Source of the DNA: a virus
Virus record (IMG/VR): IMGVR_UViG_3300034109_000594
Span: 1 to 48,890 of that record
Reading direction: 5' to 3' (one strand)
Length of the DNA: 48,890 nucleotides
Under the pieces are notes generated by a model. That model worked only from the letters and a program-made list of their open reading frames with translations. It was not told the origin of the DNA and did no database searches. Below are positions 1-48,890 of the stretch, piece after piece. The translations under genes and the position numbers were made by a program. Numbering within the stretch: position 1 is the first letter of the stretch; every line of letters starts with the position of its first letter.

Positions 1-1
1 G

Positions 2-409
2 CCCGGATACCTGTGGGCCTACGGTGCCATCGCCGTGCTCGACGAGTACGGCCGGGCGACCAGCGGGTCGGTGCTGATCCCCGGCGCCTCGGCCGTGCCG
101 TACTACGTGCGCCGCAGCCTGACCAGTCCGAGGCAGTACCACCGCAGCCTCCGCCTGTGGGATGACCTGTGCCCAGTGATCGAGGACATCGCGTCCCCGG
201 AGACCGTCACCCTCAACCGGAATCAGGTCGCCCGCAAGGACGACGTGAGACCCGGCGACTGCTATCTCTACGACCTGACCCGGGCGCACTCGCCGCGGGT
301 GGTCGTGGAGAACTTGTACTTCGGCCGGGCCTGTCGGTTCGGCCTGCTCGACGAGATGATTGATACGGCACGGTGCCGTATCGTGTTCGGTTCCCTCGCT
401 AGTGCGTGA
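2..409 (+). CDS. Unknown protein, 5'-truncated by window edge
   Basis: The reading frame is open to the first base of the window, so the gene begins outside it; a GTG at 35 is only an internal possibility. The visible 135 residues are soluble-looking, with no membrane segment, and contain a motif-poor mixture such as ENLYFGRACRFG near the end. I do not recognise the family. It is followed after 8 bases by a tiny membrane protein gene and then two more same-strand genes, so it probably belongs to a short rightward operon ending in the serine recombinase. It stops with TGA at 407-409. Confidence 0.6.
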   Translation, partial: PGYLWAYGAIAVLDEYGRATSGSVLIPGASAVPYYVRRSLTSPRQYHRSLRLWDDLCPVIEDIASPETVTLNRNQVARKDDVRPGDCYLYDLTRAHSPRVVVENLYFGRACRFGLLDEMIDTARCRIVFGSLASA

Positions 410-417
410 GGTGTGCG

Positions 418-513
418 ATGAACTATCCGTCGGTCCTTGAGATCGTGCAGACGTGGTGCATCATTGTCTGCGTGTACTTCTTCCTCGTAGCCCATAACAG
501 AATGAGGGTGTGA
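418..513 (+). CDS. 31-residue putative single-span membrane peptide
   Basis: An ATG at 418 opens a 31-codon frame ending TGA at 511-513. The product has a hydrophobic core (residues about 13-25, TWCIIVCVYFFLVAH) flanked by polar ends, consistent with one transmembrane helix. Upstream GTGAGGTGTGCG provides a weak ribosome site. The next gene starts two bases after this stop, which suggests translational coupling. The function is unknown; tiny phage membrane peptides include holins and superinfection-exclusion proteins, but nothing here decides between them. The frame is short enough to occur by chance, hence moderate confidence. Confidence 0.4.
   Translation: MNYPSVLEIVQTWCIIVCVYFFLVAHNRMRV
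492..507 (+). promoter_or_regulatory. Weak + strand copy of the CCATAAC-type motif
   Basis: The sequence CCATAACAGAATGAGG lies 8 bases before the ATG at 515, on the same strand as that gene. It shares the CCATAAC core and a downstream GAGGG with the better copies at 38979-38993 and 36309-36323, but it has extra bases between the two halves. It overlaps the end of the 31-residue frame. It may be chance: GAGGGTG also serves as the ribosome site of the next gene. Confidence 0.3.
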
Positions 514-514
514 C

Positions 515-874
515 ATGACTGGACGATACTGGATGGTCGTGCGGCCCGGCAGATGGTCGCCGGACGAAAAGCGGTTCCCCACCGGGGCCGATGCTCTTGA
601 GTACGCGCTTCGCTTGGTTCGCCGGGCCAAGCGCAGCGCATTCGTGAAGCACAGGGAGCACTGCCCCGTGCGAGTCTTCGTGGTGACCATGTACGGCGAC
701 ACCCCCGACGGCATCGCCTACGAGACGGCGATGTACGAGACCGGCGGGCGAGGGGATTACCCAAACTCCGGGCGGTCCATCGACACGGAGTTGCAGGCCG
801 AGGTCGATGCATCGTGGCAGCACTACTTCATCCACAACCCTGACCAGAAAAGTCTTGAAGAGGAGGACGACTGA
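515..874 (+). CDS. Hypothetical protein, 119 aa
   Basis: The ATG at 515 is preceded by GAGGGTGTGAC, a usable ribosome site. The product is a soluble 119-residue protein with a basic middle (RRAKRSAFVKHREH, residues about 35-50) and an acidic tail (SLEEEDD). No motif was recognised. The stop TGA at 872-874 shares its last base with the ATG of the serine recombinase, so the two are co-transcribed and probably translationally coupled. Possible partner or regulator of the recombinase, by position only. Confidence 0.65.
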   Translation: MTGRYWMVVRPGRWSPDEKRFPTGADALEYALRLVRRAKRSAFVKHREHCPVRVFVVTMYGDTPDGIAYETAMYETGGRGDYPNSGRSIDTELQAEVDASWQHYFIHNPDQKSLEEEDD

Positions 875-1656
875 TGGCTACGTGCTACGGATACGGTCGA
901 GCCAGCACCGACAAGCAGGAACTCACCGAGCAGGTGCAGTCCAAGTCGGTCAAGGAAAAGTACTCCGCCCTGCTCAAGCCCAAGGGCGTCAAGTGGGGCG
1001 GGTGGTACTACGACGCGGCGGTCTCGGGCAGCAAGCCGTTCACCGAGCGGCCCGCTGGCCTGCGCATGTGGATGAACCTCCAGCCCGGGGACTACGTGGT
1101 CACGCACCACAGCGACCGTGCGTTCCGTGACACGGCCGACGGCCTACGGACCTCGGCCCTGTTCCGGGCGAGGGGCGTCGTGCTTGTGATGCCTGACATC
1201 CCGCACGATCTGGAGACTGCGGACGGCGAGATGATGGCGACCATTCAGTTCGCATTGAATCTCCGCGAGCGCCGCAAGGTGGCGGAGCGTACCGCCGCTG
1301 CCATGCGCGTGCTGTCCGAGCGCGGCGTCCGGTTCGGCGGGGCCCGGCAGAGCACGCCAATCGGCTGGCGGTGGGGCGGCGCGGGCTACGTCGAGGACGC
1401 GGAGGAGCGGGCCCGCGTCGAGCAGATGGCCCAGTGGTACGAGTCCGGCCTGTCGCTGGAACGCATCGAGATGCGTGTGTCCTACCCGCCGTACCAGTGG
1501 AAGAGGCGCAGCACTAGCAGTCGCTTCGGAAACTGGTCTCGTCGGTACGTGGCGTTCGCTCTGGAGGCTCGTCGTCTTGGCTATCCGAAGGTCTTCCTGA
1601 ATGGTCGGAGACGCAAGACCGCAGCGCGTCCAGCGCATCAAGCATCCGCGACTTGA
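874..1656 (+). CDS. Serine recombinase / resolvase family protein
   Basis: The N-terminus carries the resolvase signature GYGRASTDKQ, with Ser11 in the position of the catalytic serine that attacks DNA. It continues with a resolvase-like core (VVTHHSDRAFRD at about 75-86, and a basic helix LNLRERRKVAERTAAAMR at about 128-145 matching the long E-helix region). The C-terminal part (about 165-260) is basic and could bind DNA. At 260 residues it is longer than classic resolvases or invertases (about 185) and far shorter than large serine integrases (450 or more). The likely role is resolution, inversion or another DNA rearrangement. Its last 143 bases overlap the opposing sigma-factor gene. A tyrosine integrase also exists at 9507-10358, so this enzyme is probably not the main integrase. 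Confidence 0.85.
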   Translation: MATCYGYGRASTDKQELTEQVQSKSVKEKYSALLKPKGVKWGGWYYDAAVSGSKPFTERPAGLRMWMNLQPGDYVVTHHSDRAFRDTADGLRTSALFRARGVVLVMPDIPHDLETADGEMMATIQFALNLRERRKVAERTAAAMRVLSERGVRFGGARQSTPIGWRWGGAGYVEDAEERARVEQMAQWYESGLSLERIEMRVSYPPYQWKRRSTSSRFGNWSRRYVAFALEARRLGYPKVFLNGRRRKTAARPAHQASAT

Positions 1657-2116
1657 TCGTCCGCCAGTCCCTGCCTCGGTCTCTTCCGATGGCGTTGAGG
1701 GACTTGCCCTCTAAGACGTGGGCCTCGATGAGTTCCCTGTCCTCCGGCGGCAGCAGGCGCAAGCATGCCATGGCCTGCTGCCGCTGGTCGGTGGCGAACG
1801 ATATGCCGAGGGCCTTGCCGAGATCGATGCGCTCGTTGGCCGCTTCCTTCGATCGCTGCACACGCTTCACTTCCTTGAGAAGGGCGTGGCGGATGGCCGA
1901 CCCGTAGTACGTGGTCGGCTTCGACTTCGACCGATCGTAGGTGAACGACGCCTCGACGACAGCCAACTCCGCTGCACCATTCAGGTCGCAGTGTCGAATC
2001 AGCCGGGCGTAGCACGGGTGCCGAGCGACGAACATTCGCACGGCAGCAGGCACGAGCCCGAGCGCTTCTTCCGCCATCGCCTTCTGCGATGACGACAGCC
2101 GACGCTTCTTCTTCAT
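1514..2116 (-). CDS. Phage sigma-70-like RNA polymerase sigma factor
   Basis: This 200-residue protein has the layout of a small sigma factor. A helical N-terminal part (about 15-90) resembles region 2: AELAVVEASFTYDRSKS, then TTYYGSAIRHALLKEVKR, like the A(W)xxIRxAL segment of sigma region 2. A C-terminal part (about 113-165) resembles region 4: LRLLPPEDRELIEAHVLEGKS, then AIGRDRGRDWRTIKSRM with helix-turn-helix character. The last 35 residues are polar. The start is ATG 2116, preceded by GAGGCAGATGCG; its A-T-G-A overlaps the stop of the small Cys-rich frame upstream. The 3' end overlaps the convergent serine recombinase. It could redirect host RNA polymerase to phage promoters, and the repeated CGCCATAAC motif is a candidate target (inference). 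Confidence 0.7.
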   Translation of the reverse strand: MKKKRRLSSSQKAMAEEALGLVPAAVRMFVARHPCYARLIRHCDLNGAAELAVVEASFTYDRSKSKPTTYYGSAIRHALLKEVKRVQRSKEAANERIDLGKALGISFATDQRQQAMACLRLLPPEDRELIEAHVLEGKSLNAIGRDRGRDWRTIKSRMLDALDALRSCVSDHSGRPSDSQDDEPPERTPRTDETSFRSDC

Positions 2117-2430
2117 CGCATCTGCCTCACCCACGAGTCGGCCCGCCACGTTCGGGCGCACGCCTTCTCATGGCAGCGCGGGCACAGCGTCGGCTCGCAC
2201 CGCAGGCCGTGGCTGTCCACGCCCACCGTCGCCGGGCGGGAGCCGCAGTCAGCGCAGTCGGGAGCGGAGCCTGTTGAGCACGCCGAGGGAGCGGGGTCGG
2301 CCGCCGCCTGCTTCCTCGGTGTACGATCCGTCGCTGACTGTCGACAGGGGCTCGTACTCGATCGCCCCGTTGGCTTGCCGGAGCGCTTCCTGCGCCTGCC
2401 GGGCCCTGTCCCTGAACTTGTAGACGGCAC
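2113..2430 (-). CDS. Possible small zinc-finger protein
   Basis: This frame ends with TGA at 2113-2115, overlapping the sigma-factor ATG as ATGA. Its C-terminal part contains CADC, then CEPTLCPRC and HEKAC, a cysteine pattern suggestive of a zinc ribbon. A GTG at 2430 follows GGAGGTGGGT, a good ribosome site. However, the first two thirds are Arg/Ser/Pro-rich and overlap the membrane-protein gene 2249-2593 by 182 bases, which is typical of a shadow frame. A later GTG at 2220 would give only 35 residues and lose the first CxxC. The coupling and cysteines argue that some product is made; the start is uncertain. Confidence 0.35.
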   Translation of the reverse strand: MPSTSSGTGPGRRRKRSGKPTGRSSTSPCRQSATDRTPRKQAAADPAPSACSTGSAPDCADCGSRPATVGVDSHGLRCEPTLCPRCHEKACARTWRADSWVRQMR

Positions 2431-2593
2431 ACCCACCTCCGGCAACGGCGCACCCAAGCAGCAGGGCGAGGGCCAGCACCGCAAGGACCAGCAGCCGCCC
2501 GCCACCCGATCCGTCGGGGGGCAGGCTGGCTGCGGAATCATGCACGGACCCCGAGAGGGGGTGCGTGTACGAACGAACAGTATGCATCGTCAT
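2249..2593 (-). CDS. Single-span membrane protein, spanin-like layout
   Basis: The 114-residue product has a short polar N-terminus, a strong transmembrane helix at about 33-54 (LLVLAVLALALLLGCAVAGGGC), then a charged alpha-helical stretch (RDRARQAQEALRQANG) and a polar C-terminus. This layout (N-terminal anchor plus periplasmic coiled segment) is that of inner-membrane spanins (Rz-like), but many other phage membrane proteins look alike and no nested Rz1 lipoprotein frame was identified. The start is ATG 2593; a second ATG at 2587 is possible. A copy of the repeated CCATAA-type motif (2640-2654) lies 46 bases upstream. Confidence 0.6.
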   Translation of the reverse strand: MTMHTVRSYTHPLSGSVHDSAASLPPDGSGGGRLLVLAVLALALLLGCAVAGGGCAVYKFRDRARQAQEALRQANGAIEYEPLSTVSDGSYTEEAGGGRPRSLGVLNRLRSRLR

Positions 2594-2618
2594 GCGGCAG
2601 TGCGCAACTGCCGTCCAT

Positions 2619-2993
2619 CTATGCGGCAGACCCGGGCTTCCCTGCTTTTATGGCTGCCTTCCGCCCAGCCGCGGCAGGGTTCCGCCATCTCCGGCCGAGG
2701 GTCATGTCCGGGTCGTTGGCGAACCGCTCCAGCGCATCCTGCACGCCGCCCTCTTCGAGCCCGAGGTGCTCGCACGCCTCGGAGAACGGGATCACTGCAT
2801 CGCCCCCGTACATCCACGACCGGGCTGCGTCCCGCTGCCGCCTGAGTTCCTGCCGGTAGAGCAGGGCGGACTTCTTCTCGTTCCGCCGCAGCCCCCGGTC
2901 GGCCAGCACGAACGCAGCCTGCCCGATCAGGGCAGCGCACAGCCTGCGGTACGCCCCGTCGATCTCCTGCCGCGAGAGGTGGTCGAACGTCAC
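2619..2993 (-). CDS. Hypothetical 124-aa protein
   Basis: The GTG at 2993 overlaps the stop of the upstream gene as GTGA. The product is a mostly helical, basic 124-residue protein. Residues 1-60 form an Arg-rich helical segment (SRQEIDGAYRRL, RRNEKKSALLYRQELRRQRD). Residues 66-100 hold an acidic helical part, and the tail is Lys/Ala-rich. No family was recognised. Its place between the MazG-like hydrolase and the membrane protein in an overlapping operon indicates a small accessory early protein. Confidence 0.6.
   Translation of the reverse strand: MTFDHLSRQEIDGAYRRLCAALIGQAAFVLADRGLRRNEKKSALLYRQELRRQRDAARSWMYGGDAVIPFSEACEHLGLEEGGVQDALERFANDPDMTLGRRWRNPAAAGRKAAIKAGKPGSAA
2640..2654 (-). promoter_or_regulatory. 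CGCCATAAC-type motif, variant copy
   Basis: On the - strand this reads GCCATAAAAGCAGGG, matching the CCATAA core and GGG end of the better copies, with one extra base between. It lies inside the last codons of the gene 2619-2993 and 46 bases before the ATG of the membrane protein at 2593. It could start a separate transcript for 2593 down to 1514, including the sigma factor. It could also be chance, because here it is coding sequence. Confidence 0.35.
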
Positions 2994-3373
2994 TGCTGCA
3001 CCTCCACGTTGGCGGCCTTCGGCGGGCGGCAACCCGGCTGACGCAGGTCGTCGTTGAGTTGGGGCCACACTTCCTCCGAGTGGCAGGCGAACAGCAGGTT
3101 CCACGCGGCGTGCCCGAGGTGGTCCTCCGACCTGTCGCCTTCGAGGTACGAGTAGATGTGCGACAGGGCGTGGTTCAAGAACACGCTGATGGGCAAACCC
3201 CGCTCGACGTTGAACGCCCCGTACTTCTCCGCCCCCTCGTGGCTGGCCTGCGCCACACGCCGCAGCCCGACCGGCGTGAGCAACTCGAACCGCACGTCCT
3301 TCGCCGTGCGCTTGGCGCCCATGCCGTACGTCGCCACGCCGTCCTGCACCTTCGGCCGATCGAACAATCCCAT
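2990..3373 (-). CDS. MazG-like dATP/dGTP diphosphohydrolase-family protein
   Basis: The 127-residue protein matches the general pattern of the phage dATP/dGTP diphosphohydrolase (DUF5664-type, all-alpha NTP pyrophosphohydrolase) family. That pattern is a helical core with RFELLTPVGLRRVAQASHEGAEKYG, then NVERGLPISVFLNHALSHIY, then an acidic EGDRSEDHLGHAAWNLLFA segment. Family members use such acidic residues (E..E and E..D) to bind Mg2+ and split dNTPs to dNMP and PPi; here the candidates are E46, E49, E78 and D83-D84. ATG 3373 overlaps the previous stop. The gene sits in the early operon and may adjust nucleotide pools. No purZ or datZ gene accompanies it, so a diaminopurine genome is not implied. 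Confidence 0.6.
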   Translation of the reverse strand: MGLFDRPKVQDGVATYGMGAKRTAKDVRFELLTPVGLRRVAQASHEGAEKYGAFNVERGLPISVFLNHALSHIYSYLEGDRSEDHLGHAAWNLLFACHSEEVWPQLNDDLRQPGCRPPKAANVEVQQ

Positions 3374-3861
3374 CACTGCACCCCCTCCGATATGAAGTCG
3401 GACATTGGCCGCAGCGCACGCTGCGGAACAAACCATGCCGACCTGTGTCCATGCGGGTCTTTGATCCACTGGTCTTGCTTTGCCTCGCCCCCGGGCAGCC
3501 AGCCCGCCAGCCTCACGCCAGTGCCCTCGACGATGGCGAGGACGTACCGACGGTCGTTGGCGTCGTTGTCTCTGACAATCAGGCTGCCGTCGGCGCGGTC
3601 GGTGGCCCGAACCTCTACGTCCTTGAGGAAGTCGGGGCGATTGTGGAATGTGTTGATGCTGGGCACGAACCACTTGTTGGTGGCCTTGCCGAGTGCGATC
3701 TCGCCGCACGCCCCGACCACCTCTTCCTTGAGGCGGGTGATCATGTCCCGCTTGTATGTCGAGGAGTGGTTCAGGCCCTGCGAATATGACGCCACGATCC
3801 GCATCATCGCAGTTGATACAGCAAGGTCGAACTCCGGAAGCGTCATCTGCACGGTACTCAT
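3373..3861 (-). CDS. Hypothetical protein, possibly restriction-endonuclease fold
   Basis: This is a 162-residue protein with an N-terminal helical half (VSTAMMRIVASYSQGLNHSS, then TRLKEEVVGACGEIALGKATN) and a beta-rich half (DVEVRATDRADGSLIVRDND, YVLAIVEGTGVRLAGWLPGGEA). The order helix-E, then D-x-EVR, then strands ending in a GW-like turn resembles PD-(D/E)XK nuclease relatives in phages. The classic lysine is not clear (EVR in place of ExK), so it may be inactive or unrelated. It lies directly beside a resolvase-like nuclease and an HNH nuclease. ATG 3861 overlaps the stop of the upstream gene. Confidence 0.55.
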   Translation of the reverse strand: MSTVQMTLPEFDLAVSTAMMRIVASYSQGLNHSSTYKRDMITRLKEEVVGACGEIALGKATNKWFVPSINTFHNRPDFLKDVEVRATDRADGSLIVRDNDANDRRYVLAIVEGTGVRLAGWLPGGEAKQDQWIKDPHGHRSAWFVPQRALRPMSDFISEGVQ

Positions 3862-4196
3862 GCGCGGCTCCTCGCGCCATGGACGTGGGCCGCGAAGACG
3901 TGCATGTCGGCGAGCCGCACGGTGATCATCCACTCGCCGCCGTTCTTGCGGTGGCACACCGCCGGGATCGCCCCAGCCTTGGCCGCGTCGGTGGACGCCT
4001 GCGCCATGGCGTTGTCGATGTTGAGCCGCTCGACGCGCTTGCACTCGAAGTGCAGGCCCGGCAGTTCGTCGACCACGACGTCGCTGTCACCGGCCGTGCC
4101 GCAGTACTGCTGCGTGCGGCGTGCCGTGTAGCCCATCGCACTGAACTGGGCGGCAAGTTCCCTCTCTCCGTTGGCACCCTTGGCACGACTGTTCAT
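3858..4196 (-). CDS. Holliday-junction-resolvase-like PD-(D/E)XK nuclease
   Basis: The 112-residue protein fits the small phage/archaeal resolvase-type nuclease plan. It has an N-terminal SRAKGANGERELAAQ helix with the conserved Glu, then YTARRTQQY, then GDSDVVVDELPGLHFECKR, where D37/D39 and E51-x-K53 form the metal-binding PD-(D/E)XK set. This is followed by NIDNAMAQASTDA and HRKNGGEWMITVRL. The expected role is cutting branched recombination or replication intermediates before packaging. It sits in the same operon as ERF and exonuclease genes, which suits that role. ATG 4196 overlaps the HNH gene's stop by one base. Confidence 0.75.
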   Translation of the reverse strand: MNSRAKGANGERELAAQFSAMGYTARRTQQYCGTAGDSDVVVDELPGLHFECKRVERLNIDNAMAQASTDAAKAGAIPAVCHRKNGGEWMITVRLADMHVFAAHVHGARSRA

Positions 4197-4576
4197 CACT
4201 TTCCGGCGTTCCGTCGCCGCTCCTGTTTCGCCCACTCTGGCAACTCGGTCGGGTCCTCCTTTAGGCCCGCCCTCCCCTTCAGCCCGGCAAGAAACTTCAG
4301 GTCGACCTCGCCGTCCTCTTCTTCCTTCGCCTTCAGGATGTGGCCCAGCGTCAGCGGCTTGCCCGAGATGCCTGCGTGGTATGCGCGGTGGCACTCCTCG
4401 CAGACGAGGATCAGGTTCCGATGGTGGTGCGGGTCACGCCCTCTCCTGCCGACGATGTGGTGCAGTTCGCACCGCTTGCCCGGGCGGTACTTCCGCCAGT
4501 AGCACACAGCACACCGCTCGCTTTGGAATGCGTACGCCTCCAGCCACTTGCGGTCGGGCTCCTTCTTACGAGCCAT
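4196..4576 (-). CDS. HNH endonuclease
   Basis: The 126-residue protein carries a full HNH motif. A zinc pair C22-x2-C25 comes first, ELHHIVGR holds the HH (39-40), RNLILVC holds N54, and CEECHRAYH holds the second zinc pair C59/C62 and a final His. The tail (about 75-126) is charged. HNH nucleases cut DNA by a metal-assisted His-Me-finger mechanism. Small free-standing phage HNH proteins may be homing nucleases or may assist packaging or recombination; the terminase genes are 35 kb away, so the recombination operon is the local context. ATG 4576 lies within the end of the upstream gene (11-base overlap). Confidence 0.85.
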   Translation of the reverse strand: MARKKEPDRKWLEAYAFQSERCAVCYWRKYRPGKRCELHHIVGRRGRDPHHHRNLILVCEECHRAYHAGISGKPLTLGHILKAKEEEDGEVDLKFLAGLKGRAGLKEDPTELPEWAKQERRRNAGK

Positions 4577-5297
4577 CGGGTTCCTCCGCCTGCGTGAGGA
4601 GTTCCCTGCCGTCCTCGCCGAGCACGTCGGCGAAGGGCTGTGCCTCGAAGTTCTCGATCGCGAGCCGGGCCCGGGCTACCAGCAGGTCGTAGAGGGCGCG
4701 CAGTTCCTCCTTGGGGTATGAGTCGTCCTCCCTGCGGCACACCTGCTCGACGGCGTACTTCGAGTACACGAGCAACTCGATGCAGAATCGGTCGGTCTCT
4801 TGCCGTCGGTCCCACCCGAGTTCCCTGCGGGTGATGCACCCGGCGGTGTACGCAGCCGCCTCGTCGAGCGGGTAGATGGCAACGTCCTGCCAGTCCCGCT
4901 GCGCCTCGATCAGGTACGTCTTGTAGGTCTTGCCCCTGTGCTGGGCCGGGATCGCGTCGGCGACGTGAGCCAGTTTCGTCCTGCGTGGGATCGGCACCTG
5001 CCACGCCACGCCGTCGAGCAGGTAGAAGCCGCGCTGCTTCCCGTTGCTGTGCCGCGAGTTCACGAAGTGCGTCCCCTCGTGGGCCCACGTAATGAGACAG
5101 CCATCCCCAGCCCGGGCATGCTCGGCATCAGCGGCCGGGAGCCGGGAGAGAATGTCCGTCAACGCTGGGGGCAGCGTCTTGTCGGCACACTTGCGGATGG
5201 CCGGAGCGTCGACGTCGTCGCCGATTAGCAGCCCGCCGATCCACGCCACCACCACGAACAGCAGAAACACCCACCCGATATCACGAGTCCAGTTCAT
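4566..5297 (-). CDS. Membrane-anchored putative zinc peptidase (HExTH)
   Basis: The 243-residue protein starts with a signal-anchor helix (residues about 8-26, GWVFLLFVVVAWIGGLLIG). The rest would be outside the inner membrane. Residues about 72-78 read AHEGTHF, an HExxH-type zinc site with upstream and downstream aromatic or small residues. About 75 residues later LDEAAAYTAGC offers a Glu that could be the third zinc ligand, as in gluzincins. I know of no named phage family with this arrangement. A role in cell-wall or protein cleavage (lysis, entry exclusion) is possible; no standard endolysin was seen in the window. ATG 5297 overlaps the stop of the 47-residue membrane protein as ATGA. Confidence 0.55.
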   Translation of the reverse strand: MNWTRDIGWVFLLFVVVAWIGGLLIGDDVDAPAIRKCADKTLPPALTDILSRLPAADAEHARAGDGCLITWAHEGTHFVNSRHSNGKQRGFYLLDGVAWQVPIPRRTKLAHVADAIPAQHRGKTYKTYLIEAQRDWQDVAIYPLDEAAAYTAGCITRRELGWDRRQETDRFCIELLVYSKYAVEQVCRREDDSYPKEELRALYDLLVARARLAIENFEAQPFADVLGEDGRELLTQAEEPDGS

Positions 5298-5437
5298 CGC
5301 CGCCTCCTTGCGTTGTCTCGCTCGATCTCCTCCATCAAGCCCCGCACCACCACGACCATGATCACCACCGCCGAGATCGCGAGGGTGACCAGCGACGTGG
5401 TGACGATCAGCAGCACGTCACGCAGCATCGGATTCAT
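5294..5437 (-). CDS. 47-aa single-span membrane protein, holin-like
   Basis: ATG 5437 opens a 47-codon frame whose TGA overlaps the next gene's ATG. The product has one long hydrophobic span (residues about 8-31, beginning VLLIVTTSLVTLAISAVVIM) followed by a charged tail (EEIERDNARRRR). An N-out or N-in single span with a basic C-terminus is the layout of class III holins and many small phage membrane proteins. Coupling to the following membrane-anchored HExTH protein makes a joint envelope function plausible; this is inference from position. Confidence 0.6.
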   Translation of the reverse strand: MNPMLRDVLLIVTTSLVTLAISAVVIMVVVVRGLMEEIERDNARRRR

Positions 5438-5762
5438 CGTCGTCTTCCTCCATGTCCAACATCTCCTCGGCCTGACGCATGGCAGTCGATGCGGCGATGA
5501 GCCACTTCGCCATGGCCTCCACCTGATCCGCGTTCTCCAGAATGCAGACGGCCTCCGTCTGCAAGGTGACGCACGGGCGGTCGACCGGAAACGACGCCGT
5601 CAGCAGGTGGCGCGGCGTCTCGCGGTACTCGTCCACGTTGCACATGTCCTTCGCCAGCATCGAGTTCGCCGAGCCGTTGCGGTACGCCAGCGTGACGGCC
5701 CATCGGCTGCCCTGCGTGACGATGCACAGCGACTCGTGGTCTTCGCTTGGCATCGTGTTCAT
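5418..5762 (-). CDS. Hypothetical 114-aa protein, acidic tail
   Basis: ATG 5762 overlaps the helicase stop as ATGA. The product looks like an alpha/beta soluble protein (SLCIVTQGSRWAVTLAYRNG strands, then a helix DQVEAMAKWLIAASTAMRQAEEM) with a very acidic end (MEEDDDESDAA). No family was recognised. The last 20 bases overlap the small membrane protein gene. It may be a helicase partner, judging only from tight coupling. Confidence 0.6.
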   Translation of the reverse strand: MNTMPSEDHESLCIVTQGSRWAVTLAYRNGSANSMLAKDMCNVDEYRETPRHLLTASFPVDRPCVTLQTEAVCILENADQVEAMAKWLIAASTAMRQAEEMLDMEEDDDESDAA

Positions 5763-7291
5763 GCGGGCACCTTCGACAGTTCCCTCTTGATCGCCCTGAC
5801 CAGCCACTCGTTGCCGGGGCTGCGGCGCATCGTCCGCAGAATCTTCTGGAGGTCCTGCCTCGGGATGGTCCGCACGGGCTGGCCCTTGTAGGGGCCCCAC
5901 AGCATCCGGGCTTCCCGTCGCTTCGGCGTCTCGACCGTGGGCTTGCCGGTCACGTCCACCGACTCGGAGTCGAACTGCACGCCGACGCGAATCTGCGCAC
6001 GCCGCTCCTTCTCCGCGGCCATCTCTGCGAGGGCACGCTCCTTGTCGAGCCGCTCCTGCTCCCGCAGTTCGGCCTCGACCTCGGCGAGTTCGACCTCCTC
6101 GTCCTCGGATCGCTTGAGAAGTTTCTCGCGGTACTTCTCCACCTTGGCGGGCGGCAGCACCACGTCGATGGCCGAGCACACGCGATGGAACTTCGTGTTG
6201 TCTTGGTAGTCGAGGATGCGGCAGTGAGGCTTCGGCCCCTGTGCGATGGCGAGCCGACGCAGGTACTCGGTCGGCTGCCCGTCCACGACGCCCTTGCCCG
6301 GGCGGAGGGCGCGGCCCACGATCTGGAGGTAGCGCTGGAGGCTGCGAGTCGGCATCAGCAGATGCAGTTCCTCGACGGCGGAGTCCCACCCCATGGTCAG
6401 GATGGAGATGTTCGCGATGAGGCTGGCCTCGCCCGACTCGTAGCGGTGCATCTCCTCCTGCCGCTGCGTAACGCTCATCCCCGAGTGGACGAGGGCGCAC
6501 TTCACGCCGTACCGCCCCTCGATCATGTCGCGGAACGCGATGGCGTGGGCGCGGTTGTAGCAGTAGACGGCGCCGCGCTTCTTGTGGTTCGCCGCCACGA
6601 GTGCGGCGTGCTCGTGGATCAGCGCCTCGTCCTTGAGGATGCGAGTCACGTCGTCGGCGGAGAAGTCACCGAGCCCGCCACGGATGGCGCTCGTGTCCAG
6701 CCCGCGGAGCACGACTCGCTTGGCCGAGATCGGCGTGAGCCAGCCGTGTGCAATGGCTGGCACCACGCCGTACTGGACAGGGCACCTTCCGTAGTACCGC
6801 ATCGCGGGGCTGCCGTGAGGGGTTGCTGTCAAGCCACACACTACGGCGCCCCGCGAGCGGTACAGGTCGAGCAGGTCCTTGGCTGGCCCGGTGCAGCCAT
6901 AGTGGGCCTCGTCCACGATGACGAGGTCCGGCGAGAACTTCGCACCCCGGTTCCCTGTGAGCAGCGACTGGAGCGAGGCCACGACGATCGGGGCGTCCGA
7001 GCGGGCGTACTTGTCAGCCTGCTCCACCTCGACGTCTCGGAGCCTGTACTCCTCGATGCCCTTGGCGATCTGCCCGCACAGCACCACGCGAGGATCGATC
7101 ACCAACGTCCGGCGGTAACGCTCGGACAGCATGGCGGCGACCAGCGTCTTTCCTGTCCCGGTGGCGAGTTCCCCGAGTGCGATCCCGTCCGAGCACATGG
7201 CACCATGCAGCGACTCGACGGAGTACTGCTGGTAGTCACGAGGCTTCGGCCGGGGGTCGACGAACAGGGTGCGAGCAGGGTGTTGCATCAC
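5759..7291 (-). CDS. SF2 DEAD/DEAH-box helicase
   Basis: The 510-residue protein shows the superfamily 2 helicase motifs in order: a Q-like start (RDYQQYSVESL), Walker A ATGTGKT (43-49), DEAH (127-130), TATPHG motif III (155-160), and in the second RecA domain ALVHSGM, then ILTMGWDSA and motif VI QIVGRALRPG. This set matches the ResIII/type-III-restriction-like helicase group, ATP-driven DNA translocases often found in phage replication modules. The C-terminal quarter (about 375-510) is a charged helical region, then a basic tail. Length is usual for phage copies. It may unwind DNA for replication or recombination with the ERF and exonuclease genes upstream. ATG 7291 (a second ATG follows at once) overlaps the HTH gene's stop. 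Confidence 0.9.
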   Translation of the reverse strand: MMQHPARTLFVDPRPKPRDYQQYSVESLHGAMCSDGIALGELATGTGKTLVAAMLSERYRRTLVIDPRVVLCGQIAKGIEEYRLRDVEVEQADKYARSDAPIVVASLQSLLTGNRGAKFSPDLVIVDEAHYGCTGPAKDLLDLYRSRGAVVCGLTATPHGSPAMRYYGRCPVQYGVVPAIAHGWLTPISAKRVVLRGLDTSAIRGGLGDFSADDVTRILKDEALIHEHAALVAANHKKRGAVYCYNRAHAIAFRDMIEGRYGVKCALVHSGMSVTQRQEEMHRYESGEASLIANISILTMGWDSAVEELHLLMPTRSLQRYLQIVGRALRPGKGVVDGQPTEYLRRLAIAQGPKPHCRILDYQDNTKFHRVCSAIDVVLPPAKVEKYREKLLKRSEDEEVELAEVEAELREQERLDKERALAEMAAEKERRAQIRVGVQFDSESVDVTGKPTVETPKRREARMLWGPYKGQPVRTIPRQDLQKILRTMRRSPGNEWLVRAIKRELSKVPA

Positions 7292-7629
7292 GCTGCCTCC
7301 GTCGCGAGGCGGCGGCGAAGCGAGGCGTACATCCGCTGGAGCCGCTCGTTCCGGTAGTTGGCGCCCACGTAGCGGGTGGCCCGCTCACTCGGGCTCCAAC
7401 TCTCCCTGATGGCTGCGGCCCGCTCTTCGATCTCCTGCGGGGTAGGGTCCGTACGGTTCGGGAGACCCCTCCTCAACGGCGGGCGGCGTGTGTTCGTGAA
7501 CTTCAGGTAGGCGTAGAGCGACGTCTTCGAGATGCCGCACGCCATCGCCGACTTCATCACCGACACGCCCGACAGGTACATCTCCACCGCCTTCGACACC
7601 TGCATCGACCTCGACCCGATCCGATCCAT
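7288..7629 (-). CDS. Small helix-turn-helix DNA-binding protein
   Basis: The start ATG 7629 is preceded by AAGGAGGGATTCCAC, a near-perfect ribosome site, which decides it over longer frames. The 113-residue product begins with a basic helix. Residues about 10-45 (QVSKAVEMYLSGVSVMKSAM, then CGISKTSLYAYLKF) form a typical helix-turn-helix with recognition helix KTSLYAYL. The C-terminal half holds PTPQEIEERAAAIRESWSPSER, a helical segment seen in other small phage proteins. Likely a transcriptional regulator or replication accessory protein. More than half of the gene is overlapped in another frame by 7385-7795. Confidence 0.65.
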   Translation of the reverse strand: MDRIGSRSMQVSKAVEMYLSGVSVMKSAMACGISKTSLYAYLKFTNTRRPPLRRGLPNRTDPTPQEIEERAAAIRESWSPSERATRYVGANYRNERLQRMYASLRRRLATEAA

Positions 7630-7795
7630 GTGGAATCCCTCCTTGAAGAAACGTGCGAACAAACAGGACTGACTGGAGTGCCCTGACCTCCTCGATGAGG
7701 CGTGGCACATCGACGTTGACGATCCTCGGCAGGACTTCGAGCGACAGGTTCTCGATCCGGTACTCGATCTCCTTGATCTCGCGGCTACTGAGCAC
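7385..7795 (-). CDS. Small helical protein overlapping the HTH gene
   Basis: GTG 7795 follows AAGGAGGTGGCGA, a strong ribosome site, and overlaps the end of the ERF gene by 11 bases, so translation here is likely. The first 55 residues (REIKEIEYRIENLSLEVL, then VDVPRLIEEVRALQS) read as a real helical protein. After about residue 56 the frame continues another 80 residues inside the HTH gene, with a composition rich in Gly/Val/Glu/Asp that looks like a shadow. So either two genes really overlap by 245 bases, or the functional part is short and the tail is tolerated. Function unknown. Confidence 0.5.
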   Translation of the reverse strand: MLSSREIKEIEYRIENLSLEVLPRIVNVDVPRLIEEVRALQSVLFVRTFLQGGIPHGSDRVEVDAGVEGGGDVPVGRVGDEVGDGVRHLEDVALRLPEVHEHTPPAVEEGSPEPYGPYPAGDRRAGRSHQGELEPE

Positions 7796-8459
7796 TCGCC
7801 ACCTCCTTGGGTTTCGGGAGCGGCTTCATCGCCTCCCGGTCACGACGCAGGCCCATCAGTTCGTCCTCGGTCATGCGGCCAGCAGCCGCAGACAGGGCGG
7901 CCTTCGCGAGCACCGTGTCTCGGTCCTGCTCGGTGCGCGCTGCGACGAGTGCCTGTCTGGCGAGCGAGAGGGCCGCATTGCTTTTGGCCTTCGGCCCCTC
8001 CAGACCGGCACCGTCGAGGTCGGAATCCGCGGCCACCCCGCAGAGGCAGGCCGCGTGGTTGCGGCGGAAGTACGTCGTCTCCGACAGAATCTTCTGCGGC
8101 TGCTTCTCGGTGATCACCGACATGGCGCGCTCGAACTGGCCCGACGTGTGGCGGAGCGTCGTGACCAGCAGTTGCTGGTCGCCGATCACGACCGTCTTGC
8201 TGGCGAGGTCGAGGCCGTGCTTCGAGAGGGCCGGGGTGACGGCGTCGATCACCTCGTCGAGCGTGGCGTACATCCCGTAGTTGCCCTTGGCGTTCTTCTT
8301 GACGGGGGCAAACTCCGCCCGAGCACGGCACTTCGCCGCACACAGGACGTCGGTGAACTCCGACTCCATCGATGGGTAGTACGAGGTCTGCGGCTTGAGT
8401 CGGGAGTCGCGGCGGCACACGATGCCGTCGAGGTCGGTGGGTTCAGTCTGCTCGGTCAT
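7785..8459 (-). CDS. erf: ERF-family single-strand annealing protein
   Basis: The 224-residue protein carries the ERF family core: APVKKNAKGNYGMYATLDEV, IDAVTPALSKHGLDL, then strands LLVTTLRHTSGQ and a second conserved region ILSETTYFRRNHAACLCGVA. ERF proteins bind single-stranded DNA and anneal homologous strands. In P22-like phages this circularises or recombines the genome. The tail (about 150-224) is helical and charged. Start ATG 8459 shares a base with the exonuclease stop, so annealing protein and exonuclease are made together, as in Red-type pairs. A longer upstream frame exists but lies within the exonuclease gene. Confidence 0.8.
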   Translation of the reverse strand: MTEQTEPTDLDGIVCRRDSRLKPQTSYYPSMESEFTDVLCAAKCRARAEFAPVKKNAKGNYGMYATLDEVIDAVTPALSKHGLDLASKTVVIGDQQLLVTTLRHTSGQFERAMSVITEKQPQKILSETTYFRRNHAACLCGVAADSDLDGAGLEGPKAKSNAALSLARQALVAARTEQDRDTVLAKAALSAAAGRMTEDELMGLRRDREAMKPLPKPKEVASAQ

Positions 8460-9316
8460 CAGTCGATCTCCTTGAGGGACCACGCGGGGAACTTGAGTTC
8501 GTGGATGTGGCCGTACCCAGCGGGCAGCCAGTTGCCGGTCTCGCGCCGCACCTCGATCTCTTCGAGGTCGTCGGCGATCCACTGGACGCATCGCTCGACG
8601 AGCGCGTCAGGGAGATACACCACCTGCACTTCGTGCGGCGGGACTGTGGACATGGCGACGAACACCATGCCGCCGTGGCCTATGCCAGCGGCCTTGGCGA
8701 TCTCCCCGTAGAGGGCCGCCTGATAGTGGTAGCCGTGGTCGAGCACCGCCTTGTGGAAGTCATCGAGCGGACGCGGGGTGCGGCACGTCTTCCAATCGAG
8801 CACGGTGCCGAGGTGGGTGACCGCGTCGAAGCGGCAGCGGAGCAGGTGGCCGTCGTCGCGATGGTGGATCGCCGACAACTCGTGCCACGCGATCTGCTCG
8901 TACAGTTCGACGGCCTTCGAGTTCTTGAAGAACTGGTCGAGGATCGCCTCGCAGGTGGCGAGGTCGGCCGGGCTGGCGAGCGGCAGGTCCGGGTCCTGAT
9001 CGGCCGCCCACGCCTTGGCCGCCGCCGAGGAGGAGAGTCCACCGGAAGCGGTCAAGTACTCGGCCGGGATTTCCGAGAGGTGACCGCGGTATTTCCCGGG
9101 CCCGAACTCAAGGGCGGCATGAACCACCGACCCGAGTTGCAATGCCCCCGAAGAGAAGGGAGACTGGGATCGGGTGACGTAGCGCTGGTCGTACCAGACC
9201 GGGCCACGGTGCCTGAAGTCCCACAGCGGGGACTTCGAGGGGCATGGCAGCCCGTGGTAGACGCGGTTCGGGAGACCTTCGACGAGAAGTACCTGCCCGG
9301 CCGCCAATGTTTCCAT
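8459..9316 (-). CDS. PD-(D/E)XK exonuclease, recombination partner of ERF
   Basis: The 285-residue protein matches the phage exonuclease (PDDEXK_12 / RecE- or Cas4-like) plan. LGSVVHAALEFGP is the first conserved His/Glu motif (about 68). HLLRCRFDAVT supplies the first Asp, LDWKTCRTP is the (D/E)xK site, and HGYHYQAALYGE is the downstream Q..Y motif. It should resect double-stranded ends to give single strands for ERF. Start ATG 9316 is chosen because farther upstream the frame crosses tRNA-derived DNA that is unlikely to be coding; starts at 9421 and 9463 remain possible. The ribosome site before 9316 (GACCTCCCGGCCGCC) is weak. Confidence 0.8.
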   Translation of the reverse strand: METLAAGQVLLVEGLPNRVYHGLPCPSKSPLWDFRHRGPVWYDQRYVTRSQSPFSSGALQLGSVVHAALEFGPGKYRGHLSEIPAEYLTASGGLSSSAAAKAWAADQDPDLPLASPADLATCEAILDQFFKNSKAVELYEQIAWHELSAIHHRDDGHLLRCRFDAVTHLGTVLDWKTCRTPRPLDDFHKAVLDHGYHYQAALYGEIAKAAGIGHGGMVFVAMSTVPPHEVQVVYLPDALVERCVQWIADDLEEIEVRRETGNWLPAGYGHIHELKFPAWSLKEID

Positions 9317-9335
9317 GGCGGCCGGGAGGTCGGAG

Positions 9336-9382
9336 TCGGGGCGACACGATTCGAACGTGCGACCTCTACGTCCCGAACGTAG
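9336..9382 (-). other. attP: Phage attachment site core: 3' half of tRNA-Pro(CGG)
   Basis: Read on the - strand this is the 3' half of a tRNA. It has anticodon stem CTACG/CGTAG around a 7-base loop TTCGGGA (anticodon CGG, G37), a 5-base variable region AGGTC, T stem GCACG/CGTGT around TTCGAAT, and the acceptor strand CGCCCCG plus discriminator A. The 5' half is missing: upstream bases do not pair with CGCCCCG and no proper D arm is present. The loop, T-loop and order closely resemble bacterial proline tRNAs. A half tRNA beside a tyrosine integrase is the usual form of attP. No CCA follows (CTCC instead). Confidence 0.85.
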
Positions 9383-9444
9383 CGCTTCCTCGCCGCCGTC
9401 ACCGTGAAAGGTGTCGGCCATGTCTTCATCAGTCAGTTGGGTGG

Positions 9445-9472
9445 TTGAGTCGCTGAACGTCATCGGTATTCT
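9445..9472 (+). promoter_or_regulatory. Possible sigma-70 promoter of the integrase
   Basis: TTGAGT (9445-9450) and TATTCT (9467-9472) are separated by 16 bases and each match 4 of 6 positions of the standard -35 and -10 boxes. Transcription would begin near 9479 and leave a short leader before ATG 9507. Between them and the start, GTACAGG occurs twice in tandem (GTACAGGGGTACAGG, 9491-9505), a possible operator or ribosome-site region. Confidence 0.35.
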
Positions 9473-9506
9473 GTCTGAAAAGGACGTAGTGTACAGGGGT
9501 ACAGGT

Positions 9507-10358
9507 ATGGGGTCAATGGGTGAGGTGGCTGGGAACTACCTGCTGGGAAGAGACGTCTCGCGGGGATACGCGGCGAACATCCGGAGGACGGCGGCGAAGA
9601 TGGATGCCGCTGGGATCACCCCTGCGAACATCGATGGCACGCGCGTCAACATCTGGCTCTCCTCCATGAGAACGTCTGGTCTGTCGCCGATCAGTATACG
9701 GTCTGAGCGCCGCAGCGCAATCACAATCTGGCGGCATGGGATCGAGATCGAGGTGATCAAGAATCCCATCCGCCATGTCGTCCAGCCGAAGGTCCCTCGC
9801 AGGGTCACTCGTGCCTTCCGACGCGACGATCTTACGGGTGCTGTCAATAGGTTCAGCGATCTCAATATCTCGGCGCGTTTTCGGGGTAGCGGCTGCCCGA
9901 AGGCGCTCTGGCTCACCGCGTGGACCATGTTCGTCTACGAAACCGGGGCCCGATTCTCCGACGCCTACTCCCTCCGTGGCGAAGCACTCGTTCACGGCGG
10001 GGTTGCGTGGACAGCCAGCAAGACGGGCCTGCCCGTGATCAAGCGGCTGTCGCAGAGTACCGCGGAACGCTTGCAGCAACTGCTGGCACTCTCGCCGGAC
10101 GGCACCGTGTTCCAGTGGGCCGTGTCGAGGCGCCACGCTTTCGCCGCGATCCGCGAGGCGTACGAGGCGGCGGGCCTGAAGGGCGGCCGGACGCAATGGC
10201 TGCGGCGAAGCGGGGCGACCCACGCAGAGATGGACCGGAAGGGGGCCGCGATGGAGTATCTGGCTCACGCCACGCCCGGGCTGGCCGAGACGAACTACCT
10301 CGACTACACGCAACTCCTCGACCGGATCGCAGCGCCACGGCCGCTGGACGCAGGGTGA
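9507..10358 (+). CDS. int: Tyrosine recombinase (phage integrase)
   Basis: The 283-residue protein has an N-terminal SAM-like core-binding domain (about 1-95) and a C-terminal catalytic domain. ETGARFSDAY carries the first catalytic Arg, TASKTGLPV the beta-hairpin Lys, and TQWLRRSGATHAEM matches the HxLRxTxAT region, where the usual first His is not obvious. LAHATPGLAETNYLDY carries the second His and the Tyr nucleophile. The length is usual for phage integrases. ATG 9507 is favoured by the upstream AGGGGTACAGGT and possible promoter; an upstream frame reaches 9411. It would recombine the adjacent tRNA-Pro-derived attP with the host gene. Confidence 0.9.
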   Translation: MGSMGEVAGNYLLGRDVSRGYAANIRRTAAKMDAAGITPANIDGTRVNIWLSSMRTSGLSPISIRSERRSAITIWRHGIEIEVIKNPIRHVVQPKVPRRVTRAFRRDDLTGAVNRFSDLNISARFRGSGCPKALWLTAWTMFVYETGARFSDAYSLRGEALVHGGVAWTASKTGLPVIKRLSQSTAERLQQLLALSPDGTVFQWAVSRRHAFAAIREAYEAAGLKGGRTQWLRRSGATHAEMDRKGAAMEYLAHATPGLAETNYLDYTQLLDRIAAPRPLDAG

Positions 10359-10395
10359 CGGACGCATTGACCATGTCGCGGAACGCGCTAGGATC

Positions 10396-10419
10396 GATGC
10401 CGTCAACTTGAACGGCATC
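10396..10419 (+). terminator. Hairpin after the integrase gene
   Basis: GATGCCGT and ACGGCATC form a perfect 8-bp stem around CAACTTGA, 37 bases after the integrase stop. No T run follows on the + strand, so it may be a weak terminator, a transcript-end stabiliser or a protein-binding palindrome. Confidence 0.4.
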
Positions 10420-10627
10420 CATCGCAGCCGAGCGGCCGAGGCGAAAGCACAGCCCAATGCGATGGCCTCCTGCTGGAAGCAGGCATGGTGAGTGCCCGTC
10501 GGTTGTACGACTGTCCGGACGGGGCGTGTGACTCTCACCCGCAGTGCAGGGTCGAACGGCCGCGACTGCGTGACCAAAACCAGCGACCGAGTAGGGTGTG
10601 TCTCCGGCTCCAGCCGACTGACATTCC

Positions 10628-10690
10628 CACCGACTTCCTGCCGTGCGCAGGGAGTCGGTGTGCCCCCTCACCATCCGACTGCCGATGGTG
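10628..10690 (-). terminator. Tandem hairpins ending the late operon
   Basis: Just past the stop codon of the 1240-residue gene (read leftward) lie two hairpins. At 10669-10690, CACCATC/GATGGTG surround an 8-base loop. At 10628-10660 a 14-bp stem with one G-T pair (CACCGACTTCCTGC with GCAGGGAGTCGGTG) closes a 5-base loop. No long U run follows. They are well placed to end the roughly 35-kb leftward structural transcript and, from the other side, integrase readthrough. Confidence 0.6.
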
Positions 10691-10695
10691 TTCGG

Positions 10696-13600
10696 CTACC
10701 CCGCCTGCTGCGGCTGCCTCTTGGTGCGGGTCGAGCGGAACCTCTTGGCCCGTCCCTCGGGAGTCTTGACCGACTTGGCCTCGGTCCGCATCTCTTTCTC
10801 GATCTGCTTCTTGCGGGCGACCAGCGCTTGGAACTCCGGCGGCAGGGTGGCGACGACCTCGTCCGGCAGCGTGGTCTTACTGAAGGTTCGGTTGCCCGGG
10901 ACGCGAGAGATCATCTCGTCGATCACAGCGAGTTCGTCACGCCTCCGCTGGGAGTCGTCAACGAAGTTGCGCCGCACCGGCATGATCGCGTTCCACGCAG
11001 CCTGACCAGTTCGTTCGAGCGGGTCGAGCCGCGGGTCGAGTGCGGTGCCCACAAGGCCAGACGCGGGGCCAAGGCCGGGCAGGCCGATGTCGAGTGCGTG
11101 CTTCGCGATGGCTGGCAGGCGGGCGTCCTTGTTGCCCGTCGCTCCGATGAGGACCTTGTCCCACTGCGTGGGCACGGCACCGATGGGTCGCTTCGTGTGC
11201 GAGTCGACGCCCGTCGCCGTCTCCGCCACGGCCTTCACGACCGGGGACATTTGCGACAGCATGTTCTGCGCGGTCGAGTTGGCGGATGCGGAGATGGAGT
11301 CGACGGCACCTGCTGCCGATGGCTTGTACGACAGCATGTTGAGGGCGCTCATGCCGGGGATGTCGACGCCGCTGAACACGGACGACATTCCCTCCGGCGC
11401 CGCTGCGAAGTTCAGCGCGTCGGGCACGCCCGCCGATCGGAGCGTGTCCTCGGCGATACCGAACGCTCCGCGCTCTCGGTAGGTCTGCGGCAGGTATGCC
11501 TCGTCGTCGTCGCCCTGCAAGCGGTCGAGACCCTTGATGACCTGCGCGTACGAGCCGCCCGGGTTGAGCATCTCTTTGGCGGCGTACTGGCCCGACCGCA
11601 GCGTGTATGCAAGGAAGGGCACGAACGTGTCGCGGAGTTGCTTCTCGTACTCGGTGAGGCTCTCGTAGTCGACGTGGACGTCCTTGAGTCTGCGGGCCGC
11701 CTCCTTCGGTGAGACGCCTTGGGCGAGCAGCGCGTTGTACCCCGACAGACGAGTGTGGGCGTCCGACCACTCTCCAGCGTCCTCGAACTTCTTGAAGATC
11801 GGGTTGTTCGTAGTGCGCCGCACGACCGCATCGGGCGCCGAGGACGTCACGCCAAGTGGGTCGGCGTAGGAGTCCTTGGCGTACTGGCCCCACGTCCTCG
11901 GCCGGTTGCCGATCGACACACCCTTGACGCCGAAGAGGTCGAGGGAGTTCTTGTCGGTGACGATGTCGGTGACGGTCTGCGCGTTGGGGATCGGCACGTT
12001 GAGCGGCGTGGACCCGGGCAGCACTTCGAGCAGCGCCTTGCCGGTGCGGTCGCCGATCTCTCGCTCGACTCCACCCATCCCCTTGAGCACACCGGCCTCG
12101 GCAAGGTCCGACAGGTACGCCTTGAGCGTGGCCTCGTCGCCGCCGACGTTGGCGTACGCTGGCATCCCCCGGATGAACCCGATGGCCCTGTCGTAGTTGC
12201 CGTCGAGCAGAGACTGCGAGTGCCACATGCTCTGGACGAGGGGCCGCGGATCGCCGACGGTGATGAAGTTGCCGATGATGCCACTGAGCCAGTCGCGCGT
12301 GATGCGGGCGGGTCGCGCGAGGGCCTGTGCCTTGAAGGCGCGGTTCATCTCGCGGATCAGATTGCCGAACGGCCCGGACTCCTTGGGGGCGGACACAAGG
12401 TTCTGTGCCTTGGTCAGCCGATCGATGAAGGACTCCGGCACGAAGTACGACGAGAGGTCCACGTCGTCGGCCCGGACCTGCCTGCCCTGCTGTTGCAACT
12501 TCTCGGCGATGGCCTCTCGCGCCCGGGCCGCAGCACCGCCCGCCAGTTGCGAGCCCGCCGTCCGCTGGGACTTGAGCCCGACTCTGGCAAGGGCGTCACG
12601 CAGCGACACAGCCTTGCCGCCCGGGTTCGCGCCCGCGGAACCGGCGACGGCCCGGCTGATCACGGAGTCCGCGAGTGCCTCGCCGGTTGCGATGGCACGC
12701 ATGCGCCCGGTGGTGTACCGCGCCACGGCCTCCGCGGGGTGGTTGCCGAACACGACCGGGTCGGCGGGGTCGAGTTGGTTGAGGAACTTGGCGATCTGGC
12801 GCGTCTGTCCCTTGGTCACCGTTGGCGTCTGGAGGTCAGGGCTGAGAACCCCGACGGTGTTGCGCTGCTTCTTGGTGAGCCCCTTCGCGGCGGCGGCTCG
12901 GGTCGGGTACAGCGCCGCCTCACTGCCCTGCACGGTGCTGTAGTACTCGCCCGTCGGGTTGTTGATGTCCGACACGAGCCAGTTGGCGACCTCGTCGTCG
13001 GTCCATCGCTGGCCCGTGGCGGGGTTGATGTCCCGGCCCCCGAGGAACTCCTTCTTCTTGGCGTAGTACCGCAGTTGGTCGATGCCGCCCGGGAGTTGCA
13101 GGAACCTCTTGCGGCGGATCATGTCCCCGGTGGACAGATCGAAGTAGCCGCCCTTGCTGGCGCCCTGCTGGAGGATCTCCCTGTCCAGCGCGGTCGTCAT
13201 CATGTACGGGCGGTATGCCGCACCGAACTTGTGCCTCAACTGGTGGGCGTTGATGCCAGCCGTCTTGCTCTTGTCGAGGAGGTCCGAGCGCATGACGCCC
13301 CACTTCTCCACGAACTCGCGAATCTTCGGGGTGTTCTCGACGAAGTCGATGTCGCGGGGCGTGGCAGCGACACCTTCGAGGTAGCGGTCGATGGCCTCGG
13401 CGGCGTCCACCCCCTTGGCGTCACTGATGCCGGTCCTCCTCGCTACGGCGTCCGGCACCTCGGCGAACTGGATGAGTTGCGCAACGTCGCCAGCCTCGCG
13501 TGCGCCTGCCGAAGCACCTGCGTTGCCTGCTGTGTTGATCTCCGTGGCTGCCGCCTGCGAGATCGGGTCGAGCGTCCCGCCCGTGAGTTTGTTGCTGACC

Positions 13601-14418
13601 TTGTGCGCAAGCCTGCCGACAGGGGACCAGCGTACGGACTCGCCGACTGCATCGAAGAAGCGAGCCGAAGCATCGCCCACAGTCGCACCAAGCGGATCAC
13701 CGACAAGACCGCCGAACCCCCACGAGCCCGAGAGGGGCGTGTCCGCGATGTCTCCATACGTCAGCCTCTTCTTGGAGAGGTAGCCCTGAAGGTGCTGCTG
13801 GAGCCGGGCTGCCTGATCGGGGTCCTTCACTCGATCGACGAGTTGCCGTAGCGTGACCTGCCTCTGCGCCGCACGCTGGCCTACGAGCGGGCGGGCCGAG
13901 TGCTCGGTGAAGTTGTCGATCGAGTCGCGGCCGAGCGCCCGGAGCGTCCGCTTCGCCCGCCCGGGCAGATCAGTCACCATCCCTCTCGCTGCCCGGTCCT
14001 GAAGTTGGCGGCTCGCCACTTCGGCAGCGTCGTCCAGCAGGCCAGCCGCCCGTGCCGCCTTGCCAGCCGGGGTCAGGGCCTTGAGCGGGCCAGCGAGGTA
14101 GGTGAGCGGGTCGGTGGCTACGCCGACGGCCGTGCCCAGCACGAACTTGCCGACGGGGTTCGAGACTCCGAAGGCTCGCTCGGCGATGTCATCCGGGCTG
14201 ACGCGCTGTGCCGCGTCGAGCGGGTTGTTCCACTGCCCATCCATCCCGTAGTCGATGGCGGACCGGACGACCGCACCGGGCGTGTCGAGATACCACAGGG
14301 CGTTGCTGACGCCGCGGAGGGTGCGGCCGACGAGCCCCGGCTGGGACGGGTCAGCCCCGGCCGCCGTGCGCTGCGCTGCGGCGCGCAGGTCGTCCGCAGT
14401 GTCGTACGCCAGACCCAT
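10696..14418 (-). CDS. Large internal virion (ejection) protein, 1240 aa
   Basis: This very long, mostly helical protein has hydrophobic glycine-rich patches near the start (FVLGTAVGVATDPLTYLAG, about 92-110), a middle with many charged helices, and a late segment LRDTFVPFLAYTLRSGQY followed by GSYAQVIKGLDRLQ. That late segment resembles the C-terminal part of giant internal proteins of podoviruses. The tail is strongly basic (RFRSTRTKRQPQQ). No peptidase or transglycosylase motif was found by eye. It is the last gene of the structural operon, where ejection proteins of short-tailed phages often sit. Such proteins leave the virion with the DNA and build a channel across the envelope. A virion RNA polymerase was considered, but its motifs were not found. 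Confidence 0.65.
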   Translation of the reverse strand: MGLAYDTADDLRAAAQRTAAGADPSQPGLVGRTLRGVSNALWYLDTPGAVVRSAIDYGMDGQWNNPLDAAQRVSPDDIAERAFGVSNPVGKFVLGTAVGVATDPLTYLAGPLKALTPAGKAARAAGLLDDAAEVASRQLQDRAARGMVTDLPGRAKRTLRALGRDSIDNFTEHSARPLVGQRAAQRQVTLRQLVDRVKDPDQAARLQQHLQGYLSKKRLTYGDIADTPLSGSWGFGGLVGDPLGATVGDASARFFDAVGESVRWSPVGRLAHKVSNKLTGGTLDPISQAAATEINTAGNAGASAGAREAGDVAQLIQFAEVPDAVARRTGISDAKGVDAAEAIDRYLEGVAATPRDIDFVENTPKIREFVEKWGVMRSDLLDKSKTAGINAHQLRHKFGAAYRPYMMTTALDREILQQGASKGGYFDLSTGDMIRRKRFLQLPGGIDQLRYYAKKKEFLGGRDINPATGQRWTDDEVANWLVSDINNPTGEYYSTVQGSEAALYPTRAAAAKGLTKKQRNTVGVLSPDLQTPTVTKGQTRQIAKFLNQLDPADPVVFGNHPAEAVARYTTGRMRAIATGEALADSVISRAVAGSAGANPGGKAVSLRDALARVGLKSQRTAGSQLAGGAAARAREAIAEKLQQQGRQVRADDVDLSSYFVPESFIDRLTKAQNLVSAPKESGPFGNLIREMNRAFKAQALARPARITRDWLSGIIGNFITVGDPRPLVQSMWHSQSLLDGNYDRAIGFIRGMPAYANVGGDEATLKAYLSDLAEAGVLKGMGGVEREIGDRTGKALLEVLPGSTPLNVPIPNAQTVTDIVTDKNSLDLFGVKGVSIGNRPRTWGQYAKDSYADPLGVTSSAPDAVVRRTTNNPIFKKFEDAGEWSDAHTRLSGYNALLAQGVSPKEAARRLKDVHVDYESLTEYEKQLRDTFVPFLAYTLRSGQYAAKEMLNPGGSYAQVIKGLDRLQGDDDEAYLPQTYRERGAFGIAEDTLRSAGVPDALNFAAAPEGMSSVFSGVDIPGMSALNMLSYKPSAAGAVDSISASANSTAQNMLSQMSPVVKAVAETATGVDSHTKRPIGAVPTQWDKVLIGATGNKDARLPAIAKHALDIGLPGLGPASGLVGTALDPRLDPLERTGQAAWNAIMPVRRNFVDDSQRRRDELAVIDEMISRVPGNRTFSKTTLPDEVVATLPPEFQALVARKKQIEKEMRTEAKSVKTPEGRAKRFRSTRTKRQPQQAG

Positions 14419-14421
14419 CGG

Positions 14422-16905
14422 TCACTCCACTGCTGCGGAGTCGTCTGAGCCCACGCCACCAGCGGCGGGCGGCCTCGTGCCTCGGAATCGGTGATACCAC
14501 TTGGCTGCGTATGCTCTGTCCTTGATGCCGTGCTGGCGCGCCAGATCAATGAACTCTCTCTCGGAGAGCGGCGGCGGAGCAGGCTTGCCAGCCGCAGTCG
14601 CGGCCTCCACCTCCTGCTGCTTCCCGATCACCATCTTCCAGAAGAAGAACGCTTCGGCAGAGCCCGACGAGACGCTGCCGCTGGCGAGCCGCGACCACGC
14701 ACGGTCTCCGAGCACGCTTCGCACTCGATCCTTCGCGTCGACCTCGCCCATGCCCTGCGCCTCAAGCGCGTGCTGGGCGGCGGCCACCATCGTGTCGAAT
14801 GACGATCCCGGCGGCAGCGAATCGACTGCGTCGTGGACCGTGACGGCGAGCGGGTCTGGCTCCTTCTCTTCCGCCGGAGCCCGACCGCCGCTTGCGTTCG
14901 CCTCCGCCTCGGCCTTGTGACGGGCAGACTCCACCGTGGCGTGGGCGGCCAGTTCGGCCTGCGCCATGGCGGGCTGGCCCATCATGGTGTAGGCGTGAGC
15001 CCGCTGCTGCGGCGTGGAGTTGGGGTCGTCGATGACCTTCCGGGCCGAAGCGGCCATCGCTGCCGGGTGCATGTTGGATTCGCGGTGCCGGTTCGCCGTC
15101 TCGCGCTGGCGGTTGTTGTGCTCCGTGACCGAGTGGATCATGTTCTGCCCGGCCTCGTACACCTCGGGCGACACCATCCCCGTGTCAACGCCCATCTGCT
15201 GGGCGAACGTGTCGAGGTCGATGTTGCGTGCCCGGTACTTGGCCTCGTGGAGCCGATACTTCGCAGCGGCGGCCTTGAACTTGCGGTCCATCATGTCGGC
15301 CGCTTCCTGCGGCGGAGGCCCCTTCGCGCCCGACTCCAAGTGCTCGGCGAGCGCGGCCTCACCAGCGGCGTCGGCAGCGGCACGATCCGCCACGTTGCGA
15401 CGACCGGCGGCGAGATGAGCGGGCTCGGCGGGCGGAGGAGCCTTGGCCTCGGCATCCTTGGCCGCGAATGCTGCGAGGAGGGCCACATCCTCCGCGGCAG
15501 CCTTGGCCGCGGGCGGGATGTCGGCCACAGGCGCGGGCTCCGGGTTCACGCCCATCGCGATGTTGTGGGCATCGACGGCGCTCTGGCGGGCAGCGTCACG
15601 ATCCTTGCCGCGTCGAGCAGCGAGCCGTGCTCCGCCCATGCCGTCAGGGCCGCGGTGCTCGGGGAAGGCCATCTCGGGGGCGAAGCGGTTCTCGTACGCG
15701 CCGACGCCGTGCTTCTTCGCGAAGTCTTCCTTCTCGTCCTCGAAGTCGACCTTCTCGTTGTGCTCGGCAACGCGGCCCTCGAACTTCTTCTTCGAGTCGT
15801 CGTCGAGGTACGTGTACTCGATCGAGACCTTGTGGCCCGTCGCGGTCTGAATCTTGACCGTGCCGGTCTCCGGATCGTAGGAGTGAATCTGGCCGTCGAA
15901 CGCATGGGCGCCGTCGCGGGTGGTGAACCGCTCGAACCCGGGGACCGGGGGCTTCCGGGGATCAACCCGCGGAGCCGGTCCCTTCGGGAGTGGCGGCGGG
16001 ATGCGGCCGGGCCGACCGTTACCGGCCGCGGGTGCCGGAGGCAGCCCCGGCTCGACCGGCCGCTGGGGGCCTCGCGCCGGAGCCTTCATGCCGATCGTCG
16101 GATTCGGCACCATGGCGAGGGGCGTCTCCGTACCGGCGACGGCCGCGGGCATGACGCGGTTCGCGGGCTTCTGGCCCTCGACGCCACCTGCGAACCTGCC
16201 GCCGCCGGGCACGGCCCACCGGGCCTCCGGGGTCCGTTGCAGTGCTTCCACCGCGAGCGGATGCGCCTTCGAGTTGGGGTTGTTCGCGACGATGATCCGC
16301 AGTTGCTCGCCAGCCCACGCCGCAGGGTCGGGCATCCCGGCTGCATCTGCTGCATCGACGAGTTTGTTGTGGAGCCAGTCCTTGCCGAGCACATGCCAGT
16401 CGCGGTTGCGCTGCTCGCGCGGATCGACGGGGCGCGCTGCCTGCCGAGCGGGCGCTTGCCGAGGCGCAGGCGCGTTGGGCGCTGCCCTTGGAGGGGCGGG
16501 CTGCGCAGCAGGTGGCGGTGCGGCCGGTCTGGCGGCGGGCCGAGGGGAGTAGTTCGGCGCCTTCGTGGGGTCTCCGCTCGTGTTCGGGTAGAGGTTGCGA
16601 CCGGCGGGGTTCGCGGCCATGTCGCCAGCCGTGTACTCGTCGATGCCGACGCCGCTCGGCAGCGGGATGGCGGGGTGCAGGCGCCCCATCGCCCCCGCGT
16701 TCGTGCCGCCGACGAGGGCGTACATGCGGTCGCTGTCGCCAGAGGTGGACGGGCTCCACGGTGCGGGTGCGGGCTTCGGCGCAGAGAGGTCCGTGACGGA
16801 GCCGTCCTCGTTGTAGGACAGCGTCCGGGGAGGCGGCGGGCCGCCCGGCTTCCCCTCACGCTCGGCCTTCATCCGGCGGATGCGATCTTCAGCGGTCTCG
16901 GCCAT
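14422..16905 (-). CDS. Proline/alanine-rich putative internal virion protein, 827 aa
   Basis: The N-terminal 180 residues are Pro/Ala/Arg-rich and probably disordered (PAAPPPAAQPAPPRAAPN). The middle has a globular piece (FERFTTRDGAHAFDGQIHSY, then TGTVKIQTATGHKVSIEYTYL, about 305-345) that reads like a small beta-barrel. Long Ala-rich helices follow, and the end (about 690-815) is helical (LPPGSSFDTMVAAAQHALEA, EREFIDLARQHGIKDRAYAA). No enzyme motif was seen. It starts eight bases after the preceding gene's stop and is followed by the 1240-residue gene after 3 bases; all three giant proteins probably act together in genome delivery (inference). Confidence 0.55.
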   Translation of the reverse strand: MAETAEDRIRRMKAEREGKPGGPPPPRTLSYNEDGSVTDLSAPKPAPAPWSPSTSGDSDRMYALVGGTNAGAMGRLHPAIPLPSGVGIDEYTAGDMAANPAGRNLYPNTSGDPTKAPNYSPRPAARPAAPPPAAQPAPPRAAPNAPAPRQAPARQAARPVDPREQRNRDWHVLGKDWLHNKLVDAADAAGMPDPAAWAGEQLRIIVANNPNSKAHPLAVEALQRTPEARWAVPGGGRFAGGVEGQKPANRVMPAAVAGTETPLAMVPNPTIGMKAPARGPQRPVEPGLPPAPAAGNGRPGRIPPPLPKGPAPRVDPRKPPVPGFERFTTRDGAHAFDGQIHSYDPETGTVKIQTATGHKVSIEYTYLDDDSKKKFEGRVAEHNEKVDFEDEKEDFAKKHGVGAYENRFAPEMAFPEHRGPDGMGGARLAARRGKDRDAARQSAVDAHNIAMGVNPEPAPVADIPPAAKAAAEDVALLAAFAAKDAEAKAPPPAEPAHLAAGRRNVADRAAADAAGEAALAEHLESGAKGPPPQEAADMMDRKFKAAAAKYRLHEAKYRARNIDLDTFAQQMGVDTGMVSPEVYEAGQNMIHSVTEHNNRQRETANRHRESNMHPAAMAASARKVIDDPNSTPQQRAHAYTMMGQPAMAQAELAAHATVESARHKAEAEANASGGRAPAEEKEPDPLAVTVHDAVDSLPPGSSFDTMVAAAQHALEAQGMGEVDAKDRVRSVLGDRAWSRLASGSVSSGSAEAFFFWKMVIGKQQEVEAATAAGKPAPPPLSEREFIDLARQHGIKDRAYAAKWYHRFRGTRPPAAGGVGSDDSAAVE

Positions 16906-16912
16906 TCGTCAC

Positions 16913-19900
16913 CTAGTCGGAGTAGATCGAACCGGGCCTGCCGACGCGGGAGTTCTGCGCCCGCAACATGGCCGCGCGAGACCGCTGCGCCCTCGCCTCC
17001 CTTATGGCACGGAGGGCGTCAACCTCATTCATCATCGGGGCGGCTGCGGCCGGAACGTCGGGGGCCACCGCCGGGGCGTCCTCCTCCCAACTCGGCGGCG
17101 GGCCGAGCACGTCCGGAACGGTCGGGAACATGGCCCGATAAGCAAACGGAGCGGCAAGGCCAGTGGTCACGACGGCCCCGGTCGTCCACCTCCCGGGGTT
17201 CTCGGGGACGCTGCGGATGATTCCGCGGATGTTGTTCGCAGTCCTGTCCCAGCCCCGCTCCTCGAACACTGTCGACGGCACCGGCTGCTGCGGGGCGCGC
17301 GGATTCGGGGGCTGGAAGTTCGGGTCGAACGGGTTGGCGGACGGGGTCAGCGAGCCGGGGTTCAGACCCGGCAGCGGGTTCGGGTGCGGAGCGGGCCGCT
17401 GTGCCCGGGGCCGCTGCGGCACGAAGTTCGGGTCGAACGGATCGGCGGCGGGGAACAGCGATCCGGGGGCGAGCCCCGGCAGCGGGTCCTGATGAGGGGC
17501 GGGGCGAACCAACTGCTGCGGCGTGAGGCCGTGGTACTCCGGCCGCATCCCGGCCGTGGAGGACCACGGGTTGCCGGGCGACGGCGGCGGCGGGGCGTCC
17601 GGCCCGAGACGGTCCACGGGCGTGTGGTAGTCGTCGTACCCGATCCGGTTCAGGAAGTCCTCGAACGACTGGTCGGCAACGACGGGACGCTCCGGCCCGA
17701 ACATCGGGAACGGGCCGTAGTCACCTGCCGGTGCGGCGGCGCCACGGCGAGCGAACGGCCAGCGGTTCATGTCGTCGGCCGAGGCGATCACGCTGGCAGG
17801 CGGCTGCGACGGCGGCGGGGCGCTCGGCACGACAGGCGCGGCGGCCCGCCCCTTGCCAGCCCGGGGCGTGGGAGCCCCCTGACCGGCGTCCGGCGTCTTC
17901 TGCGGAGGCGCAGCGGGCGGGGCTCCGGCGGCAGGTGGCGGCTCGGCGGCGGGCGCAGCAGCCTTGCGGGGCTTGCGGGCCGCCTGCTCCCGGCGGACGG
18001 AGGCCGCGAGTTCGCTTTGCGGCGGAACGGCCGCGAGGGCCCCCGGGTCGTACCCGTTCGGGTCGATGCCCATGAGGTCCGCATCGGTCGGCCCGGCGTT
18101 GTCCGTGCCGCGGAGTTCGTCCGCGAACTGGCTCATGCCGACGTCACGATCGGTGCCGCGGAGGGCGCGCTCCTCGGGGGACCAGCCGCCACGCACCGCC
18201 TCTTGGCGGGACTCAACGGTGGTTCCATCGTCGCGACCTGCCGCCGCCTTCATCTCGGACTTCGGCGGCTGCACGGCGGGCTGGCCGGGGCGGCGCTGGC
18301 GACCCGTGGGAGGCGGAACCGGAGCCAGTTCGGCGTTGGGGTCGCGGATCACCTCATCCCCGTCCCCGTCGGCAGGGGCGGTGGTCACCTTCGTGCGCGG
18401 CGGCTTGCGGCCACCGCCAGACGTTTGGGTGCGAGCAGGCGCAGTGGTGATCGGCGGAAGCGGTTTGGTGACCGGAGCCTCGGTCGATCCGACGCTGGCG
18501 CTGGCCCCTTCGAGCGGCTGCACGGTCCCCTTGTCGACTGACGACGACGGCGAGGACTCGCGGAGCGGGAACTCGTCGCCCGGCTGCGACACGGTGGCGC
18601 CCTGCTTCGGGCCCGGCCGGGCCTTCAGGCGCTGGTCGGCGCGCGACCGAGCGCGATCTCGGAGGAAGTCTTGCAGCGACGGGCTCGGGCCGGGCTCGAC
18701 GGGCGGCCTGCTCACGGGGGTGCGGTCCGAGTCGCCGCGGATTGCCGCCACGTCGGCGTCCTCGACGTACTGCGGCATCTTGTTCGGCGTGCGTCGACCG
18801 TAGCCAGCCACGAGCGCCTGCGCCACTCCATGGACGGCGTCGTTGTTCGCGGTTCGTGAGACCTTGGGGCCAGCGAGGTCTCGGTCAGCGATGGCCTCGC
18901 CGATCCGGTACGCAATCTCGTACGCCTCTTCGTCAGAGTCGGCGGCGGAAATGGCCTGAAGGAAGGACTCGCCCTCCTTGGGGTACACCTTCACGGTCGC
19001 CTGCTGGGCTGCGGCGAACCGATCGGTCGGCGACTGCGTGCTGCTGCCCCCGGTCCGGTTGTACGTCTTGCCGTGATCGATCCGGGCCTCTTCGACCTCG
19101 TCCGGCGAGAGCCGCTTCGCAGACTCGGCGGCGTTGGGATTGAACCCCGCGGCATCGGCTGCGGTGTTCATGCGGCGAACGGAATCGGGGACGGCGTTCC
19201 TGATCTGCTCCTTGGTGCCCGGGACGATCCCCTTCGGCAGGAGGTTGTCGTCGTCGCCGTAGACGCGGCGGCGCCCGGTCCCGTCCACGTTGGCGGCCTG
19301 CTCTGCGGCCCGCACCTTTTTGCGGTCGTAGAGCCCGTCCTTGGTCGTGTCGTTCTTGAAGAGGTCCGGGTCGTCCTTCAGCAACTGCCGGACCTGCGCG
19401 GACGTCATCTTGTCGCCCGCCTTGACCTCGACGGCGCCGTTCTTTCCCCGGAACGTGAAGTCGTACGGGGCGGCTGTGCCTCGTCGCTCATCGATCACCA
19501 AGTTGGTGATGCGCGACAGGTAGCCGTCGGACTGCGGGCCGCCGATCTTGCCGATGCGCGAGTCTCGGGCTCGCGTCTCGGGCTTCAGGGACGTCTCGCT
19601 GATCGGACGCAGCGGAACGGGGCGGTCGATCGTGATCGTGCGGGCCTTGGTCTTCGGCGGATCGAGGTCGTTGGCGTCGATCTCCGGCTCTCGGAGGATC
19701 ACCTCATCGTCCGGGGTGCCGATCTCCGTGGTGCGGGGTGCGACCGGGAGTGCCTTGCTGCCGTCGTCTCCGCCAGCGATCACCTCACTGCCACGGGTCT
19801 CCCTGCCGGTGCCTCGCCAGCCGCCCCGATCGAGCGGCGGGTTGATGTCGAGAGGGCCAGCGCCAGCGGGCCCGGGGTTGCGGCGAGTGCGTCGGTTGAT

Positions 19901-20479
19901 GTCGCCGGGCCGCGTCTTACCCTCGGCTCGGCGCCGGGCGTCGGTCACGTTTTCGAGAGCCCGGCCGGTCTTCGCGACGTCGCGCTTCTCGTTCTTCTCG
20001 CCCTCGACCTCGACCTTCTTGCGCACCGACTCCATGGCCCGGTCGGGCATGTCGTACTCGTCGTTGCCTCCGCGCTTGCCCGGCTCCTCCGGGGCGGTCG
20101 TGGCCTTCGGGGCATCCTTGGCGGGGTCGAAGTCCTTGGGCTTCACACCGAAGGCGACGTGGTCGAACTGCTGCCCCCACAGTTTGTTCTGCTCGTACAG
20201 GCGGCGGCGTATGACGCCCTTGGTCTTGGCTTGCATGCCGCGGAACTTCTCCTGACCGTCCACGGTCTGAAGCATCTCGTGCAGTTCTTCGGCGGCGGTG
20301 TTCTCCCAGTCGGCGGGTCGGACAGGCTCGGACACGGGCTTGCGTGCGCGCCCACGGCCCTCCGTGCCCGGGGCACGGGGGCTCTTCTTGCCGATCTCGT
20401 CGGCCTTGGCAGCAGCCGCGAGGTTCTCCTCGACGTACCGCTGGATGTTGGTCGCTGCGCCGCGAAGCCCACCTGCCAT
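16913..20479 (-). CDS. Low-complexity putative internal virion protein, 1188 aa
   Basis: The protein begins with a charged helical region (about 1-200, Lys/Glu-rich) and has a mid part that may fold (SRITNLVIDERRGTAAPYDF, then a Lys-rich stretch to about 400). A roughly 400-residue Pro/Ala/Arg-rich disordered stretch follows. Near residue 1010 a 36-residue unit occurs twice in tandem (RPAPHQDPLPGLAPGSLFP and RPAPHPNPLPGLNPGSLTP). A hydrophobic segment TTGAVVTTGLAAPFAYRAMF near 1115 could enter a membrane. A disordered chain plus a late membrane segment would suit a protein threaded through a narrow portal, but this is inference. No known domain was recognised. Confidence 0.55.
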   Translation of the reverse strand: MAGGLRGAATNIQRYVEENLAAAAKADEIGKKSPRAPGTEGRGRARKPVSEPVRPADWENTAAEELHEMLQTVDGQEKFRGMQAKTKGVIRRRLYEQNKLWGQQFDHVAFGVKPKDFDPAKDAPKATTAPEEPGKRGGNDEYDMPDRAMESVRKKVEVEGEKNEKRDVAKTGRALENVTDARRRAEGKTRPGDINRRTRRNPGPAGAGPLDINPPLDRGGWRGTGRETRGSEVIAGGDDGSKALPVAPRTTEIGTPDDEVILREPEIDANDLDPPKTKARTITIDRPVPLRPISETSLKPETRARDSRIGKIGGPQSDGYLSRITNLVIDERRGTAAPYDFTFRGKNGAVEVKAGDKMTSAQVRQLLKDDPDLFKNDTTKDGLYDRKKVRAAEQAANVDGTGRRRVYGDDDNLLPKGIVPGTKEQIRNAVPDSVRRMNTAADAAGFNPNAAESAKRLSPDEVEEARIDHGKTYNRTGGSSTQSPTDRFAAAQQATVKVYPKEGESFLQAISAADSDEEAYEIAYRIGEAIADRDLAGPKVSRTANNDAVHGVAQALVAGYGRRTPNKMPQYVEDADVAAIRGDSDRTPVSRPPVEPGPSPSLQDFLRDRARSRADQRLKARPGPKQGATVSQPGDEFPLRESSPSSSVDKGTVQPLEGASASVGSTEAPVTKPLPPITTAPARTQTSGGGRKPPRTKVTTAPADGDGDEVIRDPNAELAPVPPPTGRQRRPGQPAVQPPKSEMKAAAGRDDGTTVESRQEAVRGGWSPEERALRGTDRDVGMSQFADELRGTDNAGPTDADLMGIDPNGYDPGALAAVPPQSELAASVRREQAARKPRKAAAPAAEPPPAAGAPPAAPPQKTPDAGQGAPTPRAGKGRAAAPVVPSAPPPSQPPASVIASADDMNRWPFARRGAAAPAGDYGPFPMFGPERPVVADQSFEDFLNRIGYDDYHTPVDRLGPDAPPPPSPGNPWSSTAGMRPEYHGLTPQQLVRPAPHQDPLPGLAPGSLFPAADPFDPNFVPQRPRAQRPAPHPNPLPGLNPGSLTPSANPFDPNFQPPNPRAPQQPVPSTVFEERGWDRTANNIRGIIRSVPENPGRWTTGAVVTTGLAAPFAYRAMFPTVPDVLGPPPSWEEDAPAVAPDVPAAAAPMMNEVDALRAIREARAQRSRAAMLRAQNSRVGRPGSIYSD
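17293..17508 (-). repeat. Tandem 108-bp repeat within the 1188-aa gene
   Basis: Two adjacent units of 108 bases (36 codons) encode RPAPHxxPLPGLxPGSLxPxAxPFDPNF-type sequence, written here as a pattern. The 18-base stretch GAAGTTCGGGTCGAACGG occurs at 17315 and 17423 exactly. In-frame duplication indicates recent expansion of a Pro-rich linker. Confidence 0.8.
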
Positions 20480-20482
20480 GTG

Positions 20483-20806
20483 TCAGTCCTTCTTCTTCTT
20501 GAACGGGAACGGCTTCTTGCCCTTCTTGAACGGCGGGGCCTTGCCCTTCTTATTGGGCTCGTCCTCTTCCTCTTCGTCGTCGGCGGCACGCTTGAGGTCT
20601 TCGGGCAGGTCGTCGCTCTCGACCTTGGGAGCCTTCGACCCGCCCTTCTGCTCTTCGTGCAGATCGGCGAGGTCTTCCTTCTCCTTGTCGTCAGCGTCGG
20701 CGTCCTTCTCCTTGACCTTCTCGCTCTTGCCCTCCTTGAGCAGGGCCTGACGGAGAAGGCGCTTGAGCACCGAAGGCTTCAGGTCATCGATGTCGATCGA
20801 GTCCAT
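20483..20806 (-). CDS. Small highly charged protein, 107 aa
   Basis: ATG 20806 begins MDSIDIDDLKPSVLKRLLRQ, a likely helix. The rest is very acidic (DADADDKEKEDLADLHEEQ, DDEEEEDE) and ends in a run of Lys, Pro and Phe (KKGKAPPFKKGKKPFPFKKKKD). Such bipolar charge suggests a disordered protein that binds nucleic acid or another virion protein. It precedes the three giant internal proteins by 3 bases. The function is unknown; assembly chaperone or internal protein are both possible. Confidence 0.6.
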   Translation of the reverse strand: MDSIDIDDLKPSVLKRLLRQALLKEGKSEKVKEKDADADDKEKEDLADLHEEQKGGSKAPKVESDDLPEDLKRAADDEEEEDEPNKKGKAPPFKKGKKPFPFKKKKD

Positions 20807-20814
20807 GGCGTCCC

Positions 20815-21417
20815 CTAGTTGAAGAGTCCTTGCAGCATTCCCATCTGCTGGTTCATCAGCGCTTTCCGGATGGACTCGGCAGCCTGCGCACCGGCGAACT
20901 GCTGGCCCCAACCGGCCTGCGACATGGCGTGCTGCACCATCGCGAGAGCCTGCGCCTCACGCTCGCGGCCGAACTGGAAGTCCAGCCGCGCCTTCGCGTT
21001 GTTCATCTGGTCCTGCGCGGCGATCCCCGCGGAGTCAGCGCGACCCTGCGAGAGCGCCTGCTGCTGGCCGATCTGCGAGAGGTATCCGGTGCCGCGAGAC
21101 GACCCGAGCCCGTTGCGGGCGGCTTGCTTCTGGAACACCCGCTGGTCGCCCATCATGTGGGCCTGACCCATGCGGTTGTTGATCGCGCTCTGCGTGGAGT
21201 CGGCGGAGATGTACTTGGGAGCAGCCTGCGTCGACTGACCGCCGTACGCGCCGTTGCCGGTCTGCGGCGGCTTCGGGGCCGGGACTCCGATCCGGCCCGG
21301 CGACGGCCCGCCGGGGTATCCGGCCTGCGGCGGCTTCGCCGGGCCGCCGTGGTATTCGGGGGGGCGAATAAGGGTGAGGAACCCGCCGCTCGCTCCTTGG
21401 TTCTGCGATGCGATCAC
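20815..21417 (-). CDS. Putative small virion protein, 200 aa
   Basis: GTG 21417 overlaps the stop of the previous gene as GTGA. The N-terminal third is Pro/Gly-rich and flexible. Residues about 75-200 are Gln/Ala-rich helices (GQAHMMGDQRVFQKQAARNG, REREAQALAMVQHAMSQ). The following gene and 41638-42213 have the same Gln/Ala/Met-rich style and similar ends, so these may be related small internal or neck proteins. No family was recognised. Confidence 0.55.
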   Translation of the reverse strand: MIASQNQGASGGFLTLIRPPEYHGGPAKPPQAGYPGGPSPGRIGVPAPKPPQTGNGAYGGQSTQAAPKYISADSTQSAINNRMGQAHMMGDQRVFQKQAARNGLGSSRGTGYLSQIGQQQALSQGRADSAGIAAQDQMNNAKARLDFQFGREREAQALAMVQHAMSQAGWGQQFAGAQAAESIRKALMNQQMGMLQGLFN

Positions 21418-22151
21418 GACATGCCCCTCATGCCCATGGAGGCGAGGCCCCCGGCGAAGCCGAGGTTGTTCTTGAGGATGTCCGAGGCCAGACCGATCTG
21501 AGCGATGCCGCGCTCGGCGTAGTCGCCGTAGATTTGGGCGAGGTTGCTGGCACCCTGCGTGGTGGACTCGGCGCGCTTGGCCTGCTGGTCCATGAACAGT
21601 TGCTGGTTCTGCGCGTCCACGGCGCGGCCAATCTGCGAGGCGTCGTTCCGCGACGTGGCCCGCATGAAGGCTGACACGTTGGGGTTCGAGGAACTGCCGG
21701 TGTCGAGCAGGCCAGCGAGCACTCCGCCCTTGCCGATGCCGCCGCCGACGTTGATGCTGCTCTGATAGGAGCCGGTCTGCGGGGTCTGCGGAGTCTTGCC
21801 CCCGAGCCCGCCACCGAGACCGGCGGACCGGCCGCCGTCGGGCCGACCGAGTTTGCGGTTGATGGCTGACTGGGCCTCTTTGTCGCGCCTCTGCTGCTCT
21901 TGCCGGATGATGTTCGTCCGGTTGATCTGGCTGTCTTGGAGGCGCTGACTGGCATCGCCGGGTCGCCCCCAGCCCGAGTGCCGGATGAGTTTGCCGCTGT
22001 TGGGCTTGCCGTCCGTCTGCCAGACGACGCCGTCGGGACCTTGGGCGCCCACCAACTTGTGGTGCTTCGGCAGGTCACGCCACCAGTCCGGCGCTTCCTT
22101 TCGGTCGACGGTCGTTCGATGGCCCCATGGGCCCGTTGCTGCGCCCGACAT
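21414..22151 (-). CDS. Putative virion protein, 245 aa
   Basis: ATG 22151 follows GGAGGCGGT, a good ribosome site. The product has a short folded-looking start (APDWWRDLPKHHKLVGAQGP, then a stretch ending LIRHSGWGRPGD), a Gly-rich middle (GGRSAGLGGGLGGKTPQTP) and a helical Gln/Ala-rich end with hydrophobic turns (ERGIAQIGLASDILKNN, then GFAGGLASMGMRGM). The tail could be membrane-active. A CCCATAAACAGGG motif lies 27 bases upstream, so this gene probably heads a transcript through the ejection-protein genes. Confidence 0.55.
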   Translation of the reverse strand: MSGAATGPWGHRTTVDRKEAPDWWRDLPKHHKLVGAQGPDGVVWQTDGKPNSGKLIRHSGWGRPGDASQRLQDSQINRTNIIRQEQQRRDKEAQSAINRKLGRPDGGRSAGLGGGLGGKTPQTPQTGSYQSSINVGGGIGKGGVLAGLLDTGSSSNPNVSAFMRATSRNDASQIGRAVDAQNQQLFMDQQAKRAESTTQGASNLAQIYGDYAERGIAQIGLASDILKNNLGFAGGLASMGMRGMS

Positions 22152-22178
22152 ACCGCCTCCTGCTATCGTGCTGCTCCG

Positions 22179-22191
22179 CCCTGTTTATGGG
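22179..22191 (-). promoter_or_regulatory. CGCCATAAC-type motif before 22151 gene
   Basis: On the - strand this reads CCCATAAACAGGG, part of a longer inverted arrangement CCGCCC/GGGGCGG. It lies in the 54-base gap between genes 22206-22628 and 21414-22151, 27 bases from the ATG. Together with the copies at 36309, 38979 and 46225 it defines the consensus CGCCATAAMNAGGGYG. The function (promoter -10 element or repressor site) is inferred. Confidence 0.6.
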
Positions 22192-22205
22192 GCGGGGCAC
22201 GGCAT

Positions 22206-22628
22206 TCACGGCAGGGCGCCGGGGTAGCGGGAGCCGCGGCGAATAGCCAGCGCAATCACCGCTTTCCCCGCGGCGTTTGCGTAGGGAAGTTTCCTCTTGC
22301 CAGCCTCCTCGGCCAGCCACGAGGAGATCAGGTCGACGTTGTCCCGGCACCACTGGATGCCGCGCTGGTCCATTTCTTTGGCCCTGCGGTTGCACTTGCA
22401 GCCCGGCTTCGACGTGATCCCGATCATCTTCAGCAGCCCCTTGAGGGCGGTCCCTGCTCCCGGCGGGGGCTCGGCCTTCGGGGGCCTGACCCGCGGGTAG
22501 GCGGGGTGGGTCTCATCGACAGTCCAGAGGTCCCCGTGCCGGGCGACGACGCAGGGCTCGACCTCCTGCCATCGGTAGCCACGCTCCTTGCATCGAGCGA
22601 TGAACAGGTCTCGGTGTCCTGTGATCAC
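22206..22628 (-). CDS. Hypothetical protein with CKC motif, 140 aa
   Basis: GTG 22628 overlaps the stop of the cysteine-rich gene as GTGA. The protein has an N-terminal segment MITGHRDLFIARCKERGYRW, then a Pro-rich linker, then a compact part GTALKGLLKMIGITSKPGCKC and a helix (RAKEMDQRGIQWCRDNVDLIS). The pattern 'G-T-x-L-K-x-L-L..G..PGCxC..R...M' occurs in small uncharacterised phage proteins. A metal site built from the cysteines is possible. Its place downstream of the cysteine-rich gene suggests a linked virion role. Confidence 0.55.
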   Translation of the reverse strand: MITGHRDLFIARCKERGYRWQEVEPCVVARHGDLWTVDETHPAYPRVRPPKAEPPPGAGTALKGLLKMIGITSKPGCKCNRRAKEMDQRGIQWCRDNVDLISSWLAEEAGKRKLPYANAAGKAVIALAIRRGSRYPGALP

Positions 22629-25285
22629 GGGAAGGGGTTCTCGGGTGGTGGCGTGCAGATCATGCCGGGCTCAAGCGGGTCGATGTATTCGGGGTCCGGC
22701 GGCACGCCCTGCGCACCGCCTAGACCCTGCCAGTAGTACTCCATCTCTGTGCGCTTCAGGAGGCATTCGGAAACGTCTTTCCACTCATTCGCCGCGCAGT
22801 CGTATACGAGCGCTCGGTAGCGAATCCGCGTGGAGTATGTGTCGGCAAGGCCCCCCTCTGCGTTTCCCGCGCATCCGGTCCCGTCCACAAGCGTTGACCG
22901 AGAGGTGCTGGCGATCGCGCGCAATATCCCTATGCGGGCTCCGGCAGCCTCGTACCGGAGCGCTAACTCATAGTTGGCCCAGTTGCAGTCGCAGCCGTCT
23001 CCCTCGCAGTCGTCCACCGGCAGCGGTATTTGCTCGTAGTCGACAGTAAAACTTCCGCCGGGGATGTTCGTGACGGACGTCAGATCGGGCACTCGATTGT
23101 AGGCGCTGATGAAGGGCGAGTTGCACGGCTTGAAGTGTATTGACCCTTCCAGCCAGTCGCCGTCCTGCCGGTCGCTGTTCTGGGCAAAGAGGCACACCGA
23201 GGCGCTGCCGGTGTCGACGGGCTTGTAGGCGCTGTAGGTGAAGCAGTTCGAGGTGCTGATCTGCCACCCGTTCGCACCGCCGCCCGCCTCGCTGTTCGCG
23301 AACTGGAGTTCGTCGTTCAGCGTGTGGCAGTTTGCGCACGGGCCGCAGCAGACCATCGAGCACAGGTCGGTCGGGACCGTGAACCCCGAAACGTCCGCGC
23401 CGTAGGGGTGGCAGGAGTAGTCGTTGGGGTATTCGTAGGAGCAGATGGACTTACTGCACCCCTCCTCGCATTCCTCCTTGGTATTCCAGAAATCCTCGCC
23501 CTGCGGCGCGTAGGTCTCCTCGCACCTGTACGTCGGGATATCGCACGGGGAGCCCGGGTTCGCCTCGCCCTTGCACACCCAAACGAAACATGTGCAGACG
23601 ACGTCGTCGCACTTCGCCCCGCCCGTCCATGTGTACGCGGCGCCGACTCTCGCGGCCTCTTCCCGGCACTGCTCCTCGGTGTATCCGTCGTTGCAGACGG
23701 CGTCCTGATATACACCGCGACACTTCTCAAGCGAGAAGCCGATCACCTTCCACCCGTCCCTGTTGTCCGGGCACACCTCCACGAAGGGCTCGCCGCCCAG
23801 CGCGCCCGTGTCGCTCGTGGAATAAACGTCGCAGCCGTCAGTGATCCATATCTCCTCGTCGTCGGAGGTTTCCTTCACGACGCCGATGCACCCCGCGCCG
23901 TTGGGCGGTTCGTAGAAGTAGACATGCGTCTGAACGCAGGGCCCGGGCGAGCAGTCGCAGTCCCGAATGCAGCAGGCCCCGACCTCCGGATCGCACTCCC
24001 GGTTGCACTCGTCAAGCGTGCCGTGCCATGACAGGACCAGCCCCGGGTCCACGATGTCCTCGCGCGGGACGCATTCATATGTGTCGGTGGTCGTGAGCAC
24101 GCAGCCGTACCGGCTACAGTCGCACGAGATGTCCTCGCACTTTTCTCCGGCGCTCCACCTGTGATAGACCGCCCGGCGCTCTGCCTCCTCCTCGCACTCG
24201 ATCTCCGTGTAGCCATCGAGGCACTCGTAGTACTCCTCCTCGACGCGCTCGCAGTTCTCCTTGGAGGAGCCGACGAGAGACCACCGCCAGTCGCTGCTTT
24301 CGATGTCGTCGCACAGCGAGATGTCGGCGTTGATGTCGCTGTTCTTCCAAACCTCGCAGCCGTTCGAGGCCCAAATCTCCTCGCTGTCGCTGGTCTCCTT
24401 GGTGACTTCGACGCACGCGCCGGTTGAGTCCTTCTCCCAGTACGACCACACCTGCGCGCAGGGCGTCTTCGTGCAGTTGTACTCGCACTTGTACAGGCAG
24501 CAGGCGCCGGTTTCGTCCACGCAGGCATACTCGCACTCCCCGAGCGAGTTGTGCTCGGACAGAACGATCAGCGTCGGGTCTTCGCCCGTTTTCTTGTAGC
24601 ACGCCCGACCCTTGGCAGGGTCCTCTGACTTGTAGGCGCAGACGTACTTGCCCTCGTAGCAGAACTCCTCGCACTCTTTGAGCGAGCCGTGCTCCGTCAG
24701 GATCACGAACGATGGGTCGCCGTCGTCCTTCCGGCAGGCCCGGTCGGCGTCTGAACCGTCAACAGGGTATGCGCAGACGTACCCCTCGTCGCAGTTGTCT
24801 TCGCACTGCTTGAGGCTGTCGTACTCGGCGAGCACGATCAGTTCCGGGTCGATGGGGTCCGTCTTCTTCGAGCAGAAGCGACCCTTGGCCGGGTCGATGG
24901 ACCTGTACGCGCAGACGTAGATGGCATCGCACTCCTCCTCGCACTCCTTCTCCGTGTCGTGCTCCGAGAGGACGATGAGGTTCGGGTCGTCGTCCGTCGA
25001 GGGGTAGCAGGCCCGCTCCGCAGGAGTCTCCGAATCGCGGTACGCGCAGACGTACTGAGTCTCGCAGTTCTTTCGGCACTCCTGCTCGGAGCCGTACTCG
25101 CCCAGCACGGACCCGGGCTCCGTCCCCTTGGGGTAGCAGTCCTTGCCTTCGTCCGGGTCGTCGCTTGCGGATCGGTACGCGCAGACGTACTTCGTGCAGC
25201 ACTTGTTGATGCACTCCATCGCCGCCGCCATGGCGATCTTGCCGCCGCGCATGACGATGGCGCCGTACTTCTGGAGGAGGCTCAT
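22625..25285 (-). CDS. Cysteine-rich repeat protein, 886 aa
   Basis: About 77 of 886 residues are Cys. Residues 33-258 are five tandem units of about 45 residues, each starting YVCAY and ending (V/I)LxEHxSLxECExxC. Residues 257-431 and 433-610 are two larger units, each starting GACC, containing KETSDxEEIW near the middle and ending in an EC(x)3C pair. The C-terminal part (about 660-886) is a separate, less Cys-rich domain. There is no clear signal peptide. The gene lies in the tail region of the structural operon, next to a tail protein, so a disulfide- or metal-stabilised external virion component (fibre or adhesin) is likely. GACC-type repeats recall secreted planctomycete proteins; this is from memory and weak. 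ATG 25285 overlaps the upstream gene. Confidence 0.75.
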   Translation of the reverse strand: MSLLQKYGAIVMRGGKIAMAAAMECINKCCTKYVCAYRSASDDPDEGKDCYPKGTEPGSVLGEYGSEQECRKNCETQYVCAYRDSETPAERACYPSTDDDPNLIVLSEHDTEKECEEECDAIYVCAYRSIDPAKGRFCSKKTDPIDPELIVLAEYDSLKQCEDNCDEGYVCAYPVDGSDADRACRKDDGDPSFVILTEHGSLKECEEFCYEGKYVCAYKSEDPAKGRACYKKTGEDPTLIVLSEHNSLGECEYACVDETGACCLYKCEYNCTKTPCAQVWSYWEKDSTGACVEVTKETSDSEEIWASNGCEVWKNSDINADISLCDDIESSDWRWSLVGSSKENCERVEEEYYECLDGYTEIECEEEAERRAVYHRWSAGEKCEDISCDCSRYGCVLTTTDTYECVPREDIVDPGLVLSWHGTLDECNRECDPEVGACCIRDCDCSPGPCVQTHVYFYEPPNGAGCIGVVKETSDDEEIWITDGCDVYSTSDTGALGGEPFVEVCPDNRDGWKVIGFSLEKCRGVYQDAVCNDGYTEEQCREEAARVGAAYTWTGGAKCDDVVCTCFVWVCKGEANPGSPCDIPTYRCEETYAPQGEDFWNTKEECEEGCSKSICSYEYPNDYSCHPYGADVSGFTVPTDLCSMVCCGPCANCHTLNDELQFANSEAGGGANGWQISTSNCFTYSAYKPVDTGSASVCLFAQNSDRQDGDWLEGSIHFKPCNSPFISAYNRVPDLTSVTNIPGGSFTVDYEQIPLPVDDCEGDGCDCNWANYELALRYEAAGARIGILRAIASTSRSTLVDGTGCAGNAEGGLADTYSTRIRYRALVYDCAANEWKDVSECLLKRTEMEYYWQGLGGAQGVPPDPEYIDPLEPGMICTPPPENPFP
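23456..25189 (-). repeat. Nested protein repeats in the cysteine-rich gene
   Basis: Five in-frame units of about 135 bases (24512-25189) are followed by two in-frame units of about 525-535 bases (about 23993-24517 and 23456-23989). Conservation is at the protein level, in Cys spacing and short motifs such as YVCAY, LIVLSEH, GACC and KETSD; the DNA has diverged. The small-unit ending (EC..C) also closes each large unit, so the larger units may derive from a fusion. Confidence 0.75.
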
Positions 25286-26109
25286 GCGGTGATGTCGGCG
25301 CAGTCAGTGAGAGGCAGGCTGACGACGTCGGCGTCTCGGTCGTCTCCCGCCAGCACGTACGTCTCGCGGCGCTGGAAGTCGATCGACGACGACCCCATCT
25401 CCGCGTTGGTCAGGTACACGATCTTCTTGAGGTCGACGGTGAGATCGTCTGCGTCCTTCGAGCCAAGGAGGAACCCGGACTTGCGGGTGCAGATGACCTG
25501 CGAGTCGTCGACCTTGATGTCGGTGATGACTTCGACCTCTTCGCCGATGGGCTGCAAGAAGTACTGAAGCGACCCGGCCGTGTACCGGACGCGGAGCAGG
25601 TCCGACCTCTGCGACAGAATCTGGAGAGGCCGCCCGTCCAGCCGGTTGTTCCCGAAGACCGCCACGAACCCCGGAGAGCCGTACCCGCGCAAGCCAACTC
25701 GTGCCGTCGTGGGGCCGACCGCGCTCACGTCGATGTACGGGCCGGGGACGATCGAGGTGATCTCGTCCCACGAGCCCTCGCGCCGGGTGGGCCGGAACTG
25801 CTTGCGGGGCTGCTGCGGCTCAACCTCCTCGGGCTGGTTCCTCTTCCGCTTCTTCTCCTCCTTCTCCTCCTCGCGCTTCGGCGGCTTCCGGCGCACGTCC
25901 GGAGGGTCCATCCGCGGGAACCTGTACTTCCGCAGCGGCGGAGTGACGAAGCGGTAGTCGGGCGGTGTGTAGTCGAACGACACGGGGCCGCGATGCACGA
26001 GCGGGGCCGCGCAGTTGGCGATGGCGTGCATCGTGTCGTTGGCGGACAGTGGCGACTGCCCGCCCTCGATGAGCGACTGCTCGATGCGACCGGACTGCTT
26101 GGTGAACAT
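25282..26109 (-). CDS. Putative tail-associated protein, 275 aa
   Basis: ATG 26109 shares a base with the stop of the upstream tail gene. Residues about 65-110 are a Lys/Glu/Arg/Pro-rich linker (KREEEKEEKKRKRNQPEEVE). Residues about 115-275 are beta-rich (SIVPGPYIDVSAVGPTTARV, then VAVFGNNRLDGRPLQILSQRS, then SGFLLGSKDADDLTVDLKKI), which would suit a virion structural domain. No enzyme motif was seen. It sits between the tail protein and the cysteine-rich protein and may connect the two. Confidence 0.55.
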   Translation of the reverse strand: MFTKQSGRIEQSLIEGGQSPLSANDTMHAIANCAAPLVHRGPVSFDYTPPDYRFVTPPLRKYRFPRMDPPDVRRKPPKREEEKEEKKRKRNQPEEVEPQQPRKQFRPTRREGSWDEITSIVPGPYIDVSAVGPTTARVGLRGYGSPGFVAVFGNNRLDGRPLQILSQRSDLLRVRYTAGSLQYFLQPIGEEVEVITDIKVDDSQVICTRKSGFLLGSKDADDLTVDLKKIVYLTNAEMGSSSIDFQRRETYVLAGDDRDADVVSLPLTDCADITA

Positions 26110-28562
26110 CAGGCGACCCCGTACACGTCGAGCGCGTGGATGACGAATGGCCCCGAGTCGGTGCGGTCCGCCGACAACTCCACGGCGACATGCCGGTCGT
26201 TCCCTCGGAAGTCGTCGATGGTCTGCGAGGTGAACAGGGCGCGGCACACGCCGGAGGAGACGCGGTCGGGGAGCAGGCTGGCGTCCATATCGATGGCGGT
26301 GACGGGCTCCTGCGTCTCGTAGCGCTCGCCCGTGCCACGATCCCGGGCGGCCACGTTGATCCGCGGGTACGGCGAGTTGTTGTAGAACAGCCTCAACTTC
26401 ATGGGGCACGGCCCCTGCGTCGGCGTGAACAGCATGGCGACGTTGCGGTGCGTGTCCCGCTGCTCGACGGGCATGGAGTCGTGCGGGTACTCCATGTTGC
26501 CGGTGCGGACCCAGCACGGCACCGGGGTCTTCCCGTCAGCGGCCCGGCATGTGCCGGTGGCCTGCTCGCCGGACTCGGGAGGCTCGATCTCGATCTCGGG
26601 GTCGGTGTATCCGTACCCGCCGCAGCGCACGTACAGCCCGAGCAGCGACCCGTCCGTCCCGACGGCCGCCTCGACCACGGCGCCTGCGCCGTCCCCGGTG
26701 ACGGTCACCTTGGGCGGTCGGCGGTATCCGCTGCCCGGCTCGATCAACTTGGCCTCGACGATCGTGCCGTCGGCCCGGTCGAAGTCGCCGGTGCCCAGCG
26801 CGAGGATGTCCCCATCGCTCGTGCCGTAGACGCACTGGACCGAGCCCGACTCGTCCCGCATGTTCGCTCCGCCCACGAGCGGGGATGCGTAGCGCTCCTC
26901 CCACCAGCCTTGGAACTCGAACGAGTAGCAGTACTGCCGCGTGGGGTAGTCGCCGGGCGAATCGCCCTTGAGGCGCACCGAGATTCGCAGGCACCGGGCC
27001 GAGCGGTCGGCGACGACGGAGAACCACTGCGACTTGGAGAAGTCGATGTCCTCTTGGAAGAGCGTGTTCATCACCGTCGAGATCGGGCGCACGTCCCCCG
27101 ACAGGTCCATGGCGTACACGCCCTCGTTGTCCATGCAGAAGATCGTGCCCTGATACTCGTCCCAGCAGCGCTGGTTCAGGCAGCCCCGGTATGCGGCGAT
27201 CTGCACGTTGGCGTCGATGATCGGCTGAGACACGTACGAGAGCCGGTGGGCGTGACGCGACTGCATGATCCCGAGCGAGGCGCCGTACGGGATCAGCGCC
27301 GTGATGTGGTCGTGCCCTCGCACGTTGGTCTGAAGTACCAACTCGTTGACGTCCGGGCAGGACTCGGGCTCGTTGTACTCGGAGAACCGCAGCACGTTCG
27401 GCTCGCTTCCGCTGGTGTCGACGGCCATCCAGAGGCGGTCCTGATACACGACTGCCACCGCCTTGTCGGACGGCGGCACGCCGAATCGGTTGGCGTTGAG
27501 TTCGCCGTTCGGCAGGAGGATCGGCATGGCCGCGTACCCGTCCCGCTCGTAGTCCGTCAACTCCATGTCCGTCATGTCCTCGACGAACGAGGTGGCGTCT
27601 GGCGGAAGAGTGGCGACCCGGTAGGCAGTATACGCCTGATCACTCGTGGTGCGCCAGAGTTCGATCGCGACGGCCCGGGGCGAGACGACCGGCGGCAGGC
27701 CCCATTCCAGTTGTCCAACGCCGTCCCCGGCATCGATGGTGGCGACCGGGGAGAGGTTCGAGGGCAGGGGGCCGCCGCGGCTCTCTGGCGTGTCGTCGAT
27801 GACCCGGTAGTAGCAGTCGTACTTGCCGCGGATGTGGGCGCGCATGATCGCGTTGGCGATGGCGCCGCCCGTCACGGCCTCGGCCTTCGGCGGGTCGGTG
27901 AAGCCACCGCCATCGGGAATCTTCGGGTCCCCGACTCCGCCGCCCGGTAGCGGCTTCACCGTCACCCGGCCGCCGCCGCCGTTGCCGCCGTACAGCCTGA
28001 CCTCGGGCGGCACCGTGTAGCCGCTGCCGCCCACCACGGTAACGGACTCGACCGGATAGTAGTACCGCCTGTCCGGCGTCTGCGTGATCGGCCTGTCGTA
28101 GCCGATCGGGATCGGGCTCAAGATGGGCGTGATCGTGGCGCCGTCGCCGTGCGTGGCGCCGAGTTTCACGATCGGCGTGTCCGTGTACCCGCGCCCGTAG
28201 TCGACGACGTCGACGCTGCCGACGGCCGAGCCTTCGAGGAAAGCCCGCAGGGTTGCGGCGCGCGCTGGCGGCTTCGTGCCGTGATCGAGAGTGACGTCCG
28301 GCGCCTTGTTGTACCCGGCTCCACCCTCGATGACGTCCACCCGGGCGACGTAGTACTTCGGCGCGCCCGACATAGTGACGGTGGGCGCGGACGCCGGGGC
28401 ATCGACCCCCATGTCCACGACCATGTCAGCCGTCACCGAGCCGGTGCCGGAGATGTCTACGCGGACAGGGCGGTTCCCGTTCCCTTGGAACAGGTAGCCC
28501 CACTGCCTCGGTCCGACGGCCAGCGTGGCTGGCGTGTTGCTGGCGACAGTGCGCAGTAGCAT
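26109..28562 (-). CDS. Tail tubular/stabilisation protein B-like, 817 aa
   Basis: ATG 28562 follows GAGGGATAC and is chosen over an upstream start at 28613. The protein has two parts. Residues about 75-230 carry GxGY units (EGGAGYNKAPDV, YGRGYTDTPIV, GGSGYTVPPEV), with two more near the C-terminal third (PGSGYRRPPKV, CGGYGYTDPEI). The rest is a beta-propeller-like body typical of podovirus tail tube proteins: DRLWMAVDTSG, VRGHDHITALIPYG, SLGIMQSRHAHRLSY, DNEGVYAMDLSG. Such proteins form the short tail nozzle. The usual N-terminal start of the family seems to be on the separate small gene just upstream. Confidence 0.7.
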   Translation of the reverse strand: MLLRTVASNTPATLAVGPRQWGYLFQGNGNRPVRVDISGTGSVTADMVVDMGVDAPASAPTVTMSGAPKYYVARVDVIEGGAGYNKAPDVTLDHGTKPPARAATLRAFLEGSAVGSVDVVDYGRGYTDTPIVKLGATHGDGATITPILSPIPIGYDRPITQTPDRRYYYPVESVTVVGGSGYTVPPEVRLYGGNGGGGRVTVKPLPGGGVGDPKIPDGGGFTDPPKAEAVTGGAIANAIMRAHIRGKYDCYYRVIDDTPESRGGPLPSNLSPVATIDAGDGVGQLEWGLPPVVSPRAVAIELWRTTSDQAYTAYRVATLPPDATSFVEDMTDMELTDYERDGYAAMPILLPNGELNANRFGVPPSDKAVAVVYQDRLWMAVDTSGSEPNVLRFSEYNEPESCPDVNELVLQTNVRGHDHITALIPYGASLGIMQSRHAHRLSYVSQPIIDANVQIAAYRGCLNQRCWDEYQGTIFCMDNEGVYAMDLSGDVRPISTVMNTLFQEDIDFSKSQWFSVVADRSARCLRISVRLKGDSPGDYPTRQYCYSFEFQGWWEERYASPLVGGANMRDESGSVQCVYGTSDGDILALGTGDFDRADGTIVEAKLIEPGSGYRRPPKVTVTGDGAGAVVEAAVGTDGSLLGLYVRCGGYGYTDPEIEIEPPESGEQATGTCRAADGKTPVPCWVRTGNMEYPHDSMPVEQRDTHRNVAMLFTPTQGPCPMKLRLFYNNSPYPRINVAARDRGTGERYETQEPVTAIDMDASLLPDRVSSGVCRALFTSQTIDDFRGNDRHVAVELSADRTDSGPFVIHALDVYGVA

Positions 28563-28569
28563 GTATCCC

Positions 28570-28845
28570 TCACACCGTGACCCCGTCCACGATCGCCAGA
28601 TTCCCCTCGGCATCCATCACGAGGGCCCTGTCCGGCTTGCCAATCCCGCCGGAGAAAGGGAACACCTGCTCGACCACGCCCTCCAGCCCTGACTTGTCGT
28701 ACTTCACCGGGGCCGATCCGCGGCGGCTAGTGAGTTGCCCGGGGATGGCGAGCGTCATGTTGACCTGCTGCTGCATCCCACCCGGCGGAATGGCGTACGG
28801 GCTGGCAGCGAGCACCAGTCCGCCGAACTTTGAGATGCGCAGCAC
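28570..28845 (-). CDS. Small protein like the N-terminus of a tail tube protein
   Basis: The 91-residue product reads FGGLVLAASPYAIPPGGMQQ, then QVNMTLAIPGQLTSRRG, which resembles the first segment of podovirus tail tube proteins ('..N.....PG.L..R.G'). It ends with a beta-rich part containing FPFSGGIGKPDRALVMDAEG. It stops 7 bases before the large tail protein starts, in another frame. So either a tail gene was split in two, or this is a separate adaptor. It begins with ATG 28845 two bases after the upstream gene. Confidence 0.6.
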   Translation of the reverse strand: MLRISKFGGLVLAASPYAIPPGGMQQQVNMTLAIPGQLTSRRGSAPVKYDKSGLEGVVEQVFPFSGGIGKPDRALVMDAEGNLAIVDGVTV

Positions 28846-28847
28846 GG

Positions 28848-29807
28848 TCAGGCCCCGCCGTCAGGGCCGAGCGGTGCGGTGTACACGCCAGCGTACGGCG
28901 CCTGCGTGGCATCGGGCACCCGATCGTACGGCGCTCGGCGGCCGGAGATGGGCGCGATGACGTCTTGCTCCATGGCGAGTTTCAGGTCGCGGGTGTACAG
29001 CGCGACCGCGGCGTCGATGGGCTTGCCGGTCATGCGGGCGACCCACACCTCGGCGCCGGTGAGGACCGCCGTGAACATCCCCGGCGACACGTCGAGGAGG
29101 TCGGAGATCACGAAGCGGCAGTCCGCGTGCGTGGCGTCCATGGGGTTCTCAAGCGTCAGGCTCGCGGGCCCGCCACGCAGTTCGATACGGCTCTGCTCCG
29201 CGTACGGGTAGAAGCCCGACAGCGGCTCGGGATGGTTCTGCGGCGTGCCGACACGGAGCACCGCGCCGACGCAGCGCCCCGGGAAGTTCGTGTTGGTGCC
29301 CGTCACCGAGGTGCCGTTGACCGTGACGAAGCCGGTGCGGACCTGCGTCTCGTAGCCCATCAGCGTCAGGGGCTTCGGGCGACGGCGGTACGTGTACCGC
29401 AGCGTCATGCCCGCGGGCAGTCGGCCGCCGATCTTGAGTTCCCAGCGGTCGAAGTTCTTCGGGTCCGTGGACTTGGTGATCGTCCAGTACAGGGCCTCGC
29501 CGAGCGTCCACGAGTCCTGCTCGCGGCGCACCCACTCGGCGGGGGTGATGTACGCGGTGATCGTCGTGCGATCCTGCGGGATCAGCGCGTCGATGTTCAC
29601 GCAGTCGACGGGCAGCAGGTACGTGTTCTTGTTGGCGTCGATCGTGACCTCGGACTCCGAGACGTACCACAGCCAGTCCTTGGCGTGGGCCACGTCGCGG
29701 TAGGAGTGATGCACGGCAGCGCGCAGGACGCGGTGCTCTTGGTCTTGGGCGCCGCCGCCCACGGACTGCATCAGGTAGTCGATCGCGTCTTGCGCGCAGT
29801 AGTACAT
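28848..29807 (-). CDS. Head-tail connector / tail tubular protein A-like
   Basis: ATG 29807 follows GGAAGGCTGAC; a longer frame to 29831 has no better ribosome site. The 319-residue protein has an N-terminal helix (AQDAIDYLMQSVGGGAQDQE), then DVAHAKDWLWYVSES, and a beta-rich middle (NTYLLPVDCVNIDALIPQD, then PAGMTLRYTYRRRPKPLTLM). A late helical part holds DLLDVSPGMFTAVLTGAEV and DAAVALYTRDLKLAMEQDV. This order (helix, beta region, late helix pair) is that of podovirus connector/gatekeeper proteins that sit under the portal. Confidence 0.65.
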   Translation of the reverse strand: MYYCAQDAIDYLMQSVGGGAQDQEHRVLRAAVHHSYRDVAHAKDWLWYVSESEVTIDANKNTYLLPVDCVNIDALIPQDRTTITAYITPAEWVRREQDSWTLGEALYWTITKSTDPKNFDRWELKIGGRLPAGMTLRYTYRRRPKPLTLMGYETQVRTGFVTVNGTSVTGTNTNFPGRCVGAVLRVGTPQNHPEPLSGFYPYAEQSRIELRGGPASLTLENPMDATHADCRFVISDLLDVSPGMFTAVLTGAEVWVARMTGKPIDAAVALYTRDLKLAMEQDVIAPISGRRAPYDRVPDATQAPYAGVYTAPLGPDGGA

Positions 29808-29808
29808 G

Positions 29809-30015
29809 TCAGCCTTCCTTCGGTCGCACACCGGCCAGACGATCCTTGGCGAACTGGATCACCTCGGGCGTCCAGTGCTGGGCGGCCATGTCCTTCACGG
29901 CTTGCGGGGCATCGTCGGGGAGCGGGCGGGCGGGGTGGTAGTTGCGAGCCCACAGACTGCCGCCACGGTCCTCGATCACGCCGATGGTCATGTTCTTTTG
30001 GAGGGTGACGTTCAT
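29809..30015 (-). CDS. Small hypothetical protein, 68 aa
   Basis: ATG 30015 overlaps the stop of the fibre gene upstream, and the stop lies one base before the connector start. The protein has a strand-like start (VTLQKNMTIGVIEDRGGSLW) and a helix (DDAPQAVKDMAAQHWTPEVI). It could be a small structural or assembly protein. No motif was recognised. Confidence 0.55.
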   Translation of the reverse strand: MNVTLQKNMTIGVIEDRGGSLWARNYHPARPLPDDAPQAVKDMAAQHWTPEVIQFAKDRLAGVRPKEG

Positions 30016-30530
30016 CCGATCCTCGCATCGTCGGTGAGGTAGGTGATGTTGATGCAGGCGCGACCCGAATCGGTCTTCTTGTCTATCACCGCGGCGATGG
30101 CTTCGCCGTCGCCGACGCCAAGCATAGAGGCCAAACCGATGACGCCTTCCGCTGGTTCTACTGACATCACAGGCGCGGCAAAAGCGGCACTCTGAGAAGA
30201 GAGGTTCGCGTCGTAGAACTCCGCACAAGAGAACGGCAGGCCCGAAAATGCGTAGTAGATCGGCGCATCGCCTTCGTCTCTATTATCTGTCCCGAACGTA
30301 ATCGTGAGCGTCACTGCACGGCCAGCCCGAGTCCAGTATCCATCGACTTCAAACGTGCCGTTGAAGGCAGGCGTCCACACCCCGCTGAACTGCGTGTCGC
30401 CCTTCAGCACCAGCAGCCCATCGCTGCCGACCGTGAGGATGTTGCCCGCGTCTTTGCTCGGCTCCGACGGGCCGGGTGGCCCCTTGAGGGATTGCCACCC
30501 GGACCCGTCATGGATGTAGGCGTTCTTCAC
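30012..30530 (-). CDS. Tail fibre-like protein, 172 aa
   Basis: GTG 30530 follows GAGGAGTGACCCG. The N-terminus MKNAYIHDGSGWQSLKGPPG shares its pattern with the next three fibre genes (a short strand, a Gly/Ser turn and a Trp) and runs into a short collagen-like piece. The C-terminal domain (FSGVWTPAFNGTFEVDGYW, then TRAGRAVTLTITF) matches the beta-rich head seen in many phage fibre tips. Likely a trimeric adhesin or fibre on the virion. Confidence 0.7.
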   Translation of the reverse strand: MKNAYIHDGSGWQSLKGPPGPSEPSKDAGNILTVGSDGLLVLKGDTQFSGVWTPAFNGTFEVDGYWTRAGRAVTLTITFGTDNRDEGDAPIYYAFSGLPFSCAEFYDANLSSQSAAFAAPVMSVEPAEGVIGLASMLGVGDGEAIAAVIDKKTDSGRACINITYLTDDARIG

Positions 30531-30534
30531 CGGG

Positions 30535-31182
30535 TCACTCCTCGATCCAGAAGTCCCCGATGGCAGCCGTAGCGGGCTGGGTCGGGCTCTTGGTCACGTT
30601 CACCGAACGGCCATCGGCACCGTCGGCACCAGTTGCACCAGCGGCACCGTCCGCTCCGTCCGACCCCTTCTTGGCGATCACGGTCAGGTTGTCAGGGGTG
30701 ATGACAGCGGCACGGGTCAGCCCTTCGACGATGTAGGTCTCGCCTCCGAACGTGACGATGTCGTTGTTGTCGTACTCCTGATTCGGGTCGAACTCGCCCC
30801 GGAAGTTCAGGCTGACGCCGTCCTTGCCAGCGGCACCGTCGGCACCCGGGGCACCGGCGGCACCGTCCTGACCGGGAGCCCCATCAGCACCGGGGGCACC
30901 ATCGGAACCCTTGGGGCCACGGATGCCGCCGACGTTGTTCCACGCCGTGCCGCTCCAGACGAGGCCGTCGCCGGGGTTCGTGCCAGCCGGGAAGCCAGCC
31001 GGAACCGGATCGGGGACGAGCCACATATCGCCCGTGGTCGGAGCAGCATCCGGCGGGTAGGCGGCGGCGGTGCCCTTGATGGTGACGCCCGAACCGTCCT
31101 TGCCGTCCACGCCGTCCTTGCCAGCGGGGCCGACGATGGAGACCCACGCGCTACCGTCGAAGATGCTGACGTTCTTTGCCAT
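30535..31182 (-). CDS. Collagen-like tail fibre protein, 215 aa
   Basis: The protein starts with KNVSIFDGSAWVSIVGPAGK, continues with two Gly-X-Y runs (GPKGSDGAPGADGAPGQDG and GSDGADGAAGATGADGADG), and between them has a small domain NFRGEFDPNQEYDNNDIVTF resembling carbohydrate-binding CBM5/12-like modules. It ends SVNVTKSPTQPATAAIGDFW, a tail shared with the next gene. Collagen-like runs form trimeric stalks in phage fibres. ATG 31182 lies 11 bases before the neighbouring gene's end. Confidence 0.75.
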   Translation of the reverse strand: MAKNVSIFDGSAWVSIVGPAGKDGVDGKDGSGVTIKGTAAAYPPDAAPTTGDMWLVPDPVPAGFPAGTNPGDGLVWSGTAWNNVGGIRGPKGSDGAPGADGAPGQDGAAGAPGADGAAGKDGVSLNFRGEFDPNQEYDNNDIVTFGGETYIVEGLTRAAVITPDNLTVIAKKGSDGADGAAGATGADGADGRSVNVTKSPTQPATAAIGDFWIEE

Positions 31183-31193
31183 CGCTCTTTACC

Positions 31194-31391
31194 TCAAGGG
31201 GTGTTGCTGATCCATACGTCTCCAGCCTTTGCCGTCGCGGGCTGGGTGTTCTGCACGTTGACTGCGACCGACTCACCGGGGTCGCCCTTGTCACCCTTGT
31301 CCCCCTTGGGTCCGGGCGCACCTCCACCGCTCCCACTGCTTATGGGTTCCCACTTTCCCGTCGCGGCGTTGAAGTAGTAGATGACTGCCAT
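31194..31391 (-). CDS. Short collagen-like fibre protein, 65 aa
   Basis: This is a miniature of its neighbours: N-terminal MAVIYYFNAATGKWEPIS docking-type segment, then PGPKGDKGDKGDPGES (collagen triplets), then VNVQNTQPATAKAGDVWISN, which matches the end of the 215-residue fibre. It lacks any further domain, so it may be a truncated duplicate or a stub adhesin. The start codon and spacing (ATG 31391) are normal. Confidence 0.65.
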   Translation of the reverse strand: MAVIYYFNAATGKWEPISSGSGGGAPGPKGDKGDKGDPGESVAVNVQNTQPATAKAGDVWISNTP

Positions 31392-31394
31392 GGT

Positions 31395-33167
31395 TCAATC
31401 CATCTGGCGGAAGACGGCCACGACGCCTTCAAAGTTGGTCGGATACTGGCCCCACGTCCCGCCGAAGCAAATCTCCGGCACGAAGTTGGCACTGGCAATG
31501 TCTTGGTCGGCCTCGAACTCCACCGCGTAGTCGATGATGTCTTCTGCCGAGGCCCAATCGTCAACGGCGAGGAAGCGGAAGCGGTCTGCCCTCGTCGGCG
31601 TCGTGGTTGCCACAGCCGTGGCGGCGATGGCGGCACGGGCGCGGGTGACCGTGGTGTGACCGAACCCGCCCATCGTGACCAGCGGCTGCTTCGTGCAGGG
31701 CAGTTCGTTGAGGGCCTTGTAGTTGAATCGGAAGCCGACCCAGCACTCCTTGTAGTCGGCGTTGAGCGGCCCGAACTTCGTGGTCATCTCCAGCCGGTAT
31801 CGCTTGCCCTTCACGATCTGGATAGACGGGATGAGCCCCGCCGCGAACCACTTGTCCTTCGCGTTCCCCGCTGGCATCTTCTGAAAAGCACCGCCCCACT
31901 GGAGGTACTTCATCGGGGAAGGGACTTCCAGCAGCCTCGTCTCGACCTCGGCCTTGGTGTAGGTCTCGGTCTTCTTGTAGGTTTCCGCCGCAAAGGCATA
32001 CACGCCGTTCACATCGACGAGCGTGAGGAACTTCCCGTCAGCCTCGGCCTTGGTGTAGGTCGTGGCCTTGGGCGTGTAGTTGGCCTCGACGAATGCGGCA
32101 ACGTCTGCGGTCTTGGCGTAAACCATCAGGGTCGTGGCTACGTCAACAGCCTTGGCGTACCCCGAGAGATCGACAGCGGGGGCCGACTTGCTTTCCAGCG
32201 TCTCGATGCGTGGCAGGAGGGCGTTGAGCGGTTCGAGGTCGGACTTGTAGACGAGGAACTCGTTGTTGAGTCCGACGTTCAGGACGAGCCGGGCTCCGTA
32301 GCCCTCGCCCGTGTCCGTGTACCCGAGAGCGACAGGTGGCAGCAACGTGTCGCCAAACCCGTAAGCCTGCGACACGACGGTCTTGGCGAGGAGCGGCTGC
32401 TGGTTGTCCTGCAACTTGGCGTAGGCCGAGAGGTCAACCGAGCCGCCGCCGACCTCGGTGGTGAAGGCCAGCGGGAACGTCTTACTGCCGGACTTGTAGA
32501 CAGGGCGAGCCGTGCCGCCAACGTCTTCCCAAGACAGTGCCGCGTTGGCGTTGAACTCGTGGCGCAGGGCGCGGACCACCGCGGCGGAGATGACTTGCGT
32601 GTCGTCGTCCTTGAGGGCATAGCCCGTCAGGTCTTGGGGTCCACCTCCCGTAAGGGAGAAGAGGTCCGTCACCTGCGGGGCGCCGAACGGCACGTCCCCC
32701 TTGGTGCTGGTCATCTTGGCCCACTGGCCGCCCATCGTCGCCACGATCTCGGAGTTGGCATTCGCCTGCGCCCCGTCCACGGTCGTGGTGGTGATGCGGA
32801 TGTAGGTCGAGCCCGTGCCGTTGACGAACACGGTGGCCGTCAGGGACTCCGACGAGGTCGGCTTCTCTCCGTTCGGCGTGTTGGTCGTGCCCGTCATGGA
32901 GTTCTTGGACAGCAGCACCATGTTCCGCTGGGGGCCGCCCTTGAACAGGTGGAGCCCCGGCTCATAGCCAGCCCACGCCTGAAGAATCTGGAGCGGGGTC
33001 GAGCCCGGAGAGACCTGCGGCAGTTCGGCGTCATGCTCGGTGACGTTGGATGCGGCAACGACCTTGCCGTCCACGTACTCGATGGTGGCGTACTGCGACA
33101 GATCGGCAGCCCCGGAGCCGCCGACTTCAACCCACTGGCCGTTGCTGTGAACGTGGAGAGTCTTCAT
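31395..33167 (-). CDS. Tail fibre protein, 590 aa
   Basis: It opens MKTLHVHSNGQWVEVGGSG, the same docking-type N-terminus as the other fibres. The stalk contains repeated VDLSxYAK and YTKAEVExRL units (for example VDLSGYAKAVDVAT and YTKAEADGKF), typical of triple beta-helix and coiled stalks. The last 170 residues (from about MKYLQWGGAFQKMPAG) form a distinct beta-rich domain ending GGTWGQYPTNFEGVVAVFRQ, probably the receptor-binding tip. No lyase or hydrolase motif was seen. Size suits a main fibre. Confidence 0.75.
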   Translation of the reverse strand: MKTLHVHSNGQWVEVGGSGAADLSQYATIEYVDGKVVAASNVTEHDAELPQVSPGSTPLQILQAWAGYEPGLHLFKGGPQRNMVLLSKNSMTGTTNTPNGEKPTSSESLTATVFVNGTGSTYIRITTTTVDGAQANANSEIVATMGGQWAKMTSTKGDVPFGAPQVTDLFSLTGGGPQDLTGYALKDDDTQVISAAVVRALRHEFNANAALSWEDVGGTARPVYKSGSKTFPLAFTTEVGGGSVDLSAYAKLQDNQQPLLAKTVVSQAYGFGDTLLPPVALGYTDTGEGYGARLVLNVGLNNEFLVYKSDLEPLNALLPRIETLESKSAPAVDLSGYAKAVDVATTLMVYAKTADVAAFVEANYTPKATTYTKAEADGKFLTLVDVNGVYAFAAETYKKTETYTKAEVETRLLEVPSPMKYLQWGGAFQKMPAGNAKDKWFAAGLIPSIQIVKGKRYRLEMTTKFGPLNADYKECWVGFRFNYKALNELPCTKQPLVTMGGFGHTTVTRARAAIAATAVATTTPTRADRFRFLAVDDWASAEDIIDYAVEFEADQDIASANFVPEICFGGTWGQYPTNFEGVVAVFRQMD

Positions 33168-33169
33168 AG

Positions 33170-34261
33170 TCAGTAGGCGTATGCCTGTGCCCCGTTGAAG
33201 GAGGTTCCGGTGATCTTGGCGTCCCCGCAGATTGCAATGCCGCCGTCAGGCTGAAATCGCACGAACACGCGACGGTATGCCACGCCGGTTTCAAAGCCGA
33301 ACACCACCACGGTCTGCTCGACGGGCGGTTTCGGGAAGTTGGCCGGGAGCCGCTGCACAGTCGAGAACGAGCCGGTGGCGGTCAAGGTGTAGGCCAACTC
33401 GCCACGCAGTTGGATCATGCCGTTCAGGACTCGGGCTTCGATCAGCCCGGAGCCCAAAACCTTCGTGCAGGCAGTCCAGTCAATGTCTGGCGGGACAGTC
33501 TTGCCGCCCGCCATCAGGGATCGGACGAGTTTTGCCACATGGGCGTCGAGGTCCTTCGTGTCGGCCTTGGTGACGAGAGCGGAAATCTCCACTGCCTTCG
33601 CCACCGGGGTGGACAGCCACAGGTCTCCGTCCTTGCCCGTGGGCTGGCCGTCCTGCTCGTAGACAGCCGGGAGGTCTTCGGCCTTGGCGTAGCCGTCGAG
33701 GTCGACAGTCCCGCCGGTCGCCACGCTGGCGAGAGCCTCGTCCACTTCCGCCTTGGTGTACGTCGTGGCCTTGTCGGCCTTGAGGTCGATCTTCTCTTGC
33801 GTCTGCTTGCCGGTCTCCTCGATGGCAAACACCAACTGACTCTGGACGGCGTCGAGGTCGAGAGCCGACTGCTCCGCCGCTGCCTTGATGGCGGCATCCG
33901 TCTCGGGCTTCGTGTAGTAGTCGTCGAGGTTGGCCGGAGGAATGGCCGCAATGGCGTCCGTGACGAACTGCTCGGTGGCGTAGCCGTTTAGGTCAACAGT
34001 CCCGCCCGTGACCACCCCCGCGATGGCCGCCGTAATGGCCGCATCCACCTCGGCCTTGGAGTACAGCGTGGCGATCTGACCGTCCACGTAGGCGGTCGTG
34101 GCGTAGGCAGACAGGTCTACGGTCTGGAGCCCGCCGCCGGTCGGCAGCGCAGCCAGCAGGGCATCCACCTCGGCATCGGAATAGTAGCCGACGATCCCCT
34201 TGGCCGGGTTGATCGCGCTGGCGAAGTTCTGGTGCGGAGTCGGCCGGTCAGGTGCGGGCAT
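33170..34261 (-). CDS. Tail fibre protein, 363 aa
   Basis: The stalk holds several SKAEVD/TKAEVD units (YSDAEVDALL, YSKAEVDAAI, YTKPETDAAI, YTKAEVDEAL) and VDLxxYA units, the same modules as in the 590-residue fibre. A late part (GSGLIEARVLNGMIQLRGEL, then STVQRLPANFPKPP) is a fibre-tip domain seen in phage fibres that bind host surfaces. The N-terminus differs from the docking motif of its neighbours, starting with a Pro-rich segment. It may form a second fibre type or a distal piece of a composite fibre. Confidence 0.7.
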   Translation of the reverse strand: MPAPDRPTPHQNFASAINPAKGIVGYYSDAEVDALLAALPTGGGLQTVDLSAYATTAYVDGQIATLYSKAEVDAAITAAIAGVVTGGTVDLNGYATEQFVTDAIAAIPPANLDDYYTKPETDAAIKAAAEQSALDLDAVQSQLVFAIEETGKQTQEKIDLKADKATTYTKAEVDEALASVATGGTVDLDGYAKAEDLPAVYEQDGQPTGKDGDLWLSTPVAKAVEISALVTKADTKDLDAHVAKLVRSLMAGGKTVPPDIDWTACTKVLGSGLIEARVLNGMIQLRGELAYTLTATGSFSTVQRLPANFPKPPVEQTVVVFGFETGVAYRRVFVRFQPDGGIAICGDAKITGTSFNGAQAYAY

Positions 34262-34264
34262 GGT

Positions 34265-35197
34265 TCACTCTGCGATGAGGGGCAGGAGGTAGCGCTTGCC
34301 GTTCACGATGATCGGAATGCCGCCAACGATGTCGGGCTGGTAGAAGTTCAGCCCGTCCGGCGCAAGGCCAATCGGCTGGCCGCTTGACTGCACCGTCGTG
34401 ATGTCGTCGGCAAACGTGAGCACCGGGTCGCGCAGAGCGGCTGCCGCTGGCGACTCGATCAGCGGCAGCATGTACGTCTTGCCGTTCACCCGGATCGGCA
34501 CAGCGCCGACGATGTCCGGCTGATGGAAGGTGAGGCCGTCCGGCGAGAGACCGATCGGCAGGCCGTTGGCCTGCTCGGTCAGCATCGAGTCGGAGTACAC
34601 GGGCGGGTTCGCGTTCGTGTACTCGCCCGTGACGGGCGGCACGGGGCCGCCGTTCGGGTCCACCCAAATGGCGCCGCCGCCGGTTGGGGCGGGCGGCTCG
34701 GTGTCCGAGATCAGCACGGGCTCGGCGAAGTACCAGCCGGTGCTCGGGTCGAGGTCGGACCGCAGGTAGCCGTCGCCCGTCGGGGTCGGCATCTGGTAGC
34801 CCGGGCTGGTCATCTTGCCGTCGCGGGCAAGAAGGACGCCGTACCACAGTTCTCCGAACGCGCCGCCGTTGGCGATGACGTTGCCGTTGCCGAACACGTC
34901 GCCGGAGTTCCAGTCGGGCGAGGTGGCCTGCACCCGGGCGAACGTGACGTCGGTGTCCTTGAAGGCTGCCTTGAGGACCATCTGCTCCGCCCAAGTCTGG
35001 ACGGGCATCGCGGGGTCCTCGGGCAATCCGACGGGGTTGCCGACCGTGTTGATCGTGCCGCTCGGCACGTTTGCCAGCGCGAGGTCGACGAGTTGCTTGA
35101 CCGTCACTCGCTGCGTGGTGCCGCCGTTGACGACCGGGATGAGGCCGGTCGGCTGGGCGGTGCCCGCGGGCAGTGCGGAGATGCGAACGTCAGCCAC
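34265..35197 (-). CDS. Tail fibre/baseplate-like protein, 310 aa
   Basis: GTG 35197 follows GGAGGTGCTGG. The N-terminal part VRISALPAGTAQPTGLIPVV is a common start of virion adaptor proteins that hold fibres. The middle is Gly/Pro-rich with WYFAEPVLISDTEPP. The C-terminus has a 61-residue unit in two copies (PIGLSPDGLTFHQPDIVG and PIGLAPDGLNFYQPDIVG, each ending with GK(T/R)YxLPLI). Such doubled beta units are frequent in fibre adaptors. It is probably the fibre base that the following genes attach to (inference). Confidence 0.65.
   Translation of the reverse strand: MADVRISALPAGTAQPTGLIPVVNGGTTQRVTVKQLVDLALANVPSGTINTVGNPVGLPEDPAMPVQTWAEQMVLKAAFKDTDVTFARVQATSPDWNSGDVFGNGNVIANGGAFGELWYGVLLARDGKMTSPGYQMPTPTGDGYLRSDLDPSTGWYFAEPVLISDTEPPAPTGGGAIWVDPNGGPVPPVTGEYTNANPPVYSDSMLTEQANGLPIGLSPDGLTFHQPDIVGAVPIRVNGKTYMLPLIESPAAAALRDPVLTFADDITTVQSSGQPIGLAPDGLNFYQPDIVGGIPIIVNGKRYLLPLIAE
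34280..34572 (-). repeat. 183-bp-spaced internal duplication
   Basis: Two units of about 110 bases, starting near 34280 and 34463, encode the PIGLxPDGLxFxQPDIVG segment. The DNA is clearly related (for example GCCGTTCAC, then GATCGG, then CGATGTC(G/C)GGCTG and GCCGTCCGGCG) but diverged at third positions, so the duplication is not recent. Confidence 0.65.
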
Positions 35198-35816
35198 CCA
35201 GCACCTCCGCGAAGTTGGCTAAGACTTCAAACTTCTCGCGTGCCGATTCGCTGACCTCGTCTCCCTTGCGGACGTTATCGCCGTGCCACATGGGCTGGAG
35301 GTTCCTCCAGTTGCAGACCGCCAGAAGTTGGGCCCGGTCGGTCAGGTCTGCTTGCGAGCACGGGTAGTCGTGGTCGATGCTCCATCGTCCATCGCCGACG
35401 CCGCGGTTGTTCCATGTCATCCCGGGCTGGAACTGCGACTCGATGTGGGCCTTGAGGTCGTCGACTGTGCAGCCGAGGTCACGGATGGCGGAGCCTGTCT
35501 TCTGCCCGTTCTTGACGGCGGAACACAGCCGGGAACGCAGCGAGCAGGCAACCGAGAAGGAGAGGTCGCCCCGCCGCCTCGCCTTGCTGCGTTCACGCCG
35601 CCGCTCCTTGGAGGCCGGGCTGGCGTATGAGCCGGAAGCCTTCTTCCTGTCCGGGTGCCGCGCGCGATACCTCGACTGGGCAGGCGCGAGCGCGTCGAGG
35701 TGCGCAGCCCACCGCTCGGGCGTGGCCTGCGCCTTCCGGGCCCAAAAAACGCACGGAGTCACCTTCCCCCGAAGGGCGGCGACCTGCTCGTCGAATGTTG
35801 GTGCGTCGGGGGTCAT
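35190..35816 (-). CDS. HNH endonuclease, probable homing type
   Basis: The 208-residue protein has an N-terminal basic, DNA-binding-like half (TPERWAAHLDALAPAQSRYR, ERRRERSKARRR). Its C-terminal His-Me-finger region reads RWSIDHDYPCSQADLTDRAQ, then CNWRNLQPMWHGDNVRKGDE. The H of IDH, the N of RNLQ and the final N..K give the HNH layout of free-standing phage nucleases. It sits between fibre and head-neck genes without an evident structural role, as homing endonuclease genes often do. It overlaps the next gene's start by 8 bases. Confidence 0.75.
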   Translation of the reverse strand: MTPDAPTFDEQVAALRGKVTPCVFWARKAQATPERWAAHLDALAPAQSRYRARHPDRKKASGSYASPASKERRRERSKARRRGDLSFSVACSLRSRLCSAVKNGQKTGSAIRDLGCTVDDLKAHIESQFQPGMTWNNRGVGDGRWSIDHDYPCSQADLTDRAQLLAVCNWRNLQPMWHGDNVRKGDEVSESAREKFEVLANFAEVLGG

Positions 35817-35968
35817 GGCGTTTCGGTTCGGAGTTTGTCAGCCTTCTCGGTGTTGATCACCTCGCCCGTCTCGGCGAGGATGCGGTGCGTCTCGATGACT
35901 GGCGGCGGTGGCGGAACGTAGCCTCCCTTGCTGCGGTCCTGACACGGCGCAAGGAAGAGGTCGGCCAT
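35813..35968 (-). CDS. 51-aa hypothetical protein
   Basis: ATG 35968 opens a short frame whose TGA overlaps the ATG of the HNH gene. The product (starting MADLFLAPCQDRSKGGYVPP) has a polyproline stretch and a charged end (GEVINTEKADKLRTETP). The ATGA coupling and normal codon use argue that it is real. A small structural or linker protein is possible. Confidence 0.55.
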   Translation of the reverse strand: MADLFLAPCQDRSKGGYVPPPPPVIETHRILAETGEVINTEKADKLRTETP

Positions 35969-35971
35969 GCG

Positions 35972-36286
35972 TCACCCCTTGACCATGAGAGTCCCCTTGA
36001 CGTCGGCGCCACGGACAACGAGGTACGTCGCGGCGTAGACGCCGTGGGGGAACTCGTAGGCGCTGCCCTCGGCCACCGTGAGGGTGCAGGGCTGCGCCTC
36101 CTGATTGATCAGAGGCGACGGCTCGTCGCCGGGCTTCGCGACCACGCAGAGTTCGAGCGTGCCGCCACCTTCCTCGACCAGAAGGATCGCACCCGAGACG
36201 GCGGCGAACTGCACGACAGTGCCGGAGCCGTCGGCCTTGAAGTCGACCGGGTACGATCCGCCGCCGCGCTTTACTACAGGGGGCAT
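35972..36286 (-). CDS. Small putative virion protein, 104 aa
   Basis: The protein is beta-rich throughout (GGGSYPVDFKADGSGTVVQF, then ILLVEEGGGTLELCVVAKPG, then FPHGVYAATYLVVRGADV) with no helix signal, as in small decoration or adaptor proteins. ATG 36286 stands 22 bases downstream of a GCCATAACAAGGGCG motif (36309-36323), so this gene probably starts the transcript that runs through the fibre genes. No known family. Confidence 0.6.
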   Translation of the reverse strand: MPPVVKRGGGSYPVDFKADGSGTVVQFAAVSGAILLVEEGGGTLELCVVAKPGDEPSPLINQEAQPCTLTVAEGSAYEFPHGVYAATYLVVRGADVKGTLMVKG

Positions 36287-36308
36287 GCCAGCCTCTCCGT
36301 GGGTGCTT

Positions 36309-36323
36309 CGCCCTTGTTATGGC
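36309..36323 (-). promoter_or_regulatory. CGCCATAAC-type motif before 36286 gene
   Basis: Read on the - strand: GCCATAACAAGGGCG, the best example of the consensus. It occupies the 59-base gap between two same-strand genes, with inverted ends CGCC/GGCG around the core. If the core is a -10 element, transcription would begin about 20-30 bases before ATG 36286. Confidence 0.65.
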
Positions 36324-36345
36324 GTCGGCCACGGCAGGCCCAGCA

Positions 36346-36894
36346 TCACTTGCCCTTGCGCTTCCAGTGCGGCGTGTGCTTGTCCCGAACGCGCTGCTCC
36401 GCGGCCGTTCTCGTCAGGCCGGGCTCGGCTGCCATCTCTTTCCGGGCCAGTTCGCGGACGAGTTTCGGGTTGAGCCCAGCGGCCCGCTGGGGCGGGGCAA
36501 CGCCCTCGGGCGGCGTGTAGTTCACCTGCCCGCGGACCTCCAGCCGACGCTTCTTGGCGACCCGGAGGAGATCGTCCTTGCCGCTGATCCATGCCTGCGG
36601 ATCGAGGTGCGCCCGGGAGTCCGCGATCCCGCCGTGGTAGTAGCGGCCCTCGGTCGAGATGCCAGCCTTCTTGGCCTCCCGCAGCATCCACTGGGCCTGC
36701 CGCTTGGGAATCTTGTCGAGCCACTCGGCGTTCTTGCGGCCCTGCATGAACGAGTCGTCCGTGCCGTGGACGCCCGGCGCGATCTGGAGCGCGCACATCT
36801 CGGCGAACCGCGGCGTCTGGCCGTCGGCGATCATCTTCCGGTAGTGCGCCTGCGCCTCGGGCGAAGCGGACGCGATCTCAAACGGGAGGTCCAT
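36346..36894 (-). CDS. Hypothetical protein, 182 aa
   Basis: ATG 36894 overlaps the end of the portal gene. The product has helical parts (EAQAHYRKMIADGQTPRFAE) and a segment DSFMQGRKNAEWLDKIPKRQ, then QWMLREAKKAGISTEGRYYHG, then a basic end (NPKLVRELARKEM, HWKRKGK). It might bind DNA or assist head assembly. It follows the portal gene, where phages often place head-completion or small DNA-associated proteins. No family recognised. Confidence 0.55.
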   Translation of the reverse strand: MDLPFEIASASPEAQAHYRKMIADGQTPRFAEMCALQIAPGVHGTDDSFMQGRKNAEWLDKIPKRQAQWMLREAKKAGISTEGRYYHGGIADSRAHLDPQAWISGKDDLLRVAKKRRLEVRGQVNYTPPEGVAPPQRAAGLNPKLVRELARKEMAAEPGLTRTAAEQRVRDKHTPHWKRKGK

Positions 36895-38968
36895 TCATCG
36901 GCTCCTCGGGGTTGGTCGGGGCCTCCCCGCCGCCTTCAACGCCATCCGGTGGAGGGGGGCCGGGAACTGGCGGAGGCGGCGGGGGAGGCGGGATCAGGAA
37001 GGGGGTGGCGTCGAGATCGTTGGCCTTGGCCCAAGCGTCGATCAGTGCGTTCATCGGACCGACGACCCCGGCGCCCACCAGCGGCTGGAGCAGCGGCCCA
37101 AGGGTCTGGAACGCCATCGCCATGCGGTCCATCTCCGCCTGCTTGTTGAGGCGACGGGCCGAGCCGCTCGCGATGGTGTACTCGTACTCGCGCGTGATGG
37201 ACGAGAAGTTCATCCCATCCTTGGGCGTGACGTGCATGGCCCACGCCTCGGCGCCGAGCGGACCGAGCACCGGGGACACGTCCTGCGGGCGCAGCAGCCA
37301 TCGGGCGGCCATCGCTTCCTTGCGGGCGACCCGGGACATGAAGTCCTCGAAGTTTTGGGCCATGTCGTCGGGCCGGATCGACAGGTTGTCCTGCTTGACC
37401 TGCGCCTCACTGGCCGAGCGCATCTGGTTCCGCGTGGAGCCGTACACGAGTTCGGTGAGACCGACTCGTTTGTCGAACTGCTCCGCCACGGCGGCCAAAA
37501 TGTCCCACATGTCCCGCGTCACGCCGGGGACGGCGAAGACCGAGACGATGTCGCTTACCGATCGGCCGAGCGACTCGCTGATCTCCAGCAGTTTGAAGCC
37601 GTTCTCCGACGGGGCGAGGAGTTGGCCCTTGATGTCCGAGTCCGCCGCCTTCGACACGCCGATGATCGTCTCGCACGACGTGGCGATGCGAGTCATCAGG
37701 AAGGACATTCCCCAGTTCAAGAATCGAAGTTCCCCGATCCCCGGGCGGATGTGGCTCACGGGCCAGAGCGCGTTCGGCTTGCGGTGGGGCGCGAACATCT
37801 CGAACGGCCAGCCGCCGTTGTCAGCCCACAGCGGAATGGGCCACGAGGTCCGGATGCGCAGGGACTGCGGCATGCCCTCCTCGTCGAGTTCCTCATCCAG
37901 AGCAGATGGCGGGACGTTGAGCGGGTAGTCCACGCCCTCGGCGACCACGATGTAGCAGTTGTCGCCCAGCGGATCGAACACGCCGCGGTCGCTCTTCTTG
38001 GCGTCCTTGAGGCGGTCGCCGAAGCCGCACTTGCTCCAGACCTTGTAGAAGGTCACGAGGTCGTTCGTCTTCCCGGTGCGCTTCTTGCCCGACCGGGAGT
38101 CGCCCGTCTTTTCGTCGGTGTGTCGGGACGTCGAGTCGTACGACTCCAAGTTCGCCTTGAGGTCCGCTCGCTGGAGGCCGAACATGCGAGCCGCCTGATC
38201 GATCGGGAGCACGCACTTCTTGGCGCACCATGTGATCTCCTCGATCACCTGCGCGTCCGGGTCCAGAAGCAGGTTGTCGACCGAGTCGAAGAACGATCCG
38301 ATGACGAGGGTCGGCTCGGCGGGCGGAATGTTCTGCTGCTCGACGGCCTCGGTCCACAGCACGCCGCCGCCCTTGATGAGGGCCTCGTCCACCACCTGAC
38401 GCCCATGGGAGATCAGGTTGTTCTCGATGGGCGTCCAGTTCAGGTACGCCTGCATCAACTCGGCGACCATGCGCTTCGTCTGGTCCGCTGCGTCGATCGC
38501 CTGCGAAGCCTCGATGAACTGCATGACCCGTGGGTCCGGCATCGGCTGCCCGGTCATCGGGTCGACTTGGTACGCCTCCGGGTCGACGCCCACCATCTGC
38601 GGCGGGATCACCGGGAACTTCCGCGGGGTCACAGTGCGGACCGGGTTGCGGTTGTAGATGACCGCGCCGATGAGTTTCACGACCTCCCACACGCGGTTCA
38701 CGGTGAGGCGAAACGCGGGCGCCGGGGTGGGGCGCGACATGAGGGTGAGGCCGCGGTTGCTGTTCTCGAAGAACCACCGTGGCCCGCCGTCGAAGAAGTG
38801 CATCGCCTCCTTCGCGTCCGAGTCGAACGCCGACTTGGCCTTCTTCGCAGACGAGATTTTCTTCAGCCACGCCTGCGCGATCGGCTTCAGTGGCGAGGCA
38901 GGGTTCAGGGGAGCCTGCTTGAGGTCCTCCCCGTCGCCCCTGTCCTCCTTGAGATCGTCTTCCGCCAT
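36878..38968 (-). CDS. Portal protein (P22-like)
   Basis: The 696-residue protein fits the P22-type portal. An acidic head start (EDDLKEDRGDGEDLKQ) comes first. The core holds FRLTVNRVWEVVKLIGAVIY, the 'N(R)V..VV..l.g...Nr' pattern near residue 90. Later come FYKVWSKCGFGDRLKD and VYGSTRNQMRSASEAQVKQ, the latter as in other P22-like portals. The last 30 residues are Pro/Gly-rich. Size is close to P22 gp1 (725 aa). Twelve copies form the ring through which DNA passes. Start ATG 38968 lies 10 bases past a GCCATAACGAGGGTG motif and next to GGAGGCCACGG. The terminase genes upstream confirm the context. Confidence 0.8.
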   Translation of the reverse strand: MAEDDLKEDRGDGEDLKQAPLNPASPLKPIAQAWLKKISSAKKAKSAFDSDAKEAMHFFDGGPRWFFENSNRGLTLMSRPTPAPAFRLTVNRVWEVVKLIGAVIYNRNPVRTVTPRKFPVIPPQMVGVDPEAYQVDPMTGQPMPDPRVMQFIEASQAIDAADQTKRMVAELMQAYLNWTPIENNLISHGRQVVDEALIKGGGVLWTEAVEQQNIPPAEPTLVIGSFFDSVDNLLLDPDAQVIEEITWCAKKCVLPIDQAARMFGLQRADLKANLESYDSTSRHTDEKTGDSRSGKKRTGKTNDLVTFYKVWSKCGFGDRLKDAKKSDRGVFDPLGDNCYIVVAEGVDYPLNVPPSALDEELDEEGMPQSLRIRTSWPIPLWADNGGWPFEMFAPHRKPNALWPVSHIRPGIGELRFLNWGMSFLMTRIATSCETIIGVSKAADSDIKGQLLAPSENGFKLLEISESLGRSVSDIVSVFAVPGVTRDMWDILAAVAEQFDKRVGLTELVYGSTRNQMRSASEAQVKQDNLSIRPDDMAQNFEDFMSRVARKEAMAARWLLRPQDVSPVLGPLGAEAWAMHVTPKDGMNFSSITREYEYTIASGSARRLNKQAEMDRMAMAFQTLGPLLQPLVGAGVVGPMNALIDAWAKANDLDATPFLIPPPPPPPPVPGPPPPDGVEGGGEAPTNPEEPMNGPPV

Positions 38969-38978
38969 CCGTGGCCTC

Positions 38979-38993
38979 CACCCTCGTTATGGC
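38979..38993 (-). promoter_or_regulatory. CGCCATAAC-type motif before portal gene
   Basis: On the - strand: GCCATAACGAGGGTG. It occupies the 26-base gap between genes 38995-39351 and 36878-38968. GAGGGTGGAGG after the core also serves as ribosome site. If it is a promoter, the leader is only about 10 bases; a repressor-site role is also possible here. Confidence 0.6.
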
Positions 38994-38994
38994 G

Positions 38995-39351
38995 TCACTC
39001 GGCCTTCTTGCTGCTCTGCTGGTTCCGGGCCAGCACGGAGACGACCTGCGGCATCATGGTCCGCAGTTTCTTCAGCGTCTCCGTTGCCGGGTGGAAGCGC
39101 CAGCAGCCCCACTGCCGCCACGCGGAGTTGTCCACGAGACCCGGATCGTCCGCGTGACGCACCGACGGCTTCTCGACGAACCCCTCGTCGGGAGAGAAGG
39201 TCAGGATGAACACCGTGTTCACGCCCGGGCGACGGGAGACCCAGCCGATCACCGGGTCCTTCTGGTTCAGGACGTTGCTGTAGAACAGCACCATGTCCCC
39301 GAGTTCCACCGTCTGCGTCGGGAAGTCAGACCCATTCGTACTGCTCGACAT
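38995..39351 (-). CDS. Small protein between terminase and portal, 118 aa
   Basis: ATG 39351 is chosen because upstream sequence only extends into the terminase gene frame. The protein shows strands (TVELGDMVLFYSNVLNQKD, VIGWVSRRPGVNTVFIL) and a late SAWRQWGCWRFHPATETLKKL helix. It may be a small terminase- or portal-linked protein. It overlaps the end of the large terminase gene by 26 bases. Similar short proteins occur at this position in other podophages; the function is unknown to me. Confidence 0.6.
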   Translation of the reverse strand: MSSSTNGSDFPTQTVELGDMVLFYSNVLNQKDPVIGWVSRRPGVNTVFILTFSPDEGFVEKPSVRHADDPGLVDNSAWRQWGCWRFHPATETLKKLRTMMPQVVSVLARNQQSSKKAE

Positions 39352-41029
39352 TCGTCGCCTCCTCGCTTGACGCCTTGGCGTCGGACTCCGGGCCCAAATA
39401 GACGCACGCACCCGCCCGGTTCTTGGTCTTGCGCGCGATGTAGTTGATTATCCACTCGGGGGTCGTATCAGACTCGTCCTTTTTCGGAGGCGATCGGTAC
39501 TTCGGCTCCGTCGCTGCCAAGTACTCCATGCACTGGCATGCATGCACCTCGCCGCGGGTGTTCGGCTCGTCGCTCACCACGGACAGCCCGTTGATGAAGT
39601 GGGTCTTCTTCCGGTAGCGCCGCAGTTCCCGCTCAAGGTTCGGGCAGGCCCCGCGCAGCACTCGGAGGCGCGGCTTGCCGTCTGGCCGGATGTGGAGCGC
39701 CGTGCGGACCGCGGAGGTCCGGGCCTGAATGTCATCGCAGCCCGCCAAGAACCCCGCCCCCGTCGTCAGGGAGCGCAGTTTGAACAGGCGCATCTGCTCC
39801 ATGTACTGCTCGACCACGGCCCGGCCGGAGCCGATGTCCGTGATCCGGCCGCCGTGCATGTCGATGATCCACTGGTAGAAGGTCTGGCCCTGCGCCTTCT
39901 CCGCGAACTTGGCACCGAAGATCGCGGCAGAGCACTGCCGGATGTACAGTTCGTCGTAGATCAGCATCATCGAGTTGTCTGGCGGGACGGCCGCGAACAG
40001 GGCGGCGGTCACTGAGTGCCCCGGGTCGATGGCGACGTAGCGGGTCCAGTCCGCGGGAACCTGCGAGTCCGGCAGGTCCTCGCGCAGGAACCCGTGGACA
40101 GACATGGCGAAGTTGGGGTAGACGAGGACGGAGTCCGTGATGAACTCGCCCTCGGCGCGCATCCGGAGCACGTCCTCGCCCTGCGCCGCCCACCGCTCCA
40201 GCATCTTGGACTTCTCGGTCGAGTCGATCCAAGCGTTGTCGAGAAAGCGCAGCGTGAACTTCTTGATGGTGGTCTCGGCGGTGCCAGCCTCCTCCGCGCG
40301 GTCGGCGCGCTCGGACAGGGACAGCAGCGACTCCGACTTCGAGTGGGGCATGGCCGACCAGACCAGCCGCCCCTTCTTGTCGGCGAGCCGGGCCTGCGCC
40401 TCGGGGAGGATGTTGTCGTTCCCGACGTCCTCGTCGATGTGGATCAGTGAGGCGGCGTAGCCTTGGGCAGGTTCCCCTTCGGCGCTGAAGAACTGAATCT
40501 TCCAGCCGTTGTGGAGTTCGATGCTGTTGCAATAGTTGCTGGACTTCAGCACCCACGAGATGGTCTTGATCATCCGCGGCGGGATCAGCGGCGGCGCGGG
40601 CTTCGCGAGGTGCTTGCGGGCCTCATCCGTGGTCGGGTTGAAGGCCCTCCACTTGTTGGTCTGCTCGTCGCGGATGATCTTGAACGCCCCGGCCTTCAGG
40701 AGGTAGGGCACTGCCACGAGCCCGATGTGGGTCCAGTTCCGGCCGATGATCACCAGCAGCCCGTCCTTCTCGGGGTACTTGCCGTAGGGGTCCTGCCCCG
40801 TGGCGGCGCGAGCGTCCTCGACGAACGTGCAGAGTGACTTTCCGGACCGATTCCCCCCGATCACGAGCGCTTCGCTGGCGCGGCATTTGTGGAACTCGTC
40901 CTGCATCGGCGAGGGCGTGTAGAGTTTCAGCGCCTCGATCCGCCGCTCGTTGATCTCGGCCTGTAGTTCCCGCAGGCGATCCTGCGCGAACTTGGATGGC
41001 CTACCCGGCGGCTTCGGTAGCGGTTGCAT
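39326..41029 (-). CDS. terL: Terminase large subunit
   Basis: The 567-residue protein has the two expected domains. In the ATPase part, VIGGNRSGKSLCTF is Walker A (about 54-67) and SLIHIDEDVGND is Walker B/adenine region (about 195). In the nuclease part, YVAIDPGHSVTAALF gives the first Asp of the RNase-H-like fold, and later DIGSGRAVVEQYMEQ and a tail of basic residues follow. It pumps DNA into the empty head and cuts it. The start ATG 41029 overlaps the upstream zinc-motif gene, which is probably the small subunit. Length is normal. Confidence 0.9.
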   Translation of the reverse strand: MQPLPKPPGRPSKFAQDRLRELQAEINERRIEALKLYTPSPMQDEFHKCRASEALVIGGNRSGKSLCTFVEDARAATGQDPYGKYPEKDGLLVIIGRNWTHIGLVAVPYLLKAGAFKIIRDEQTNKWRAFNPTTDEARKHLAKPAPPLIPPRMIKTISWVLKSSNYCNSIELHNGWKIQFFSAEGEPAQGYAASLIHIDEDVGNDNILPEAQARLADKKGRLVWSAMPHSKSESLLSLSERADRAEEAGTAETTIKKFTLRFLDNAWIDSTEKSKMLERWAAQGEDVLRMRAEGEFITDSVLVYPNFAMSVHGFLREDLPDSQVPADWTRYVAIDPGHSVTAALFAAVPPDNSMMLIYDELYIRQCSAAIFGAKFAEKAQGQTFYQWIIDMHGGRITDIGSGRAVVEQYMEQMRLFKLRSLTTGAGFLAGCDDIQARTSAVRTALHIRPDGKPRLRVLRGACPNLERELRRYRKKTHFINGLSVVSDEPNTRGEVHACQCMEYLAATEPKYRSPPKKDESDTTPEWIINYIARKTKNRAGACVYLGPESDAKASSEEATNVEQYEWV

Positions 41030-41555
41030 CGACCACCTCCAGTGCTGGGACAGCGGGCGCCGGGAGGCTGATCGAGGCCGCGGCGTCGATCAGTCGTTGC
41101 TCGATCTCGGAGTTCAACTCGTCCTCGGTCCAGAACGTGAGGGGCTTCTTCGATCCGCCCTGCTCGGCATTGGTTGTCACGAGGCGGGTCACCATCTCAA
41201 GCAGTTTGGTGCGGGCTGCGCTGCCGGGCTTCGCGTCGAAGTACTGCTTCAGCAGCATGCTGGAGAACCCAGCCACGCCGCCGAAGTAGTCCATCAACTG
41301 CTCAAGCAACTCCGCCGAGTGAGGCACCGTGGCGCCGCCGGACCGGGCCGAGGCGATGAGGGTGTCGACGGCCTTCCCCTCGATCCGCGCCATCTTGCGG
41401 GCGCGGGTCTCGTTCCTCTGCTCCCGGGCGACCTTGCGCTTCTTGGCAACGCAGGCGAGGCACATCGTCCTCTGCTTGCGGTACACCGGGAACATGACGT
41501 CGTCGTCAGGACGAACGTCACCGCACTCGACGCAGCACTTCTCGCCGGGCCCCAC
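41001..41555 (-). CDS. Zinc-motif protein, probable small terminase
   Basis: GTG 41555 follows GAGGAGGTGCCCT. Residues 8-35 hold CVEC and CLAC (C8/C11 and C32/C35), a probable zinc ribbon. It is followed by a basic helix (KKRKVAREQRNETRARKMAR) and a helical part (ELLEQLMDYFGGVAGFSS, then ARTKLLEMVTRLVTTN) that may form a ring. It overlaps the large terminase start by 29 bases, the usual place of the small terminase, which binds the packaging site. A zinc ribbon is uncommon for that role, so the call rests partly on position. Confidence 0.55.
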   Translation of the reverse strand: MGPGEKCCVECGDVRPDDDVMFPVYRKQRTMCLACVAKKRKVAREQRNETRARKMARIEGKAVDTLIASARSGGATVPHSAELLEQLMDYFGGVAGFSSMLLKQYFDAKPGSAARTKLLEMVTRLVTTNAEQGGSKKPLTFWTEDELNSEIEQRLIDAAASISLPAPAVPALEVVDATATEAAG

Positions 41556-41578
41556 AGGGCACCTCCTCGCGATGGAAA

Positions 41579-41632
41579 CCCGATCGGGAGCGTCCTCCCG
41601 ACCGGGCCCCGAGCGTCCGGCGAGCGCCGGAC
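41579..41632 (-). terminator. Double hairpin terminator before terminase
   Basis: In the 82-base gap, read leftward, come two stems. GTCCGGC/GCCGGAC (41615-41632) surround a 4-base loop. A 12-bp stem with one G-T pair (CCCGGTCGGGAG with CTCCCGATCGGG, 41579-41606) surrounds GACG and is followed by GGGTTTCC. Strong stems, a short loop and a few Us suit an intrinsic terminator, or a regulated one, between the capsid-side and the terminase/portal genes. Confidence 0.6.
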
Positions 41633-41637
41633 TTGTC

Positions 41638-42213
41638 CTACCCGAGCAGGCCCGACAGCGGGCTCTTGCCCGGGCTGAATCCCCCGCCCCCGATCCGCTG
41701 GCCGCCCGCCCCGTACAGGCTCATGCCGGGCGTGTTCTGTGCGCCACCAGCCAGATTGCCCATCACGGAGGCCATCGAGTTGGTCGCGTTGTTCATCGCA
41801 CCCGTGACGTTCTTCGAGTGCTCCCGCTTCGTGTCCTCGGCGTACATCCCGAGTTGGCGCTGCGTGCCGGAGTCGAACTTCCGGCGGGCAGCCTCCTCTT
41901 GGATGGCCTTCTTCTCGAACTGCTGCTGGCGACGGGTGTCGTCGTACGCTCGGCGGCTGGCGGCCTGCTGCGCCTCCCACGCCTCTCGGGCGGCGTACTT
42001 CTCCGCCTCACGGTTGGGACCGTACATGCCGGTCATCATCTGACTGGCCGAGAGCATCTGCCCGGTGCCGCGGGTGTCGGTATTGGCGCCGCGGGCGTGC
42101 ATGGCCGCCTCGTACGCCTGCCGCTCCTGTGCCTGCTGCTGGCGGGCGTAGTAGTCGTCGTACGACTCGTCCCAGTCGGACTCGTAGGCGTCGGACTCGT
42201 AGGTGTCGGCCAT
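41638..42213 (-). CDS. Putative small virion protein, 191 aa
   Basis: The N-terminus is very acidic and tyrosine-rich (ESDAYESDWDESYDDYYAR); Gln/Ala/Arg-rich helices follow (QQQAQERQAYEAAMHARG, EAEKYAAREAWEAQQAAS), and the end is Gly-rich (GAGGQRIGGGGFSPGKS). Similar in composition to 20815-21417 and 21414-22151. ATG 42213 follows a plain region without a strong ribosome site. A small internal or neck protein is likely; function unrecognised. Confidence 0.55.
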   Translation of the reverse strand: MADTYESDAYESDWDESYDDYYARQQQAQERQAYEAAMHARGANTDTRGTGQMLSASQMMTGMYGPNREAEKYAAREAWEAQQAASRRAYDDTRRQQQFEKKAIQEEAARRKFDSGTQRQLGMYAEDTKREHSKNVTGAMNNATNSMASVMGNLAGGAQNTPGMSLYGAGGQRIGGGGFSPGKSPLSGLLG

Positions 42214-42215
42214 GG

Positions 42216-42596
42216 CTATGCCTGCTCCTTCTTGTTCGGGTCGTGGTACGAGGCGACTCCGCCGCGAGAGACGCTGCCGCTGGACGAACTGCTCTCGCTG
42301 TCGATGCGGGTGCCCGGGAGGACCATCTTGCCTTTGTAGAGGCCGCCTTGGCCGCCGGTCGCGGCGAAGCCGTCGAGGTAGTCCTTGAGTTCGGCGATGC
42401 GCCTGCCGGTCGCGAGCGAGCCCTCGATGTCCCCTCGGTGGAGGTTGGACAACTGCGATGCCTGTAGGGAGGCCGCTTCGTCGCCGACCTTGTAGGCGGC
42501 GTCCTGACCGGAGTGGTCGTAGTTGACGGAGCGAGAGCCGCTTGAGGAAACCTCGCCCCGGCTGCTCAACTCGTTGACGGGTCCGTACTGAAGCAT
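42216..42596 (-). CDS. Hypothetical protein, 126 aa
   Basis: A GTG at 42605 would extend the frame by three codons, but AGGTGAGCCGC stands before ATG 42596, which I prefer. The protein has Ser/Gly-rich ends (SGSRSVNYDHSG, SESSSSSGSVSRGG) around a helical middle (EAASLQASQLSNLHRGDIEG, then GRRIAELKDYLDGFAATGGQ). It may be a small virion or assembly protein; no motif was recognised. Confidence 0.55.
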   Translation of the reverse strand: MLQYGPVNELSSRGEVSSSGSRSVNYDHSGQDAAYKVGDEAASLQASQLSNLHRGDIEGSLATGRRIAELKDYLDGFAATGGQGGLYKGKMVLPGTRIDSESSSSSGSVSRGGVASYHDPNKKEQA

Positions 42597-42623
42597 GCGG
42601 CTCACCTATGAGAACGGGCGACG

Positions 42624-42680
42624 GGGCGGCCTCCTGCCATCCCGCCGCCCGCGAGGTCAGTCAGGCCCGGGCCCGACTGA
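42624..42680 (-). terminator. Two hairpins after the secreted-protein gene
   Basis: Just after the TGA at 42683 (leftward) a stem TCAGTC/GACTGA with a GC-rich interior (42657-42680) is followed by GGGCGGC/GCCGCCC (42624-42650) around a 13-base loop. There is no U run, so termination would be weak or factor-aided; these stems may instead set mRNA levels of the capsid segment. Confidence 0.45.
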
Positions 42681-42682
42681 GA

Positions 42683-42943
42683 TCACTTTTCCGTCGGGGT
42701 GTCCTTGTTGGCCTTCTCCAGCGCACGGTCCTCGGTGCGGAGAGCCTTGGCGCGCTCCTCGTACTTGGAGGCGTAGAACCGGGCCCGCGCAGCCCGCCGC
42801 TCCCGCCGCATCTCCTGCTTCGACTGCTTGATCTGGTGACCAAGTTCGAGGCGGTCGCGGGCGTCGGTGTGCTCCACCGTGTCGCCAGCGAACGCCATCG
42901 GGGCGAAGGCCAGCAGCAGGGCGCCGATCAGGAATCGCTTCAT
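42683..42943 (-). CDS. Small secreted coiled protein, 86 aa
   Basis: The first 20 residues are a classical signal peptide (MKRFLIGALLLAFAPMAFAG, cleavage after AFA). The mature part is a highly charged helix (KQSKQEMRRERRAARARFYA, SKYEERAKALRTEDRAL). A secreted, coiled, basic 66-residue protein in the capsid region is unusual. It may be periplasmic and act on the envelope or on entering phage. ATG 42943 follows AAGGTGACCCC. No lipobox, so not an Rz1-type spanin. Confidence 0.65.
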   Translation of the reverse strand: MKRFLIGALLLAFAPMAFAGDTVEHTDARDRLELGHQIKQSKQEMRRERRAARARFYASKYEERAKALRTEDRALEKANKDTPTEK

Positions 42944-42957
42944 GGGGTCACCTTGGG

Positions 42958-43482
42958 TCAGGGGATCGTCGGGGTCGTCGTGGTCGCGTCGGTGTCGGCG
43001 GTCGGGTCGACGACCACCTCGACCTCTTCCTCGGTGCCGTCGGCGAGGAGTCGCGTGACGGGCGCCGCGGTGCCGTTGACGACGTTGATCCGCTGCCGCT
43101 TGTTCGTGGCCGGGTCCGTGTACGGACCCTGAATCACGAGCCAGCAGACCTCACCGGGCTCGCAGCCGCCGAGGGCGTCCGCGCCGGTGCCGGTCACCTT
43201 CGGCAGGTACTCGTCGACCACGCCCTTGTAGCCCGCCACCGTCTTGGCCGCGCCGGGCGCCCACGGGGTCGTGCCCGGGGCGTCGGGGTTGCGGACGGCG
43301 AGGCAGGTCACGATCTCGGGCGACAGGACGGCGCCCGTCTTCGCGTGGACGTCGGTGAACTCCTTCGTGGTCAGCACGACGGAGGCACCCGTGACGGTCG
43401 GGTCGGTCTTCTCGATGGGGTGATTCCACCGAGCACCGAGGACATGGCCGCGACCGAAGCCGGGATCGAACGTGTAGGACAT
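42958..43482 (-). CDS. Capsid decoration / head-stabilising protein, 174 aa
   Basis: The beta-rich protein (ARWNHPIEKTDPTVTGASVV, then LSPEIVTCLAVRNPDAPGTT, then GEVCWLVIQGPYTDPATNK) directly follows the major capsid gene, where decoration proteins usually lie. The C-terminal region is acidic and threonine-rich (EEEVEVVVDPTADTDATTTT). ATG 43482 follows a clear ribosome region (CAAGGAAAGGTTCGCCTC). The role is inferred from position and fold impression. Confidence 0.6.
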   Translation of the reverse strand: MSYTFDPGFGRGHVLGARWNHPIEKTDPTVTGASVVLTTKEFTDVHAKTGAVLSPEIVTCLAVRNPDAPGTTPWAPGAAKTVAGYKGVVDEYLPKVTGTGADALGGCEPGEVCWLVIQGPYTDPATNKRQRINVVNGTAAPVTRLLADGTEEEVEVVVDPTADTDATTTTPTIP

Positions 43483-43514
43483 GAGGCGAACCTTTCCTTG
43501 GGAGAGTGGGGGGG

Positions 43515-44636
43515 TCAGGCAGCCGCGACCAACTTGAAGAAGTTGCGCGGCGAGACGAAGCGCATGTTGGCGAGGACGGACGCCACGTAGCGGTACGACT
43601 GGTTCGATTCGCTGTAGTACGGTCCCTCGGCCGTGATCAACTGCCCCTCCATGCAGTGGAGGTACATGTTGGCGATCGACAGGCCGTAGCCGCAGCCCGT
43701 GGGCACCGCGTACTCCGTGCTGATCTCGACGCCGTCCTGCTCGAACACGTCCGAGAAGCCGTAGGACTTCAGGCCGTTCGTCCGCGTGACGATCGTGCGC
43801 TCCTTCGAGTCGAGCCGGTTCATGTAGTCGATGAACATGCGCCGGTCGAGCATCACGAGGTCGATGGCCGACTCCTTCGTGTCGTTGCGCTTCGACTGGT
43901 GGACGCCCTCGCGGACGGCCTCGACGCACTGGTCCTTCCACGTCGGGGTCTCGCCCTTGAAGAACGAGGACGTGTAGTTGACGATGATCGGGGAGTAGTA
44001 GTCATACTCCGGGTCGCACGCGACGTTCGGCCACGATCCCTTCTCCAACTGCGAACCGGCTTCGGCGCCGAGTTCGGTGGAGAGCGTGGCGTAGGTGTCC
44101 TTCGCCCAGCAGAACGGGTCCTCGGGGCGGGCAGTCTTCTCCTGCGCGCCGGTGTCGACGTTCACCGTGCCTTCGTACTGGAACATGGAGTCGAGGCCGT
44201 TGAACCGCAACTCGTTCCCGACGGCGTCCCCGTTGACGTACACCTCACGCGCGAGGTGCTGCTCCATCGACTCCTGAAGACGCGAGGCCATCTTCCCGGC
44301 GACGTTGATGAGCGCCTGCTGGCCGCGGTTCTCCAGCATCTCCCGACGGTAGATCGCGTCCGTGACCTGATAGCCGCGCCAATCGAGTTTCGCGGTCTTC
44401 CAGAGGTTCTGGCGCGCGAAGGTCCGAGCCGTCGTGCCATCGTTTCCGCTCACCGGCTGGTTGCGGAATCTCACCTCCCACGAGAAGCCCCTGCCTGACT
44501 GATTGGTCAGCACGTTGCCCGAGCCTTCGAGCGCGGCGAACACGCGGAACTTGCGAAGGACGGCGATCTCCTCCTCGCGGAGGTAGTTGGTGATCGTCGT
44601 CCCGATCGCGCGTGCCCAATCAGTGGCCGATGCCAT
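43515..44636 (-). CDS. Major capsid protein (HK97-fold)
   Basis: The 373-residue protein has an N-terminal helical arm (WARAIGTTITNYLREEEIAV). It continues with FRVFAALEGSGNVLTNQSGR, then MASRLQESMEQHLAREVYV, the long helix of the fold, and later strands DLVMLDRRMFIDYMNRLDSK. The end is SVLANMRFVSPRNFFKLVAA, like other podovirus coat proteins. It lies between the scaffold gene (upstream) and the decoration gene (downstream). ATG 44636 follows AAGGACGCACGC. The length is close to many HK97-type coats. Confidence 0.8.
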   Translation of the reverse strand: MASATDWARAIGTTITNYLREEEIAVLRKFRVFAALEGSGNVLTNQSGRGFSWEVRFRNQPVSGNDGTTARTFARQNLWKTAKLDWRGYQVTDAIYRREMLENRGQQALINVAGKMASRLQESMEQHLAREVYVNGDAVGNELRFNGLDSMFQYEGTVNVDTGAQEKTARPEDPFCWAKDTYATLSTELGAEAGSQLEKGSWPNVACDPEYDYYSPIIVNYTSSFFKGETPTWKDQCVEAVREGVHQSKRNDTKESAIDLVMLDRRMFIDYMNRLDSKERTIVTRTNGLKSYGFSDVFEQDGVEISTEYAVPTGCGYGLSIANMYLHCMEGQLITAEGPYYSESNQSYRYVASVLANMRFVSPRNFFKLVAAA

Positions 44637-44658
44637 GCGTGCGTCCTTGTGTTGGGGG

Positions 44659-45738
44659 CTAGATCAGCCCGTCGCCTTCGAGTGTCAGTCGCAGTCGTTC
44701 CTCGAACGATGTCCCGAGGCGCGCTGCCGCGGGACTGTTCGTTGTTGCCCCCGCCCGGTTGGCGGTCCGAGACGCGGCACGCCGCAGGTACTCCATGTTG
44801 GCCTCCGCGTGAGACTGCCTCGGGGTGGGCGACGGTGCCGCTTGCCGAGTGGTCTGCGGGAGGGCGCTCTGGAATGCCTGCTGCTGTGACTGTCTCGCCT
44901 GCGCGTCACGAGCCTGATACAGAAGGTCGCGCTCAACCATCTGTAGGGCGTAGTTCCATCGGGCCTCCGGTGAGGAGATGCCCATGGCCTTCGCCTGCTC
45001 GATGTAGTTTCTGGCTGCCTCGCCCTCCGGTGAGACATTCCCGCTCTGGTCGTACAGCCAGTCTCGGTTCGACTGTTCGAGCGTGGAGACGAACTGATGC
45101 CGCTCCATCTCGGCGAAACGAGACTGCACGATCTCCTGCGCCTGCTGCTGCGCGAGGCGCGCGACCATGGGGGACAGCGCCTCCTCCGGGTTGGTCAGGA
45201 ACTTCTCGGCGAAGTTCTGCCGGTACTGGAAGTACTCCGAGATCGCATGCCGGGCATCGATCGGTGCGTCCGGCGAGATGGCATCGCGGCCGTTCTCGTC
45301 CTTGACGATGTACCGCTTGTAGGCGTCACGGAGTTGCGGCGGGTTCCACCACGACTCCTGCTGGGGCGCCTGCTGCGGCGGAGCCTGCTGAGGCTGCGGC
45401 TGGCTGCGAGACGCCAGCCACTTCTCGTACTCGGGGCGGTCTTCGAGGTACTGCCGGGTGTGAGGCAGGAGTTGCTGGTACTGGGCCAGCGCATGGCTTG
45501 CCTGCTTCTCGCGCTCCATCGCCTGATAGAGGCGGACGGCGATCTCCCGGTCGTCGTCAACGCCTTGGAAGTCGGGCAGCGACCGGAAGGCAGAGAAGAT
45601 ACTCTGCTCCGGCGGCCCCTCGTCGGCTTGCGGCTCGGGATCGACCTCGGGCGCCTCCGGCTCGGGGGCCTCGTTCTCGATCTCCGGCAGGTTGTCATCC
45701 TCGACCGGACCGTCCGACATGACCTCTTCGTCGCTCAT
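44659..45738 (-). CDS. Capsid scaffolding protein, 359 aa
   Basis: The protein has an acidic, Pro/Glu-rich N-terminus (ENEAPEPEAPEVDPEPQADE) and long helices (DREIAVRLYQAMEREKQASH, ALAQYQQLLPHTRQYLED). A Gln/Pro linker is followed by more Gln/Ala-rich helices, and it ends in a basic region (EYLRRAASRTANRAG, FEERLRLTLEG) that could contact the coat. Composition, length and location just before the major capsid gene fit scaffolds, which guide shell assembly and are then released. No protease domain was seen. Confidence 0.7.
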   Translation of the reverse strand: MSDEEVMSDGPVEDDNLPEIENEAPEPEAPEVDPEPQADEGPPEQSIFSAFRSLPDFQGVDDDREIAVRLYQAMEREKQASHALAQYQQLLPHTRQYLEDRPEYEKWLASRSQPQPQQAPPQQAPQQESWWNPPQLRDAYKRYIVKDENGRDAISPDAPIDARHAISEYFQYRQNFAEKFLTNPEEALSPMVARLAQQQAQEIVQSRFAEMERHQFVSTLEQSNRDWLYDQSGNVSPEGEAARNYIEQAKAMGISSPEARWNYALQMVERDLLYQARDAQARQSQQQAFQSALPQTTRQAAPSPTPRQSHAEANMEYLRRAASRTANRAGATTNSPAAARLGTSFEERLRLTLEGDGLI

Positions 45739-45754
45739 GGGGTTCCCTCGGGGG

Positions 45755-46201
45755 TTACTTGAAGACCTGCGTGCCGTACGGCTGACCGTCGTTCGTCATC
45801 ACCACGCCGACGCCGATCTCGCTGTAGTTCGGGTTCAGCATGTTGCGGCGGTGGCCCGGGCTCGCGTACCACGCCTCGACCATGGCCTCGGGCGACTTGT
45901 AGTTCCAGATGACGTTCTCGCCCCACCCGGCGGCGCCGCTGTGGTACATGCGCCGCTGTCTGGCCTGCGTGCCGCTCCAGCCGCGGGCGAACTTCATCGC
46001 CTTCTCGGTGACCTTTAGCGGACGCAGCCCGTGACGTCTCCGGATGGCGTTGGTCAGGTCGACGACCTTGTACTCCCACGCACTGCCGACGGTGACTCGA
46101 CGGCACACGCCGCCGTTGCACTCGGTCCTGATCAGCCTGTTCTCGGCGGTCGCTGCTTGGCAGAGTGCCAGAGCGACCAGCACGACGATTGCGTGCCGCA
46201 T
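45755..46201 (-). CDS. Secreted CAP-domain (SCP/PR1-like) protein
   Basis: The first 19 residues form a signal peptide (MRHAIVVLVALALCQAATA). The mature part shows CAP motifs: LTNAIRRRHGLRPLKV (first helix), MYHSGAAGWGENVIWNY (the H..G..GEN box), then MVEAWYASPGHRRNMLNP (W..S.GHR.N), and YSEIGVGV, the final strand signature. CAP domains occur in secreted proteins and may bind lipids or wall material; bacterial ones are often envelope-associated. ATG 46201 follows AGGAGGCAACC and a GCCATAAACAAGGCG motif lies 23 bases upstream. A phage copy is unusual; it may change the envelope of the lysogen or act in entry or release. Confidence 0.85.
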   Translation of the reverse strand: MRHAIVVLVALALCQAATAENRLIRTECNGGVCRRVTVGSAWEYKVVDLTNAIRRRHGLRPLKVTEKAMKFARGWSGTQARQRRMYHSGAAGWGENVIWNYKSPEAMVEAWYASPGHRRNMLNPNYSEIGVGVVMTNDGQPYGTQVFK

Positions 46202-46224
46202 GGTTGCCTCCTGCTCGATTGGGG

Positions 46225-46239
46225 CGCCTTGTTTATGGC
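46225..46239 (-). promoter_or_regulatory. CGCCATAAC-type motif before CAP gene
   Basis: On the - strand: GCCATAAACAAGGCG, with exact inverted ends CGCC/GGCG around the core. It lies in the 70-base divergent gap between the CAP gene (- strand) and the 459-residue gene (+ strand). It is the most upstream copy and probably starts or controls the whole structural operon read leftward. Confidence 0.65.
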
Positions 46240-46271
46240 GACGACCGAAGCGAGTGAGACATAAGGAGGTC

Positions 46272-47651
46272 ATGGGAAATCCGAACCAAGCACACGTCGA
46301 CAGCGGGCTCGCCCTGACCCGCAAGCACCTGACCGATGTCGTGGGTCGATACCTGCCCGACGAGCCCGACCTCGGGCCAGACCAGATCGCATCCATCCTG
46401 CTCGGCGAGCCGGACCATCCGATGCGGGGCTACCTCGTTGAGGCCCTCGACGATGCGATGGTGGCGGCATCGCAGGGCCACTCGCCGGGCATCACCGCAG
46501 ACGAGCGCGCAGCCGCGGGCGGCAACTCCGTGCTGCCCGACTACCTACTCGGCGAGGGAGACCAGCGGCTCTACGGAGTGCTGCGGGACAGCAACCTTCT
46601 GAACGCGGTCGTCGGCCGCAAGCCGGTGGCGACGGCCCGTGATCTGGAGAAGGCCAACTACCGAACTGCCGAGGATGGCTCGGTAGTTCCCGATCGGCCT
46701 TGGAGCCCCCCTTGGTACGGCGTCGAGCCGTCCGCGGAGCAGCAGAAGTTTGCCTCCGACTACCGCCTCGCGGAGGCAGGGCACAACTTCGAGCAGGCGG
46801 CGAGCATGCCGACCAAGCACTCGAACTTCTTCGGGTCACCGTACCCGCAGAACCAAGTCGTCGGCGAGCCCGAGACCCTCGCCAACTCTTGGACCAACAA
46901 CGGCGACGGGGTGGTTGGGAATGCGATCACCCCGTTCGTGACGTGGCCCGAGGCGAGCCGCCGGGCAGTGCGGCGAGACGAGCCGGACATTCTCCCGGGA
47001 GCAGAGAGCCTCCCGGGGCAGGTCATCAACGTCGCGGGGAAGTGGCTGAAGAACTTCCCCGGGGAGTTGGCGAACGCGGGCGTGCAGGGCTGGGGGCACA
47101 CGGCCACCAACAGGGCCAGCCCGCTGGTGCCCCGCGGAGTGAAGGACCCCGAACTCCGTCAGGCGTCCATCGACAACGTGAAGCACTTCGCCGACTCGGC
47201 GCAGGCCCCCGACGTCCATGCGTACGGCGCGTCCAAGGGGATCGGGTACTCGCCCACGGCGGGGTGGCTGTACGACATGCTGCACGAGTTCGCCGACCCG
47301 ACCACGCCCGCGATCGGGGTAGGCCGCGGCGCCTACGCAGCAGTGAAGGGCGGCATGCAGGCCGGGTACAGGGGAGTCCTCGGCGGGCTGCTCAAGGAGG
47401 TGCCGAAAGCAGTCGCGGGAGAAGGAGTGGAGGAGGCGTCGAGCCCGACCAACTACGCAGTCGGCGCCCTCTCGTACCCGTTCGCCGAAGTCGCAAGCAA
47501 GCCGACGTGGGGCAAGATGGTCGAGCACGCCCTTACTGCGCCGGAGATCAGCCCAAGTCAGCAGGCGAAGGCGCAGCAGGAGATTGCCGAGCAGGGGCGG
47601 AAGAACGACAACGCTTTCCGCAGCCTCCGCGAGGTGCGCGGGGACTACTAG
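46272..47651 (+). CDS. Plus-strand putative virion protein, 459 aa
   Basis: ATG 46272 stands two bases after TAAGGAGGT, a perfect ribosome site with short spacing; a longer frame to 46044 lies in the CAP gene. The protein starts with a helical part (LTRKHLTDVVGRYLPDEPDL) and a mixed central body. Later segments read VINVAGKWLKNFPGELANAG, then WLYDMLHEFADPTTPAIGVG, then GMQAGYRGVLGGLLKEVPK, hydrophobic Gly-rich stretches similar in style to the 1240-residue internal protein. It is the only structural-looking gene on the + strand. No enzyme motif was seen. It may be a separately timed internal or ejection protein. Confidence 0.6.
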   Translation: MGNPNQAHVDSGLALTRKHLTDVVGRYLPDEPDLGPDQIASILLGEPDHPMRGYLVEALDDAMVAASQGHSPGITADERAAAGGNSVLPDYLLGEGDQRLYGVLRDSNLLNAVVGRKPVATARDLEKANYRTAEDGSVVPDRPWSPPWYGVEPSAEQQKFASDYRLAEAGHNFEQAASMPTKHSNFFGSPYPQNQVVGEPETLANSWTNNGDGVVGNAITPFVTWPEASRRAVRRDEPDILPGAESLPGQVINVAGKWLKNFPGELANAGVQGWGHTATNRASPLVPRGVKDPELRQASIDNVKHFADSAQAPDVHAYGASKGIGYSPTAGWLYDMLHEFADPTTPAIGVGRGAYAAVKGGMQAGYRGVLGGLLKEVPKAVAGEGVEEASSPTNYAVGALSYPFAEVASKPTWGKMVEHALTAPEISPSQQAKAQQEIAEQGRKNDNAFRSLREVRGDY

Positions 47652-47916
47652 CCTTCAGGGCCTCGATCTCTTCGAGGGCCAGACGATACTTGGCGTTGAG
47701 GGCGTACAACTCCGCCCGCACCCCGTCGGCGATGCTGCGCCACTCGTCGGCCTCCCCTGTGATGTGATCCGCCCGGGCCCGCTCGTACCTGTGCCCAAGG
47801 CGAAGGCGCTCGACCTCGTGCCGTAGGTCGGCGATCTCCGTGCGGGCGTCCTCGGCGGTGGCGTACAGCCGCGGAGTGTAGACCCAGTCGGCGAGACGTT
47901 CGAGGATGTCAGTCAT
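47548..47916 (-). CDS. Small coiled-coil protein, 122 aa
   Basis: ATG 47916 overlaps the preceding gene's stop as ATGA. The first 100 residues are helical (TDILERLADWVYTPRLYA, then EIADLRHEVERLRLGHRYER), and the end becomes Arg/Pro-rich where it overlaps the opposing + gene by 104 bases, so the last 35 residues may be of little use. The start resembles the N-terminus of the gene at 48221 (DDIVYRLRKW.., ..EAADEIERMR), an N-terminal module common in small phage proteins. Function unknown. Confidence 0.55.
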   Translation of the reverse strand: MTDILERLADWVYTPRLYATAEDARTEIADLRHEVERLRLGHRYERARADHITGEADEWRSIADGVRAELYALNAKYRLALEEIEALKASSPRAPRGGCGKRCRSSAPARQSPAAPSPADLG

Positions 47917-48224
47917 CGGCGGGGCTCTCCCGTGTGGTCTGGCGTGCATCGCTCCAGCAGCCCGCGAACCACTTTCTCCGTCCATCCCATCGCCCGATAG
48001 GAGGCGTCGTTCGCTACTCGGCCAAGGACGTCTCGCTCATCGTCGGTGAGCGGGCTGCCCTGCACGGCCCACTCCTCCGCCTCCCACTCGTTGAACCCAC
48101 ATTGCTTATTCGCGTCGGCAGCGTCGGCCTCCGCGCCCTGCCTTGTGGCGTGAATGGACTTGAGGTGCCACTCGTCACCGTCCTCGCCGCTGCCGCCGTT
48201 GGTCACGAGAAAGACGCTGATCAC
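47913..48224 (-). CDS. Hypothetical protein, 103 aa
   Basis: The soluble protein has a strand-like start (MISVFLVTNGGSGEDGDEWH) and acidic helices (RQGAEADAADANKQCGFNE, ERDVLGRVANDASYRAMGW). Start ATG 48224 and stop overlap both neighbours as ATGA-type couplings. It lies between the two small proteins that share an N-terminal module. No motif recognised. Confidence 0.55.
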   Translation of the reverse strand: MISVFLVTNGGSGEDGDEWHLKSIHATRQGAEADAADANKQCGFNEWEAEEWAVQGSPLTDDERDVLGRVANDASYRAMGWTEKVVRGLLERCTPDHTGEPRR

Positions 48225-48889
48225 TTGGTTCGCTCCAGCAGGGAGCGGAGCGTGGCTGACGGCAGCGGCTGACCAAGACCCGCGTGCGAGAAGTACGCCT
48301 GCTGCCAGTCAACTATGTGGATCGCCTGCTTGATTGCTTCCCGCTCCTCGTCGGTGAGGGTGAACGGCGTCAGGGAGCAGTACTGCGTCGTGCGGCCGAC
48401 GACGTATGGGCACGCCCCCGCCCCGCCTACATCAGCGACCTCGGTGGCACCGAGGCTTTCGGCAGGGGCAGGGGCGGCCGTCTGATCTGTCGCAGTTTCG
48501 CCGTTTGGGCGACACGTCGCAGCGATCTGTCGCTGGCGAAGACGTTCCCGCCAGAGGGCGTCAGCGGCAGCGTGGAGGGTCTTCCTCGCATCGTCGGAGC
48601 AGAGGGTGGCGGCGCGAACGCAGGCGATCAGGTCTCTCTTCTTGCCTATCCCGTTCGCATTGACCGACACGGAGATGTCAAACAAGAGCGACTGCGCGAG
48701 GTCCAGCGCATCGAGGACGGACTGCTGCACAGGATCGCGCCCTCCCGGCGGGCAGGCCCTCGTCTCGTCTCGGATGGTGGCTTCGAGGCGCATCCTCTCG
48801 ATCTCGTCCGCCGCCTCGTCCATGAGGTCTCCGCACGGGACTGCGTTGACCGAGACCGTCCACTTGCGCAGGCGATAAACGATGTCGTC
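48221..48889 (-). CDS. Hypothetical protein, N-terminus cut by window edge
   Basis: An internal ATG at 48823 would give 200 residues, but the frame stays open to base 48889, and the extra codons read DDIVYRLRKWTVSVNAVPCG before MDEAADEIERMRLEA. Such 'DIVxRLRxW...LMDEAADEIERLR' starts are common in small phage proteins, so the real start lies outside the window. The middle is helical (SVLDALDLAQSLLFDISVS, ARKTLHAAADALWRERLRQ). The end (FTLTDEEREAIKQAIHIVDW) is a separate helical segment that also resembles LTDDERDVL in the neighbour. Function unknown. Confidence 0.6.
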   Translation of the reverse strand, partial: DDIVYRLRKWTVSVNAVPCGDLMDEAADEIERMRLEATIRDETRACPPGGRDPVQQSVLDALDLAQSLLFDISVSVNANGIGKKRDLIACVRAATLCSDDARKTLHAAADALWRERLRQRQIAATCRPNGETATDQTAAPAPAESLGATEVADVGGAGACPYVVGRTTQYCSLTPFTLTDEEREAIKQAIHIVDWQQAYFSHAGLGQPLPSATLRSLLERTK

Positions 48890-48890
48890 A

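Follow-up and report, generated by a model that had tools for sequence, protein, structure and literature searches.

The window (the whole stretch of DNA that was analysed, 48,890 nucleotides) is a 48.9-kb linear piece of a phage genome of about 61 kb. In it, a gene for a tyrosine integrase diverges from a gene for an exonuclease, and the 3' half of a proline tRNA gene lies inside the exonuclease gene. This arrangement is common to the window and three related phages, referred to here as L003, L075 and L077 (four phages in all). The features of the region are as follows.

1514–2161, minus strand: sigma-70 region 4 / Q-like regulator, the last gene on the exonuclease strand before the direction changes
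4196–4576, minus strand: HNH endonuclease-like protein, downstream on the exonuclease strand
5759–7291, minus strand: SF2 helicase (ResIII/Helicase_C), same operon as the exonuclease
7288–7710, minus strand: small helix-turn-helix (Psq-type) protein, same operon
7785–8459, minus strand: Erf-like single-strand annealing protein, the next gene of the exonuclease operon, its ATG overlapping the exonuclease stop (TGATGA)
8459–9463, minus strand: exonuclease VIII/RecE-like PD-(D/E)XK nuclease of 334 aa, with the core inside its first ~45 codons
9291–9330, minus strand: strong RNA hairpin directly after the core, in the window and the L003 phage only
9333–9386, minus strand: predicted attP common core, 54 bp identical to host tRNA-Pro(CGG) genes
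9336–9382, minus strand: tRNA-Pro(CGG) 3' half, comprising anticodon arm, variable region, T arm, acceptor 3' strand and discriminator A, with no encoded CCA
9488–9516, minus strand: predicted promoter of the exonuclease operon, TTGACC-17-TACACT, upstream of the core, both hexamer blocks conserved in four phages
9516–10358, plus strand: tyrosine integrase, divergent from the exonuclease; start at ATG 9516 assumed

Read on the minus strand from 9382 to 9336, the half-gene begins with the anticodon arm (CTACG-TTCGGGA-CGTAG, anticodon CGG), continues through AGGTC and the T arm (GCACG-TTCGAAT-CGTGT), and ends with the acceptor 3' strand CGCCCCG followed by A. A sequence-only reading of this DNA had described these parts of a proline tRNA as intact and the 5' half as absent, which agrees with our data: ARAGORN found no complete tRNA in the window, nor in a near-identical phage, IMGVR_UViG_3300042539_001144, whose circularised genome contains the core exactly once. 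The half-tRNA is the sole tRNA-like sequence in the phage, and scored 25.5 bits (E 0.0079) against the Rfam tRNA model, under the gathering score of 29. Because its fold energy was no better than that of shuffled sequences (z 0.24), the case rests on identity to host genes and not on folding. This identity spans 54 bp, slightly beyond the 47 of the initial reading, because it takes in the 3' strand of the D-stem and a few bases past the tRNA end (3 bp beyond the discriminator base). With host tRNA-Pro genes matched over such a length, chance resemblance is excluded.

We scanned about 85,000 bacterial and archaeal species using the 3' half, with the T-stem partly free, as query. The 68 contigs that matched were nearly all from Planctomycetota (Pirellulales, Planctomycetaceae and Thermoguttaceae MAGs). 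Going by record titles, the outliers were four Opitutus/Opitutae-type MAGs, one from Eremiobacterota and one Roseburia MAG, each of these carrying a different T arm; in addition, there were a few MAGs labelled Kuenenia. The genes matched exactly over 54 bp are complete tRNA-Pro(CGG) genes from Planctomycetota, for the most part Pirellulales, and the genomes sharing this longest identity include a Pirellulales MAG; when the host loci bearing the tRNA match were scanned with ARAGORN, a complete tRNA-Pro(CGG) was recovered at 100 of 102. As judged from these matches, the phage probably infects Planctomycetota of the order Pirellulales, and the core, which had been proposed as a sequence tag for finding the host, indeed appears to work as one to order level (Pirellulales and near relatives). 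Such a searchable tag yields an order-level host assignment for a phage group to which the annotated phage collection searched offers no close match: phage records returned nothing either to the left 25 kb of the window in a near-DNA search or to the integrase protein.

The three related phages differ from the window to increasing degrees. The L003 phage (contig 3300036406_001093) shares 84–86% identity in the integrase and 90% in the exonuclease, the L075 phage (contig 3300044619_000874) 66–69% and 55%, and the L077 phage (contig 3300042444_000200) 58–59% and 35%, respectively. Their T-stems vary likewise, with GCACG/CGTGT in the window, GGAGG/CCTCT in L003, GCTGG/CCAGT in L075 and GTCGG/CCGAT in L077. 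When the half-tRNA of a further phage, G005, was included, three pairs were changed on both sides, 98% of the cells were paired, and the T-stem covariation was 0.42 as compared to 0.09 in shuffles. Among 296 genomes of the best host's order, tRNA-Pro genes were found with the exact T-stems of the window, L003, L075 and G005 phages, whereas that of L077 was absent from every genome searched; the general tRNA pattern was matched in 84 of the 296 genomes, and a reversed-pattern control in none. The half-sites thus seem to follow host tRNA variants, as expected of attP. Given the 54-bp exact host match, and given that the compensated T-stems of the L003 and L075 phages recur in tRNA-Pro genes of the host order, the core is very probably the attP for tRNA-Pro(CGG), an assignment in which we have high confidence. 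No convincing repeats that could serve as arm-type integrase sites were seen around the core. All four contigs are circularly permuted unit-length genomes having phage DNA on both sides of the core; one of them, G001, carries a 127-bp direct terminal repeat, and the others are colinear but permuted. By this layout, the four contigs are the non-integrated form.

Two other contigs bear on the same tRNA. The G005 contig (L079 670–716, L112) is an unrelated 61-kb phage carrying the same tRNA-Pro(CGG) half, situated between its own integrase (~30% identical) and a small HTH ORF that, as judged by eye, is excisionase-like; by comparison, it is an ordinary attP. In the viral contig G006, a complete tRNA-Pro(CGG) (L076 12502–12577) lies close to the end; this contig, whose SF2 helicase is 27% like that of the window, is perhaps a provirus edge at the same tRNA.

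The attP role proposed in the initial reading was supported, with a tRNA 3' half beside a tyrosine integrase, a genome otherwise free of tRNAs and predicted attB sites sharing 54 identical bases. The intergenic placement, however, did not hold. Instead of occupying a gap between the divergent genes, the half-tRNA lies at about codons 27–44 of the exonuclease ORF, which extends from ATG 9463 to 8459; the integrase and exonuclease starts are only tens of bases apart, or overlap. The exonuclease matched PHROG 412 (E 3.8e-39) as well as Pfam PDDEXK_1 and DUF3799, and aligned with PDB entry 3h4r (E 5.5e-15) over profile positions 65–327; the nuclease domain starts near codon 61–65. The integrase scored 26.8 bits (E 5e-6) with Pfam Phage_integrase, just under the cut-off of 27.1, and had an E-value of 2.5e-15 with the PHROG integrase family; ATG 9507, ATG 9420 and GTG 9411 are other possible, earlier starts. 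In 9420–9463, a longer integrase ORF is possible, which would overlap the exonuclease head to head, the third codon positions of both being in register, and GACATGGCC/GGCCATGTC provides an ATG on both strands. Because the third codon positions of the two frames coincide, conservation in this segment is not assignable to one gene.

Upstream of the exonuclease, a single promoter-like site was found in 9250–9650, compared to 0.1 expected in shuffles. This predicted sigma-70-type promoter overlaps the integrase start and precedes the exonuclease, so that the core is located between it and the nuclease domain. Its TTGAC-17-TACACT pattern is invariant in the four phages, as are the blocks CATTGAC and CTGTACACT of the region. 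Directly after the core, the hairpin at 9291–9330 reaches −33 kcal/mol in the window (z −6.4) and −29 kcal/mol in the L003 phage, and is missing from the L075 and L077 phages. It holds ATG 9316, the first exonuclease start codon that would be left after integration. The hairpin has no T run and, as the terminator scan found no terminator-like site, we do not claim it as a terminator; in the window and L003 phages, it could insulate the genes after the core from host transcription.

Taken together, these features suggest a tailed phage of Planctomycetota that is temperate or, at the least, able to integrate. Its integrase would recombine the core with the matching 3' half in the host tRNA-Pro(CGG) gene, so that the host 5' half and the phage 3' half together make up a complete tRNA again; insertion into this gene is the prediction that follows from the sequence. 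In the circular form, the core sits within the 5' part of the exonuclease gene and downstream of its operon promoter. Integration would then leave the promoter and ~28 exonuclease codons beside the integrase, reading into host DNA, and put the nuclease domain and the Erf-helicase genes behind the rebuilt host tRNA. When junctions with four host loci were built in silico, a stop codon lay in frame a few codons ahead of the core, and codon 50 was the first possible exonuclease start. Only in the excised circle would the lytic recombination and replication genes be joined to their promoter, and we infer that the operon is off in the prophage, although it could be read from the host tRNA promoter. 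We consider this account as a whole, an attP core of an integrating tailed phage with promoter–operon separation acting as a switch, to be likely. The arrangement most likely works as an integration-controlled switch; for the switch function taken by itself, which is read from the anatomy, our confidence is a little short of even. More tentatively still, a family of Planctomycetota phages may turn off its lytic exonuclease-Erf-helicase operon by integration itself, rather than or besides by a repressor, with a core that stays open in either of two stop-free frames. If true, recombination by itself would suffice to disconnect the lytic genes, making for a simple genetic switch that is a mirror image of integration-dependent immunity.

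The position of the core within the exonuclease ORF could be trivial if the attP were an ordinary one lying in an untranslated leader, the true start being ATG 9316 (TTG/GTG in relatives) and any effect on expression incidental. In line with this, the RecE-type domain begins only near residue 61–65, and in-frame starts past the core are found in all four phages, with ATG 9316 in two and TTG/GTG in the others. A structure model from a four-row alignment (pLDDT 50, low confidence, and hence weak support only) leaves residues 1–44 unmodelled, with block means of 26–29. Against such a leader, ATG 9463 and the N-terminal residues (MT..D....DM) are conserved in the four phages, and ATG 9316 is buried in the very stable hairpin and not conserved in the L075 and L077 phages. 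Moreover, the length changes flanking the core compensate each other: the distance from ATG to core is 2, 2, 1, 1 (mod 3) and from core to stop 1, 1, 2, 2 (mod 3) in the window, L003, L075 and L077, respectively, keeping the exonuclease ORF open. The core is accordingly read as ALRSGRRGR in the window and L003 and as YVRDVEV in L075 and L077, whereas its third frame, which contains TAG, is used by none of the four. This argues for translation through attP, short of proof because each phage has starts after the core and the codon-position signal before the core comprises too few differences to decide. We regard the leader reading as rather unlikely; should the exonuclease start lie downstream of the core, the separation from the promoter would still hold.

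Two further alternatives concern the att site and its use. That the half-tRNA is a tRNA-derived decoy or regulatory element instead of an att site is very improbable. It can fold into two tRNA arms, but with the unremarkable fold energy given above, and it matches host genes base for base, unpaired and flanking positions included; it adjoins the integrase, and the unrelated G005 phage has the same half beside its own integrase. A phage that is essentially lytic, with integration as a rare event or side reaction, deserves more weight, and T7-like cyanophages with an integrase and a tRNA-Leu attP, for which integration without stable lysogeny was measured (PMC8776855), offer a precedent. Consistent with this possibility, searching about 790 Planctomycetota genomes with the integrase profile (sets of 27 tRNA-bearing, 392 phylum and 396 order genomes) revealed no prophage, only distant recombinases of ~30% identity, none with the exonuclease alongside. 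Neither exonuclease nor integrase was found at the 102 host tRNA-Pro loci, no attL/attR-flanked prophage at tRNA-Pro was seen in the genomes searched, and the proteins scanned included no recognisable repressor or excisionase. Still, a sample with a single genome for each species is thin ground for detecting prophages, and four diverged phages have all retained the integrase together with a matching attP, whose T-stem follows the host variants. An essentially lytic lifestyle therefore strikes us as the less plausible option, and integration into tRNA-Pro(CGG) as the preferred one. Neither a complete, folding tRNA at this place nor related prophages integrated elsewhere with a different core were encountered, the two outcomes that would have spoken against it.

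In its basic design, the site resembles those of tyrosine-integrase phages and genomic islands with a tRNA 3'-half attP, sharing the tyrosine integrase, the half-tRNA core, the exact match to a complete host gene and the predicted restoration of the tRNA. Here, however, the core is inside a phage protein-coding gene and not beside the integrase gene, and the host phylum is Planctomycetota. A tRNA-type attP within a phage ORF, whose integration truncates a phage protein and changes the regulatory state, is known from mycobacteriophage BPs and Cluster G/N/P phages. In BPs-type phages, attP is placed in the repressor, such that integration activates immunity; the BPs repressor is cotranscribed with the integrase, and truncation of its gene at the 3' end activates it by removing a degradation tag (PMC9262239, PMC4557955). 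In contrast, the gene concerned here encodes an exonuclease VIII/RecE-like lytic nuclease, is divergent from the integrase and hence not cotranscribed with it, and would be cut at its 5' end and presumably inactivated. In Tn916, the transfer genes are silent while integrated, their promoter being at the other end, and circularisation links them (PMC11658703, citing Celli and Trieu-Cuot 1998). The present locus likewise has promoter and operon on opposite att sides, linked only in the circle, as judged by anatomy and a predicted promoter. An insulating terminator is also located close to the end of Tn916 (PMC11658703), and the hairpin at 9291–9330, lacking a T run, may be compared to it. Whereas Tn916 is a conjugative element with loose target choice and antitermination, the present element is a phage with a tRNA target, and its core falls within coding sequence. 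The present case thus shares the logic of Tn916 and BPs-type phages and is a member of neither, because the gene is a lytic nuclease, divergent from the integrase and cut at its 5' end. The T7-like cyanophages S-TIP37 and P-SSP7 likewise have attP groups exactly matching tRNA-gene variants of different host groups (PMC8776855); they differ in having attP downstream of the integrase and in that integration without lysogeny was shown experimentally (PMC8776855). In the open-licence literature searched, we found no description of an attP inside a phage exonuclease gene.

By inspection, the usual HxxR motif of the integrase is QWLRR in all four phages, and the presumed catalytic R, K, R, H and Y residues are kept in each. 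The integrase C-termini, likewise by inspection, end in DAG, PLG, GIE and LDQ in the four phages, with no ssrA-like tags among them; C-terminal tags of this kind on repressor and integrase characterise BPs-type immunity. Far from attP, at 874–1656 on the plus strand, the window encodes a second recombinase of 260 aa with a serine resolvase/invertase N-terminal domain (Pfam Resolvase, E 1.5e-21). To the left of the window, in the plus-strand early region of the G001 contig (7018–9914; L096), an AAA (MoxR-like) ATPase adjoins a VWA/metallopeptidase-like protein.

Follow-up and report, generated by a model that had tools for sequence, protein, structure and literature searches.

A cysteine-rich tail-region protein and its downstream partner form a recurrent two-gene module in uncultured phages

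The window analysed here, the whole 48,890-nucleotide viral contig IMGVR_UViG_3300034109_000594, encodes an 886-aa cysteine-rich tail-region protein (22625..25285, minus strand) and, directly downstream, a 140-aa partner (22206..22628, minus strand). The first protein is built from repeats with conserved cysteines. Across environmental phages the two kinds of gene are coupled, sometimes fused and surrounded by tail genes, and a tag at the C-terminus of the cysteine-rich protein correlates with the head domain of the partner. On balance we favour a tail adhesin stabilised by disulfides or metal and served by a dedicated chaperone, which docks on the C-terminal tag; in this reading we infer the virion location, the binding of head to tag, the partner's action as a chaperone and the chemical state of the cysteines. 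Beyond the initial annotation of this DNA, which had singled out the cysteine-rich gene, the decisive context lies in the partner gene, in the tag at the C-terminus and in the wide spread of both. The correlation of tag and head is the most original element of the module.

Gene order and tail context

The window genes described here lie on the minus strand. A capsid-like gene (43515-44636), the terminase (39326-41029), the portal (36878-38968), tail-fibre-like ORFs assigned by eye (30012-35197), an adaptor-like ORF (28848-29831) and an 834-aa tail protein (26109-28613) are followed by an ORF of ~290 aa with an uncertain start (25282..26154), which has no assigned function and belongs to the same operon as the cysteine-rich gene. 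This ORF overlaps the cysteine-rich gene by 4 bases, and the stop of the cysteine-rich gene in turn overlaps the GTG start of the partner gene by 4 bases. The cysteine-rich gene is flanked by adaptor and tail-tube genes on one side and by three large cysteine-free ORFs on the other, with two small ORFs between the partner gene and the latter. These three adjacent ORFs (10696-20479, minus strand; 1240, 827 and 1188 aa) are probably ejection proteins, and their complete lack of cysteine in 3,255 residues contrasts sharply with the nearby cysteine-rich gene.

Neighbouring genes at related loci also point to the tail. Among 121 non-cysteine-rich neighbour proteins we found repeated PHROG matches to tape measure, major tail, baseplate wedge, tail fibre and virion structural proteins, and Pfam matches to LamG (lectin) and Fn3. 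Exonucleases, which speak against a tail role, lie beside the pair at many loci. Two cysteine-rich partners end in PATR repeats. The initial annotation had suggested an adhesin, and this part of it is plausible given the tail-gene position in the window and the relatives elsewhere, whose neighbours encode tape-measure, baseplate, tail-fibre, lectin and Fn3 proteins; it is from such neighbours that a tail location of the 886-aa protein is proposed.

We also observed that a Pirellulaceae MAG (L125, G001) contains phage portal genes 52-53% identical to that of the window as well as CNRA loci, CNRA being the domain of the partner described below. These MAG contigs hint weakly at a planctomycete host.

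Architecture of the cysteine-rich protein

The ORF translation and a unit profile bear out the earlier description of 77 cysteines, five units of about 45 residues and two units of about 175 residues that start with GACC. Cysteine makes up 8.7% of the 886 aa, and, in agreement with that description, no obvious signal peptide is seen by eye at the N-terminus. The protein opens with a hairpin-like segment (residues 1-32, 25190..25285, MSLLQKYGAIVMRGGKIAMAAAMECINKCC...). Residues 33-258 (24512..25189) form five four-cysteine units of 44-46 aa (33-76, 78-121, 123-167, 169-211 and 214-258) with the pattern Y-x-C ... C ... C-x3-C; a profile built from the five gives each of them 65-85 bits. Two large units follow, at residues 259-434 (23984..24511; 176 aa, 18 Cys) and 435-612 (23450..23983; 178 aa, 19 Cys), both with an xGACC start, KETSD[SD]EEIW inside and an EC..C closure. 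The first is closed by a sixth, diverged four-cysteine copy (393-431), which scores 16.7 bits with the five-unit profile. A possible seventh copy in the second (585-610) reaches just 0.6 bits and is recognised by eye from its cysteine pattern. The C-terminal region (residues 613-886, 22628..23449; 274 aa, 17 Cys) ends in ...ENPFP, of which the last four residues, N-P-F-P (883-886, 22628..22639), are the C-terminal tag.

Two homologues in IMG/VR, L002 and L003 (87% and 95% identity), retain all 77 of the 77 cysteine columns. The dN/dS values of 0.33 and 0.23 for the two comparisons indicate purifying selection, and 22625-25285 is therefore a real gene. The whole cysteine-rich protein has no match in Pfam or PHROG. 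A tblastn search of 50,697 named phages likewise returned no match for the cysteine-rich protein, the window partner, the upstream tail protein or a consensus-like CNRA query.

The N-terminal start, MxLxxxNGxLxxxxGxLAxxxxCC, is common to several other cysteine-rich phage proteins, and a hairpin-like segment with closely spaced cysteines at its end begins 38 ORFs, as it does the window protein. We propose that this segment (residues 1-32) serves as a putative virion anchor. In the smaller modules L060, L085, L145, L153 and L200, one gene encodes the hairpin start and the next the GACC/NPLP protein; in the window a single gene encodes both.

A profile of the four-cysteine unit built from the window and two relatives detects more units in other contigs. 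The model of a single unit is a three-stranded sheet with a C-terminal helix that carries C-x3-C (pLDDT 84), and the unit is like Kunitz/BPTI domains in its [FYH]-x5-C-x3-C ending, in the spacing of its last three cysteines and in this predicted sheet and helix. However, it is without the N-terminal part of those domains, including the inhibitory loop region, and has no profile match: 28 four-cysteine units scanned gave no Kunitz match in Pfam (PF00014) or PDB sequences. Foldseek listed many Kunitz inhibitors, none of them significant (E 2.4-9.5), and the VIA fold scores were Z 2.0-2.6 for Kunitz as compared with 5.5 for MbtH proteins. Sequence and fold scores are thus both insignificant; we dropped Kunitz membership and treat the resemblance as a lead.

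The partner protein and its CNRA domain

The partner consists of a head domain (residues ~1-52, 22473..22628, minus strand; ITGHRDLFIARCKERGYRWQEVEPCVVARHGDLWTVDETHPAYP) of the type xHLxxRCxxRGYxxxEVxxCVV...HPxYP and a helical CNRA domain (residues ~57-132, 22233..22460, minus strand; core PGCKCNRRAKEMDQRGIQWC). The CNRA core reads C-x-C-N-x-R-A-x2-M-[DN]-x2-G-x2-W-C, and ten positions are invariant across 45 members. AlphaFold2 predicts a small strand/helix head followed by five helices (pLDDT 96).

We found no PHROG or Pfam match for the window partner, and 45 CNRA domains gave scattered weak matches to PHROG, none of them to a Tfa family. In NCBIfam, CNRA matched aureocin A53 and a TudS-like family, at a level that we judged to be chance (best E ~0.003). 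For the predicted fold, Foldseek against the PDB returned nothing at E<=0.001, and the best VIA score, Z 5.3 to a HAD-type hydrolase, was judged chance-level. The sole significant BFVD match is A0A6J5QC46 from an uncultured Caudovirales phage (E 1.7e-5, 27% identity), an uncharacterised phage protein with a fold like that of the partner that adds no mechanism.

The DNA pattern of the CNRA core is present in at least 119 stretches of viral contigs and in only 5 of 84,980 prokaryote genomes, and a CNRA profile search found the domain in 2 of 294 planctomycete-phylum genomes and 1 of 201 Methylococcaceae-order genomes, the starting genome counted in each. The suggestion that the cysteine-rich protein was captured from the surface of a host is therefore unsupported, because the partner domain, on which this comparison was made, is overwhelmingly viral.

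Coupling of CNRA to cysteine-rich genes

For 95 distinct CNRA loci there was enough upstream DNA to count the coupling. A cysteine-rich ORF lies directly upstream in 68 and is fused in frame in 5, giving 73/95 in total, compared to 6.3% of 870 background ORFs at that cysteine level. The other 22 have no cysteine-rich ORF in the strict upstream window, and in five of these CNRA sits on a long glycosyltransferase ORF.

CNRA ends several such glycosyltransferase proteins of 658-825 aa, with PF00535 (GT2) above its cut-off for L035 and the others assigned by similarity to L035. In L035:1944-3971, L070:6628-8646 and L105:952-3030, a GT2 glycosyltransferase, a methyltransferase-like region and CNRA form one protein, and a cysteine-rich ORF of 1,029-1,044 aa with T-rich linkers adjoins the fusion in each of the three, the related L105 included. 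On a Methylococcaceae MAG contig (L127:482-4128), CNRA is fused to a thioredoxin-like AhpC/TSA protein (PF00578 above cut-off), followed by a cysteine-containing gene with a Tat-like start, seen by eye, and then by a PqqD-domain gene. A motif search near the viral CNRA loci found no adjacent thioredoxin-like genes. These fusions to GT2, to a thioredoxin-like protein and to cysteine-rich proteins fit a docking or maturation domain; alternatively, where CNRA is fused to the cysteine-rich protein, it could stay in the particle as a structural domain.

A C-terminal tag and the partner head

Of the ORFs upstream of CNRA, 30/112 end in P[LFIV]P, nearly always as N-P-[LF]-P, against 3/2,905 background ORFs. 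The tag codons vary synonymously, the stop may be TGA, TAG or TAA, and the tag is retained where the genes do not overlap (L008, L065, L088 and L092). This free choice of codon and stop, together with the retention of the tag across spacers, means that selection acts on its amino acids; an origin of NPLP from overlapping genes or from a ribosome site was rejected on the same grounds. The N-P-[LF]-P tag is found at 28 of 41 CNRA loci with a window-type head and at 0 of 62 without this head (Fisher p=1e-15, in a test that, as below, treats related loci as independent). Several of the exceptions in this first sample, such as ENPFL, QQLP or NDLP, look like tag variants. Tag and head lie on contiguous DNA, and co-inheritance could therefore explain part of their co-occurrence.

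A second sample comprised 70 new loci picked only by their NPLP-stop/MITCH DNA. In this sample 64 of the 69 scorable upstream ORFs are cysteine-rich, and CNRA is present in 46 of the 70 downstream proteins. The initial annotation had called such cysteine density very rare; among this class of environmental phages it is not, as both these ORFs and the 73/95 CNRA loci make clear. Most of the non-CNRA downstream proteins have a CEHL/CGCP ribbon-like domain instead: in L145, L150, L154, L178 and others, a window-type head is joined to the C-terminal domain DICLTCEHL...CGCPV...CPAGKW. In L196 we observed a window-type head with a short CGCAKRQEQLN ending, which has the C-x-C-x2-R-x4-[LM]-[ND] spacing of CNRA.

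A third sample was picked by this unrelated C-terminal CEHL/CGCP ribbon domain. The tag is present at 29/35 loci with the head vs 0/64 without it (p=2e-19, again counting related loci as independent) and in 0/2,388 background ORFs. Five of the six exceptions are recognisable variants, NEFP/SEFP in three cases and PDPPPAC in two, and the PDPPPAC ends go with one divergent head subfamily. Upstream of the CEHL/CGCP ribbon genes in L253, L256, L279, L281 and L212, the ORFs end in IP[YH]EY plus a few residues. Four of these ORFs are 1,868-2,660 aa long and not cysteine-rich, and the one in L212 has 155 aa; their partners start with a CxxC ribbon-like head, possibly making a second tag-head pair.

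Discussion

The arrangement of the two genes matches that of a tail fibre and its chaperone, and we therefore propose the 140-aa protein as a dedicated assembly partner. In cyanophage Pam3, the chaperone gp25 binds the fibre through a variable N-terminal domain, which is joined to a conserved C-terminal domain made of helices (PMC9608196). Alteromonas phages encode the chaperone (V22 gp27, A5 gp9) downstream of the fibre, and these proteins are similar to the intramolecular chaperone domains that other receptor-binding proteins carry (PMC10579305). Like Tfa of phages Mu and lambda, Pam3 gp25, V22 gp27 and A5 gp9, the partner is a small protein encoded beside a putative tail adhesin, directly downstream of cysteine-rich genes whose adhesin role is suggested by their tail-gene neighbours. 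The modelled partner has the same general layout as Pam3 gp25, with a variable N-terminal part that would read the substrate and a conserved helical C-terminal domain; related intramolecular versions stand at the C-termini of other receptor-binding proteins. In contrast to Tfa, the substrates here are cysteine-rich repeat proteins with a C-terminal tetrapeptide tag that correlates with the partner head, and the CNRA body has CxC...WC cysteines and is exchangeable for the CEHL/CGCP ribbon domain. In PHROG, Pfam, Foldseek searches of the PDB (E<=0.001) and VIA, we detected no sequence or fold match of the partner to Tfa and no structural or profile match to any other chaperone. We do not claim membership of the Tfa family because the profile tests are negative. 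By this analogy, the module would be a new variant of the adhesin-plus-chaperone mechanism.

In the mechanism that we propose, the 886-aa protein would be a host-facing, tail-associated string of small cysteine-locked modules, attached to the particle by its N-terminal hairpin. The partner head would read the N-P-[LF]-P-COOH tag (NPFP in the window), and the CNRA domain may keep hold of the chain in its reduced state, or bring in other maturation factors, until the protein is folded or mounted on the tail. The module would then work like a tail fibre with a Tfa-type chaperone, using unrelated sequences and a terminal tag. More tentatively, environmental tailed phages may share an undescribed assembly code in which short C-terminal tags of tail proteins (NPLP, variants such as NEFP and PDPPPAC, and perhaps IPYEY) are read by interchangeable heads of a helper encoded downstream, while the helper bodies (CNRA, the CEHL/CGCP ribbon or others) carry out folding, redox or glycosylation steps for cysteine-rich adhesins.

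Instead of a folding chaperone, the partner could be a platform that targets chemical modification, with CNRA bringing glycosyltransferase, methyltransferase and thiol-redox enzymes to a cysteine-rich, T- and S-rich substrate that is selected by the head-tag contact. Such a role would account for the fusions of CNRA to a GT2 glycosyltransferase and methyltransferase-like region in several contigs and to the thioredoxin-like protein of the Methylococcaceae MAG, as well as for the long T- and S-rich linkers in several cysteine-rich partners. We consider it unlikely, however, as no enzymatic domain is recognised in most partners, including that of the window, and the genes beside the window gene include no evident modifying enzyme.

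It is quite improbable that the NPLP tag and the head are a recombination cassette at a gene boundary, with no physical recognition and a partner that acts on the cysteine modules directly. Conservation is at the amino-acid level with free codon choice, tag and head are both kept where the two genes lie apart, and a variant head subfamily has its own matching variant tags; these points weigh against the contiguity of tag codons and head start, with a 4-base overlap at most loci, and against the CNRA proteins with other heads that also follow cysteine-rich genes lacking NPLP. Secreted inhibitors and toxins typically contain small cysteine-rich units, and the sheet-and-helix model of the four-cysteine unit, with its list of non-significant Kunitz hits, would suit a released or injected effector, such as a protease inhibitor or metal-binding protein, that the partner keeps inactive until lysis. 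The window gene nevertheless lies inside a tail module, related proteins can be as long as 800-1,000 aa and in some cases carry PATR repeats, and the likeness to Kunitz domains falls short of significance in sequence and also in structure (E 2.4-9.5; Z 2.0-2.6), which makes this very improbable.

Our search, confined to open-access papers, found no description of this two-gene module. The pairing, seen in well over 100 uncultured phages, seems to represent an undescribed way of building cysteine-rich proteins. What appeared as an odd single gene thereby becomes part of a module that is common among uncultured phages, is open to testing and includes a partner and a tag. This raises the question of how phages fold proteins of ~9% cysteine that are normally made in the reducing cytoplasm. 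If tag and head bind, adhesin-chaperone pairs could become recognisable from sequence in the phage dark matter where homology fails.

Follow-up and report, generated by a model that had tools for sequence, protein, structure and literature searches.

Four consecutive genes of a viral contig (IMG/VR record IMGVR_UViG_3300034109_000594; the window hereafter means the whole analysed stretch of 48,890 nucleotides) encode fibre-type proteins whose starts share a short strand-turn-Trp motif. A sequence-only reading of this DNA had taken the four for adhesins that plug into one and the same virion site, and the locus raises the question of what these starts, and an end common to two of the proteins, are for. 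We find that the start motif is similar in sequence to strands 3 and 4, the second half, of a four-strand module known as an interruption of collagen-like tail fibres in other phages, and that the end common to ORF65 and ORF215 corresponds to its first half, strands 1 and 2; judged from these matches, the gene boundaries cut through the module loop. We propose that ORF65 and ORF215 would be two-ended stalk pieces and ORF172 an exchangeable tip, joined serially by the split module, a reading that we regard as possible and just short of probable.

The fibre gene block

All genes of the block lie on the minus strand; for the four with related starts the sequence-only reading gave the place and the peptides correctly. 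The first protein of the block, ORF310 (34265..35197), is homologous to a 265 aa protein of the relative L037 that has the module whole (blastp, 39% over 319 columns, 7e-59); ORF363 (33170..34261) is of fibre type, has no N-terminal motif, has a 404 aa homologous protein in L003, L005 and L009, and matches PHROG 5004, a family of unknown function, at E 2e-5. The four genes with the motif are transcribed in the order ORF590, ORF65, ORF215 and ORF172. ORF590 (31395..33167) carries the second-half motif at residues 1-15 (33123-33167), followed by a long, stalk-like middle of repeated Y-x-K-A-E/D segments, and has no first-half end. ORF65 (31194..31391), the putative two-ended connector of 65 aa, consists of the second-half motif at residues 1-17, a short Gly-x-y run and a first-half end at residues 41-61 (31209-31271), and is kept as a 65-69 aa gene in five relatives (L005, L034, L114, L118 and L120). 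ORF215 (30535..31182), the putative collagen-like stalk piece, has the second-half motif at residues 1-16 (31135-31182) and a first-half end at residues 193-213 (30544-30606); between them lie an intact module at residues 28-92 (30907..31101, with strands at residues 34-38, 52-55, 72-76 and 81-86) and a CBM5/12-like stretch at residues 131-151. The putative tip protein ORF172 (30012..30530) has the motif at residues 1-15 (30486-30530), then a conserved collar (GPPGPSEPSKDAGN..GSDG) and a variable tip. An adaptor-like protein (28848..29807) directly follows the block; its match to SU10_adaptor (PF24175) reaches 21.5 bits, below the cut-off of 27.

Family searches identify ORF215 as a collagen-like tail fibre protein (Pfam Collagen PF01391, 40.4 bits, above the cut-off of 27.2; PHROG 3904, tail fiber, 8.9e-19), with CBM_5_12 at 16.7 bits, below its cut-off of 26.2. 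ORF65 shows a Gly-x-y run by eye, yet has no Pfam match at E<=1, and no Pfam family matched ORF590 at that threshold. Because the PHROG matches of ORF590 and ORF172 are weak and to families of unknown function only (best E 0.017 and 0.095), their fibre role rests on gene context and on the shared starts. The last two codons of ORF215 (Glu-Glu) form a GAGGAG (30538..30543) that we place, from the sequence, as the ribosome-binding site of ORF172 (context ATCGAGGAGTGACCCGGTGAAG). We also weighed a programmed frameshift or read-through that would join ORF65, ORF215 and ORF172, and discarded it: the gaps are 11 and 4 bases, the frames change, and the Shine-Dalgarno-like GAGGAG before ORF172 also opposes it.

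Two halves of one beta module

The end common to ORF65 (SVAVNVQNTQPATAKAGDVWI) and ORF215 (SVNVTKSPTQPATAAIGDFWI), already remarked on in the sequence-only reading, is borne out by a search of the record with ORF215, which recovers the ORF65 end at E 6e-5 with 47% identity over residues 172-214. Homologues of ORF65 begin with the start motif (for example, MANIAYWDGGEWKIIATG and MANNLYYFDGTGWQPISS), and the second-half sequence is also present within single long fibre proteins of collagen-like type, there as part of a complete module. We aligned 23 distinct copies of the module, 22 of which match PHROG 3904. AlphaFold2 predicts four strands for the intact ORF215 module (65 residues, 22 homologues; pLDDT 88.9, pTM 0.74), and the model of full-length ORF215, of low confidence (pLDDT 54), has N-terminal strands at residues 4-8 and 13-15 and C-terminal strands at residues 196-199 and 211-214, which in this model would be the 2+2 split expected of a halved module. 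Rather than unrelated N-terminal folds, these predictions give strands that agree between the intact module and the termini. ORF65 looks like both halves set around a short collagen-like stretch, and since 65 aa leave no room for a tip, we read it as a connector and not as the adhesin that it had been taken for.

Profiles built from intact modules recover these termini. A second-half profile made solely from nine internal intact copies (from the phage and its relatives) was run against 764 N-termini of 43 lineages, and at 4 bits or more it found 33 of them, compared with 2 of 764 shuffled sequences; all 33 belong to the fibre block, at a distance of 2 to 7 genes ahead of the adaptor-like gene. 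At 4 bits the motif was seen at no N-terminus of a non-fibre gene, where a common occurrence would have told against the sequence-only reading. Within the window the scores are 7.8 bits for ORF590, 6.0 for ORF215, 3.8 for ORF172 and below 3 for ORF65, whose start motif therefore rests on its homologues. The first-half profile found 11 of 764 C-termini at 4 bits (3 among the shuffled) and 7 at 7 bits (none among the shuffled), including ORF65 (11.9 bits) and ORF215 (16.2 bits); in a further first-half scan the ORF65 end scored 9.3 bits. A profile of all 23 modules did not find the starts of ORF590, ORF65 and ORF172 at 2 bits, and when the profile of the intact module was compared with that of the ORF172 family, the expected residues aligned, but at a probability of 1.4% over 14 columns, which is not significant. 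A loose regular expression for the start motif told little, since it hit 120 of 764 N-termini and on average 76 once these were shuffled, and it was given up.

No solved structure was convincingly related to the module by sequence (best E 0.9, chance-like; a second search gave none at E<=10). The best fold match in the PDB, ORF18 of Geobacillus virus E2 (residues 3-60), was set aside as too weak (Foldseek E 0.3, Z 5.0), and a literature search found no paper on it. Among predicted viral structures, 222 proteins matched the module at E<=10 (best E 0.003, none at E<=0.001), and many of these are annotated as tail fibre or collagen repeat.

Gene order and rearrangement among relatives

Relatives were found with the adaptor-like protein as query, and 159 viral contigs encode a relative of it. 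None of 50,697 phage records matched the adaptor-like or portal protein; sequenced phage records yielded no relative by DNA and no protein match to ORF590 or ORF215 (a low-complexity filter may hide ORF215), and four phage records matched a 478 aa tip of L109, over at most 32% of its length. A scan for the ORF172 family returned 7 loci only, all in the same phage group. Because no cellular genome encodes a relative of the adaptor-like protein, prophages point to no host.

Gene order was counted at 359 distinct junctions between fibre-type genes. These junctions share descent and do not count as independent, and both the patterns and the skip rule were drawn up once the data had been inspected. 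The upstream gene has a first-half end at 34 junctions; a second-half start comes next at 27 of these and after one inserted gene at 5 more, compared with 81 of the 325 junctions that have no first-half end upstream. One of the two exceptions is L135, in which a 484 aa protein ends QPTAPAEGSVWFQI and the next gene has no start motif; the other, in L098, probably fits the pattern by chance. The 27 include the L100 end, which the pattern probably picked up falsely. L135 and L139 are the first cases beyond this group: L135 breaks the rule, and L139 has another cut point. When the upstream gene must itself start with the motif, the start follows at once at 24 of 29 junctions (28 of 84 where there is no first-half end), and at all 29 if one HNH-like gene is skipped. 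Endonuclease-type genes of two different families sit in the joint between the halves in relatives; a hairpin in the gap of relatives matched no Rfam family at gathering score (three loci).

The module is whole in some relatives and split in others. The 265 aa protein of L037 corresponds to a 283 aa protein of L036 up to GDLWIEP (residue 90), after which L036 has a separate 117 aa protein, whose match begins at residue 96 of the L037 protein (FRLYVWTSTGW against LKLSVWDGSKW); by this alignment the L036 117 aa gene starts at strand 3. A 264 aa protein of L033 repeats the fused-versus-split pattern of L037. In L036 and L100 a single chain of 532 or 586 aa unites a start of the ORF65 type with a collagen-like stalk and with the tip collar PTVVSADAGN, as if, to go by the sequence, the serial parts had been fused. 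In seven lineages (L033, L035, L037, L096, L097, L105 and L109) the short gene has no terminal first half; the printed sequences (for example, those of L033, L035 and L037) have the first half and then extra residues. Single members have been gained, lost, fused and split among the relatives, and the tips of the block vary strongly, much as the sequence-only reading expected.

A proposed serial fibre and its alternatives

The products of the four genes may be components of a modular fibre on the virion of a tailed phage. ORF65 would offer a socket in its C-terminal half, to be completed by the N-terminal half of ORF215 (a plug), and the C-terminal socket of ORF215 would receive the plug of ORF172. 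The result would be a series of connector, collagen-like stalk and tip, each a chain of its own, encoded by adjacent genes with short gaps between them. ORF590 (a plug and a long stalk) would be another fibre; ORF590 and ORF65 have a start half with no socket directly before it, and the motif can serve without a neighbouring socket gene, so that these two plugs would seat on some other virion protein. The halves would pair between chains (the predicted folds are of single chains only), the chains would presumably be trimers, the fibre would stand on the virion, and the variable tips would bind hosts. We favour this serial reading because profiles of intact modules recover both starts and ends, and because the order rule holds at most junctions; the fused and split genes of relatives, the 2+2 strands of the ORF215 model and the shortness of ORF65 point the same way. 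Against it count the exceptions to the rule, the relatives whose short gene has no terminal first half, the socketless starts of ORF590 and ORF65, and the two profile results that missed or did not significantly support the window starts. That each joint completes one split beta module, any plug piece being able to follow any socket piece and the joint doubling as the place of tip exchange, we put forward more tentatively, as conceivable but somewhat doubtful.

The halves might instead be separate small beta caps, one opening and the other closing a collagen-like triple helix, each protein standing alone and the pairing having been lost since the halves descended from the same module. Gly-x-y repeats do often come directly after the start motif, some plugs have no socket ahead of them (ORF590, ORF65 and the 532 and 586 aa fusions), in L135 no start half follows the end half, and capping domains are known on phage collagens, as described in the available text of PMC3368898; we nevertheless think this unlikely, as it leaves unexplained both the rule that a first-half end precedes a second-half start, with two exceptions, and the retention of a tipless 65 aa protein with both halves.

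The parallel arrangement of the sequence-only reading, in which one virion site receives all four N-termini and the particle bears alternative fibres, is in our view improbable. It would suit the 2 to 5 genes per lineage that share the start in 15 of 40 lineages, the coming and going of single genes, and the need of socketless plugs for some seat. Sequence of the same kind, however, forms the second half of the module within single collagen-like fibre proteins, which speaks against a docking domain for one site; ORF65 lacks an adhesive region, the reading does not account for the conserved ends, and no virion site was found, the first-half profile giving no further match among the other window proteins at 3 bits. 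What stands of the adhesin family is the related starts, the fibre block and the variable tips, but not the docking to one site. Circular permutation, by which the start and end halves of one protein fold together, mainly across a short linker, seems very unlikely. Candidates are a 117 aa protein of L036, a 393 aa protein of L037 and perhaps ORF65; in the first two a first-half-like stretch (EPPPPAEIGTLWIDP and EPTGVAAVGDLWIQP) comes within about 40 residues of the start motif. In ORF215, by contrast, about 175 residues, collagen-like stretches and the intact module among them, separate the halves, so that these would scarcely come together in one trimer unless the chain bent back.

The serial reading has counterparts among known fibres. 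Collagen-like tail fibres of PHROG 3904, such as those of Pectobacterium phage phiTE and Serratia phage ChuuTotoro (Vequintavirinae), carry the same kind of GD-x-W ... W module flanked by Gly-x-y stretches; in them one protein of 953-1099 aa contains the modules uncut, whereas here gene boundaries run through them and each piece has its own gene. DUF2793 (PF10983), the tail fibre family of alphaproteobacterial gene transfer agents, named as the RcGTA tail fibre in PMC10883770, matches 10 of the 23 module copies at E<=0.1 (best 0.003), all below the Pfam cut-off (ORF215 16.0 bits and the excised module 13.5, against a gathering cut-off of 27). The second best fold match, chain T of PDB 8GTC (residues 22-111), which we take to be the fibre of roseophage R4C, with a knob at residues 36-117 according to the available part of PMC10276861, is alike by fold only, and weakly (Foldseek E 0.68, Z 3.5, 62 residues). 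The long tail fibre of T4 joins separate gene products gp34-gp35-gp36-gp37 end to end in one fibre (PMC5537660, in part); the likeness would be one of working principle, and the available text does not describe the T4 junctions as halves of one module. In the Ackermannviridae, conserved N-terminal parts join several receptor-binding proteins with exchangeable tips into branched tailspikes (PMC11414711, available part), a complex that uses Gp10-like XD domains (XD/TD), and none of that family was found among ten window proteins scanned (Pfam, E<=1). The prophage collagen-like proteins EPclA-D are capped and interrupted by PfN, Pf2 and PfC domains (PMC3368898, same text) but are single chains with other domains, and PF08400, PF03406 and PF06820 had no match among the ten proteins scanned. 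Serial, modular tail fibres are thus of a known kind, and the sequences suggest that gene boundaries inside a module are a new variant; a literature search of open-access titles and abstract beginnings, in which absence weighs little, turned up no account of fibre genes whose boundary falls within a common module.

Should the halves indeed pair, they would form a genetically mobile plug-and-socket joint of about 20 residues on each side, by which long fibres could be built from short genes, and this would explain why collagen-like genes of only 65 to 100 codons are retained before fibre genes. In these uncultured phages such short genes are easily taken for fragments; if our reading is true, they would instead help to set a swappable tip on a long adhesive fibre of a bacterial virus.

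The fibre block and its shared motif

In the 48,890-base IMG/VR virus record, genes for the terminase (39326-41029), the portal (36878-38968) and the major head protein (43515-44636) are recognisable, all on the minus strand, and a block of fibre-type genes is bounded on one side by a 104 aa gene that follows the portal and on the other by an adaptor-like gene (28848-29807, minus strand) that follows the block. The block runs in the order ORF310, ORF363, ORF590, ORF65, ORF215 and ORF172, with a 68 aa gene after them, and its last four fibre genes begin with MKTLHVHSNGQWVEV (ORF590), MAVIYYFNAATGKWEPI (ORF65), MAKNVSIFDGSAWVSI (ORF215) and MKNAYIHDGSGWQSL (ORF172); ORF65 ends in TQPATAKAGDVWISNTP and ORF215 in TQPATAAIGDFWIEE. 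After the adaptor-like gene lies an 834 aa protein (26109-28613) with PHROG matches to head-closure, baseplate and virion structural proteins, mostly over short repeated stretches.

The middle of the collagen-like ORF215 contains GSGVTIKGTAAAYPPDAAPTTGDMWLVPDPVPAGFPAGTNPGDGLVWSGTAWNNVGGIRGPKG, the first part of which (GVTIKG..PPDAAPTTGDMWL) is similar to the shared ends and the second part (GLVWSGTAWNNVGGIRGPKG) to the shared starts. For this 65-residue intact module AlphaFold2, supplied with 22 homologues, predicted four strands (pLDDT 88.9, pTM 0.74), and a model of the whole of ORF215 (pLDDT 54) shows the same four in the module, together with two strands at each terminus; from these strand counts, the gene boundary is predicted to separate strands 1-2 (the first half) from strands 3-4 (the second half). 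Structure-library matches to the fold are weak, and by sequence the nearest curated family, at a score below Pfam's cut-off, is DUF2793, the family of tail fibres in gene transfer agents (PMC10883770).

Profiles made from nine intact internal modules only were run against both termini, 28 residues each, of every one of the 764 genes called in 43 lineages, with each lineage, defined at 97% adaptor identity, represented by a single member. At 4 bits, 33 genes matched as starts, all 33 inside the fibre block, against 2 shuffled, and at 7 bits seven matched as ends, ORF65 and ORF215 among them, against none shuffled. The starts of ORF172 (3.8 bits) and ORF65 (below 3) fall under the threshold, so that these two are included on the basis of homologues and inspection by eye. 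A scan with the ORF215 family found the module whole within long collagen-like proteins of other phages (649 aa in L128, 919 in L134, 484 in L135 and 1423 in L138), and tail fibre proteins of Vequintavirinae isolates, of about 950 to 1,100 aa, carry strings of such modules.

Order of the halves and a putative chain

By examining 359 distinct junctions that involve a fibre-type gene, drawn from all loci fetched, we found 34 at which the upstream gene ends in a first half; a second-half start follows on the next gene in 27 of these and after one inserted gene in five, and does not follow in two (L098 and L135). Where the upstream gene lacks such an end, the next gene carries the start at 81 of 325 junctions. 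With block membership controlled by keeping only junctions whose upstream gene itself has the start motif, the start follows in 24/29 with the end half versus 28/84 without it. Because the junctions have common ancestors and the patterns were composed in knowledge of the data, the scripts' P values overstate the case, and part of the contrast simply reflects tips, without an end half, standing last. When one HNH-like gene is skipped, the restricted count with the end half becomes 29/29.

Both halves are present in ORF65 and in ORF215, neither of which has a visible tip domain, and ORF172 combines a single half with a variable tip. The simplest model would be a chain, in which the plug (strands 3-4) of each following protein completes the C-terminal socket (strands 1-2) of the one before it. 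Alternatively, the halves may do no more than cap the ends of collagen helices, or they may close within one chain. For the chain model, synthesis of its proteins from neighbouring ribosome sites would be in keeping with matched amounts; the GAGGAG before ORF172 is formed by the last two codons of ORF215, an overlap that may be one reason why the WIEE end is conserved. The plugs of ORF65 and ORF590 would seat on some other virion protein; a profile scan of the window's other proteins found no first half at 3 bits.

Fission or fusion, gain, loss and exchange among relatives

Genes cut or fused inside the module are seen among relatives. In L037, residues 1-90 of a 265 aa protein, ending GDLWIEP, align with a 283 aa protein of L036, and from residue 96 (FRLYVWTSTGW) the same protein aligns with a separate 117 aa protein of L036; a 264 aa protein of L033 gives the same two-part match (residues 1-87 and 95-136). 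By these alignments the 117 aa gene begins with the homologue of strands 3-4 of an intact module, and the difference may have arisen by fission or by fusion. On an unrelated contig, L139, a 248 aa collagen-like protein (4047-4793) terminates in GDLYLDTTTGNVYRLA and the next gene (4800-5840) begins MAWEQIGNIQGP, apparently a module of this kind with a different cut point.

In 40 lineages the sequence extends 5 kb or more ahead of the adaptor-like gene; of these, 15 have two or more second-half starts in the nine genes preceding it and 25 have none or one. The fibre block is absent from this position in the sister-group loci L025 (12747-13886) and L029 (12896-14035), where the adaptor-like gene directly follows a 182 aa gene behind the portal. 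A frequent layout is a short connector, a collagen-like stalk with the end half, and a tip; a single protein of 532 aa (L036) or 586 aa (L100) instead unites the start of the connector, collagen and the collar of the tip. Across 17 recognised tips (136 pairs, by global alignment, for which background is not zero), median identity is 0.50 in the first 48 residues versus 0.35 in the rest, and 16 of the 39 pairs at or above 0.6 in the first part fall below 0.35 in the rest.

Neighbouring elements and known fibre systems

In five relatives, endonuclease-type genes separate the collagen-like gene from the tip gene, three matching HNH_3 above Pfam's cut-off (L089:5234-5758, L090:5488-5874, L105:5616-5813) and two of a second HNH-like family recognised by eye, with no Pfam HNH match (L009:7577-8314, L116:6897-7472); the window's copy of this second family (35190-35816) precedes ORF310. 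Inside the block, immediately before the ORF65-like gene, some relatives encode a cellular-type, prepilin-like DUF1559 protein (PF07596, E down to 3e-43) with an N-terminal methylation motif (L118:4896-5864, L120:4911-5873, L145:4389-5354; also L089-L091, L119 and L121), and at the same position L144 encodes a PEP-CTERM-like protein whose Pfam match is weak. DUF1559 is typical of Planctomycetota, and its presence would hint at such hosts for these uncultured phages. A hairpin of one shape lies in the gap of about 60 bases ahead of the tip gene in 7/7 loci (L035:7542-7601, L037:7855-7913, L097:7700-7760, L109:5398-5459, L122:6801-6860, L142:6781-6842, L145:6481-6541), with 5-7 pairs, one bulged base, 3 pairs and a 6-base loop. 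Its stem bases vary on both sides, its folding is stronger than that of shuffled sequences by a small margin only (z -0.9 to -2.7), none of the seven loci has a run of T at it, and three loci tested gave no Rfam match.

In the titles and abstract beginnings of open-access papers, no description of such a split joint was found. Ackermannviridae tailspikes are described as branched, with N-terminal Gp10-like domains (PMC11414711), and the T4 long tail fibre as separate products joined end to end (PMC5537660); in its working, the arrangement would more nearly resemble the latter. Membership is that of a fibre gene set with one clear collagen-like tail fibre protein and a DUF2793-like module, and the new element is the split joint.
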